40,890 nucleotides of DNA from Gammaproteobacteria bacterium (GTDB lineage: Bacteria > Pseudomonadota > Gammaproteobacteria > SZUA-152), in NCBI GenBank assembly GCA_022627515.1, contig JAKEGK010000004.1, positions 1 to 40,890 of the forward strand, given 5' to 3'. The notes below the pieces were generated by a model that did no database searches, was not told the origin of the DNA, and worked only from the letters and a program-made list of their open reading frames with translations. Shown here piece after piece: positions 1 through 40,890 of this stretch; position 1 is the stretch's first letter; each line of letters starts with the position of its first letter. Position numbers and translations under genes: made by a program.

Positions 1-60
1 ACTTTTACAGCCATGCAGGGCGGAAACTGCCCGCCACAAATTTACAAAGAGGGTATAACC

Positions 61-1080
61 ATGGACATGCAAGCAGCCATCGCGGCCGTTGTGGACAAAC
101 GTGATCTGACTCAGGAGGAAATGGAGTCCGTCATGCGCATCATTATGACCGGTGAAGCCACCCAGTCACAGATCGGTGGCTTTCTGGTTGGATTGCGCAT
201 GAAAGGCGAAACCGTGGACGAAATCACCGCCGCCGCCAGAGTCATGCGCGAACTGGTCGCGCGTGTTAACGTATCCGGCCCGCATCTGCTTGATACCTGC
301 GGCACAGGTGGTGATAGCGCCAGAACCTTTAATATTTCCACCGCAGTGGCGTTTGTGGCGGCCGCGGCGGGCGCCAAGGTGGCCAAACATGGCAACCGTT
401 CGGTCTCCAGCAAATCCGGCAGCGCCGACGTGCTGGAGGCGGCGGGTGTCAATCTTGATTTGACCCCGGAGCAGGTCGCGCAATGCATTGAGCAGGTTGG
501 CGTCGGTTTTATGTTTGCGCCCAAACACCATGGCGCCATGAAGCATGCAATCGGGCCGCGCCGGGAAATGGGAGTGCGCACCATCTTCAACGTCCTCGGT
601 CCATTGACCAATCCCGCCGGAGCGCCTAATCAGTTACTGGGCGTATTCAGCCATCACTGGGTCGCTACGCTGGCGCAGGTGTTGAAACAGTTAGGCAGCC
701 GGCATGTCATGGTGGTTCACGCTGAAAACGGCCTGGACGAAATCAGTATCGGCGCACCCACGCGGGTTGCGGAACTCAAAGATGGTAATGTGACAACCTA
801 CAACATAACGCCTGGAGAGTTTGGATTTGCGCAGAGCGATGTATCCGCCCTGGCCGTGAATGACGCCAGGCATTCGCTGGGCATCATTCACAAAGTGTTT
901 GCCAACGAAGCCGGTCCTGCGCGTGACATTGTGCTGCTGAATGCCGGCGCTGCAATTTATACCGCGGGCCTGGCGGATAACATCGCAAACGGAATTGAAG
1001 CGGCAAAAGAAACACTTGCCAACGGTGGAGCGGCCAAAAAGCTCGAAGCGCTGGTCGAAATCAGCAAGCGGTTTGCGTAG
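61..1080 (+). CDS. trpD: Anthranilate phosphoribosyltransferase
   Basis: TrpD transfers the phosphoribosyl group of PRPP to anthranilate, the second committed step of tryptophan synthesis, in the cytoplasm. The 339-residue product has the family length. The glycine-rich PRPP-binding motif GTGGD lies at residues 81-85 and the KHGNR motif at about 109-113, followed by the serine-rich [10 protein letters not shown] segment. I chose the ATG at 61 because a good ribosome site (AGAGGG) sits just before it; an in-frame ATG at 13 would add 16 residues unlike the family. It lies 8 bases before trpC, so the two are surely co-transcribed. trpG would be expected just upstream, outside the window. Identification is firm. 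Confidence 0.97.
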
Positions 1081-1088
1081 CGGGATTT

Positions 1089-1892
1089 ATGTCTGACACA
1101 CCGGACATTCTCAAAAAAATATTAAGCCGCAAGCGCGAAGAAATCGCGGAGCGCAGCGCCGCAGTCCGCCTGACAGAATTGCGTCTGCGTTGCACATCAG
1201 CGTCTCCCGCGCGGGGTTTTGTTAAGGCGATCCAGTCCGCCATCCAGCGCGGCAGGCCCGCGGTGATCGCGGAAATCAAAAAAGCCTCTCCCAGCAAGGG
1301 CGTGATCCGCGAAAACTTTGATCCGGCGGCAATCGCGCAATCCTATGCCAATGGCGGCGCCACCTGTTTATCGGTATTAACTGACGTGGATTTTTTTCAG
1401 GGCGCGGATGCATACCTGCAGCAAGCGCGCGCGGTGTGTGACTTGCCCGTGATCCGCAAGGACTTCATTATCGATCCCTGCCAGGTTTATGAATCATGCG
1501 CTATAGGTGCGGATTGCATATTGTTAATTGTGGCCGCGTTGAGTGATTCACAACTGCATGAGTTATCTGCGCTGGCGCAATCGCTTGGCATGGATGTGCT
1601 GGTGGAAGTGCACGATAAAGATGAATTGCAGCGCGCCTTGCAATTGAATACTAAACTGATTGGCATCAACAACCGCAACCTGCGCACCTTCGAAACCCGC
1701 CTCGAAACCACTATCGATCTGCTGCCGCAAATTCCAAAAGACCGCATTGTTGTCACCGAGAGCGCCATCCACACACCGCGGGACGTCGCGTACATGCGTC
1801 AAAATGGTGTAAATGCTTTTTTAGTGGGGGAAGCGTTTATGCGCGCGGATGATCCCGGCGCAAAATTGGCGGAGCTGTTTGCCAACAGTTAA
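1089..1892 (+). CDS. trpC: Indole-3-glycerol phosphate synthase
   Basis: TrpC closes the ring of carboxyphenylamino-deoxyribulose phosphate to give indole-3-glycerol phosphate in the tryptophan pathway. The 267-residue protein is the stand-alone enzyme, not fused to TrpF. It starts with the usual [13 protein letters not shown] helix and shows the catalytic [10 protein letters not shown] strand near residues 62-71. The [19 protein letters not shown] and TESAI motifs of the (beta/alpha)8 barrel follow in order. It follows trpD by 8 bases. Downstream there is no T-rich terminator, only REP-like palindromes. Confidence is high from motif order and length. Confidence 0.97.
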
Positions 1893-1895
1893 AGG

Positions 1896-1965
1896 ACAGG
1901 GTGGGCGATGCCTAACCTACGGTAAAGCTATTGAAAAATTAAGTGGGGCGGACATTGCCCGCCAT
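1896..1965. repeat. Two REP-like palindromes after trpC
   Basis: An imperfect copy lies at 1896-1924 (CAGGGTGGGCGATGCCTAAC) and a second at 1943-1965, whose GGCGG and CCGCC arms flank a short ATTG-containing centre. Both resemble the cleaner copies around the transposase gene at 2072 and sit just after the trpC stop. They could act as 3' end stabilisers as well as transposase targets. Confidence 0.6.
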
Positions 1966-2033
1966 GAGGCTTCAACAAAATCCTTATAGCAGGGTTTGGT
2001 TTTCCTGCTCTATGGATCAGGAGTCATTTAAGG

Positions 2034-2057
2034 GCAGGGTGGGTTGCCCACCATAAC
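2034..2057. repeat. REP-like palindrome before the transposase
   Basis: The core GGTGGGTTGCCCACC is a 6-bp inverted repeat with a three-base centre, 15 bases before the transposase start. It matches the copies on the far side of the gene in core sequence (GTGGGCAATGCCCAC type). Confidence 0.65.
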
Positions 2058-2071
2058 GATAACAACAAAAT

Positions 2072-2617
2072 ATGCCGCAATATCGTCGTTCAAAAGTCGC
2101 GGGAACAGCCTATTTCTTTACGGTGGTGACTCATCACCGGCAACCAATATTAATCCGGCCGGAATGCCGATTGGCACTAAGGCAGATCATTGCGGAAGTT
2201 AGGTTTAGTTACCCATTCAATGTAGATGCCTGGGTATTGTTGCCTGATCATATGCATTGCATCTGGACATTGCCTCAAAACGATTATGATTTTTCAAAAA
2301 GATGGGGTCTGATCAAGGCTGGCTTTACGAAAAAGGCTGGATGGATTTTTCACCGGGAGGAACTGGCGAGTGAGTCCAGGCGCCATCACCGCGAAGCGAC
2401 TGTATGGCAACGGCGATTTTGGGAACATCAGATTCGAGATGAAGGAGACTATCAAAGCCACATGGATTATATACATTACAATCCGGTTAAACACGGACTG
2501 GTTGGGCAGGTCAAGGACTGGTCTTATTCAACATTTCATAGATATGTTCAGAAAGGTTTGTATCCAGAAAATTGGGGCAATATAAAGCTCGAAATAAATG
2601 GACAATTTGGCGAATAG
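2072..2617 (+). CDS. REP-associated tyrosine transposase (RAYT)
   Basis: This 181-residue protein belongs to the Y1 HUH single-strand transposase family that acts on REP palindromes (TnpA-REP/RAYT). The HUH metal motif appears as DHMHCIW at residues 59-65. The helix with the catalytic tyrosine follows in the usual form [11 protein letters not shown] at 133-143, with candidate tyrosines Y133 and Y136. The N terminus ([20 protein letters not shown]) and the [15 protein letters not shown] segment are also typical. The gene stands alone, flanked on both sides by REP-like palindromes, as expected of a domesticated RAYT rather than an insertion sequence with defined ends. It seems intact. Confidence 0.92.
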
Positions 2618-2627
2618 CAAATCCTAT

Positions 2628-2697
2628 GGAGGGTAGGCAATACTTTCCCTGCAAAATTGCTGCAGTAGAAGTAGGGTGGACAACGCCCACCGTTCGG
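2628..2697. repeat. REP-like repeats after the transposase
   Basis: A degenerate copy lies at about 2628-2652 (GGAGGGTAGGCAATAC then TTCCCTGC). A better one lies at 2671-2697 with the core GGTGGACAACGCCCACC. They begin about 10 bases after the transposase stop. Confidence 0.6.
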
Positions 2698-2710
2698 GCT
2701 TTGAAACAAC

Positions 2711-2737
2711 GTAGGCGGTGGGCAATGCCCACCCTAC
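2711..2737. repeat. REP palindrome, near-perfect copy
   Basis: The sequence reads GTAG, then GCGGTGGGCAATGCCCACC, then CTAC. The GTGGGCA/TGCCCAC arms are perfect and the outer GTAG/CTAC arms also pair. It is one of the two cleanest copies in the window. Confidence 0.75.
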
Positions 2738-2769
2738 AGAACGAGCTATCCGGGATTAAATAAACAGAG

Positions 2770-2794
2770 GCAGGGCGGGCAATGCCCACCCTGC
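2770..2794. repeat. REP palindrome, near-perfect copy
   Basis: GCAGGGCGGGCAATGCCCAC followed by CCTGC forms a long stem with outer GCAGG/CCTGC arms. It lies 15 bases beyond the stop codon of the minus-strand crp gene, so it may also serve as that gene's transcript end. Confidence 0.75.
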
Positions 2795-2808
2795 GGAATG
2801 AAAAAAAT

Positions 2809-3453
2809 CTATCGGGTATTGAAGACGACGATGGTTTTGCCGCTGGCGGTTATCAGGCCCTGTTCTTCCAGGGTTTTTAACACCCGGCCGACCATTTCCC
2901 GCGAGCAGCCCACGATGCGTCCCAGCTCCTGGCGGGTGATGCGGATCTGCATGCCGTCGGGATGGGTCATGGCGTCGGGTTCCTTGCACAGCTCAATCAG
3001 GGTGCGCGCCACACGGCCGGTGACGTCCATGAAGGCCAGGTCGCCCACCTTGCGGCTGGTTTTTTGCAGGCGCAGCGCCATTTGCGTCGCCAGTTCGAAG
3101 AGAATCTTGGGATCTTTTTCCGCCATTTGCCGGAAACGCGGATAACTGATTTCCGCTAGCTCGCACTGGGTGCGGGCACGCACGAATGCGCTGCGATTGT
3201 CCAGTTCCGTGAACAAGCCCATCTCACCGAAGAAATCACCGGCATTAAGATAAGCCAGCACGATTTCGTGGCCTGATTCGTCTTCGATTAACACGGTCAC
3301 TGAGCCATCCACGATGTAATACAACACATCGGGTTTGTCACCGGCATAAATGATCAGGCTTTTGCTCGGGTAACGGCGGCGATGGCAGTGTTCGAGAAAC
3401 GATTGAATGGTTTCATTTTCCTTTGGCGGCATTGCAATTGAGTGTGCGTGCAT
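2809..3453 (-). CDS. crp: cAMP receptor protein (Crp/Vfr) transcription factor
   Basis: This 214-residue global regulator binds cAMP and then DNA. It matches E. coli Crp along its whole length, including [14 protein letters not shown] near the N terminus, [23 protein letters not shown] and RSAFVRA in the cyclic-nucleotide pocket. The helix-turn-helix [20 protein letters not shown] and the C-terminal GKTIVV..TR also match. The start at 3453 has GAG seven bases upstream; a further in-frame ATG at 3432 is possible. It is divergent from an OsmC-family gene, and E. coli crp also neighbours the OsmC-family gene yhfA. A Crp target would be a TGTGA-N6-TCACA dyad. Confidence 0.95.
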
Positions 3454-3682
3454 GATTTCACTCGGCCTCTGTTGTCCAGTTAACTTCAAAAATAGAATAT
3501 GCGGGCTATTCTGTAGATACACTTTGCCCAACCTACTTTTCGGCAGGATCGCGGTTTACCTTTAAGTAATTTCCCAAAGCAGTGGTCAAATTGCGCGTAA
3601 TTCCGCAACAAATTGTCCGACTTGGTCACAGTACGATCATTTTTGGGGTCAACCAAATTCAGGGCGGCCGCCCGGGAATTTA

Positions 3683-3692
3683 CCCCCCCCCC
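3683..3692. repeat. Run of ten cytosines
   Basis: An uninterrupted C10 tract, followed by ACCACCCC, lies in the intergenic region between divergent crp and the OsmC-family gene, 80 bases before the latter's start. It is non-coding. Such tracts can slip during replication and can also be sequencing artefacts. Confidence 0.7.
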
Positions 3693-3771
3693 ACCACCCC
3701 GGTGCCGAAATGTTAACAAACCGCCCGAGTATGTTACTCTTGGACGCACATCTAGCAGTTGAGGGCAGTAA

Positions 3772-4194
3772 ATGAAGGCAAGAATTAAATGGGTGGAACA
3801 AGCCACTTTTGTCGGCGAAAGCGCCAGTGGCCACGCGGTAGTGATGGACGGTCCCCCGGACCTGGGTGGACGGAACCTCGGTATCCGCCCAATGGAAATG
3901 ATTTTATTAGGAACAGGCGGTTGCACCGCGTTTGATGTGGTGCATATCCTGAAAAAAGCCCGGCAACCAATCACCGATTGTGTGGTCGAACTCAGCGCCG
4001 AACGGGCGGCGACAGAACCCAAAGTATTCACAAAGATTCATATCCATTTCATTGTCACCGGCCGGGATTTGCCGGAAAAGCAGGTGGAGCGGGCAGTCAG
4101 CCTGTCAGCGGAAAAGTACTGCTCGGCCACCCAGATGCTGGGCAAGGTCGCAGAGATCACCCACGACTACGAGATTGTAAATTCGGGGGAGTAA
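3772..4194 (+). CDS. OsmC family protein (YhfA-like)
   Basis: OsmC/Ohr proteins are small cytoplasmic thiol proteins, some of which reduce organic peroxides. This 140-residue copy has the first conserved cysteine at C51 in GTGGCTAFDV and the second at C117 in EKYCSATQML. The SAERA...FTKIHIHFIVTG strand pattern of the fold lies between them. Both cysteines are kept, so peroxidase-type chemistry is possible, but the YhfA branch has no proven reaction. It is divergent from crp, an arrangement also seen in E. coli. The ATG at 3772 follows GAGGGCAGTAA, an acceptable ribosome site. Confidence 0.9.
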   Translation: MKARIKWVEQATFVGESASGHAVVMDGPPDLGGRNLGIRPMEMILLGTGGCTAFDVVHILKKARQPITDCVVELSAERAATEPKVFTKIHIHFIVTGRDLPEKQVERAVSLSAEKYCSATQMLGKVAEITHDYEIVNSGE

Positions 4195-4268
4195 TTCTTG
4201 GAAATTGGGTGTATGATACGCGCTCTTTTTTTCTAACCTTGGTAAATAGCGCACTCTGGCAGGCAGAC

Positions 4269-4676
4269 GTGGAAGTAAGCAGTATAAAACGGCCAAATCC
4301 AACAGCGGGAATGCGTCATGTGGCGTTGAACGTCAGAAACGTTGAAGCCTGCGAACGCTTTTACGTGGACTTACTGGGGATGCAAGTGGAGTGGCGGCCT
4401 GACCCTGATAATGTTTATTTAACATCAGGGTATGATAATCTGGCGATTCACCGGACCTCCGAAGAAATCCGTGGTGGTCAGGCGCTGGACCATATTGGCT
4501 TTATCCTGCACCATAGCGATGACGTGGATGCCTGGTACGAATATTTGAAAGCCAATAACGTCACAATAAAAAAGGAACCGAAAACGCATCGTGATGGTGC
4601 GCGCAGTTTTTATTGCCTTGATCCTGAAGGTGTAACAGTACAAATGATTTATCACCCGCCATTGGCGAAAGGATAA
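4269..4676 (+). CDS. VOC (glyoxalase-fold) family protein
   Basis: This 135-residue protein has two beta-alpha-beta-beta-beta modules of the vicinal oxygen chelate superfamily. Likely metal ligands are H17 in MRHVALNV, the histidine in LDHIGFIL and the glutamate in DPEGVTVQMIY. The ACERFYVDLLGMQVEWRPD segment is typical of glyoxalase/dioxygenase-like proteins. I chose the GTG at 4269 because the KRPNPTAGMRH stretch after it looks like the normal family N terminus; an ATG at 4311 would remove it. The open frame extends far upstream over the OsmC gene, but that part is an overlap artefact. The substrate is unknown. Confidence 0.82.
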   Translation: MEVSSIKRPNPTAGMRHVALNVRNVEACERFYVDLLGMQVEWRPDPDNVYLTSGYDNLAIHRTSEEIRGGQALDHIGFILHHSDDVDAWYEYLKANNVTIKKEPKTHRDGARSFYCLDPEGVTVQMIYHPPLAKG

Positions 4677-4724
4677 GTTTATTCATTAACCTTACCTTGT
4701 TGGTAATAACCGGGGAATGGACCA

Positions 4725-5528
4725 GTGAACGATATATTTAGCAAGCTCCAGTTGAAAGATTTTAACAACTTGACGAAAACCTTGAGTTTTAACATCTACG
4801 ATATTTGTTACGCCAATACGCCGGAGCAGGTCCAGAAATACATCGAGTATATCGACGAGGAATACAACGCCGAACGCCTGACCAATATCCTCAAGGAAGT
4901 GGCCAACATCATTGGCGCCAGCATTTTAAACATTGCCCATCAGGACTATGATCCGCAAGGCGCCAGCGTCACCATGCTGATTGCCGAGCACCAGGTATCG
5001 AACCTTGATACGATGCTGCTCGAATCGCCGGGCCCGCTGCCGGAAGCTGTGGTTGCCCATCTCGACAAAAGCCATCTGACTGTACATACCTATCCCGAAA
5101 GTCATCCTGACAACGGCATCAGCACCTTCCGTGCGGATATCGACGTCTCCACCTGCGGCCAGGTATCGCCGCTCAAGGCGCTGAACTTCCTCATCCACAG
5201 TTTCGATTCCGATATCGTCACCATGGACTACCGGGTGCGGGGATTTACCCGCGATGTCTATGGCAATAAGCACTACATCGATCATGAAATCAATTCCATC
5301 CAGAATTTCATTTCACAGGATACGCGCGATCGTTACCAGATGATCGACGTCAATGTCTATCAGGAAAATATCTTTCACACCAAAATGCGTTTGAAGGAAT
5401 TCGAACTCAACAATTATTTGTTCGGCGCCGACAAGCAAGACCTCAACGATGACGAACGGGCCGAAATCGAATCCCGCCTCGAATACGAAATGCTGGAAAT
5501 CTATTACGGGCGGAATATGGATTACTAG
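4725..5528 (+). CDS. speD: S-adenosylmethionine decarboxylase proenzyme
   Basis: SpeD decarboxylates S-adenosylmethionine to give the aminopropyl donor for spermidine synthesis. The 267-residue chain is the long enterobacterial-type proenzyme, near the 264 residues of E. coli. Self-cleavage would occur before S116 in the motif [12 protein letters not shown], making the pyruvoyl cofactor. The [14 protein letters not shown] segment carries the conserved cysteine and SP residues. The start is GTG, preceded by GGGGAATGG. It lies 48 bases after the VOC gene and converges on coq7. No spermidine synthase gene is present in the window. Confidence 0.96.
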
Positions 5529-5625
5529 GAATTTTGCAGCAGTTGCGTGTTTTGAGTTTGGCCCGTCAATACAGGTGTTAGCAAGTCGCGCAATGCTGCG
5601 CAGTACACAGCTTGAGGCGCAATAC

Positions 5626-6267
5626 CTAAATCCAATACGCCGTTTTGGTCATAACCTTTGACGCCAGAGTCATGGCTTTTTTGATAGGGGCCGGCAGTTC
5701 CGCTGCGCCGGCTTCGAGCGCGGTGGTTGCGTGATGCTGTTCGTCGGTTTTCATTTGTTCGAGTATGGCGCGGCTTTTTTCATCGTGCTGCGGTAGTTGT
5801 TCGAGGTGGCGTTCCAGGTGTTTGACTACCTGGCGTTCGGTTTCGGTGACAAATCCCAGGCTCCATTTATCACCGGCTAATCCTGCAACGGCGCCGATGG
5901 CGGCGGAACCGATATACCACACCGGATCAAGCAGGCTGGTGTGGGCGCCGAGTTCTTCGGTGCGGGTTTTACACCAGGCCAGATGATCCACTTCTTCCTG
6001 TGCCGCGGCATCCATTTGTTCGCTAACATCCGGCAGTTTCGCGGTAAGCGCCTGCCCCTGATATAAACCTTGCGCTGCGACTTCACCGGCATGATTAATC
6101 CGCATTAAACGCCCCGCCAGTTCTTTCTCCGCACTGCTCAATTTTTTTTCTGCATGGACATCCGCAGGATTGGGTCGGGAGGCGTGGTTCTCGCCAAAGA
6201 GTGTGCGCATGCCGTTGTCAACATGCGCGATTAGATGGTCGAGGAAGGTTAATTGACGTGGATTCAT
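5626..6267 (-). CDS. coq7: Demethoxyubiquinone hydroxylase
   Basis: Coq7 is a di-iron monooxygenase that adds the last hydroxyl in ubiquinone synthesis, working at the inner membrane face. The product of about 213 residues carries the carboxylate-bridged iron ligands in order: E in RINHAGEVAAQ, EEVDHLAW, a glutamate in VTETERQVVKHLERH, and DEQHHA near the C terminus. The ending KVMTKTAYWI matches the family C terminus. The ATG at 6267 gives the usual MNPRQLTFLDHLI start; an in-frame GTG at 6282 is the alternative. It converges with speD. Ubiquinone synthesis agrees with a respiring gammaproteobacterium. Confidence 0.95.
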   Translation of the reverse strand: MNPRQLTFLDHLIAHVDNGMRTLFGENHASRPNPADVHAEKKLSSAEKELAGRLMRINHAGEVAAQGLYQGQALTAKLPDVSEQMDAAAQEEVDHLAWCKTRTEELGAHTSLLDPVWYIGSAAIGAVAGLAGDKWSLGFVTETERQVVKHLERHLEQLPQHDEKSRAILEQMKTDEQHHATTALEAGAAELPAPIKKAMTLASKVMTKTAYWI

Positions 6268-6426
6268 GGCCGCAACATACACTGTCGCGCGCGAAGTCTC
6301 AATATCGGTTAAAAATTAGGCTGACGTATACGGCACGCGGCGTGCAAGTTATAATGCGTAATGCGCGCCAAGGACAATCGCACTCGATGCGATCCGTTTT
6401 TTGCAAAACCGATGCTTTCAAAGCCT

Positions 6427-6738
6427 ATGCCATACTATAAACGCCATATCTTTTTTTGCACCAATTTGCGTGACGACGGGTCGCAGTGCTGCCAGCAGTA
6501 TAACGCGCAGGCGATGCGCGATTACGCCAAACAGCGCACCAAGGAACTGGGCATTGCCAAGGGCAAGGGTACCGTGCGCGTGAATATCGCCGGTTGCCTG
6601 GATCGTTGCGAGGAAGGGCCGGTTGCCGTGGTGTATCCGGACGATATCTGGTACACCTATGTGGACCAAGAGGATATCGACGAAATTATCGAAGAACATC
6701 TGGTGAATGGCCGCGTCGTTAAGCGGTTACAGATATAA
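6427..6738 (+). CDS. Thioredoxin-like [2Fe-2S] ferredoxin
   Basis: This 103-residue protein has the thioredoxin-fold ferredoxin pattern: FFCTN at C11 and a second cysteine in the QCC pair (C21/C22). The last two cysteines lie in AGCLDRCEEGPV, about 40 residues on. The VVYPDDIWYTYVD and EIIEEHLVNGR segments are typical of the small proteobacterial relatives of the NuoE C-terminal domain. The start at 6427 (MPYYKRHIFFC) matches this family; upstream in-frame ATGs give an unlikely extension. It probably carries electrons in the cytoplasm with an unknown partner. The gene pairs with the hydrolase 99 bases downstream. Confidence 0.88.
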   Translation: MPYYKRHIFFCTNLRDDGSQCCQQYNAQAMRDYAKQRTKELGIAKGKGTVRVNIAGCLDRCEEGPVAVVYPDDIWYTYVDQEDIDEIIEEHLVNGRVVKRLQI

Positions 6739-6837
6739 CTTAAGCAAAAGACTGTTGGGTGGGTATTAACAATCACCATAAGTCCGAAGCAAAAACAAAT
6801 TGGTGCGCGGTAGGTACCCTCCAATAGTGGATTAGTC

Positions 6838-7554
6838 ATGAATACAGATTTTACCGAAACCCACCAGGGCGAACTGCATCTCTACGATGGCCTGGAAGAA
6901 GTACCCTGTTCCGGGGAGAATTTTTTGATCCCTGGTCCGGCGGGGGTGCTTGAAGCCTTACTGGTGCAGCCGGAGACTTTCACCGAGGGAGATCCGATAG
7001 GGGTAGTGTGTCATCCCCATCCCTTGCATGGCGGTACTATGGCGAACAAGGTCGTGCATATTGTCGCGGACTCATTTTACAAGCTGGGCTTGACCACGTT
7101 GCGGTTTAACTTTCGCGGTGTGGGGCACTCCACAGGCCGTTACGACAATGGCAATGGCGAACTTGACGATCTGGTGGCGGTTGTCAACTGGTTCACGGAT
7201 CGGTACCCCGGTTCACCGTTGTGGCTGGCCGGTTTCTCTTTCGGTTCCTTTGTTGCGTTCTCGGCGCATGAAAGAGTCAAGGCGGAGCGCTTGTTGTTGA
7301 TCGCACCTCCCGTGGGCCGGTTTCCATTTAATACTGAATTATCGGTCAACATTCCGTGGATGGTGATCCAGGGTGGCAAAGATGATGTGGTGTCGCCGCA
7401 GGAGGTATCTGTTTGGGTACATCGTAGCCGCAACCGGCCCCATTATGAATGGTTTGCGGATGCGGATCATTTTTTTCATGGCCGATTAAGCCGGATTCGG
7501 CAGGCTATCATCGATCAATGGGGAAATCACATCGAAAATGCGGTGATTAACTGA
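6838..7554 (+). CDS. Alpha/beta hydrolase (serine nucleophile)
   Basis: This 238-residue protein is a small alpha/beta hydrolase of the group often called dienelactone-hydrolase-like. The nucleophile elbow GFSFGSF places the serine at S134. The oxyanion-region motif CHPHPLHGGTMANKVV lies near residue 60, RFNFRGVGHS near 93, and the acid and base are likely in GGKDDVVSP and DADHFFHGRL. There is no signal peptide, so it should be cytoplasmic. The substrate is unknown. Genes of this type often sit beside the small ferredoxin found just upstream, which supports pairing but not a function. Confidence 0.87.
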   Translation: MNTDFTETHQGELHLYDGLEEVPCSGENFLIPGPAGVLEALLVQPETFTEGDPIGVVCHPHPLHGGTMANKVVHIVADSFYKLGLTTLRFNFRGVGHSTGRYDNGNGELDDLVAVVNWFTDRYPGSPLWLAGFSFGSFVAFSAHERVKAERLLLIAPPVGRFPFNTELSVNIPWMVIQGGKDDVVSPQEVSVWVHRSRNRPHYEWFADADHFFHGRLSRIRQAIIDQWGNHIENAVIN

Positions 7555-7615
7555 TCGTTAGCGTGGTGCTCCACCAATTTAAGAGAACCGTGATTAGGCC
7601 AAATAATTTTTAGTC

Positions 7616-7762
7616 TTGACATAATAAATTTTATTATTCACTATCGCTGCAGGTGTGTGCCGTAAACAACGTCTTTATCCGGTTTGTTTTCACACCTTTC
7701 TTATCTCTGATATTTCCACGGTAGCATCCTGTTTTTATTACGGTTACTACCGTGGATTTTTT
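7616..7762 (+). ncRNA. Candidate small RNA 1 with promoter and terminator hairpin
   Basis: TTGACA at 7616-7621 is a perfect -35 box with a weak -10 about 17 bases on (CACTAT, 7639-7644). After it come two hairpins. The first pairs AGGTGTG (7651-7657) with CACACCT (7691-7697), with inner AAACAA/TTGTTT arms. The second pairs TCCACGGTAG (7715-7724) with CTACCGTGGA (7747-7756) and runs into six T. No convincing reading frame is present. The layout of promoter, structured RNA of about 110 bases and intrinsic terminator fits a small RNA, but I recognise no known family. Confidence 0.45.
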
Positions 7763-7798
7763 CCGTCTAGCTGTACAAAATTTTTTTTACCGCACAGC

Positions 7799-7934
7799 TT
7801 GCAATATTTTAAAATATTATTATAATCTAATATAGATTTCATGATTAACTCGTGATTCCTCCACAGCAAATCATCCTCCCTGCTTGGTGGATTTATTAAA
7901 GCGCCAAAATCCCTAGTTGGCGCTTTTTTTTTTT
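7799..7934 (+). ncRNA. Candidate small RNA 2 with CCTCC motifs
   Basis: TTGCAA (7799-7804) and TATAAT (7821-7826) are spaced by 16 bases, a strong sigma-70-like promoter. The predicted transcript of about 100 bases carries CCTCC twice (7858-7862 and 7875-7879). The second copy lies in the loop of a stem formed by CCACAGCA (7861-7868) and TGCTTGGTGG (7881-7890). It ends at a strong terminator: AGCGCCAA (7900-7907) with TTGGCGCT (7917-7924) and about ten T. Exposed CCTCC is complementary to Shine-Dalgarno sites, so a translation-blocking RNA is a reasonable inference. Confidence 0.5.
7900..7934 (+). terminator. Rho-independent terminator
   Basis: The 8-bp stem AGCGCCAA/TTGGCGCT with a nine-base loop is followed by a run of eleven T. 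It lies 45 bases before the rplM promoter and isolates that operon from upstream transcription. Confidence 0.88.
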
Positions 7935-7979
7935 GGTAAATGATTGTGGGCGTATTTTACCTTTTCGTACCCAAATTCC

Positions 7980-8008
7980 TTGACAGAAGCACGTCCAGAA
8001 CTTATGAT
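7980..8008 (+). promoter_or_regulatory. Sigma-70 promoter of rplM-rpsI
   Basis: TTGACA (7980-7985) and TATGAT (8003-8008) are separated by exactly 17 bases, close to consensus. Transcription would start near 8015, giving a leader of about 44 bases with TGGAGC as the ribosome site before rplM. Confidence 0.85.
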
Positions 8009-8058
8009 CCTGCGGCTTTTCTAGGCAGTTTTTTCAGAAGTTTAATGGAGCAATTTCA

Positions 8059-8487
8059 ATGAAGACTTTTAGCGCAAAACCTGCAGAAGTCCGCCGCGAA
8101 TGGTTTGTGATCGACGCCACGGGTAAAACCCTCGGCCGCATGGCCACCGAAATCGCGCGCCGATTGCGTGGCAAGCACAAGCCGGAATATACCCCGCATG
8201 TGGATACCGGTGATTACATCGTAGTGGTGAACGCAGGCAAAGTGCAGGTGACGGGTAATAAGCCGAAAGACAAAATGTATCACCGTCATACCGGATATCC
8301 GGGCGGTTTGAAATCCATATCGTTTGAAAAACTGGTGCAAAGTAACCCTCAGCGTTTGATAGAGTTAACGGTGAAAGGCATGCTTCCCAAGAATCCACTC
8401 GGCCGCGCCATGCTTAAAAAATTAAAAGTATTTGCGGGTCCGGAGCACAATCACAGCGCGCAACAGCCAAAAGCGCTGGACATCTAA
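8059..8487 (+). CDS. rplM: 50S ribosomal protein L13
   Basis: L13 is an early-binding protein of the large ribosomal subunit. The 142-residue product matches the bacterial family end to end: [40 protein letters not shown], the [15 protein letters not shown] segment and the [18 protein letters not shown] motif near the C terminus. It sits behind a consensus promoter and is followed 33 bases later by rpsI, the usual bacterial pair. Confidence 0.98.
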
Positions 8488-8520
8488 TTCATTCACAGCA
8501 TAAAAGATAAAGATCAAGTT

Positions 8521-8913
8521 ATGGCACAAACACAACATTACAGTACCGGCCGTCGTAAAAGCTCATCAGCCCGGGTTTTCATCAAACCGGGTTCCGGCAA
8601 CATTACCGTGAACCATCGTCCTCTGGATCAGTATTTTGGCCGGGAAACTTCGCGCATGATTGTGCGTCAACCGCTGCTATTGACGGCTCTTGATGCGCAA
8701 TTTGATATTGCCGTTACTGTTCGCGGCGGCGGAAATAGCGGACAGGCCGGTGCAATTCGCCACGGCATTACCCGCGCGTTGATGGAATATGATGAAACTT
8801 TGCGTCCCGCATTGCGCCGCGCTGGTCTGGTGACCCGCGATGCACGGGTGGTGGAGCGGAAAAAAGTTGGTCTGCATAAAGCCCGCAAGCGTCCGCAGTA
8901 CTCCAAGCGTTAA
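8521..8913 (+). CDS. rpsI: 30S ribosomal protein S9
   Basis: S9 is a small-subunit protein whose C-terminal tail reaches the P-site tRNA. The 130-residue product shows [18 protein letters not shown] at the start, the [18 protein letters not shown] motif and the basic tail [17 protein letters not shown] with the ending SKR. It is co-transcribed with rplM and closed by a strong terminator 22 bases after the stop. In many gammaproteobacteria petABC follows rpsI; here a porin and the cytochrome region follow. Confidence 0.98.
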
Positions 8914-8935
8914 TCAATTTAATGATAGTTCAGTT

Positions 8936-8965
8936 AAAAAAGCCGCGCATGTTCGCGGCTTTTTT
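8936..8965 (+). terminator. Terminator of rplM-rpsI
   Basis: AAAAAAGCCGCG, a six-base loop and CGCGGCTTTTTT make a textbook intrinsic terminator. The A-run on the left makes it possibly bidirectional. Confidence 0.93.
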
Positions 8966-9387
8966 ATTCCGTTATTAATTCCACTACACGCGTGGAAATT
9001 TGTTCGAAAACCATCAGCAATACAAAAGTACCAGCGTAATTCCAATCGACCCTGTTCCCTCTACGCCACAGATTTCACCAAAACCGGCGGACGTGGTGTT
9101 GCGCGGCTAGATAAGTTTCTGGCACACGTTGCTGAAACTACACACCGTAATGTTATGATCTCAAACACGGCATAAAAATTTCACAATGTTGTTTTTGGCC
9201 GAGCATCCAGTGTATTCAAAATGACCGAAACAGCGAATTTATGAACAATTTTTCGGCTGTTCCGTCTCTTCCATGCAACATTTCCAATAAAAAATGCCGA
9301 GGATTCGATATCAACCTGTTGTAATTTTACGAATAACTGTTATAACTACCCGCTCACTAGATATAAATCCATGGGGAGTAATCCAAA
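8966..9387. other. Non-coding stretch before the porin
   Basis: I see no convincing gene here; the open frames lack family motifs and ribosome sites. A plausible porin promoter lies near the right end: TTGTAA (9319-9324), a 16-base spacer and TATAAC (9341-9346), giving a leader of about 35 bases. GGGGAGT at 9372-9378 is the porin ribosome site. Confidence 0.5.
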
Positions 9388-10539
9388 ATGAAAATAAAAC
9401 CAAGTTTAATTGCTTTAGCAATTGCCAGCGCGGCAGGCGCGGCGGTTGTAACACCGGTTCAGGCGGACGTTACTGTATACGGCATAGCGCAAGTGGAGGC
9501 TACCGCAGTCAGTTGGCAGCAGGAAACTCCCGGCGCTTGTGACAACAATGACGCTGAAGTATCAGACCGTTGTGATGGTGTTGATCTTATTGATAACGCA
9601 CAAGGCCGTTTGGGAGTAAGGGCTACGGAAGACTTGGGCGCAGGTTTAACCGGCCTGGCTGTCTTCGAATTCAAGGCTGATACCGCGGACAACGATGTTG
9701 GTGCGAAAACCACCCAGGGCAACGATGGTGCTGGTAATACTGAAGAAGCTATAACAGTCAGCGGGATTTCTTTGACTCCTCGCGAGGCAATGGTCGGTTT
9801 GAAGGCTAGTTGGGGTCAATTGGAATTGGGTAACCTGAAGTCTGCTTATAAATATTTTGGCGGTGTGAAATACGATCCCTTTGTCGCCACGACCCTGGAA
9901 GCGCGCGGTAATGGCGGAATGTCGGGCGCCAGTGCCTATGGCCAATCAACCGCATTAGGACCGAATGGACCATATCCACGCGTCAGCGGCGTGTATGGCC
10001 ACATGGGTTTTCTGAAAGAGATGATCGGCTACGAGTACTCCGGCGGCCCGGTTAACATACGGGTGACCTATGGTCTTGCAGATGGCCGTGCTGATTATTC
10101 GGCTGGCGCGATGTACAATCCCGGGCAATTTGAATTGTTTGTCGCACTAACCGGCACCGGCGATACTTTGGATAATGGAGATGGTGAAAGTTATGATTCC
10201 TGGAAAGTTGGCGGTGCTGTCAAATTTGGCGCGCACAAGTTGGTCGCCCAGTACGAGCAACACACTTACTCAATCGATACTGCGCTGGAAGACGACGAGC
10301 CCACACATATGTTCATTGGATGGAATATGAAATTGGGCAAGAACACATTTGTAATCCAAGGCGGCCAATTGGATACAGACGATGATACCACGCCTAATGC
10401 GGACACCACTTATGCCGCACTGGGTGTTATTCATGGTTTTACCAAGTCAACGAGCGTCTTTGGCGGTTATCGTATGAGTGATGCCGACGATGATTCCAAA
10501 GAAGATGTGGTCACAGTTGGCCTGGTTAAAAAATTCTAA
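9388..10539 (+). CDS. Outer-membrane general porin
   Basis: This 383-residue protein is a 16-stranded Gram-negative porin for passive diffusion of small solutes. A classic signal peptide (KIKPSLIALAIASAAGAAVV, then TPVQA) ends near residue 26 and the mature chain opens with DVTVYGIAQVEATAV. The GRLGVRATEDLGAGLTGLAVFEFKA pattern of early strands is typical, and the last strand ends in a phenylalanine (GLVKKF), the barrel-assembly signal. The gene has its own promoter-like site and terminator, so it is a single-gene unit. A link with the cytochrome genes downstream is positional only. Confidence 0.92.
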   Translation: MKIKPSLIALAIASAAGAAVVTPVQADVTVYGIAQVEATAVSWQQETPGACDNNDAEVSDRCDGVDLIDNAQGRLGVRATEDLGAGLTGLAVFEFKADTADNDVGAKTTQGNDGAGNTEEAITVSGISLTPREAMVGLKASWGQLELGNLKSAYKYFGGVKYDPFVATTLEARGNGGMSGASAYGQSTALGPNGPYPRVSGVYGHMGFLKEMIGYEYSGGPVNIRVTYGLADGRADYSAGAMYNPGQFELFVALTGTGDTLDNGDGESYDSWKVGGAVKFGAHKLVAQYEQHTYSIDTALEDDEPTHMFIGWNMKLGKNTFVIQGGQLDTDDDTTPNADTTYAALGVIHGFTKSTSVFGGYRMSDADDDSKEDVVTVGLVKKF

Positions 10540-10568
10540 TCCTGGTTAAGAATTTTCGGTGTCATGGA

Positions 10569-10598
10569 AAACGGGGCTTTCAGCCCCGTTTTTTTTTG
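10569..10598 (+). terminator. Terminator after the porin
   Basis: ACGGGGCT and AGCCCCGT form an 8-bp stem with a three-base loop, followed by nine T. It separates the porin from the next gene. Confidence 0.92.
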
Positions 10599-10707
10599 CG
10601 TAATTTGATGTGACTGGAAATCTATCAGCAGTTATTTCAATTCTACATACCGCCCATTTAGCGGGTTTGTTATGATAAGTCCCCTGTTTAATCTGCTGGA
10701 TAGACGT

Positions 10708-11871
10708 ATGTGTAATATTTGGAAACCGTTAGCCGCAAATTTTCTAATTGCAGGATTCCTGATTGGTTTGGCAGGCTGCGCGTCCGGGCCGGTAAAACAA
10801 CATGACGCCGAAATTTACTGGCCAAAACCACCAGAAATCCCGCGTTATGTTTACGAAGGCACATTGCGTTCCAGCGCAACCTTGCAGGAAAAAGATACTG
10901 CCAACCAATTGCGCAGTATGGTCACCGGCGCCGGCAAAACAGATCAATTATCCTTTTCCAAGCCTTTTGATGTCGCCGCCCGCAACGGCAAGATAGTTGT
11001 AACCGATTCCGTCTACCGGATTGCCGTCATGTTTGACATACCGCGGCGCAAAGTTTATCCATTCGGGCATCGCGGTGATGGCAAAGGGCAGGGCATGTTG
11101 AAAAAGCCCATTGGTGTTGGCATGGATGGCAAGCAATGGACTTATATCGCCGATGTGAGCGAGCAGGATGTAAAGGTATTTGATCCCCTAGGTATGTATA
11201 TTAAAACCATCGGGAACAAGGATGTGTTTCAACGGCCGATCGATGTGGCGGCAAACGAAAAAGGCGACCGAATCTATGTGTTAGACGCGGGCGGTATTAA
11301 TTCCGAATGGCATCGCGTCATCGTATTTGACGGCGAAGGTAACAAGCTGAAGGAAATTGGACGCCGCGGCTTCAATGCCGGAGAATTTAATCTGCCGACG
11401 CAGTTGGCGGTCGTGAACGATGGAACGCTTTATGTGCTTGATGCGGGCAATTTCCGGGTTCAGGCGTTTTCACCGGAAGGCGATTTTTTGCGTTCCTGGG
11501 GAAAAGTCGGGCGAAACCTGGGAGATTTTGCGCGGCCAAGAGGCATCGCGGTTGATTCAGGGGGCAACGTGTATGTTTCCGATGGTGCGTTCCGCAATTT
11601 TCAAATATTCAATAGTGAAGGAAAGCTGCTGATGTTTATCGGCGAGCCTGGTCTCGAAGATAAACCGGGACAATATGTATTGCCGGCGGGAATCGCGATC
11701 GATGAAACAGACCGGATTTACGTGGTTGATCAGTTGCACCATAAGGTCGATGTTATCCGCAAATTGTCAGAGCAGGAAATCAGTCAAATCATGACGGCCC
11801 GGAACATGGGGCAGAAACCGCAAACAGCGGGTATCCCCGTAGACTCAGGCGAAGCGGTAAAAACACCTTAG
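10708..11871 (+). CDS. NHL-repeat beta-propeller lipoprotein 1
   Basis: This protein of about 387 residues has a lipoprotein signal (IGLAGCAS), so it should be anchored to a membrane, most likely the outer one. The mature chain starts with WPKPPEIPRYVYEGTL, a segment nearly copied in the NHL lipoprotein at 21875. A six-bladed NHL propeller follows, with recurring blades such as LAVVNDGTLYVLDAGNFRVQ and IAVDSGGNVYVSDGAFRNFQ. The start at 10708 has TGGA upstream at good spacing; an in-frame ATG at 10672 is weaker. NHL propellers bind proteins or other ligands and are usually not enzymes; here a scaffold role with cytochromes is inferred from position. Confidence 0.85.
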   Translation: MCNIWKPLAANFLIAGFLIGLAGCASGPVKQHDAEIYWPKPPEIPRYVYEGTLRSSATLQEKDTANQLRSMVTGAGKTDQLSFSKPFDVAARNGKIVVTDSVYRIAVMFDIPRRKVYPFGHRGDGKGQGMLKKPIGVGMDGKQWTYIADVSEQDVKVFDPLGMYIKTIGNKDVFQRPIDVAANEKGDRIYVLDAGGINSEWHRVIVFDGEGNKLKEIGRRGFNAGEFNLPTQLAVVNDGTLYVLDAGNFRVQAFSPEGDFLRSWGKVGRNLGDFARPRGIAVDSGGNVYVSDGAFRNFQIFNSEGKLLMFIGEPGLEDKPGQYVLPAGIAIDETDRIYVVDQLHHKVDVIRKLSEQEISQIMTARNMGQKPQTAGIPVDSGEAVKTP

Positions 11872-12413
11872 GCAAAATAACTCTCAACAAGCTGAAGATT
11901 TAATTAGTTTTGCATAGCTTTGCTGAGGTTGTACGACGATGGCAATACGATAACGAGTTCTTCATTAATCACTTAACATATTATTATCTCGAAGAAATAA
12001 TTTATAGATAGCTACTTACGTATTTTATAAGTATTCTAAAGATTATGTATTACGTATACCTGCATTTTTACATTTTAGCCTTCTGATTTGGTCAAGATTT
12101 GTTAAATTTGTTGCCGGATTTAACGATTGTGTTCAGAAACCGATTAAAGACCGACCGTTGGTCATTTTGTTGATAAGTTATTTGTTTGAACGACAATCAT
12201 CCAGTTGTTTTTATTCAATAAAATTTTAATCCTGAAAAATTTCGAAAATCATATAAAATTAAATTTATACCCAGGTATTTTGTTGACATAAAAGTTCACT
12301 GCATGATACAAAGCCACTACTGAGTGAACTATCTTTCTTTACTTTTTTTGTTTTAATTATAACTACCCAGGAATGGTGGTTAATCTCACAGAGCGAGAGG
12401 CAGGGGGTTACAT
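11872..12413. other. AT-rich regulatory stretch before the tetraheme gene
   Basis: No gene is visible in this 540-base region, which is much richer in A and T than its neighbours. Its right end holds the putative promoter and dyad of the tetraheme cytochrome gene. I see no clear terminator for the preceding NHL gene. The long untranslated spacer suggests complex control of the cytochrome. Confidence 0.6.
12283..12330 (+). promoter_or_regulatory. Putative promoter with an 8-bp operator-like dyad
   Basis: TTGACA (12283-12288) is a perfect -35 box, with GATACA (12305-12310) as a possible -10 at 16 bases. The perfect inverted repeat AGTTCACT (12293-12300) and AGTGAACT (12323-12330) brackets the -10. 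Since most of the dyad lies upstream of or at the start site, a DNA-binding regulator is a likelier explanation than an RNA hairpin. Confidence 0.5.
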
Positions 12414-13418
12414 ATGAACCATAAACTTTTTACTAAATCTGCAATATGCGCTGGTATCGCCGGTGCGACACTGGTAGTTTCAAGTGCCGCCATGGCTGCG
12501 CCAGTGGGAGGTACGGGCACAGGTATCGGCCGCGCGATGACCAGTATCTTTGATTCGTACCACAACTTAGGATCTACCAATATCCGTCCAACCACACCCA
12601 ACGGTGGAACACCGCCTAACCACAGTAATGATACGGCGGAAATTTGTGTGTTCTGCCACACACCGCACGGTGGTGATAACAACGCGGCGGTGCCGATCTG
12701 GAACAGACGTTTGAGTGACCCGGCTACCTACACGCGTTATTCTTCATTAGGTACATCGACATTTGATGCAACTGAAGCGCCGGTTGGTTCTGTTACCATC
12801 GCGTGTTTGTCATGTCATGATGGCACTCAGGCAATTGACTCCGTTATCAATGCCCCGGGATCAGGTGGTTATAATCCAGCTGGTGCGCGCATCGGCACGA
12901 ACTTCGTCGGTGACGACCAGGTGAACGGCATGCTGCATCCTGATATCGTGCAGAACCTGGGTACCGATCTGTCGAATGACCACCCGGTTAGTATGCAGTA
13001 TGCTGGTGGTGGTATTAGCACGACGGCGGCAAACGGTCCATCGAATGACCCGGACTTCCCGGCAGGTTCCAATCCTAAGCTGCATCCGCAAGGCTTTACG
13101 TTGAACAACATGGCGGCGCCAGCTACTTCACCAATTACTACTCTTTGGTGGATAGAGCGTGGATCAGAATCGTTGGTTAATGGCAGCCGTGACCGAACCG
13201 ATGTGATTTTCTACACACGTCTGGAAGCGGAAACCGGCGTGGCGGGTGGCGAACAGCCGTTCGTGGAGTGTGGCTCATGTCATGATCCGCATAACGTTGA
13301 CAATCCGACGTTCTTACGCGTATCCAACGGTATCCCGGCGGCATTGGCAACTGATTTCCCCAATGCAATTAGTCCGAATCGTGGAAGCGCGCTTTGCCTG
13401 ACTTGTCACATTAAATAA
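12414..13418 (+). CDS. Secreted tetraheme cytochrome c
   Basis: This 334-residue protein has a clear signal peptide ending AAMA-AP near residue 28 and no lipobox. Four heme motifs are present: CVFCH at C78, CLSCH at C131, CGSCH at C286 and CLTCH at C328, the last ending only two residues before the C terminus. Candidate distal histidines are in SYHNLG, FCHTPHG, LSNDHPVS and SCHDPHN. Motifs and their spacing match the first four hemes of the undecaheme protein at 23003. A strong ribosome site (AGGCAGGGGG) precedes the start and a terminator follows, so it is its own unit. Size and heme number resemble OmcE-type filament cytochromes, but polymerisation is only an inference. Confidence 0.88.
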   Translation: MNHKLFTKSAICAGIAGATLVVSSAAMAAPVGGTGTGIGRAMTSIFDSYHNLGSTNIRPTTPNGGTPPNHSNDTAEICVFCHTPHGGDNNAAVPIWNRRLSDPATYTRYSSLGTSTFDATEAPVGSVTIACLSCHDGTQAIDSVINAPGSGGYNPAGARIGTNFVGDDQVNGMLHPDIVQNLGTDLSNDHPVSMQYAGGGISTTAANGPSNDPDFPAGSNPKLHPQGFTLNNMAAPATSPITTLWWIERGSESLVNGSRDRTDVIFYTRLEAETGVAGGEQPFVECGSCHDPHNVDNPTFLRVSNGIPAALATDFPNAISPNRGSALCLTCHIK

Positions 13419-13448
13419 CCAAGTCACGCAATTGTAAGGAGTACAGAA

Positions 13449-13492
13449 AACTGGCAGCTGAGCGAATCTTGCTTGGCTGCCAGTTTTTTTTT
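13449..13492 (+). terminator. Terminator of the tetraheme gene
   Basis: AACTGGCAGC (13449-13458) pairs with GCTGCCAGTT (13476-13485) in a 10-bp stem followed by a T-run to 13492. It ends the tetraheme unit before the isomerase gene. Confidence 0.92.
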
Positions 13493-13619
13493 GCAAATAA
13501 ACATTCCGCTTAAACCCGCCATGAAATTTTTGTGTGACGTTAGTGTAAGGATATTTATATTGCATAATGCAATGGCTTTTTTTTAACATAATTATTCAGA
13601 TTATTCATTTGTAATCTCT

Positions 13620-14678
13620 ATGAACCATTCGAGGCAGCATTTCTTGTTGAGTAAAATTCTTCGTGCGGTTAGTTCGTTACACCGTGAGCCAAATCCAGTC
13701 GTTTTATTAATCTGTTTTGTAGTCATGTTTTTGACAACCATGGTTAAAGCGTCCGAGGGACTTTCAGACGGCGATTTTGCTTTGGTTAACGATGAAGTTA
13801 TTCCTGCCAGACAATATCTGGATGCGTTTCGAGAAGGGGTGCGTGAAACTTTTTATCACGGCAAAGTTACTGAAAAAGAACTGGACAATTTTCGGGACAC
13901 TGTGGCTCAAAAACTGGTTGATGAAACATTGTTAGTGCAGCAAGCGAAAAAGCTGGGGATCAAACCGGACCCGGACCAGGTGGCAAAGGAAATTGAGAAA
14001 GACACAGCCAGATATAGAAAACAGCAAAACTGGGAAAAAGGCAAGGATGCTATCATTGCATCTGTCAGGCCCAAAATAGAAATCAATAATACGATTGAAC
14101 AACTCAAGCAAAGAACTCAAAATGTTGCGGAACTTTCAGTAGCGGAAATAAGGAAGTATTATGAGCAGCATGCCGACCAGTTTACTGCACCCGAGAAATG
14201 GAATGTTTCGATTATTTTATTGAAGGTAGAACCGTCTTCGCCAAGCACAGCCTGGCAGGAAGCCTCCGAATTAGCCGAAGACCTGGTGCGCCGGTTAAGG
14301 GACGGTGAGAATTTCGAGGAATTAGCCCGCATTCACTCGGGTGATGAATCGGCGGTTGAGGGCGGCAACATGGGCTATATCCATACTGGTATGCTTTCCA
14401 GACCCGCGCAAGATGTGCTGAATACGATGGAACTGGGTCAAATTTCAGAGCCGGTGATGATTCTGCAGGGTGTCGCGATATTCAGATTGAATGGAATACA
14501 AGGCTCGAAACTGAACGAGTTTGATAACGTAAAAGACAGGGCGAAGGAATTGTTGCAGCGGAAACTGGGTGATGAAGCCTGGGAAAATCTGATTACAACC
14601 CTGCGTAAAAACGCCAAAATAGAAATCAACGATAAAGTAGTGAAGAGTGCGACCACGGGTCCACGTCCGCAAACATGA
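13620..14678 (+). CDS. Periplasmic peptidyl-prolyl isomerase, parvulin (PpiC/SurA) type
   Basis: This 352-residue protein has an N-terminal hydrophobic segment (VVLLICFVVMFLTTMVKA) that is a signal peptide or anchor. A SurA/PrsA-like helical chaperone region covers about residues 50-185. One parvulin domain lies at about 190-290, with FEELARIHSGDESAVEGGNMGYIHTGML as its core (in sequence: FEELARIHSGDES, then GGNMGYI). Such proteins fold outer-membrane or secreted proteins. Its place between the tetraheme and barrel genes suggests a dedicated folding helper. No clear ribosome site precedes the ATG; a 13-base dyad, TTGCAT-A-ATGCAA, lies at 13560-13572 upstream. Confidence 0.85.
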   Translation: MNHSRQHFLLSKILRAVSSLHREPNPVVLLICFVVMFLTTMVKASEGLSDGDFALVNDEVIPARQYLDAFREGVRETFYHGKVTEKELDNFRDTVAQKLVDETLLVQQAKKLGIKPDPDQVAKEIEKDTARYRKQQNWEKGKDAIIASVRPKIEINNTIEQLKQRTQNVAELSVAEIRKYYEQHADQFTAPEKWNVSIILLKVEPSSPSTAWQEASELAEDLVRRLRDGENFEELARIHSGDESAVEGGNMGYIHTGMLSRPAQDVLNTMELGQISEPVMILQGVAIFRLNGIQGSKLNEFDNVKDRAKELLQRKLGDEAWENLITTLRKNAKIEINDKVVKSATTGPRPQT

Positions 14679-15278
14679 GTATGGCATATACATGCTTGCT
14701 CTTAATGTGCTAATCCGTGTAGCCGGGTATGGTTTTATGCTTTTATCCGGGAATGGTAGTTCAATAAAGAAAGATCGAATTTTATTTGAATTTACGCGTG
14801 GATTTAGTTAGTGACCCGTTGATTCAGTAGCGGTTCCGTTATACCGTCGAAAGTGTGCATGGATGTGTGCGGCAGGCTGGCGCAGGACGTCAAAGTGGAA
14901 GACGGTATCATAGCTATATTGAAAATACGGAGTTCCGATTTTTACATAAAAAGCGCATGTTTCGTAATGATTACAAATAAAAAATCCGGATGCGTTCAGA
15001 GGTTCGTTAGTAGTTTTTGCGAAACATTTACACAGGTGCGTTAGCTGGCATAGACTGCTATCAGAAAGGCTAGCAATTGCGGCGAACGGAACAGAAAAAA
15101 TAACAAAAGGAAGCTTTTAATATATCCAGTTTCTTGCGGCTAAGCCGGAATCTGTTGCGTTGACCGATATTCCGGATACCCGCGTTTACGTGGAAGAAAT
15201 CAAACGATATTAATTAAGAGCGTCCATAAAAACTTTATTTCCAGACCTGTATAGGGGATTCTTGGGGGTGATCTAAAT
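14679..15278. other. Non-coding stretch with decayed coding traces
   Basis: This 600-base gap separates the isomerase gene from the barrel gene. A 63-codon open frame at 14853-15044 has no ribosome site or family resemblance. The right part contains a short coding-like remnant (15121-15213). I see no clear terminator. Confidence 0.5.
15121..15213 (+). pseudogene. Possible 3' remnant of a lost gene
   Basis: Read in one frame after a stop at 15118-15120, this segment encodes 30 protein-like residues (YIQFLAAKPESVALTDIP, then DTRVYVEEIKRY) and ends in TAA. There is no start codon or ribosome site. The composition looks like the C-terminal end of a real protein, so I suspect a deletion remnant, but I cannot name the parent family. 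Confidence 0.3.
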
Positions 15279-15365
15279 TTGTTTCACTTAGATCAACTGA
15301 TTGGATTGGTTAAGAGTGGTTGCGCTCGCGATCATGGCGTGATGGCTGATCGTTTTTTAAATTCT

Positions 15366-17111
15366 ATGCCCGTCAAATCTAAAACAATACTAATTTCAAG
15401 GAAGCCGCTTGGGTGTTGGATATTCATCTTATCGTCATTGGTATTTTCTGATGTTTCTTTTGCAATACCTATGGTGCCCATGGCTTATAGCGGCAGCCTT
15501 GGATACACCTATAGTTATATAAAATCAGAAGATGCCGAATCAGAAAATTCATCTCTAACCGCTAATATCTCAGGCAGCGGATTTATCTGGCAGCCCTGGT
15601 TTGTTACGCTTGGTGTAGGATTGAGTATCGGTATTGCGGACGCAAATTCCAGTACCGGTGGCAGTAGCACGTCCACGACGACAGGTTCCGGTAATATACA
15701 GTTTACCGTTTTTCCTCAAAGCCGCTTCCCATTTGTGATGTCGTTAAGCCGGACTGATAGCCGATTGGAAAACACCGGCGCTACATTCAGCGCCGATGAT
15801 TACTACGTGAATTACCGTATATTTATGAGTCAGACATACTACGCTGTAAGTGGCAGTGTAGCGCGGTTTTCCTATGATCATAATGCATTTGAATCGGAAC
15901 GCTCGGATTCCAGCAGCGACAGCGTAAGCGCAAGTTACCGGGCGAAAAAAAGGCGTCAGAGTTACAGCGTGAATGCAAATTACTCCACCTCTGAACGTTC
16001 AAATTCATCTTTAAAACCCAATACTTCACTCCTGGAATTTCAACATGATTATTCATCAGGGCCGGATATGAGCGTTTCATCGCTGGCCAGTTACACACGT
16101 AATGACTCCGGCGCCGATGGAGACATGGGTATTTTTCAAAATGCGCAAGCCAACAGCACTTTCTCCTGGCGTCCCATCGACCGCCCTTATACGCTTTCCG
16201 GTGGAGCCCGAATTGCCACGTCGGAAAGCGGCACAGGCGCCGAGAGCAATAGCCTGGCCACGAATATCGGCGCAAGTTACCGCGTAACCCGGTCGTTAAG
16301 AGTGCTGGCCCTGGCTTCAGTTAGCGCTACCGAAGCTGATTCAACGCAATCAGTGAACAGCGCGCAGAGTGTAAGCGCGAGTTTCTCGTCACAACAATAT
16401 TTTGTGGGTAGATTCAGCTGGAACTGGAGCAGTTCCGCCGGCGTTAATAATTCCTATACGACTATCGATGACGAAAGTGAAAGTGTGCAAAATGTCGCTG
16501 GCAGCCTCGGACAGACATTGAATCGCAGTTGGTCCGTGGGACGGACATCCAGTATGAATCTGGCGTTTTCACAAAACGGCAGTGCGAGTAAAAGTACCGA
16601 TATCGACGAACCTGTCTACGGACTAGGGCATGGCGTGAGTATGGGCTGGAGCCGCCACGGCATTAGCGCCAGCACTTTTTCATCGGTAACTGTTTCGGAT
16701 ACCCGTACTTTCGGTGATACCGAAACGAGTTTTCAGCAATTGACCGGACAACTCACGCAGCGCAATGCCTTGTCGCGTGTCAGCGCATTGTCAGCAAATG
16801 TCACTTTCCAGGCCAGTCAGCAGGAAATATCGCAAACTGAATCACCCAGTCAACCGAAAACACTCGCTGCTAATATAACATACACAAACGCTCGAACTTT
16901 TGGTATTTATCCGTTAAGATTTAGCGCCAAGTTGTCTTACAATAGGCGATTCGAAGACGATCAGGTAAGTGGGTCGGAAACGTTGGAGTCAGAGAATCGT
17001 TTTGATTATCGAATTGGATTACTGACTACTAACGCGACTTTTCGTATAATGACCACGGAAGGGGGAACAACATCGGAATCACTGACGTTTTCAATTACTC
17101 GATCATTTTAA
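15366..17111 (+). CDS. Large outer-membrane beta-barrel protein
   Basis: The product is about 581 residues from the ATG at 15366. A signal peptide (CWIFILSSLVFSDVSFA) is followed by chain rich in serine, threonine and aromatic residues in alternating beta-strand pattern to the end. The last strand ends SLTFSITRSF, with the terminal phenylalanine of outer-membrane barrels. The strands suggest a barrel of roughly 24 or more. A TTG start at 15279 has a better ribosome site (GGGGGTG) but adds 29 residues ahead of the signal. There is no CXXC near the mature N terminus as in MtrB. Triheme cytochrome genes follow directly, so a pore housing a heme chain is likely by context. Other PEP-CTERM-associated barrels look similar. 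Confidence 0.75.
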   Translation: MPVKSKTILISRKPLGCWIFILSSLVFSDVSFAIPMVPMAYSGSLGYTYSYIKSEDAESENSSLTANISGSGFIWQPWFVTLGVGLSIGIADANSSTGGSSTSTTTGSGNIQFTVFPQSRFPFVMSLSRTDSRLENTGATFSADDYYVNYRIFMSQTYYAVSGSVARFSYDHNAFESERSDSSSDSVSASYRAKKRRQSYSVNANYSTSERSNSSLKPNTSLLEFQHDYSSGPDMSVSSLASYTRNDSGADGDMGIFQNAQANSTFSWRPIDRPYTLSGGARIATSESGTGAESNSLATNIGASYRVTRSLRVLALASVSATEADSTQSVNSAQSVSASFSSQQYFVGRFSWNWSSSAGVNNSYTTIDDESESVQNVAGSLGQTLNRSWSVGRTSSMNLAFSQNGSASKSTDIDEPVYGLGHGVSMGWSRHGISASTFSSVTVSDTRTFGDTETSFQQLTGQLTQRNALSRVSALSANVTFQASQQEISQTESPSQPKTLAANITYTNARTFGIYPLRFSAKLSYNRRFEDDQVSGSETLESENRFDYRIGLLTTNATFRIMTTEGGTTSESLTFSITRSF

Positions 17112-17204
17112 GGCCGTGTAGTATAGTTCGGACTTCGAAACCAAAATATAACCAGAAATCGCGGAAAAAATAGATTGACGATAACAAGTAGGGAGGAGGG
17201 CTCT

Positions 17205-17621
17205 ATGTTCAGATCCGCACTTATAGGGCTGCTCGGCGTAGTTGCAGTACTTTTAATGCCGCAATTGGCAAAGGCAGAATACGCTGATGTAGTGATTAAT
17301 AATTATGCAGACGCCGCTGGAATGCGACCCGTGGTGTTTCCGCATTGGTATCATCGAATTCGTTTTCGTTGCAAGGTTTGTCATGCCGATTTAGGTTTTG
17401 AATTCAAAGCCGGCGGCAATAAAATCACCATGGCGAAAATTATCGATGGCCAGTTCTGCGGAGCTTGCCACAATGGCGAGATTTCATGGTCTGTAGAGAA
17501 CTGTGGTATGTGCCATTCAGGCGTTCCAGGTACGCCAACATCCATTCATGGCAGTACCGTTCAACGTCTCGTTGCGCCGACCTATAAAGCGCTTGAAGAT
17601 AAAGAAAAAGTGCAAAAATAA
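17205..17621 (+). CDS. Periplasmic triheme cytochrome c (c7-like) 1
   Basis: This 138-residue protein has a signal peptide (ALIGLLGVVAVLLMPQLAKA) and three heme motifs: CKVCH, CGACH and CGMCH. The core pattern is VVFPHWYH, then the first heme, ITMAKIIDGQFCGACH and a last heme. The same pattern recurs in the trihemes at 17643 and 20266, and it fits c7-type triheme domains with bis-histidine ligation. The ATG at 17205 has an excellent ribosome site (GGGAGGAGGG). The gene lies 93 bases after the barrel gene and 21 before the next triheme, so the three form one unit. Its likely job is electron transfer through the periplasm or barrel. Confidence 0.88.
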   Translation: MFRSALIGLLGVVAVLLMPQLAKAEYADVVINNYADAAGMRPVVFPHWYHRIRFRCKVCHADLGFEFKAGGNKITMAKIIDGQFCGACHNGEISWSVENCGMCHSGVPGTPTSIHGSTVQRLVAPTYKALEDKEKVQK

Positions 17622-17642
17622 GGCGAGAGAGGGAGAACAAAA

Positions 17643-18296
17643 ATGATTATGAAGAAATATTTGCTTATCATAATGGCGCTCCTCCTGGCTGTTATGTATA
17701 TGGGGACGGTAGCAACTGCTGCTGAAAAAGAGGAAGCGAAAAAAGCCTCGGTAAGTTCGGCGAACGTTTTCAACCGTTTATTGAAAAAAGAAAAGACCAA
17801 GAATGCGGCGCCAGCTGATGATGGCATTCATGATGTCGCCAACGATGGCACGCACGTATTGCAGCCACCATTGATTGCTTATGAAGGACTCCCATCGAGT
17901 GATTTTGGCAACTACGTTGACTGGGTAAAATCGCTTAATGCTGGTATGCTGAAACCGCGCTACGACCGATTCGATCCCAAAGTTGAACCGTTGGTAATGG
18001 ATCTTGATATCGTTCGGGAAGTAAAAGCATCCGTACCTGATGTGGTATTTCCCCACAAACCTCACACGCAGTGGTTGCATTGCTCAAATTGTCATCCAAA
18101 GATCTTCATACCTCAACGAAATGCCAACGTAATTAACATGTCGGCCATTTTGTTGGGCCAGAAGTGCGGGGTCTGCCATGGCAAGGTTTCTTTTCCGATA
18201 ACAACAAAATCATGCAAAATGTGCCATTCAAAAGAGAAACCAAAAGACTGGAAACCACCTCAAAGTGAAGCGAGCCTGAAAACACCGTGGCGTTAA
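17643..18296 (+). CDS. Periplasmic triheme cytochrome c (c7-like) 2
   Basis: This 217-residue protein has a signal peptide (KYLLIIMALLLAVMYMGT, then VATA) and an N-terminal region of about 110 residues with the GIHDVANDGTHVLQPP and YVDWVKSLNAGML motifs. A triheme domain follows with CSNCH, CGVCH and CKMCH. VVFPHKPHTQW before the first heme supplies likely distal histidines. It is a clear paralog of the protein at 20266, which has the same N-terminal region. A terminator at 18370 ends the unit. The N-terminal region is probably a docking part; I know of no assigned function. Confidence 0.88.
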   Translation: MIMKKYLLIIMALLLAVMYMGTVATAAEKEEAKKASVSSANVFNRLLKKEKTKNAAPADDGIHDVANDGTHVLQPPLIAYEGLPSSDFGNYVDWVKSLNAGMLKPRYDRFDPKVEPLVMDLDIVREVKASVPDVVFPHKPHTQWLHCSNCHPKIFIPQRNANVINMSAILLGQKCGVCHGKVSFPITTKSCKMCHSKEKPKDWKPPQSEASLKTPWR

Positions 18297-18333
18297 ATTT
18301 GCCGGTTTAAATTTAACTTAGGCTTACGGACTC

Positions 18334-18355
18334 ACATTGTGATATTTCACAGTGT
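18334..18355. promoter_or_regulatory. CRP/FNR-type dyad, TGTGA-N4-TCACA
   Basis: ACATTGTGATATTTCACAGTG is nearly palindromic over 22 bases, with half-sites TGTGA and TCACA. The four-base spacer is that of FNR-type sites, while the half-sites are Crp-like. It lies before the terminator at 18370 and 166 bases before the cupredoxin lipoprotein start. Confidence 0.45.
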
Positions 18356-18369
18356 ACGAAAAGGTGTTT

Positions 18370-18407
18370 ACGGCGCGTGGTTGCTTTTCTAGCTGCGCGC
18401 CGTTTTT
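18370..18407 (+). terminator. Terminator between triheme and cupredoxin units
   Basis: ACGGCGCG (18370-18377) pairs with CGCGCCGT (18396-18403), followed by five T. It splits the cytochrome cluster into two transcription units, barrel-triheme-triheme and the next five genes. Confidence 0.85.
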
Positions 18408-18520
18408 CGTCTCTGCTTATACTTCTTTTCCCTTAGTTGGTAATACACTTGCATGCCGTGGGTGTTTGGTTTCTAATCAAAGACATTAAATCAATATCGA
18501 GTCTTAACGAGCAGAAATTT

Positions 18521-20173
18521 ATGAATACCTTGTCTAAAAAATTATCAAATGCATTTTTGGTGTATTTGTTCATATCAGTCAGCGTTGCGGGATGTAGTTC
18601 GACCGGGGAAAAAGAAACCGGGGACGCTGCGCAATTAAGCGAAGCCGCTGCCCAGGCTGAAACAGCGAAGGCTTCAGAACAGGAAGCGGCGGCCGGGAAA
18701 AAAGAGGCGGCGCAACCGGTGCATGAAACAAAAGAGGAGCCGGTCGTTGAAGTTATTCCCAGCCAGACTGGCAAAGCTACCGAATTGACTGTGGAGCCAA
18801 TTGCCGCTCCGGAACCCGTGCCTGCGGAAATGCAGCCTCAATCGTCGACAGCGAAGACCGAAACAACCCCATCAGACCAGGAGACCGCCAAAGAAAGCCC
18901 CGCAACACATGCGGAACAACTTTCCGGACAAAAAGCCGCAATTCCCGTACCCGTATCGACCGGACCGGATCACTTTGTGATTACTGCCGCCATTAAAGAT
19001 CAACAACACCCGCACTTTGGCAAGGGACATCAGATGGGATTTCTGGTAAACAATGAACCGGGAAAAGAAATAGTTTTGCAACGCGGCAAAACTTACCGCA
19101 TTGATGTGGCGACAGATCCCATGCACGATGTTTATATTTCGTTAAAAGAAATCGGTTGGGGCAGCACTCCTTACACGGAAGGTGTAGATGGAATGTATAC
19201 CTACGATGGGACTATCACCATAAAACCGGATGAAAAGACACCCGATTTGTTGTTTTATTCTTGCCGCAATCATCCCTATATGGGTGGAAAAATACATATT
19301 GTGAATCCTGGTCAGACAGCGGAAGTTGCAAAAAAATCAGCAACTGATGTTGTGCCTGCTGTAGCGGCACAGCAGCAGCAAGTCGCTAAAGCGGACGTAA
19401 GTCAGAAGCTCATGTTTGCCGACCTGCTGTTAAAATCGAAAAACAGTGAAGCGGTTCTGAAAAGCAATAGCAGTGAAGCGATCGCGCTTCATAAAAAAGC
19501 CGAATCCGAATTGCGGTCAGCAAAAGACAACCTGGCAGTCGGCAAAAATGCAGAGGCCTATCAACAAGCTGAAAATGCCATTGCCATGCTGAAGAAAGCC
19601 ACCAACCTTGTTCCAAGTGAAAGCGATATGGAGCATCTGAAGGAGCGAAACAAGGAACTGCTGGTATCTATTAAAGGTTTTGAAGATTCACACAAGGAAA
19701 ATTACGAAAGGACCGCAAAAAAGCAGGGGAAAGACGCCGCGGTTGATTATGACAAGCATAAAGTGGAAAAACTAAAAGCATCTGCGGAAGAATTGTCTAA
19801 AAAAGGCGACTACGTGAAAGCCAACCATGATCTGGAGGAAGCGCAACGCATAATTACGGTCGCGCTGCACAAAATGCTAAACAGCCAGACGATTGTTTAT
19901 GATTTGAATTTCGAAACACCGCAAGAAGAGTATGACTATGAATTGCGCCGATTCAAGGGTTATGAAGAATTGGTTCCAATCGCGGTTGAACAGAACAAAC
20001 CTGCCGAAGGCGCTTTAAAGTTGATGGAGTCATTTGTTAAAAAAGGCCAGGATTTACGCGATCGCGCCATAAAAGCCGCCAAAGATGGCGATTATCCAAC
20101 AGCCATTGCGATGCTTCAGGATGCTACCGATGATGTGCGCCGGGGATTACGTATGATAGGTGTAATGCAGTAG
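18521..20173 (+). CDS. Lipoprotein with a cupredoxin-like copper domain and helical C terminus
   Basis: This 550-residue protein begins with a lipoprotein signal whose lipobox VAGC puts the lipidated cysteine at C25. A low-complexity Ala/Glu/Pro/Lys linker runs to about residue 145. A cupredoxin-like domain covers about 150-263, with candidate type 1 copper ligands H202 (DPMHDVY), C248, H251 and M254 (SCRNHPYMGG). The remainder is helical, charged and TPR- or coiled-coil-like, with repeats such as SEAIALHKKAESELRSAK and AEAYQQAENAIAMLKKA. No CXXCH motif is present. The start at 18521 gives the lipoprotein signal; the frame is open further upstream. It leads the five-gene unit ending in the undecaheme gene, so electron carriage or scaffolding is likely. 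Confidence 0.82.
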   Translation: MNTLSKKLSNAFLVYLFISVSVAGCSSTGEKETGDAAQLSEAAAQAETAKASEQEAAAGKKEAAQPVHETKEEPVVEVIPSQTGKATELTVEPIAAPEPVPAEMQPQSSTAKTETTPSDQETAKESPATHAEQLSGQKAAIPVPVSTGPDHFVITAAIKDQQHPHFGKGHQMGFLVNNEPGKEIVLQRGKTYRIDVATDPMHDVYISLKEIGWGSTPYTEGVDGMYTYDGTITIKPDEKTPDLLFYSCRNHPYMGGKIHIVNPGQTAEVAKKSATDVVPAVAAQQQQVAKADVSQKLMFADLLLKSKNSEAVLKSNSSEAIALHKKAESELRSAKDNLAVGKNAEAYQQAENAIAMLKKATNLVPSESDMEHLKERNKELLVSIKGFEDSHKENYERTAKKQGKDAAVDYDKHKVEKLKASAEELSKKGDYVKANHDLEEAQRIITVALHKMLNSQTIVYDLNFETPQEEYDYELRRFKGYEELVPIAVEQNKPAEGALKLMESFVKKGQDLRDRAIKAAKDGDYPTAIAMLQDATDDVRRGLRMIGVMQ

Positions 20174-20265
20174 ACGGTTGGAATTCTCTGACTATAGAAT
20201 CACGATTGAACCCGTATTGTCAGGCCGGAATTAACCACTTAACTGAAAAACAGGATACGGTTGTA

Positions 20266-20853
20266 ATGCATAGTAAATTGATTTCTGGTAATAAAAGGAA
20301 TTGGTGCGTGTACGCTGGTACGTTGAGTGTCCTGCTTATGCTAAGCATCGGTTTCAGTTCGGTCGTAGCCGAAGAAGGGGGCGGCCATTTCCAATTACAT
20401 GCCGATGTGGTTCCGATTGAGAAGGACGGAATTCATGATCCGCTCAATGACGCGGTAAAGACCTTGCAGCCGCCGGCGGCCGCCATGAAAGAGTTTCCAC
20501 GCGACGGGCGTGGGATTATAAACTGGGTCGAAACCTTGAATAGCGGCATGATCGCACCGCGTACCGGTTTAACCGGTGACGAAAAAATGCATTCGGTGGA
20601 TTTCGACGTGATTTTTAAAAACACCGCATCCATGCCGTATGTCAGATTTCCGCACTTGCCACACACTCAATGGCTTACCTGCAAGAACTGTCATCCGGCC
20701 ATATTCCTCCCGCAACGCGGTGGCAATTTTGTTACCATGGCAGCCATCATTGAAGGCGAATATTGTGGAGTTTGCCACGGTAAAGTTGCGTTTCCTCCCC
20801 TGGAGTGTAATCGATGCCACAGTGTCTCGCGCGAAAGCGTCGGTTTGCGTTAG
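20266..20853 (+). CDS. Periplasmic triheme cytochrome c (c7-like) 3
   Basis: This protein of about 195 residues is a paralog of the triheme at 17643. It shares DGIHDPLNDAVKTLQPP, the NWVETLNSGMIAPR segment and a triheme domain with CKNCH, CGVCH and CNRCH behind VRFPHLPHTQW. A signal peptide lies at the N terminus (LSVLLMLSIGFSSVVAEE). I prefer the ATG at 20266; a TTG at 20206 would add 20 residues before the signal. Its end overlaps the next gene by 40 bases, so the two are translated in close coupling. It likely passes electrons in the periplasm to or from the undecaheme protein made from the same unit. Confidence 0.88.
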   Translation: MHSKLISGNKRNWCVYAGTLSVLLMLSIGFSSVVAEEGGGHFQLHADVVPIEKDGIHDPLNDAVKTLQPPAAAMKEFPRDGRGIINWVETLNSGMIAPRTGLTGDEKMHSVDFDVIFKNTASMPYVRFPHLPHTQWLTCKNCHPAIFLPQRGGNFVTMAAIIEGEYCGVCHGKVAFPPLECNRCHSVSRESVGLR

Positions 20854-21878
20854 TCATTCTGATTTTACTTACCAGCGTTATTGAACTTGGCTGTTCGATG
20901 GCTGAGTTGGAACGTATTGCCACGGAAAACAAACTTGAAGATCTTAAGTCAGAATCGTCGGGTGGCGCCCTTGCGAAATCGCGGTTTCTGGTTTTTGACT
21001 CCGTGATTAAAGGGGGTATGCAAGAGGAAGAAGGTCTGACAGGCGCTTTCAGGCGCATAATGATTGGCCCTGATCAGGAGATTCAGTTTCTTACACCGGT
21101 TGCTGTGGGGGGTGTTGACAATTATCTCTATGTGGTCGATTCCGGCTTGCGCATCGTATTTCGTTATGACTTTATCAATAACACAATCGAACCCATTGGC
21201 AATGTCGGGGCCCAGTTTGCCGGGGAAATGGGAAGAATTTATGTTGCGCGGGACCGGAGCTTTTATGTTGTCGATCCTACGGGCAGACAGGTTTTGCATT
21301 TCGATGAACAGGGGATGGTTACACAGACTTTTCAGGATCTGGCCAACCTGTCGCGGCCAATAGATATTATCTACGACGAAACGACGAATGACCTGCTCGT
21401 GGCCGATGGTTCTTACAGCCACATAGTTGTATTCAATCAAGCCGGCAGAGCGGTACGCACCATCGGTCAGCGCGGTACAGGACCAGGGCGGTTTCGCGCG
21501 ATGACGGCAATGACCATGGGCGATGACGGCCTTTATGTTTTAGACCGGCTTGAGTTACCGGTGCAGGTGTTAACTATCAATGGAGATTACAAATATTCCT
21601 TCGGGGAATCGCATCATACATTCCCCAGCGCCATCGCGGTAAATGACGATGGTGTAGTGTATGTGGCTGACAAATCGGACAATACAATCCGCATTTATCA
21701 GGACGCGGAACTGTTGTCCGTATTCGGCGGAACTGGCTCGGCTCCCGGCCGTTTTCGGGAAATAACCAGTATGTGGATTAATAATGATTTATTGTATGTT
21801 GCCGATAGTATGAACCGGCGTGTGCAAGTGTTGCGAATGACTTCCGAGGAACCGGCGCCGGCGGTATTAACCCAATGA
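20814..21878 (+). CDS. NHL-repeat beta-propeller lipoprotein 2
   Basis: This 354-residue protein has a lipobox-like ending in its signal (VIELGCS). The mature chain starts with a short helix (AELERIATENKLEDLKSES) and continues as an NHL-type propeller. Blades include YLYVVDSGLRIVFRYD, DLLVADGSYSHIVVFNQ, GTGPGRFRAMTAMTM and LLYVADSMNRRVQVL. It lacks the WP.PPEIPR segment of the other two NHL lipoproteins. The gene overlaps the triheme gene upstream by 40 bases and the next NHL gene by four (ATGA). A scaffold or assembly role around the cytochromes is inferred from this tight coupling; no catalytic motif is seen. Confidence 0.83.
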   Translation: MPQCLARKRRFALVILILLTSVIELGCSMAELERIATENKLEDLKSESSGGALAKSRFLVFDSVIKGGMQEEEGLTGAFRRIMIGPDQEIQFLTPVAVGGVDNYLYVVDSGLRIVFRYDFINNTIEPIGNVGAQFAGEMGRIYVARDRSFYVVDPTGRQVLHFDEQGMVTQTFQDLANLSRPIDIIYDETTNDLLVADGSYSHIVVFNQAGRAVRTIGQRGTGPGRFRAMTAMTMGDDGLYVLDRLELPVQVLTINGDYKYSFGESHHTFPSAIAVNDDGVVYVADKSDNTIRIYQDAELLSVFGGTGSAPGRFREITSMWINNDLLYVADSMNRRVQVLRMTSEEPAPAVLTQ

Positions 21879-22990
21879 AGCAGCCTATTGTTATAGACAT
21901 AAAACATCTCCTCCATTTCTTGCTTGTGTTGGTCCTGCTGTTTGTTTCCGCCTGCGCCAGCAGAGAATATCGCATGGATTATGAGGTGAAAGAATCCGAT
22001 GCGAAAGTCTGGCCATCTCCTCCGGAAATACCCCGCGTCCGTTATGTGGGCACGCTGACCGGCGAGCAAAATGTTAAACCCGTGGATGAAGGAATAAGTT
22101 TCGGGGCCTATATCACCGATTTCTTTAAATGGGTAGCGGGAATTGTTGGTCAAAATCCCATTCCCCTGGTGTTGCAGCGGCCGCAATCCGGTGTGATAGA
22201 TGAAAACGGCAGGATGTTTGTTACAGATGTGAGCCGTCATTCGATCATGGTATTCGATTTGCAAAAAGGAACGTTAAGCGAATGGATTTTGGCCACACCA
22301 AACACCGGCTTTGTGACCCCCGTTGGAATTGCGCTTGGTCCCGGTGGTACTCTCTTAGTTGTTGACGCTGATCTGAAGCTTGTTGTGCAACTCGATGCGA
22401 CGGGGAAGCCCATCAAAACGTTTGGTGAAGACAAATTCAAACGCCCAACCGGCATTGTCCGGGATCCATTGAAAGGCAAAATTTATGTTGCTGACACCCA
22501 TGCGCATGACATAAAAGTTTTTGATGACGCTGGTGGTTTAATTAATATTATTGGTGAACGAGGTACTGATGGCGGTGAGTTTAATGGGCCTACCCACCTT
22601 TCATTTGCTAACGGAATGCTCTATGTAACCGATACATTCAATACACGTGTACAGGTTTTGTCAGATTCTGGCGATTTTAAACGCGAATTTGGGAAAAGAG
22701 GATTGTTTGTCGGAAATCTTGTCAGGCCCAAAGGTGTCACAACGGATAGCGAAGGAAATATATACGTCATTGAGTCATTTCACGATCATTTGCTAATATA
22801 TAATTCTAACGGGGAATTTTTGTTGCCCATTGGCGGTACGGGCGCGGAGGTCGGACAGTTTTATTTGCCCTCAGGGGTTTGGGTGGATAAGAACGACCGT
22901 ATATATATTGCGGATATGTTCAACGGGCGGGTTGTCATACTGCAATACCTGGGCGGACAATACGCTCGTCGGGCACTTCAAAAAAATTAG
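21875..22990 (+). CDS. NHL-repeat beta-propeller lipoprotein 3
   Basis: This 371-residue protein has a lipoprotein signal (LLFVSACAS). The mature N terminus KVWPSPPEIPRVRYVGTL matches WPKPPEIPRYVYEGTL in the protein at 10708, so the two are paralogs. The propeller has blades such as IYVADTHAHDIKVFDD, MLYVTDTFNTRVQVLSD and IYIADMFNGRVVILQ. It ends 12 bases before the undecaheme start and overlaps the preceding gene by ATGA. The order lipoprotein, lipoprotein, undecaheme cytochrome suggests that the propellers hold the secreted cytochrome at the membrane. That role is inferred. Confidence 0.85.
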   Translation: MKQPIVIDIKHLLHFLLVLVLLFVSACASREYRMDYEVKESDAKVWPSPPEIPRVRYVGTLTGEQNVKPVDEGISFGAYITDFFKWVAGIVGQNPIPLVLQRPQSGVIDENGRMFVTDVSRHSIMVFDLQKGTLSEWILATPNTGFVTPVGIALGPGGTLLVVDADLKLVVQLDATGKPIKTFGEDKFKRPTGIVRDPLKGKIYVADTHAHDIKVFDDAGGLINIIGERGTDGGEFNGPTHLSFANGMLYVTDTFNTRVQVLSDSGDFKREFGKRGLFVGNLVRPKGVTTDSEGNIYVIESFHDHLLIYNSNGEFLLPIGGTGAEVGQFYLPSGVWVDKNDRIYIADMFNGRVVILQYLGGQYARRALQKN

Positions 22991-23002
22991 TACAGGGTGA
23001 GC

Positions 23003-25804
23003 ATGCGAGTTAATAGCGTTGTAATGACGGGGGCTGTCGGGGTTGTCGTGCTATTACTATGGCACGCTGATGTTTTTGCTGGCCGCACGGCTGATATTCA
23101 AAATACCAAACATAATTTTTCCGCATCGCCTTTATATCCTGATACCTTGCCTACAGGGCAACAACGCGTTGTCCAGGCAACACAGGAAGAACAAATCTGC
23201 GTCTTTTGTCACACGCCTCATGCGGCGGATACTTCCGTCGGCCCGTTATGGAATCGGCAACTATCCGACGCCAACTATCAAACCTATGTGAGCGGTTCAC
23301 TGGATTCAGGACGTCCCGGATTGAATCCAAATATTGCCGCGCAACCGCTGCAGCAACCCAATGGCGTGTCCAAGCTTTGTTTATCGTGCCATGATGGAAC
23401 CATGGCAATAGGAGCGGTTAATGTACTCTGGGGAACGTTCACAGACCGGGATGGTTCCACGGCTGAAATAGCAATGCAAGGCACGGGGCCTGGCGGTACG
23501 ATGCCAGTCGGAGAAGGCGCGCGAACGGGTTTTACCCGGAATTTAGGCACCAATTTGACTAACGACCATCCGATATCCGTGCGGTTTGATGCCAACCTGG
23601 CAGCTTTAGATGGAGAAATGCGTTACCCGAACACTGTGGATGACATCATTGTGCGCAGCGTTGATCCATGGCCTGCCAATCAAGGCCTTCGTACACGTAC
23701 TGAGTATATCCACCTGGAACCCGATCCTGGCACTACCACTGGTGGTTTGGTGCAATGTAACAGTTGTCACGATCCGCATATCCGCAGCACCGACCCGACA
23801 GAGAATATCAAGTTTTTGCGTTTGAACCGTTTTCAGAAAATACGGCCGCAGGAAGGTCAATTCAATGCGGCTAACGACATTATATGTCTGGCGTGCCATG
23901 ATAAAGCGGGTTGGGTTAATTCCGCGCACGCCAATCCCGATGTCGCGGATGAGGTTTACACCACAGCCGCGGCGCAGGTCAGGGAATTCCCTCTCGGTAC
24001 TCAAGTATGGGAAACCGCCTGTCTGACATGCCATGATACGCACTCGGTCCAGGGTTCAAAACGATTGCTTCGTGAAGGTGTTGATGGCGGTGTGGTTGTA
24101 TCGGCATCCGGTTATCGCATTAAAACGGGAGATGGGCAACCAGCCGTAGAGGAAACCTGTTATGCGTGCCACTCCGCGGATGGTGGCACATTGGCAAATC
24201 AGGGTGGCGCGAATTACGAAGTGCCGGACACCAAGACGGATTTTACTATCATGCGTACGCATATGCCTATTTCCGCCAGTGATCAGGCAGCCGGCCAGGA
24301 AATGCATGATATCGGATCACCCAATCCGGATGTAGCGGATCCTACGGGTCTTGGAAAAGACTTCATTGAAAATCCGACGCTCATGGGCCGTGGTAACCTC
24401 AACAACCGTCACGCCGAGTGTACTGATTGCCATAATCCTCACCGGGTCATCAAGAACCGGCAATTCAATATGGATCCGTTTGTTCCTGAACCGGAAGGAA
24501 CCCATAATCACGCGCAACCGCATAACAACCTGGCATCCGGCGTGTTAAAAGGCATCTGGGGTGTGGAACCCGTATACGGTTCAACGGCGTTTATGTCCAT
24601 ACCCGTCAGCTTTGATGTAAAACGCGGTGATCCAGGCATTGGCGCAAGCACCGCCATCAATGCGACTTATGTAACACGCGAATATCAGGTTTGCTTTAAA
24701 TGTCATTCGAATTATGGTTTTAGTGACAACAACAACAATTACGGCACGACGCCGCAAAGGCCGCGCCTGGGTTCACATGCGGGCAGTACCGCGCCCGGAA
24801 CCAACGGTCTGGATACTTATACCAATATCGCGATGGAGTATCAGTCGCCATCTGATCATGCAGGCGAGGGAACATCGGGTTCTCCTACAGGAGCTGCCCC
24901 GGCCTACGCCGCGAATAACCATCGGTCCTGGCATCCGGTAATGCGGGAAACTGGCCGGACCAGCGCTGTCCGTGGTGGGGCAAACCCGGCAAACTGGCGT
25001 GTACCCTTCCAGACTATCGGCGCGCAAACCATGTATTGTACCGATTGCCATGGCTCTGATACCGACACCGGGCCGGATGGCGTACTGCCGCGTCCCAAGG
25101 CTGGCAATCCCCGTGAAGACGGTTTCCCATGGGGTCCACATGGTTCGGATAACGATTTTGTCCTGAAAGGTCAGTGGAGCGGCAACCGCCTTACCGACAC
25201 CGACGGCACGGGTAATCTTGGCACAGGTGATGCGGGTTCCGAAAATCACTTGTGCTTTAAATGCCATGAATACAACCAATATGGCAACGCCGGGCTTGGC
25301 GGTGGCATGGGTGGTGGCGGTGGCGGCGGTATGGGCGGCGGCGGAGGTGGTGGCGCAGGCGGCGTACAAAACAGCGGATTTGCCACGCCGGGCTGCGGTG
25401 GCGGATGTATGGGCGGTCCGATTAATAATTTGCACGTTTATCACACAGGTGTGGTGTCAACCTGGCGCTGTAATTTGTGCCACGTGGCTATACCGCACGG
25501 ATGGAAAAACAAGGTGTTCCTGGTGAACCTGAACGATGTTGGTCCGGAAGGTAATGAAGCCCCGGGAACGCAATTGCGCAATGGCGCGGGGGGCGGTGGT
25601 GGCATGGGTGGCGGTGGCGGTGCCACGGCGCCTGCGTTTACCCGTGGCCCATACTACAATCGTGCGGCATTAAAAGTGGTCAGTTTTGCAATCAGTGGTC
25701 AGTGGGTTCCAGCCAATTGCGGGTCTGCCGGCCCGCCGGGAAATGGTGCAACAGGGGTTAACTGGATGTTCATGAGCAGTGAGGCGTGTAATAACTTGCC
25801 GTAA
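23003..25804 (+). CDS. Secreted undecaheme cytochrome c
   Basis: This 933-residue protein has a signal peptide ending near DVFA-G and no lipobox. Eleven CXXCH motifs are present, with first cysteines at 66, 126, 252, 295, 340, 386, 473, 564, 679, 751 and 823. The first four align with the tetraheme protein at 12414, including QICVFCHTPH, KLCLSCHDGT, NDHPIS and SCHDPH. Seven more hemes follow. Two glycine/methionine-rich runs flank a CGGGCMGG element, at about 764-787 and 861-873. The ATG at 23003 has AGGGTGAG before it; a GTG at 22997 is in frame. It probably acts at or outside the outer membrane. The protein recalls the undecaheme cytochrome proposed for Ca. Tenderia electrophaga, not checked. 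Confidence 0.9.
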   Translation: MRVNSVVMTGAVGVVVLLLWHADVFAGRTADIQNTKHNFSASPLYPDTLPTGQQRVVQATQEEQICVFCHTPHAADTSVGPLWNRQLSDANYQTYVSGSLDSGRPGLNPNIAAQPLQQPNGVSKLCLSCHDGTMAIGAVNVLWGTFTDRDGSTAEIAMQGTGPGGTMPVGEGARTGFTRNLGTNLTNDHPISVRFDANLAALDGEMRYPNTVDDIIVRSVDPWPANQGLRTRTEYIHLEPDPGTTTGGLVQCNSCHDPHIRSTDPTENIKFLRLNRFQKIRPQEGQFNAANDIICLACHDKAGWVNSAHANPDVADEVYTTAAAQVREFPLGTQVWETACLTCHDTHSVQGSKRLLREGVDGGVVVSASGYRIKTGDGQPAVEETCYACHSADGGTLANQGGANYEVPDTKTDFTIMRTHMPISASDQAAGQEMHDIGSPNPDVADPTGLGKDFIENPTLMGRGNLNNRHAECTDCHNPHRVIKNRQFNMDPFVPEPEGTHNHAQPHNNLASGVLKGIWGVEPVYGSTAFMSIPVSFDVKRGDPGIGASTAINATYVTREYQVCFKCHSNYGFSDNNNNYGTTPQRPRLGSHAGSTAPGTNGLDTYTNIAMEYQSPSDHAGEGTSGSPTGAAPAYAANNHRSWHPVMRETGRTSAVRGGANPANWRVPFQTIGAQTMYCTDCHGSDTDTGPDGVLPRPKAGNPREDGFPWGPHGSDNDFVLKGQWSGNRLTDTDGTGNLGTGDAGSENHLCFKCHEYNQYGNAGLGGGMGGGGGGGMGGGGGGGAGGVQNSGFATPGCGGGCMGGPINNLHVYHTGVVSTWRCNLCHVAIPHGWKNKVFLVNLNDVGPEGNEAPGTQLRNGAGGGGGMGGGGGATAPAFTRGPYYNRAALKVVSFAISGQWVPANCGSAGPPGNGATGVNWMFMSSEACNNLP

Positions 25805-25855
25805 CTAATGTTGTTTATAACAATATTAATAACAACACTTTATTAGCAGCAGTAT

Positions 25856-25886
25856 TGGCGGTTCAAGTTCGAAGGAACTACCGCCA
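25856..25886 (+). terminator. Stem-loop after the undecaheme gene
   Basis: TGGCGGT (25856-25862) and ACCGCCA (25880-25886) enclose an inner AGTTC-GAAG-GAACT hairpin, giving a 12-bp stem with a three-base bulge. No T-run follows at once, so it may be a 3' stabiliser rather than a classic terminator. A weaker repeat, TGTTGTT/AACAACA, lies at 25809-25837. Confidence 0.5.
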
Positions 25887-26017
25887 GTTCAAGCACCTAA
25901 CTGTTTATTGTTTTATAGCAACACTGCCGGATAGTTGAGATTTAATTATGCCGCGTGTTTATGCGATCCCCACGATGAGTTCCAATACCTTCAACGTACA
26001 GCGAAATCCTGCATATC

Positions 26018-28201
26018 ATGTTTTTTAATGCTCCTGAAAAGTGCGCGCACAGCGTGCTTGGACTGGTTTTTTTGTTAACGGCCGTGAGCGCGAATGCCGG
26101 CGTGCCGCGTTTTGCTTATGTGGCCAACCCCTACGACTATACTATCTCCACTTTTTTTCTTGATGAAGACGGCAGGATGTTCCCCAATGGTATGGTGTAT
26201 ACCAGGGATAAGTTTCCCGCAGCATTAATTATACATCCGAACGGGAAGTTTCTTTATGGCGCAACCCGCACTGTGGATACGGCGCCAATCTACAAAATAG
26301 ATCCAACGACAGGCTGGCTGACAGAAGCCACAGGATCGCATTTTAATACCCGCTTGCGTTCACCGTTTTCATTCGGGTTTCATCCTTCGGGAAAGTTCCT
26401 TTATGTTGCAGGCCGTGGTGGCGGTGTCGCGGGATTCCAGGTTAATGAAGAAACCGGCGAACTCGATTATGTGCCGGGTTCGCCATTTAAAGCCGGTGAC
26501 CGAACCCGATGTTTAACAGTACATCCATCGGGTAAGTTTGTGTACGCATCCAACGCGTATTCCAATGATGTTTCAGCATACCGTATTGATCAATCCACAG
26601 GGACGTTATCCGAGTTGGCTAAGTCGCCATTCCCCGGCGGCGAGGCCTGGCCATCGGATGATACCTATGCAAAGCTGCCTGATGTAATTGAGGGCAAAGG
26701 CGGCATGCCATACTACATTACGTCGCATCCGTCCGGTAAATTCGTTTATGTCACTAACTGGGCATCCGCCAGCGTGTCGGTATTCAACGTCAATGAATCT
26801 ACAGGCGATCTGACCCTGGTTGGTGTGCCAAAAGAAACGGGACTGACGCCCTACGCTGTTGCGGTACATCCATCCGGGAAATATGTGTTCGTGAGCACGT
26901 GGGGCGGGAATGATATCTATGTCTATACGGTTGATCCGCGAACGGGTGAGCTTGAACATATCGAAGGTTCACCCTTTGGCACCTTGGGTATAAAACCGGT
27001 TGATATCAATTTCAATAGCGATGGAACTATGGCATTTGTCGCCAATAACGGATCCAATAATGTTTCGATTTTTGATGTGGATGTCGGTACCGGCAGATTA
27101 ACGCTTAAAGATCTTGCTATGACCCGGGCTGGTTCCATTGATGCGGCGCTGGTAAAAGTGGAACAGCCGGTCAGGTTAGAACCCAACTATGCGTTTGTCA
27201 TTGATAATGCCTCCGGTTCATTAATCAGTTACCGGGTTGATACTGCTACAGGCGATTTGACGGAAATGGCGCGCGCAAAGACCGGAAAACAGCCGGTCGC
27301 GGTTGCGCAGGATCCGCAGAACCGTTTTGTCTACGTGGCGAATGCCGGTTCCAGCAATGTATCCGCTTTTGCCATCAATAACAGTACTGGCGCCCTGACG
27401 GAAGTGGAAGGTTCGCCCTATGCAACCGGTGAAAATCCCGCTGCCATCAGCGTTGACGCTAACGGATGGTATCTGTATACACTGAACCACGGCAGCCAGG
27501 ATATGTCGGTGTTTTTGATTCATGTAAAAAAGGGACAGCTGGCGGAAGTGCAGGGATCACCCGTTCCCATTAAAAAACAGCCACAGAAATTGGCAACAGA
27601 TCCAACATCCCGGTTTGTGTATGTTAATGCCCGCGATGACAAATCCATCAATGTCTTTCGTTTTCGCCAGGCGATCACTCCATCCATATTTGAAATTTCA
27701 GACTATGGCTCGCCTTTTATATTTAACACGGATCCCAGTGACGTTGCCATTGATCCCACCGGCAGGTTTGCCCTCATTCTGCAAAGCGAAGCAAAGCAGA
27801 TATCCATGTTTTTTGTGCATGTGGCGACAGGGGCGTTAATTCCGATCCAGGAAAACCTGCAGCCTTACCCATTCAAGGGTGAAGGGGCTGTTAAAGCGAT
27901 ATTCCATCCCAACGGCAAGTTTGCTTACGTTCTGAATCGCGAGAGTAAAAATATAATCCAGTTACAGGTTGAAAGGCTCAACGGTCTATTAAGTGAAATT
28001 GCGGAACCGCTTGCAACCAATGGCAAGCCGTTGTCATTTAACATTGATCCATCAGGCCGCTATCTTTATGTGGTAAACGAGAATGAAAAAGGCCTGGTTA
28101 AATACGGCATTGACAAATCGACAGGAAAGTTAACGAACCTTGGGGCAATTAAATTGCCTTATTCTCCCGCGGAGATGGCCATTTCGCGCGAGTTTAAATG
28201 A
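26018..28201 (+). CDS. Long YncE/lactonase-type beta-propeller, secreted
   Basis: This 727-residue protein has a signal peptide (VLGLVFLLTAVSANA) and mature start GVPRFAYVAN. It carries many copies of the repeat IHPSGKFVYVTN..SASVSVFNV..STGDLT, typical of 6-phosphogluconolactonase-like (Lactonase/YncE) propellers. The length allows two seven-bladed propellers. The break between them is near residue 375, at EPNYAFVIDN. It lies in a fresh unit between the undecaheme gene and resB. Enzyme activity is doubtful because such surface propellers are often binding proteins. Association with the cytochromes is inferred from position only. Confidence 0.85.
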   Translation: MFFNAPEKCAHSVLGLVFLLTAVSANAGVPRFAYVANPYDYTISTFFLDEDGRMFPNGMVYTRDKFPAALIIHPNGKFLYGATRTVDTAPIYKIDPTTGWLTEATGSHFNTRLRSPFSFGFHPSGKFLYVAGRGGGVAGFQVNEETGELDYVPGSPFKAGDRTRCLTVHPSGKFVYASNAYSNDVSAYRIDQSTGTLSELAKSPFPGGEAWPSDDTYAKLPDVIEGKGGMPYYITSHPSGKFVYVTNWASASVSVFNVNESTGDLTLVGVPKETGLTPYAVAVHPSGKYVFVSTWGGNDIYVYTVDPRTGELEHIEGSPFGTLGIKPVDINFNSDGTMAFVANNGSNNVSIFDVDVGTGRLTLKDLAMTRAGSIDAALVKVEQPVRLEPNYAFVIDNASGSLISYRVDTATGDLTEMARAKTGKQPVAVAQDPQNRFVYVANAGSSNVSAFAINNSTGALTEVEGSPYATGENPAAISVDANGWYLYTLNHGSQDMSVFLIHVKKGQLAEVQGSPVPIKKQPQKLATDPTSRFVYVNARDDKSINVFRFRQAITPSIFEISDYGSPFIFNTDPSDVAIDPTGRFALILQSEAKQISMFFVHVATGALIPIQENLQPYPFKGEGAVKAIFHPNGKFAYVLNRESKNIIQLQVERLNGLLSEIAEPLATNGKPLSFNIDPSGRYLYVVNENEKGLVKYGIDKSTGKLTNLGAIKLPYSPAEMAISREFK

Positions 28202-28286
28202 TATTGATCCTGCCAAAGACTGTAATGATGCCGGGCGGCGGCAGGTTTTGTATGAGCGTAACTCTAAATCCGGATACTTGCCGGGA

Positions 28287-29384
28287 ATGCTGAAACTAAT
28301 CAAAAAATTTTCATCGTTGAAAATCACCCTGGCTGGAATGGGATTGCTGGTTGTTGGCGCCATGCTTAGTTACGGCAATCCTCTGACTACGCCAATCTGG
28401 GTGTTGGTCGTGCCGATGGCTTTGCTGGCCGTTAACCTGATCGCCGCAATTATCACCAATGCCCGAATCAATCAGCAACCGGGATTGCTGGTTTTTCATG
28501 TGAGTTTATTGTTGATTTTGCTGCTTGCCACCATTGGCCGGCTGACCCACATGGATGCGCACCTGGAGCTGGTAGTGGGAACCGAATTTGAGCCTGGTAA
28601 ATTACTGGAAAGCAACTCCGGCCCCCTGCATGCTGGAGATATTGATAAAGTCCATTTTGTGCAAAGGCCTTTTAGCGTTGAATATGCGCCAGGTCTGCGG
28701 CGTGGTTTAACCCACAGTCATGTCAAAGTAAAAACCGCAAGCGGTGAATGGGAAGACCGGATTGTGGGTGACGACCGGCCGCTGGTAATTGAAGGCTATC
28801 GTTTTTATACAACCTTTAACAAAGGTTTCACGCCGGTACTAACCTGGATGCCAACGCAAGGTGAACCGATAACCGGTACTATCAATATGCCGTCTTATCC
28901 ATTATTTGAATATAAGCAGGACAACCGCTGGCATCCACCCGGCAGCGACACGGAAATCAAATTCTGGTTACAACTGAATACCGGTATGAAAGAAGAGAAT
29001 TACTGGGTATTGGATGGAAGAACCTCCACAGGGGTGTTGATTGTCACTACCGATGATGCACGTCATGAAGTTCAGCTCGGTAAGTCAGTGGATTTGCCCA
29101 ATGGCCGTTTGCGTTTTGACGGGTTGACCACCTGGATGGGGTATCGCCTGTTTTACGATCCTACCATTCAATGGTTATTTTTTGTTGCCATTATGGGTGT
29201 TTTGGGTTTAACGCAATATTTCTGGAAGAAAATTAATCTGCAACCGTGGATGGATGAAAAGCCTGATACAATCGTGGAAGACGGCGGGAAACCATCCGGC
29301 GGCATTGGCAGTCAAACCGGTCGTAAACCAGTAATGAGCGGTGATCCAGCATCGTCCGCGTATTTGACGGGGGATAGACAATGA
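28287..29384 (+). CDS. resB: ResB-like cytochrome c biogenesis protein
   Basis: ResB (Ccs1) works with ResC/CcsA in System II to bring heme to apocytochromes at the outer face of the inner membrane. The product of about 365 residues is shorter than Bacillus ResB. It starts with SLKITLAGMGLLVVGAML, has membrane segments at about 10-30, 37-57 and 68-85 and a large periplasmic domain. A last membrane segment lies near 295-310 (WLFFVAIMGVLGLTQYFW). The ATG at 28287 is chosen because the upstream frame is charged and lacks homology; the ribosome site is poor. The stop overlaps resC by ATGA. Finding it next to a full Ccm set is unusual. Confidence 0.8.
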   Translation: MLKLIKKFSSLKITLAGMGLLVVGAMLSYGNPLTTPIWVLVVPMALLAVNLIAAIITNARINQQPGLLVFHVSLLLILLLATIGRLTHMDAHLELVVGTEFEPGKLLESNSGPLHAGDIDKVHFVQRPFSVEYAPGLRRGLTHSHVKVKTASGEWEDRIVGDDRPLVIEGYRFYTTFNKGFTPVLTWMPTQGEPITGTINMPSYPLFEYKQDNRWHPPGSDTEIKFWLQLNTGMKEENYWVLDGRTSTGVLIVTTDDARHEVQLGKSVDLPNGRLRFDGLTTWMGYRLFYDPTIQWLFFVAIMGVLGLTQYFWKKINLQPWMDEKPDTIVEDGGKPSGGIGSQTGRKPVMSGDPASSAYLTGDRQ

Positions 29385-30229
29385 ATAACCTGGTTGCAGA
29401 AGTGCCCTGGTTATGGTCCGGTTTAGGCGCCTATTTCGCGGCGACCCTGGTGGCAATTTGGGGCGTTGTTCCCCGCTTTGCCGGCATGCCTGTTATAAAA
29501 ACCCACCGCCATGAGTACCTCGTGCTGGCGTTTCTGATTCTCGGGGTGGCGTTGCTGGCAGTGGCCATTACCGAGCGGTGGATTCGCATCGGCCACGGAC
29601 CGTGGATAAGCCTGTTCGAATTATTGATGAGTCAGTTGTGGAGTCTGGGGTTGATATTCCTTTTGCTGTATTGGCGTTTGCCGGGCCTAAGACCCAGCGC
29701 GGTGATCGTGTTGCCGGTGATGTGGGTGCTCGGCACCTGGGTATTGACGCTGGAACCGGCCGCCAGCCACTTTCCCGCAACTTATTACAATTCCTGGAAG
29801 TGGGTGCACGTGGGTCTGGGTAAAATGTTTCTGGCTTTGTTGCTGGCTGGTGTCGGCCTGGCGGGCGTACTGATACTACGCCAGACCCGGCGGGGTAAAA
29901 CCTGGTTCAAGAGTATGCCATCGGATGTAATAGTCGACCGGCTCGCGTGGCGCTTCATGATGCTGGCCCTGGTGTTTGACAGCCTGATGCTGATTGCCGG
30001 CGCGGTGTGGGCGCAGGATGCATGGGGCCGCTACTGGGCCTGGGATCCTTTAGAGACATCGGCGTTTCTCACCTGGCTGTTTCTGGCCATTGGACTACAC
30101 ATCAGATTGAGTTATCGCATACCGCCTGTAATCAGTGGCCTGATGATCATCGGCGTTTTTGTTATGGCGTTCGCAACATATTTTGGCACACCTTATATCA
30201 GTCCAGCGGCTCACAAAGGGATGGTATAA
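29381..30229 (+). CDS. resC: ResC/CcsA-type heme-handling protein
   Basis: This 282-residue multi-pass protein presents heme for attachment to cytochromes in System II. It has the tryptophan-rich WWD-type motif WGRYWAWDPLETSAF near residues 208-222. Likely heme-ligand histidines sit in IGHGPW, WVHVGLG and GLHIRL. It resembles CcsA more than CcmC, in which the motif reads WDARLTSEL as in the copy at 33116. It overlaps resB by four bases and clearly forms one transcript with it. About eight membrane segments are visible. Confidence 0.85.
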   Translation: MNNLVAEVPWLWSGLGAYFAATLVAIWGVVPRFAGMPVIKTHRHEYLVLAFLILGVALLAVAITERWIRIGHGPWISLFELLMSQLWSLGLIFLLLYWRLPGLRPSAVIVLPVMWVLGTWVLTLEPAASHFPATYYNSWKWVHVGLGKMFLALLLAGVGLAGVLILRQTRRGKTWFKSMPSDVIVDRLAWRFMMLALVFDSLMLIAGAVWAQDAWGRYWAWDPLETSAFLTWLFLAIGLHIRLSYRIPPVISGLMIIGVFVMAFATYFGTPYISPAAHKGMV

Positions 30230-30274
30230 AACAGGTGTGGAAAAAAGTTTGGATTAGAAGGCCGGTAAACATTC

Positions 30275-30991
30275 ATGTCCGATGTGAGTAACAATAACGT
30301 TGGTAAATCAAATATAAGTTATGAGAACCTGGTTTCCATTGCCGCGGTAATCTTTGTCTTCATGATTGGCAGTGGTTTCTTCACGTTTGCCAGGCAATAT
30401 CCGCCAGAGTATGTTGATTTCAACGTAATAAAACGTCAGCCGGAATTGCAGGGTTATACCCGCCCAAAAGCAGCCGAGGAGACAACGCCGGAACAAGCCG
30501 GCGCCAGGCAAATCAGTTTGCTGGAAGGATTATCGCAGGAGAATGCGCAATTGTTGCAGCAACGCTTTGACCAGGCTGCATCATTGCTGCACGCAGGGCA
30601 GTTCGCATACGCAATCACGGCATTGGATCAAGTGATAAAAATTCAGCCGCGGATGCCCGAAGCCTATGTTAATCTGGGATATGCATATTTAGGGCTCAAC
30701 GAGTATCAGACGTCAGCCAACGCTTTTTCCAAAGCGATAGATTTACGTCCCAATCAGGTCAATGCATATTATGGACTGGCGGAAGCGCTGGAAGGCCTGC
30801 AGGACTATGAAGGTGCATTGGGCGCCATGCGCAGTTATGTTCATTTGTCATCTCCCGACGATCCGTTCGCGACCAAAGCCAGGGCCGCGATCTGGGAATT
30901 GGAAACCAAATTAGGCCGTAATCCCCAGATAGAACAACATGAAAAATCCATGGAGTTCGATAGTAAACGATTTGTTTCACCGCATAACTAA
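30275..30991 (+). CDS. Membrane-anchored TPR protein
   Basis: This 238-residue protein has one N-terminal membrane segment (LVSIAAVIFVFMIGSGFFTF) followed by a periplasmic domain. Three TPR repeats run from about residue 95 to 200: AGQFAYAITALDQVIKIQP, EAYVNLGYAYLGLNEYQT and the NAYYGLAEALEGLQDYEGA unit. It resembles NrfG/CcmI-type TPR proteins that hold apocytochromes for heme attachment. The neighbours resB, resC and a thioredoxin support that role, though direct evidence is lacking. It lies 46 bases after resC. A general cell-division or adhesion TPR function cannot be excluded. Confidence 0.78.
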   Translation: MSDVSNNNVGKSNISYENLVSIAAVIFVFMIGSGFFTFARQYPPEYVDFNVIKRQPELQGYTRPKAAEETTPEQAGARQISLLEGLSQENAQLLQQRFDQAASLLHAGQFAYAITALDQVIKIQPRMPEAYVNLGYAYLGLNEYQTSANAFSKAIDLRPNQVNAYYGLAEALEGLQDYEGALGAMRSYVHLSSPDDPFATKARAAIWELETKLGRNPQIEQHEKSMEFDSKRFVSPHN

Positions 30992-31052
30992 ATACGGTGG
31001 AAACATTATAGCCAAATCATCAATTAACGATCCGGCAGCGTAAAATTTTTCT

Positions 31053-31610
31053 ATGCCACCAATGCAAAGCAACAATATTTCTATTCTCCTGGTTGCTTTT
31101 TTCATACTGATGTTTGTAAACAGCTGTGAGCAATCGTTGCCGCCTCTCAAGGTGCAGGCGGGACAGGCGGTTGCTCAGGAATTGGATGTTCAGGATTTAA
31201 AGGGCAAGGACACCAAGCTGTCTCTGGTTACAGGCAAGCTCCTGATCCTGAATATATGGGCGACGTGGTGTGGTCCGTGCCGTCATGAAATTCCGAGCCT
31301 GGACCGCTTATCGCAAAAGTTAGACAGTGATCACTTTTCGGTAGTGGGTTTGTCTGTGGATAGCGACGATCACGTGGTGCGGGAATTTTTGATCGAACGC
31401 AAGGTTACTTTTAACAATTACATGGATCCCGCCATGACCGTTGCTAACCAGGTATTTGGCGTTCGCGCATTCCCTTCGACGTTTGTCTTTGCGCCCGATG
31501 GACGTTTATTGGATGTTATTGAAGGCTGGAGGGAATGGGACAACCTGCAAATGATTAACAGGATTACCAATTTACACACGCCAGCCACGCAAGAAAGGCG
31601 GTCGGGCTAA
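31053..31610 (+). CDS. ResA/TlpA-type thioredoxin, membrane-anchored
   Basis: This 185-residue protein has an N-terminal membrane segment (ILLVAFFILMFVNSC) and may be a lipoprotein at C24, although the lipobox VNSC is off consensus. The thioredoxin fold follows with the active site WATWCGPC (C73, C76) and the cis-proline region AFPSTFVFAPDG. ResA-like proteins reduce the disulfide of apocytochrome CXXCH motifs before heme attachment. Its place after resB, resC and the TPR gene makes that role likely. It differs from the CcmG at 36625, whose site is WCVAC. It ends about 150 bases before ccmA. Confidence 0.83.
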   Translation: MPPMQSNNISILLVAFFILMFVNSCEQSLPPLKVQAGQAVAQELDVQDLKGKDTKLSLVTGKLLILNIWATWCGPCRHEIPSLDRLSQKLDSDHFSVVGLSVDSDDHVVREFLIERKVTFNNYMDPAMTVANQVFGVRAFPSTFVFAPDGRLLDVIEGWREWDNLQMINRITNLHTPATQERRSG

Positions 31611-31757
31611 TCAAAATTAGATGAAATCGGGTATTTCTGTTATTTCCAGCAGGCAGGAAATGCCTAAAGCCTGGAGAAATCAAAAAAATTCGTGATACAC
31701 TCGTTGTTCCATGACAGTCTGACAATTGGTGATTAAATAGTAGGCAAAGACGAAAAA

Positions 31758-32378
31758 ATGCTGGAAGTACGCGAACTTGAATGCGTGCGTGGTGATCACC
31801 GCTTGTTCAAAGGTCTGAATTTTACGTTGCAGCCAGGAGAGCTACTGCACCTGCGCGGCAAAAACGGGGCTGGGAAAACCAGCCTGTTACGCACCATCTG
31901 TGGGTTGACGGCACCTGCCAGCGGAGAAGTACTCTGGAAAGGCGAGAATATCCGCTCCCTTCGTGATGAATATAATCGTGGTTTAACGTTCTTAGGTCAC
32001 TTAAACGGAATTAAAGGTGAACTGAGCGCACTGGAGAATTTGCGGATCAGTAGTTCACTTTCCGGTGAAAAAATTCCGGAAAATCAGATACTCGATGCCT
32101 TGCATAAAATGGGATTAAAAGGGCGCGAAGATCTGCCTACGAAAGTGCTGTCGCAGGGCCAAAAACGCCGAGTGGCGCTGGCGCGGCTGTTAATTACCAA
32201 AACCACGTTGTGGGTGCTTGACGAGCCTTTTACCGCCCTGGATGTGCACGCGATTGATGTGCTTAAGGCTTTGATTGCCAGGCATATTCAGGCGAAAGGA
32301 CTGACGATTTTAACCACGCACCAGCATGTTGAAATCGATGTTGGTGTGTTAAAAGAGATTGATCTGAGTGCCGCATGA
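31758..32378 (+). CDS. ccmA: Heme exporter ATP-binding protein CcmA
   Basis: CcmA is the ATPase of the CcmABCD complex that frees heme-loaded CcmE in cytochrome c System I. The 206-residue protein has Walker A GKNGAGKT near residues 35-42, signature LSQGQKRRVALARLL and Walker B WVLDEPFTALD. The length is usual for CcmA. It starts the ccm operon and overlaps ccmB by four bases (ATGA). The ribosome site is poor, and the 150 bases upstream hold a TGATACACT element that might be an extended -10 box. Confidence 0.95.
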   Translation: MLEVRELECVRGDHRLFKGLNFTLQPGELLHLRGKNGAGKTSLLRTICGLTAPASGEVLWKGENIRSLRDEYNRGLTFLGHLNGIKGELSALENLRISSSLSGEKIPENQILDALHKMGLKGREDLPTKVLSQGQKRRVALARLLITKTTLWVLDEPFTALDVHAIDVLKALIARHIQAKGLTILTTHQHVEIDVGVLKEIDLSAA

Positions 32379-33058
32379 GTGAATCGAGTCTTCTATTAGC
32401 CAGCCGTTCGATGTTGGTGCGGGATTTGACACTCGCCATGCGGCGCAAGGCCGATGTTCTGACGACCTTGTTCTTTTTTCTTATCGTTGTCAGCCTGTTT
32501 CCCCTGGGTGTGGGACCTCAAATGGAAATGTTGCGCGGGATCGCGCCAGGTGTAATCTGGGTTGCCGCACTACTGGCATCCATGTTGTCACTCGGACGCC
32601 TGTTTTCCGATGATTACCAGGATGGAACCCTGGAGCAGATTCTGCTGGAACCGCATCCACTGTCAGTGCTTGTGCTCAGCAAGGTACTGGCGCACTGGTT
32701 ATTGTCAGGATTGCCGCTGGTTATATTTTCACCCTTGCTGGCTATGCAGCTAGGCTTGGATGGCGAAGCCATAGTATTATTACTGATTACCTTGATGCTG
32801 GGCACGCCGGCATTAAGTCTGATTGGCGCCGTGGGGGCGGCATTGACGTTGGGATTGCGGGGCGGCGGAGTGCTGATTTCACTGCTCGTATTGCCTCTTT
32901 ACATTCCTATTTTGATTTTTGGCGCAGGCGCCGTGGAATCGCAAAATGCCGGCCTGGGTGCGCAAGCGCATTTATCCATCCTGGGCGCATTCCTGATGTT
33001 GACCCTGGTATTCGCGCCGATTAGTACGGCGACTGCTTTGCGCATCAGTATGGATTAA
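32375..33058 (+). CDS. ccmB: Heme exporter membrane protein CcmB
   Basis: CcmB is the membrane partner of CcmA. The 227-residue protein has about six membrane segments. It keeps the family features RDLTLAMRRKADVLTTLFFFLIV at the start, FSDDYQDGTLEQILLEP in the first loop, and PLYIPILIFGAGAV in a late membrane helix. It overlaps ccmA by four bases and lies 57 bases before ccmC. The length matches the family. Confidence 0.95.
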   Translation: MSESSLLLASRSMLVRDLTLAMRRKADVLTTLFFFLIVVSLFPLGVGPQMEMLRGIAPGVIWVAALLASMLSLGRLFSDDYQDGTLEQILLEPHPLSVLVLSKVLAHWLLSGLPLVIFSPLLAMQLGLDGEAIVLLLITLMLGTPALSLIGAVGAALTLGLRGGGVLISLLVLPLYIPILIFGAGAVESQNAGLGAQAHLSILGAFLMLTLVFAPISTATALRISMD

Positions 33059-33115
33059 CGAATGAAGTGGTTATTGGCAGTTATCTGATTAAACAGTTTA
33101 TCGCACGAAGAATTC

Positions 33116-33874
33116 ATGGGCTTTAAAAACTCCGTCATCTGGTTGTATTTCTCTTCACCCAGAAACTTTTATCCCTTCGCGGGAAAATTGATACCGTGGT
33201 TTGGCTGGCTGGCTGCGGTATTGATGATTATTGGCTTGTATATCGGGTTCTTTGTTGCGCCACCGGTTTTGTCTGACCAGAAGGAATATTACGTCATTAT
33301 CTTTATCCATGTTCCAGCCGCCTGGATGTCGATGTTTATTTATATCATTATGTCCCTGTACGCATTTATTGCGTTGGTATGGAATATCAAAATGTCCGAG
33401 ATGATGGCGACCGCACTGGCGCCGACTGGCGCCATGTTCACCTTTCTGGCCTTGTGGACAGGCGCATTGTGGGGCCGGCCGAGTTGGGGGGCTTACTGGG
33501 TGTGGGATGCGCGTCTCACATCAGAGTTAATATTGCTTTTTCTCTATATTGGATTTATGTCGCTGCAATCCGCCATTGATGATCCGCGCCGCGCCGCGCG
33601 CGCCAGCGGATTGCTGGCGGTAGTGGGTGCGATCAACGTTCCGATAATTTATTTTTCCGTGCGCTGGTGGAATACGCTGCATCAGGGATTTTCAGTACAG
33701 CCAGCGCAAACGCAGCAATTGATGGATCCATCGATTAAATGGGGGATGCTCATACTTGCGCTGGCGTTCTGGATGTACACCATCGCGGTAGTGTTGTATC
33801 GCGTGCGCACCATCATCCTAGAACGCGAACGTCAAACCACCTGGGTGCAGGAGCTGGTAAGCAGTAAATCATGA
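33116..33874 (+). CDS. ccmC: Heme handling protein CcmC
   Basis: CcmC loads heme onto CcmE at the periplasmic face of the inner membrane. The 252-residue protein has six membrane helices. The WWD motif is WGRPSWGAYWVWDARLTSEL at about residues 119-138, with the flanking heme-ligand histidines in FIHVPAAWMS and in RWWNTLHQG. The C-terminal extension ends in QELVSSKS. It overlaps ccmD by four bases. Confidence 0.96.
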   Translation: MGFKNSVIWLYFSSPRNFYPFAGKLIPWFGWLAAVLMIIGLYIGFFVAPPVLSDQKEYYVIIFIHVPAAWMSMFIYIIMSLYAFIALVWNIKMSEMMATALAPTGAMFTFLALWTGALWGRPSWGAYWVWDARLTSELILLFLYIGFMSLQSAIDDPRRAARASGLLAVVGAINVPIIYFSVRWWNTLHQGFSVQPAQTQQLMDPSIKWGMLILALAFWMYTIAVVLYRVRTIILERERQTTWVQELVSSKS

Positions 33875-34047
33875 GTGCGATAACCGAGTTTTTCTATTTT
33901 AGCGGGTATGCCTGGTATGTATGGGGTTCTTATGGTCTCACCGCAGCCTTCATGATTGCAGAAGTGATATTGGTGATCCGCGGCAAAAAAAGCATGGTAA
34001 ACCGCTTGGCCCGAATGGCGCGGTTGAATAATTCAAGCAGTGAATAA
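33871..34047 (+). CDS. ccmD: Heme exporter small protein CcmD
   Basis: This 58-residue protein starts with an ATG that overlaps the ccmC stop (ATGA) and ends in TAA at 34045-34047. The N-terminal FFYFSGYAWYVWGSYGLTAA is characteristic of CcmD. A single membrane helix (AAFMIAEVILVI) and a basic tail (RGKKSMVNRLARMARL) follow. CcmD stabilises the CcmABC-CcmE complex and aids heme release. Its place between ccmC and ccmE is the standard one. Confidence 0.9.
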   Translation: MSAITEFFYFSGYAWYVWGSYGLTAAFMIAEVILVIRGKKSMVNRLARMARLNNSSSE

Positions 34048-34125
34048 AGGGTTATCAAGTCTTGTTGAACAAAACGTTGTAAAACGGGATCAGATACCTT
34101 GTTGTGAAAATGCAGGTGACAAATT

Positions 34126-34584
34126 ATGAAAGTAAGGCATAAGCGACTGGCGTTTATCATCGTGGGATTGGCGGGATTGGCGGTTGCCATAGGATTGATA
34201 GCCAATGCATTTAATCAGAACCTGGTGTTTTTTTTCAGCCCCAGCGATGTTCAGGCCAATCAGGCGCCCGTCAATCGAGATTTCCGCCTGGGTGGCCTGG
34301 TGGAAGAAGGCAGTTTGAAACGCGAGGACGATGGGCTAACGGTACATTTTATTGTGACGGACTACGCTCATACGATACCCGTAACCTTCACCGGTATATT
34401 GCCGGATTTGTTCCGTGAAGGCCAAGGTGTGGTGGCGCAGGGCAAGTTAAACGAAAACGGCGTCTTCATGGCAAAAGAAGTGCTTGCCAAGCATGATGAG
34501 TCCTACATGCCGCCGGAAGTGCAGGACGCATTAGATAAAGCGAAACAATCCGCAAGCGCCTCTGTCGTCAAAGACAGTCAATAA
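34126..34584 (+). CDS. ccmE: Periplasmic heme chaperone CcmE
   Basis: CcmE binds heme covalently through a histidine and delivers it to the CcmF/H ligase. The 152-residue protein has an N-terminal anchor (LAFIIVGLAGLAVAIGLI) and the OB-fold domain. The heme-binding histidine is H123 in LAKHDESYMPPEV, matching the E. coli motif LAKHDENYTPPEV. FRLGGLVEEGSLKR and VTFTGILPDLFREGQGVV are further family segments. It lies 78 bases after ccmD and 28 before ccmF. Confidence 0.96.
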   Translation: MKVRHKRLAFIIVGLAGLAVAIGLIANAFNQNLVFFFSPSDVQANQAPVNRDFRLGGLVEEGSLKREDDGLTVHFIVTDYAHTIPVTFTGILPDLFREGQGVVAQGKLNENGVFMAKEVLAKHDESYMPPEVQDALDKAKQSASASVVKDSQ

Positions 34585-34612
34585 ACCGATTCAATGAGGG
34601 AGTGAACAAGCC

Positions 34613-36625
34613 ATGATACCAGAGCTCGGGCATTTTGCTTTAATACTGGCGCTGTGTGTCGCGACAGTGCAGGGTGTGTTCTCCATTGCCGGAGCGCAAC
34701 TGGGAGTGCGGTCCTGGATGGCATTGGCGAAACCGGCGGCGCAATGCCAGTTCGTGCTGGTCGCGGTGGCCTTTGGATTCCTTACTTATTCGTTCATCGA
34801 AAATGATTTTTCCGTTCAGTATGTCGCGATGCAGTCCAACTCCCTGTTACCGATCGAATATCGTATCTCCGCGGTGTGGGGTGGACACGAAGGTTCCATG
34901 CTGCTGTGGGTGTTGTTGTTGTCCGCCTGGTCAATGGCGGTGAGTATATTCAGCAAGAACCTTCCCAATGACATGGTGGCGCGGGTCATTGGTGTGATGG
35001 GCCTGGTTTCTGTTGGTTTCTACCTCTTTATCCTGTTTACTTCCAATCCGTTTGAAAGATTATTGCCTCCCGCCGTGGATGGCCGCGATTTAAATCCTTT
35101 GCTGCAGGATCCCGGCTTAATTATTCATCCGCCCATGTTGTACATGGGGTATGTGGGATTCTCGGTTGCGTTTGCCTTTGCAATAGCGGCGCTGCTGGGT
35201 GGCCGGCTTGATGCGGCATGGGCGCGCTGGTCGCGTCCCTGGACCACCGTAGCCTGGATGTTTTTGACAATGGGGATCGGGCTTGGCAGCTGGTGGGCCT
35301 ATTACGAACTTGGCTGGGGTGGCTGGTGGTTCTGGGATCCGGTGGAAAACGCATCGTTTATGCCCTGGCTGGTGGGAACCGCGCTGATACATTCGCTTGC
35401 GGTAACGGAAAAGCGCGGCAGCTTCAAAAACTGGACGGTGTTGCTGGCGATTTTCGCTTTCTCGTTAAGTTTGCTGGGCACCTTCCTGGTGCGCTCCGGC
35501 GTGCTGACATCCGTGCATGCATTCGCGACGGATCCCGAGCGTGGGGTGTTTATTCTGTTCCTGCTGGTGTTAACCATCGGTGTTTCGTTGACATTGTTTG
35601 CCTGGCGCGCGCCCAAAGTCGGTATTGGCGGGCGTTTTAATTTGATATCGCGGGAATCCGCGCTGTTAACCAACAATGTGCTGCTGGTGGTGGCCGCGGG
35701 CGCGGTATTGCTCGGCACCTTATATCCCTTGTTACTGGATGCGCTCGATATGGGCAAGATTTCCGTGGGTCCCCCGTATTTTGACGCGGTATTTTTGCCG
35801 TTGATGACACCCGCTTTGTTTTTAATGGGTATTGGCCCTATCGCCCGGTGGAAGAAAGCTGAATTACCCGATGTGGTGGTTCGTTTACGCTGGGCAGCGG
35901 TGGTCAGCCTGATAATGGGCCTGTTGACGCCGCTCATCATGGGCGAATGGGGCGCGGTGCGCAGTTTAGGCTTTACACTGGCTTTCTGGGTTTTATGCAG
36001 CGTCTTTCTTATGCTCCGGGAACGCCTGCAAAAAAGTCCGCAATCAGGAAATATACTCAGCAGGATCGCAGGCTTGCCGAACTCGTTTCTCGGCATGTGT
36101 CTGGCTCATACCGGCATCGCGGTATTTGTCATTGGCGTCACCATGGTGAAAAGCTATGAAGTTGAGAAAGATGTGCGCATGGAAGTGGGCGACACTGTCG
36201 AGTTAAGTGGTTACGCGTTCCGTTTCGAAGGCGTGACGCGAGTTAAAGGCCCTAACTACAATGCCGATCGCGGCCAGGTAGTGGTGACAAAAGGGGATGA
36301 CGTTGAAACCGTGATGTTTCCGGAAAAACGCGTCTATACCGTGCAAACCATGCCCATGACCGAAGCGGCTATTGATACCGGATTCACGCGCGACCTTTAT
36401 GTTTCCCTGGGTGAGCCGGTCAGCAACGGCGCCTGGAGTGTGCGCGTTTATTATAAACCCTTCGTTGATTGGATCTGGGGTGGCGCTTTTATTATGGCGC
36501 TTGGAGGACTGCTGGCGATTACCGACCGGCGTTACCGCCTGGTTAGCCGTAAAGTGAAAGAAGAAACAACCGGCGAGATAAAGGGCGCTGCTGTAGCAGG
36601 TAAAGCGGTTACTGGAGAGTCGTAA
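34613..36625 (+). CDS. ccmF: Cytochrome c heme lyase subunit CcmF
   Basis: CcmF is the large membrane subunit that joins heme to apocytochromes. The 670-residue protein has about 14-15 membrane helices. The WWD motif reads GWGGWWFWDPVENASFMPW near residues 238-256, with conserved histidines in WGGHEGSMLLW, IIHPPMLYMGY, ALIHSLAVTEKRG and AHTGIAV. Length and motif order are typical. Its stop codon TAA shares a base with the ccmG ATG, a tight coupling. Confidence 0.96.
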   Translation: MIPELGHFALILALCVATVQGVFSIAGAQLGVRSWMALAKPAAQCQFVLVAVAFGFLTYSFIENDFSVQYVAMQSNSLLPIEYRISAVWGGHEGSMLLWVLLLSAWSMAVSIFSKNLPNDMVARVIGVMGLVSVGFYLFILFTSNPFERLLPPAVDGRDLNPLLQDPGLIIHPPMLYMGYVGFSVAFAFAIAALLGGRLDAAWARWSRPWTTVAWMFLTMGIGLGSWWAYYELGWGGWWFWDPVENASFMPWLVGTALIHSLAVTEKRGSFKNWTVLLAIFAFSLSLLGTFLVRSGVLTSVHAFATDPERGVFILFLLVLTIGVSLTLFAWRAPKVGIGGRFNLISRESALLTNNVLLVVAAGAVLLGTLYPLLLDALDMGKISVGPPYFDAVFLPLMTPALFLMGIGPIARWKKAELPDVVVRLRWAAVVSLIMGLLTPLIMGEWGAVRSLGFTLAFWVLCSVFLMLRERLQKSPQSGNILSRIAGLPNSFLGMCLAHTGIAVFVIGVTMVKSYEVEKDVRMEVGDTVELSGYAFRFEGVTRVKGPNYNADRGQVVVTKGDDVETVMFPEKRVYTVQTMPMTEAAIDTGFTRDLYVSLGEPVSNGAWSVRVYYKPFVDWIWGGAFIMALGGLLAITDRRYRLVSRKVKEETTGEIKGAAVAGKAVTGES

Positions 36626-37212
36626 TGGTTCGTTATTTAGCACCACTGATTATTTTTATTGTATTGGCGTTTTTTTTGTATGTAGGTTTGGGATTAAATC
36701 CGCGTGAAGTGCCATCGCCGTTCATTAACAAACCGGCGCCGGATTTTCAGCTGCAGAAGCTGCATTCCATGAACGAGTTGTTCTCCAACAAGGATATGCT
36801 GGGCAAGGTCTGGCTGTTAAATGTCTGGGCCTCGTGGTGTGTCGCGTGTCGGCAGGAACACCCGGTGCTGGTTGACATGGCGCGCCGCGGTGAGGTGCCC
36901 TTGTATGGCTTGAACTACAAGGATGCGCCCAGTAACGCCAAACGCTGGCTGAACGAACATGGCGATCCTTACGAGTTAAGCGCGGTCGACTACCAGGGAA
37001 AAGTAGGTATCGATTATGGCGTGTACGGCGTGCCGGAGACTTTCATCATTGATAAACAGGGCATGATCCGGCACAAGGTTATCGGGCCTATTTCCTATCA
37101 GGAACTGAATGATTGTGTCATGCCGGTGGTGAATGAGCTGAACAAGCGGGAGCAGATAGATCCAGCGGCATTGGCCGTTTTGAGCGAGGTAAGAAAGGCA
37201 TGTTCGTCATGA
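36625..37212 (+). CDS. ccmG: Thiol:disulfide oxidoreductase CcmG/DsbE
   Basis: CcmG keeps the cysteines of apocytochromes or of CcmH reduced. The 195-residue protein has an N-terminal anchor (APLIIFIVLAFFLYVGLGL), the PSPFINKPAPDFQL entry strand and the active site WASWCVAC (C72, C75). YGVYGVPETFIIDKQG carries the cis-proline, and the GPISYQEL end is typical. The WCVAC centre differs from WCGPC in the thioredoxin at 31053, supporting separate roles. It overlaps ccmH by 13 bases. Confidence 0.95.
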   Translation: MVRYLAPLIIFIVLAFFLYVGLGLNPREVPSPFINKPAPDFQLQKLHSMNELFSNKDMLGKVWLLNVWASWCVACRQEHPVLVDMARRGEVPLYGLNYKDAPSNAKRWLNEHGDPYELSAVDYQGKVGIDYGVYGVPETFIIDKQGMIRHKVIGPISYQELNDCVMPVVNELNKREQIDPAALAVLSEVRKACSS

Positions 37213-37709
37213 TGCGCTATATTGCGGTTTTGGTGCTGTTAGGCCTGATGATTGGCGGCGCAACGGTTGCCGCTGGGGAAGCGGCGCCGATGGCGGCGGA
37301 TCCCGAGCTGGAAAAGAAAGTGAATGAAATTGCCGCTGAGTTACGTTGTTTGGTCTGTCAAAACCAGACCATTGCCGATTCGCACGCCGAACTGGCGATA
37401 GATTTGAAAAACCAGGTGCGGGAAATGGTGCGCCAGGGCAAGACACGTGATGATGTGGTTGACTATATGGTGCAGCGTTACGGTGATTTTGTGCGTTACC
37501 GTCCGCCCGTAAAACCGACCACCTACCTGTTGTGGGTTGGTCCGTTCCTGCTATTGGCGGGTGGCCTGATTATCCTGACGGTCAATTTGCGCAAACGCAA
37601 GGACCTGGTCAGCGAGTCCCCGCTCAGCGAGGAAGAGCACAAAAAACTGGAGTCGATTCTCCATTCTGAAAACAAGACCTCCGGAATCAAAGCGGGCGAG
37701 GGTAATTAA
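37200..37709 (+). CDS. ccmH: Cytochrome c-type biogenesis protein CcmH
   Basis: This is the short CcmH (169 residues). Signal peptide RYIAVLVLLGLMIGGATVAA is followed by the LRCLVCQNQTIADSHAELA motif, with its redox pair at C50 and C53. A QRYGDFVRYRPPVKPTTYLLW segment then leads into one C-terminal membrane helix. It reduces apocytochrome thiols alongside CcmG. The start could be ATG 37200, 37209 or 37212; all give the same mature protein. ccmI follows after two bases. Confidence 0.95.
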   Translation: MFVMMRYIAVLVLLGLMIGGATVAAGEAAPMAADPELEKKVNEIAAELRCLVCQNQTIADSHAELAIDLKNQVREMVRQGKTRDDVVDYMVQRYGDFVRYRPPVKPTTYLLWVGPFLLLAGGLIILTVNLRKRKDLVSESPLSEEEHKKLESILHSENKTSGIKAGEGN

Positions 37710-37711
37710 GC

Positions 37712-38989
37712 ATGGTGGTATTTTCTACGGTGGCGTTTCTGTTGGTTGTTGCAGCGTTATTGTTTTTGCTGCCCCCCCTGGTTCAACGCCAGTCGTCAAA
37801 AAGCGCGGTCGAACGTAAAGAGCTGAACATTATGTTGTACAGGGATCAGCTTGCCGAACTGGAAGCTGATCTGAAAAGTGAAATCATTACCCGCGACCAG
37901 TTCGATCAGGCGCATGCCGATCTTGAAAGAAGCCTTTTACAGGATGTGGCGGACGACGGTGGCAATAAAAAATCCGGCATAACGGTTTCCGGCAATCTTC
38001 CTGCAATTGTTGTTGGAATTGCCGTTCCGCTAGTTGCAATCAGTCTTTATGCGCATCTTGGCAAAGGGAAGGACGGATTTGATCCGGAAAACTTCCGGCC
38101 CGGCATGACGACCGAAGGGCATGAAGGCACTCTGGAGCAGCAGGTTCGCAAGTTGCAGGATCATTTACAGCAAAATCCGGATGACATGGAAGGCTGGGTG
38201 ATGCTGGCGCGTTCTTATTATTTCATGAAGCAATATCAGGCGGCCAGCGACGCGTTTGCCAGGACCGTGGCCATGACGGGGGAAAATAATCCCGGATTGC
38301 TGGCTGACTATGCTGATGCCCTGGCGATGGCTAATGGCCGTAACATGGCGGGCAAGCCATATGACTTGGTCAAGAAAGCGTTAACCATGGATCCCAATCA
38401 CCAGAAGTCGCTCTGGCTGGCTGCAACGGCCACTTATCAGGTGCAGGATTATAAAACCACGCTGGAATACTGGCTGACATTGCGTCAGCAATTCCCTGAA
38501 GGTTCGGATAATTATCTGCAGATGACGCGCAACATTGCCGAGGTGAAACAATTCCTGGGCATGTCTATTGATGATGAAGTTGCTATCGTGCAAAAAGCCG
38601 AGGCTGGCGCGGCATCGGCAGAAGCGGACGGCGTAGCGGGCGCGGCAGCCAAAGTTTCAGGTGTCGTGTCTCTGGACCCATCCATGCAGGACAAGATCTC
38701 ACCGAGCGACACTTTATTCGTGTTTGCCAGGGCCGCGAGCGGGCCACGTATGCCTTTGGCGATTATCAGGACATCGGTGTCGGATTTGCCGTTGACATTT
38801 ACCCTGGATGATTCACTGGCAATGAATCCGCAAATGAAGATATCCAAATTCAAGGACGTGATAGTTGGCGCGCGGATTTCAAAAACCGGCAATGCAATGC
38901 CGCAAAGCGGCGATCTTTCCGGCCAGACCGATGTTGTTCCATTGGGATCAGAAGGATTACAAATTACCATTGACGGAGTCGTGCCATAA
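37712..38989 (+). CDS. ccmI: Cytochrome c-type biogenesis protein CcmI
   Basis: CcmI is a TPR chaperone that holds apocytochrome C termini for heme ligation. The 425-residue protein has two N-terminal membrane segments (FLLVVAALLFLLPPLV and LPAIVVGIAVPLVAISLYAHL) with the ELNIMLYRDQLAELEADL loop between them. TPR repeats cover about 130-270 (EGWVMLARSYYFMKQYQAA). A beta-rich C-terminal domain begins with GVVSLDPSMQDKISPSDTLFVFARA. The overall form is the two-domain CcmI/CycH of gammaproteobacteria. It ends the ccm operon; the next gene is 95 bases on. Confidence 0.94.
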   Translation: MVVFSTVAFLLVVAALLFLLPPLVQRQSSKSAVERKELNIMLYRDQLAELEADLKSEIITRDQFDQAHADLERSLLQDVADDGGNKKSGITVSGNLPAIVVGIAVPLVAISLYAHLGKGKDGFDPENFRPGMTTEGHEGTLEQQVRKLQDHLQQNPDDMEGWVMLARSYYFMKQYQAASDAFARTVAMTGENNPGLLADYADALAMANGRNMAGKPYDLVKKALTMDPNHQKSLWLAATATYQVQDYKTTLEYWLTLRQQFPEGSDNYLQMTRNIAEVKQFLGMSIDDEVAIVQKAEAGAASAEADGVAGAAAKVSGVVSLDPSMQDKISPSDTLFVFARAASGPRMPLAIIRTSVSDLPLTFTLDDSLAMNPQMKISKFKDVIVGARISKTGNAMPQSGDLSGQTDVVPLGSEGLQITIDGVVP

Positions 38990-39084
38990 CCGGTTGTCTG
39001 ACAACAGGCAGTTACTGGTTCTTAAAAATAATAAACAGCTGTTTTGACAATTAAGTTAAAGGATCCAGCAGCGAGGTTGAGGGA

Positions 39085-39393
39085 GTGAAAACCAGGTGCA
39101 TTTCTTTTTATATTTTTCTTTTCCTATTTACAGATGCAGGTCTTGCGTGGGCAGGCGACCCCTTCGCGGGTTCGGCGATTTACGCGGACCACTGTGTGAG
39201 TTGCCACGGCGGTGATGGCTCCGGTGAAGTGGCCGGTACGCCCAGTTTTCGTGGCGGAGCCCTGATGAGTAAAGGTGAGTTTGAGCTGCGCGACCGTGTC
39301 AAAATTGGCAAGGATCTGATGCCGGGATTTGGCGGCATATTAACAGAAGAACAAATCGATGATGTTGTGACGTATATAAGGACGTTTAACTAA
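39085..39393 (+). CDS. Small monoheme cytochrome c
   Basis: This 102-residue protein has a signal peptide (ISFYIFLFLFTDAGLAWA) and one class I cytochrome c domain with CVSCH at C37-H41 and likely axial methionine M79 in DLMPGFGG. The C-terminal helix is EEQIDDVVTYIRTF. The start is GTG with GAGGTTGAGGG before it. The next gene begins on the base after its stop. The single-heme carrier with His-Met ligation contrasts with the bis-histidine multiheme proteins upstream and would have a higher potential. It may link the conduit to an oxidase, but that is inferred. Confidence 0.9.
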   Translation: MKTRCISFYIFLFLFTDAGLAWAGDPFAGSAIYADHCVSCHGGDGSGEVAGTPSFRGGALMSKGEFELRDRVKIGKDLMPGFGGILTEEQIDDVVTYIRTFN

Positions 39394-40569
39394 ATGCATA
39401 CCCGCGGTAATTTTAATCTAATAATTTTTTGTGTGGCGCTATTATTTTTCGCTGCGTGTTCCGAAGACAAAAAAGAGCAGGTGGCGCAACCTGCGCCCGC
39501 GCCGTCAGCGCCAGCCGAAGCTCAGCAACAGATTCAGGAGCTATTGCCGGAAGTGCAACCGGAACCGCCGCCGCCTGTTCCGTCCGGCTATAAAGTGGTG
39601 GATTCCTTTAATGTTGGGGAAAATGTTTATGTGCGGTCAATGACGGTGGATCCCGCCGCGAAAACCTTATGGATCGGCACATCAGTGGGCGTGCTGGAAA
39701 TCGATATTGAAACGCGCAATATGCTGAACAGTTATACGCGGGATCATGGCCTGGCAAATGAATATGTGTTCGGCATGATGGTGGATAGCAAGGGAAGAAA
39801 ATGGTTTGGCACCAATGGCGGCGGTATTACCCGCTTCAGGGATGGCGAGTGGAAGACCTATTTTCCCATGCATGGTCTGGCCGATTATTGGGTTTACTCC
39901 TTTGCCGAGCAGTCTAACGGAACCATCTGGGTGGGCACCTGGGCAGGTCTCAATGAATTAAATCCGGAAACGGGTAAATTCAAAACCTATTTGAAAGAGC
40001 TGGTCAATGAATGGGTGTATGGCCTGGATGTTGATAACAAGGACCAGGTATGGATTGGCACCGAAGGTGGTATCAATATGTATGACGGCAAGACCTGGCA
40101 TGTCTGGACGCATAAGGATGGCCTGGGTGCGCCGAATACCGAGAATTTGCCGCTGAGTGAGAATACAGGTTTGGGAACCCGCTCGCGCCATGATCTGAGT
40201 GTGATGTCGCAAGGCATGAATACTTATAATCCCAATTATGTATTTTCATTGATTGTGGCCAGGGATCAAACGGTGTGGGCAGGCACATGGGGCGGCGGAG
40301 TGAGTCATTATGATGGCAAGACCTGGATCAATTTCACCAGGAACGAAGGCCTCGCTGGCAACATTGTTTATAGTGTGGCGCAGGACAGCAATGGCGAATT
40401 CTGGTTTGGCACCAGTAACGGATTATCCCATTACGATGGTAAAACATGGGAAACCATTACGCGGGCGCATGGCATGCTGGACAATAGCGTTTATGCCATT
40501 GCGAATACCGGTAACAATCAAATCTGGGTGGGCACGCGTAATGGCGTTGCCATTATTGCAAGACAATAA
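39394..40569 (+). CDS. Regulator-propeller-type lipoprotein
   Basis: This 391-residue protein has a lipoprotein signal with lipobox FFAACSE, then a proline/glutamine-rich linker to about residue 65. A propeller with the Reg_prop motif follows: repeated units such as VWIGTEGGINMYDGKTW, TVWAGTWGGGVSHYDGKTW and FWFGTSNGLSHYDGKTW. Such blades are best known from hybrid two-component sensors, but here no membrane helix, kinase or other output domain is attached. It begins on the base after the monoheme stop and is followed by a second protein apparently of this kind. A scaffold role for surface cytochromes is possible; no function is known. Confidence 0.85.
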   Translation: MHTRGNFNLIIFCVALLFFAACSEDKKEQVAQPAPAPSAPAEAQQQIQELLPEVQPEPPPPVPSGYKVVDSFNVGENVYVRSMTVDPAAKTLWIGTSVGVLEIDIETRNMLNSYTRDHGLANEYVFGMMVDSKGRKWFGTNGGGITRFRDGEWKTYFPMHGLADYWVYSFAEQSNGTIWVGTWAGLNELNPETGKFKTYLKELVNEWVYGLDVDNKDQVWIGTEGGINMYDGKTWHVWTHKDGLGAPNTENLPLSENTGLGTRSRHDLSVMSQGMNTYNPNYVFSLIVARDQTVWAGTWGGGVSHYDGKTWINFTRNEGLAGNIVYSVAQDSNGEFWFGTSNGLSHYDGKTWETITRAHGMLDNSVYAIANTGNNQIWVGTRNGVAIIARQ

Positions 40570-40617
40570 TTATATCCACCAATGAGAAAACGGCTAAATG
40601 TCCCGGAGGTAAAGGAA

Positions 40618-40890
40618 GTGAATATTAATGCAAAGAGTCTGGCAATTATCGTTTTAGTGATGGGTGCGGCTGTAGTCGCCGCCTATCAAATCGGCGCCAG
40701 CCGATCAGAAAAGGAAACGGCTGCCCAGGCGCCCCAAACCACGCCGGCGCAACAAGCTTCGCCTGCCGCGCAAGCCGGCGGTGGTTCCATGCCGGCCAGC
40801 CATCCGCCCATGGATGCCAATGCGCCCAGCTTTACGCATTTTCGCGTGGGTAACCGTAATGTGAAAGGCATGGTTGCGGTGGAAGGCGCG
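40618..40890 (+). CDS. Exported protein, cut by the window edge
   Basis: Ninety-one codons are present before the edge. A GTG at 40618 has a fine ribosome site (GGAGG, eight bases upstream); an ATG at 40582 is in frame but has none. The product has an N-terminal membrane segment (SLAIIVLVMGAAVVAAYQIG), an alanine/proline/glutamine linker and then FTHFRVGNRNVKGM. That last segment recalls the entry to Reg_prop propellers, so a second such protein is likely, but the propeller lies outside the window. It follows the previous gene by 48 bases and is probably in the same operon. Confidence 0.6.
   Translation, partial: MNINAKSLAIIVLVMGAAVVAAYQIGASRSEKETAAQAPQTTPAQQASPAAQAGGGSMPASHPPMDANAPSFTHFRVGNRNVKGMVAVEGA

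Follow-up and report, generated by a model that had tools for sequence, protein, structure and literature searches.

The uet cluster, for undecaheme electron transfer, has been described from the cathode-oxidising Tenderiales (Eddie 2022, as reported in PMC10734462) and is also known from Gallionella (Eddie 2022, as reported in PMC10734462; PMC12575090). It is written uetABCDEFGHIJ (PMC12575090), and its products have been assigned as a tetraheme cytochrome (UetA), an isomerase (UetB), a porin (UetC), triheme cytochromes (UetD, UetE, and UetG), NHL proteins (UetH and UetI), and an undecaheme cytochrome (UetJ) (PMC10734462). In Ca. Tenderia electrophaga, the triheme genes rank with the top genes by expression at the cathode (PMC5371394). 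In published work, the system is read as a complex of porin and multiheme cytochromes, with the tetraheme outside the cell and UetJ as a putative iron oxidase (PMC10734462, PMC13386937).

Two further points of reference come from the cytochrome nanowires of Geobacter. In the filament formed by OmcE, one heme reportedly receives a histidine ligand from the subunit next to it (PMC9473688). The omcS companion (osc) cluster serves here as the second point. Its products include a prolyl isomerase, OscH, and a beta-propeller, OscD. The nanowire gene lies there, much as uetA does in the uet cluster, beside genes for folding, secretion, and morphology and beside that of a large multiheme cytochrome, GSU2495, with 26 hemes (PMC13194489, PMC12977616); the likeness is one of gene content, and osc is of the OmcS type, not of the OmcE type.

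Gene content of the locus

The window, as the whole stretch of DNA analysed is called here, comprises 40,890 nucleotides of contig JAKEGK010000004.1 from a gammaproteobacterium, and all of its features mentioned below lie on the + strand. The content and order of its genes A to J on one strand match the published description of Uet (PMC10734462, PMC5371394). On this basis, we identify the locus with the published Uet cluster, the tetraheme being UetA and the undecaheme UetJ; the locus and its two cytochromes belong to a system already known. Compared by published descriptions, no difference from the Uet of Tenderiales was found in the gene set: the same ten genes stand in the same order, position F being taken by a TPR protein in the published cluster and by a predicted lipoprotein here. 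The locus tags of Tenderia fit this order (Tel_16515, Tel_16520, and Tel_16530 for the trihemes, Tel_16525 for the TPR protein, and Tel_16545 for the undecaheme).

A gene for a further NHL lipoprotein (10672..11871) is located directly upstream of uetA (12414..13418). The cluster continues with genes for a PPIC/SurA-type prolyl isomerase (uetB, 13620..14678), an outer-membrane beta-barrel (uetC, 15366..17111), and two triheme c7 cytochromes (uetD, 17175..17621, with its ATG probably at 17205, and uetE, 17643..18296). The longest open reading frame at the uetF position runs from 18437 and has no match in Pfam or NCBIfam. The TTG listed as its start is probably too early; the ATG at 18521 opens a lipoprotein-type signal (VAGC), and uetF is taken here as 18521..20173, encoding a predicted lipoprotein. 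A third triheme c7 gene (uetG, 20206..20853, ATG probably at 20266) is followed by genes for an NHL beta-propeller protein (uetH, 20814..21878) and for an NHL beta-propeller with a lipobox (uetI, 21875..22990). The position of uetI directly upstream of the undecaheme gene is also seen in Rhodocyclaceae and Motiliproteus. A cultured carrier of UetJ is Motiliproteus sediminis HS6. Downstream of uetJ (23003..25804) lie a gene for a lactonase-type beta-propeller (26018..28201) and ResB-like and cytochrome c assembly genes (28140..30229), the latter being kept at this place in many relatives. The propeller gene is duplicated together with uetJ in several relatives; in loci L007 to L011 this tandem duplication results in two undecahemes per locus. 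Searches against PHROGs and Rfam gave no match.

Downstream of uetA lies a strong intrinsic-terminator-like hairpin that includes a T run (13438..13492; -30.8 kcal/mol and z = -7.2 in the window); it is present at the same place in three relatives. A second hairpin of this type is located between uetE and uetF (18370..18407), as it also is in L103 and L104. The relatives with terminator-like hairpins are L103, L104, and L028. By prediction, these hairpins divide the cluster into several transcripts, the levels of which may be unequal, and the predicted terminator after uetA fits an excess of uetA over uetJ, as for an abundant filament subunit.

The tetraheme UetA and the OmcE family

The 334-residue product of uetA, with the first cysteines of its hemes at positions 78, 131, 286, and 328, ends at CLTCHIK. 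A profile built from 20 tetrahemes matched OmcE of Geobacter sulfurreducens (7TFS) with E = 6.4e-37 over all four hemes. With E = 4.3e-37, and again over all four hemes, it matched entry 9YUQ, a "putative multiheme cytochrome c" with 16 chains in the entry, for which a literature search found no associated paper. Exactly eight histidines are invariant in the UetA family, namely the four in CXXCH, H50 near the N-terminus, and those of CHTPH, NDHP, and CHDPH; this is the number needed for four bis-His hemes. In all 20 aligned tetrahemes the chain ends at CxxCHxK, and the same holds for OmcE and 9YUQ. UetA and OmcE are thus homologous at the four hemes and have the eight ligand-pattern histidines and the C-terminal end in common, whereas the loops of UetA are longer (334 vs 232 residues). 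Judged by these profiles, UetA is a member of the family of the nanowire subunit OmcE and, by virtue of that membership, may polymerise into filaments, with the N-terminal histidine as the candidate cross-subunit ligand.

Other OmcE-like genes were also observed. The genome of the window contains a second UetA-like tetraheme (L099, G000:C108, 8298-9290) that is 74% identical, and no other uet gene was found in the 16 kb covered there. On a further contig of this genome (L100, G000:C67, 7669-10930), an NHL protein stands between two OmcE-like proteins that have five CXXCH apiece, near genes that by eye resemble those of hydrogenase subunits. OmcE-like tetraheme genes also occur on contigs of a viral collection (L006 and L082-L086).

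The head module of the undecaheme UetJ

The uetJ-like gene, named from gene order, reads from an ATG at 23003 (alternative GTG at 22997) to a stop at 25804 and encodes, as a preliminary description of this DNA had stated, a c-type cytochrome of 933 residues with 11 CXXCH. A signal peptide without lipobox was recognized by eye at the N-terminus. The first cysteines of the hemes are at positions 66, 126, 252, 295, 340, 386, 473, 564, 679, 751, and 823. The same description had claimed that the first four hemes of this protein correspond to those of the tetraheme. The motifs that it named for both proteins were all found, in identical order, and the heme intervals that it gave (60, 126, and 43 residues in the undecaheme against 53, 155, and 42 in the tetraheme) are exact by the first-cysteine positions. 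BLASTP, a shuffle test, and profile comparison agree that hemes I-IV of UetJ are a homologue of the tetraheme. In BLASTP, all four hemes of the tetraheme were aligned to hemes I-IV (92 bits, E = 2e-24), and the comparison of the tetraheme family with the undecaheme heads, profile against profile, gave 100% and E = 5.5e-53 over 216 columns. In the shuffle test (Smith-Waterman, 300 shuffles, with the CXXCH residues held fixed), the head scored 263 against 50 +/- 9 (z = 24), whereas only z = 0.35 was obtained for the extension (residues 303-933). The likeness is therefore real and stops at heme IV.

These values also bear on the simplest objection, namely that cytochromes with doubled CXXCH motifs resemble each other without any special kinship. 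Both proteins do match Paired_CXXCH and, weakly, DmsE-type models. The score of the head was obtained with the CXXCH residues kept, and the extension, although rich in CXXCH, did not rise above its shuffles to any comparable degree; together with the profile E value, this makes mere resemblance hardly credible, and the shuffle test refutes it.

The head module comprises residues 27-302 of UetJ (23081..23908) and includes hemes I-IV. Its ligand-pattern histidines are at positions 37, 70, 73, 130, 189, 256, 259, and 299. All eight are invariant in both the UetA family and the UetJ heads, the N-terminal one in NTKH included, while overall identity between head and UetA is about 30%. The head is likewise homologous to OmcE and has the same eight histidines, but UetJ runs on with seven more hemes. 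Of the papers that name UetJ, PMC10734462 and PMC13386937 say nothing of a UetA/OmcE module in this protein.

The seven-heme extension

Hemes V-XI are located in residues 303-933 (23909..25801). Comparison of this part with the tetraheme family by hhalign gave just short doubled-CXXCH matches. That the extension might contain a second OmcE module was considered because of heme V, whose CxxCHxxH lies approximately 31 residues after H309 and resembles a subunit start; as homology, this was rejected on the basis of the hhalign matches and the z value of the shuffle test. By these comparisons, the seven-heme extension is a separate addition, unrelated to the tetraheme. A search against the PDB gave nothing significant (best E = 0.07), and thus no solved relative. 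The AlphaFold2 model of UetJ, made with 24 homologues, had a mean pLDDT of 34 and a pTM of 0.23.

Conservation was followed in an alignment of 32 long forms of UetJ (identity 41-78%) together with four compact forms, which have 558-588 residues and 11 hemes. The extension of the compact forms is homologous to that of the long ones (profile comparison, 99.8%, E = 1.4e-29). All 11 CXXCH are present in 32/32 long forms, and 25 histidines are invariant in the 36 proteins: the 11 proximal ones, four more in the head, and ten more in the extension. One of them, H309 (36/36 long and compact forms), lies 10 residues past the proximal histidine of heme IV, immediately beyond the C-terminal stop point of the tetrahemes. 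Its invariance suggests that a ligand otherwise provided by a filament neighbour could come in cis on the heme IV side. The extension also contains a conserved cysteine pair, Cys906/Cys929, and Gly-rich loops. Gly-rich runs (GGGMGGGGGGG) are found at residues ~760-800 and ~860-875 and, in the compact forms, at the C-terminus.

As all ligands of the head are retained, UetJ itself might polymerise through its OmcE-like head, either alone or mixed with UetA. This is very improbable: the chain passes the point at which 20/20 aligned tetrahemes, OmcE, and 9YUQ end, and we know of no cytochrome filament subunit with such an extension. With some 630 residues and seven hemes after heme IV, UetJ is best regarded as a carrier of an OmcE-like module, not as an OmcE-type subunit.

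Origin of the shared module

An unrooted maximum-likelihood tree of the module was made with UetJ heads, compact heads, tetrahemes, OmcE, and 9YUQ. The UetJ heads form one clade (100/94) with the compact heads as sister (95/79), while OmcE, 9YUQ, and the UetA-type tetrahemes are on the opposite side (95/94); three of the branches, those of the two solved proteins and one more, are long, and their exact placement is unsure. The sharing of the module thus goes back to a single ancient event, older than the sampled families, and the protein was not formed in the genome of the window from its own tetraheme. The preliminary description had proposed that the large protein arose by joining a tetraheme to a seven-heme part. 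A homologous module and a separate extension agree with such a joining; a recent, local event does not fit heads that form one old clade. Joining a standalone tetraheme to the extension is the simpler direction, since standalone tetrahemes include OmcE and 9YUQ from elsewhere and the extended form has a single origin. The unrooted tree itself gives no direction, and the reverse, in which the small tetraheme would be a module released from the large protein, is the less simple option.

Co-occurrence of UetA and UetJ

The distribution of both proteins was determined in 398 genomes of the phylum, at least 90% complete and with other classes included, by a search with the profile of the long UetJ forms, in which two candidates per genome were scored, to which a tetraheme protein query was added. 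UetJ was present in 17 genomes and UetA in 16. Both were found in 16, UetA only in 0, UetJ only in 1, and neither in 381 (Fisher p ~1e-27, a value in which shared ancestry is ignored). The sole genome with UetJ only has a fragment at a contig edge. The two genes are 8.4-10.7 kb apart on the same strand, with uetA upstream, in 15 of the 16 genomes; in the other one the distance is 34 kb. In a separate sample of the class, read manually, at least 24 of 27 positive genomes have both genes when compact forms are included, and in 22 the genes are linked. Within the family of the window, the undecaheme query had a match in 23 of the 24 genomes searched, which would fit a placement in Tenderiaceae. 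Co-occurrence and linkage demonstrate a joint function but say nothing of physical docking.

The compact forms of UetJ are part of a second type of locus (L073, L075, L077, L101 in genome G144, and L102 in genome G010), in which the pair is linked at about 5 kb in the class sample. Such a locus encodes an OmcE-like tetraheme, an NHL protein, a barrel-like protein, an NHL protein, and the 558-588-residue 11-heme protein with its OmcE-like head; NHL genes are located near the tetraheme gene. The barrel-like proteins of L101 and L102 are of 632/703 residues and end in RRNF/ERRF, and 8- and 6/7-heme proteins are present in place of the trihemes. Genome G010 carries both locus types. Long and compact loci share two cytochromes, namely the tetraheme and the 11-heme protein, and each locus type also encodes NHL proteins and a barrel.

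The predicted barrel UetC

UetC was predicted as an outer-membrane barrel with 28 long strands and a terminal Phe, and its model has a pLDDT of 82. Many barrels matched the model in Foldseek. The best TM-score among the listed matches was that with MtrB of the Mtr complex (6r2q_B), 0.46/0.42, which is below the same-fold value of 0.5. A sequence search of the PDB with UetC gave no match. The Uet locus is like MtrCAB in that it combines a large outer-membrane barrel with multiheme cytochromes, and unlike it in the 28 predicted strands and missing PDB sequence match of UetC and in its undecaheme. Membership of UetJ in the DmsE/MtrA decaheme family was rejected, as its score of 45.7 bits is far under the curated cut-off of 192.2.

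The MtrB-like size of the barrel in the predicted model and the published view of Uet would both suit a conduit in which UetJ is the surface cytochrome of a porin-cytochrome complex, UetA acts as a small carrier, either soluble or at the surface, and the head module is an old domain reused for docking, with no polymer being formed. In addition, whether OmcE and OmcS function as filaments is a matter of dispute for Geobacter itself (PMC11077965, PMC13194489). We consider such an arrangement unlikely, as UetA retains the full ligand set of OmcE and its C-terminal stop point, and as the separate predicted terminator of uetA suggests an excess over UetJ.

UetJ as the proposed terminal unit of a UetA filament

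The reading preferred here is that UetA is a nanowire subunit of the OmcE family and UetJ its dedicated terminal partner, forming the root of the filament, to which we assign a probability of approximately 0.45. The UetA-like head of UetJ would take the place of one filament subunit. On one side it would provide the usual subunit interface; on the other, the next subunit would be replaced by the extension. Because the UetJ chain continues past heme IV, where filament-type subunits end, the polymer would grow from only one side of UetJ. UetA would polymerise onto hemes I-IV, to which the extension would link the barrel UetC and the periplasmic trihemes, and electrons would hop between the electrode or mineral and the envelope. 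Polymerisation of UetA, docking via the head, the terminal position of UetJ, a root over a tip, and the direction of electron flow are all elements that we infer. The earlier suggestion that the undecaheme could cap or seed a filament of tetrahemes is made plausible by the co-inheritance and linkage of the two genes, the conserved donor/acceptor histidines, and the predicted terminator after uetA. An identity of only ~30% between head and UetA counts against a terminal unit, since the contact residues may have diverged.

The main alternative to a root is the distal tip of the filament, where the head would dock on the outermost UetA and the extension would touch the electrode or mineral. The logic of docking is equal to that of the root, and an exposed, secreted end would be in keeping with the Gly-rich loops and conserved cysteine pair of the extension and with a signal peptide that has no lipobox. 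Possible tip proteins are mentioned, and left unconsidered, in the paper on OmcZ (PMC9473688). With UetJ at the tip, however, barrel and filament would not be connected by any cytochrome that long and compact loci share; where the long locus has trihemes, the compact locus has 6- to 8-heme proteins. A tip is thus rated as rather improbable, and UetJ as root is favoured because something must connect the barrel with the filament, and UetJ is the large cytochrome that is kept together with these two.

Implications for electron transfer by Uet

The anchoring of nanowires to the cell and the entry and exit of electrons have been named as key open challenges (PMC12307469). UetJ is a concrete candidate for this link: it carries the module of the subunit itself, is co-inherited with that subunit, and has its gene close to that of an outer-membrane barrel. 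A more far-reaching view, which is tentative and on balance somewhat unlikely, is that with UetJ an end piece of a cytochrome nanowire has been recognised for the first time, part subunit module and part conduit, which roots, polarises, and seeds the wire. If so, the Uet of electroautotrophs would be an OmcE-type nanowire machine, and the compact locus type would use the same principle. Should UetJ indeed be the link between filament and envelope, the Uet system of cathode- and iron-oxidising bacteria would be recast from a porin-cytochrome complex to a nanowire system.
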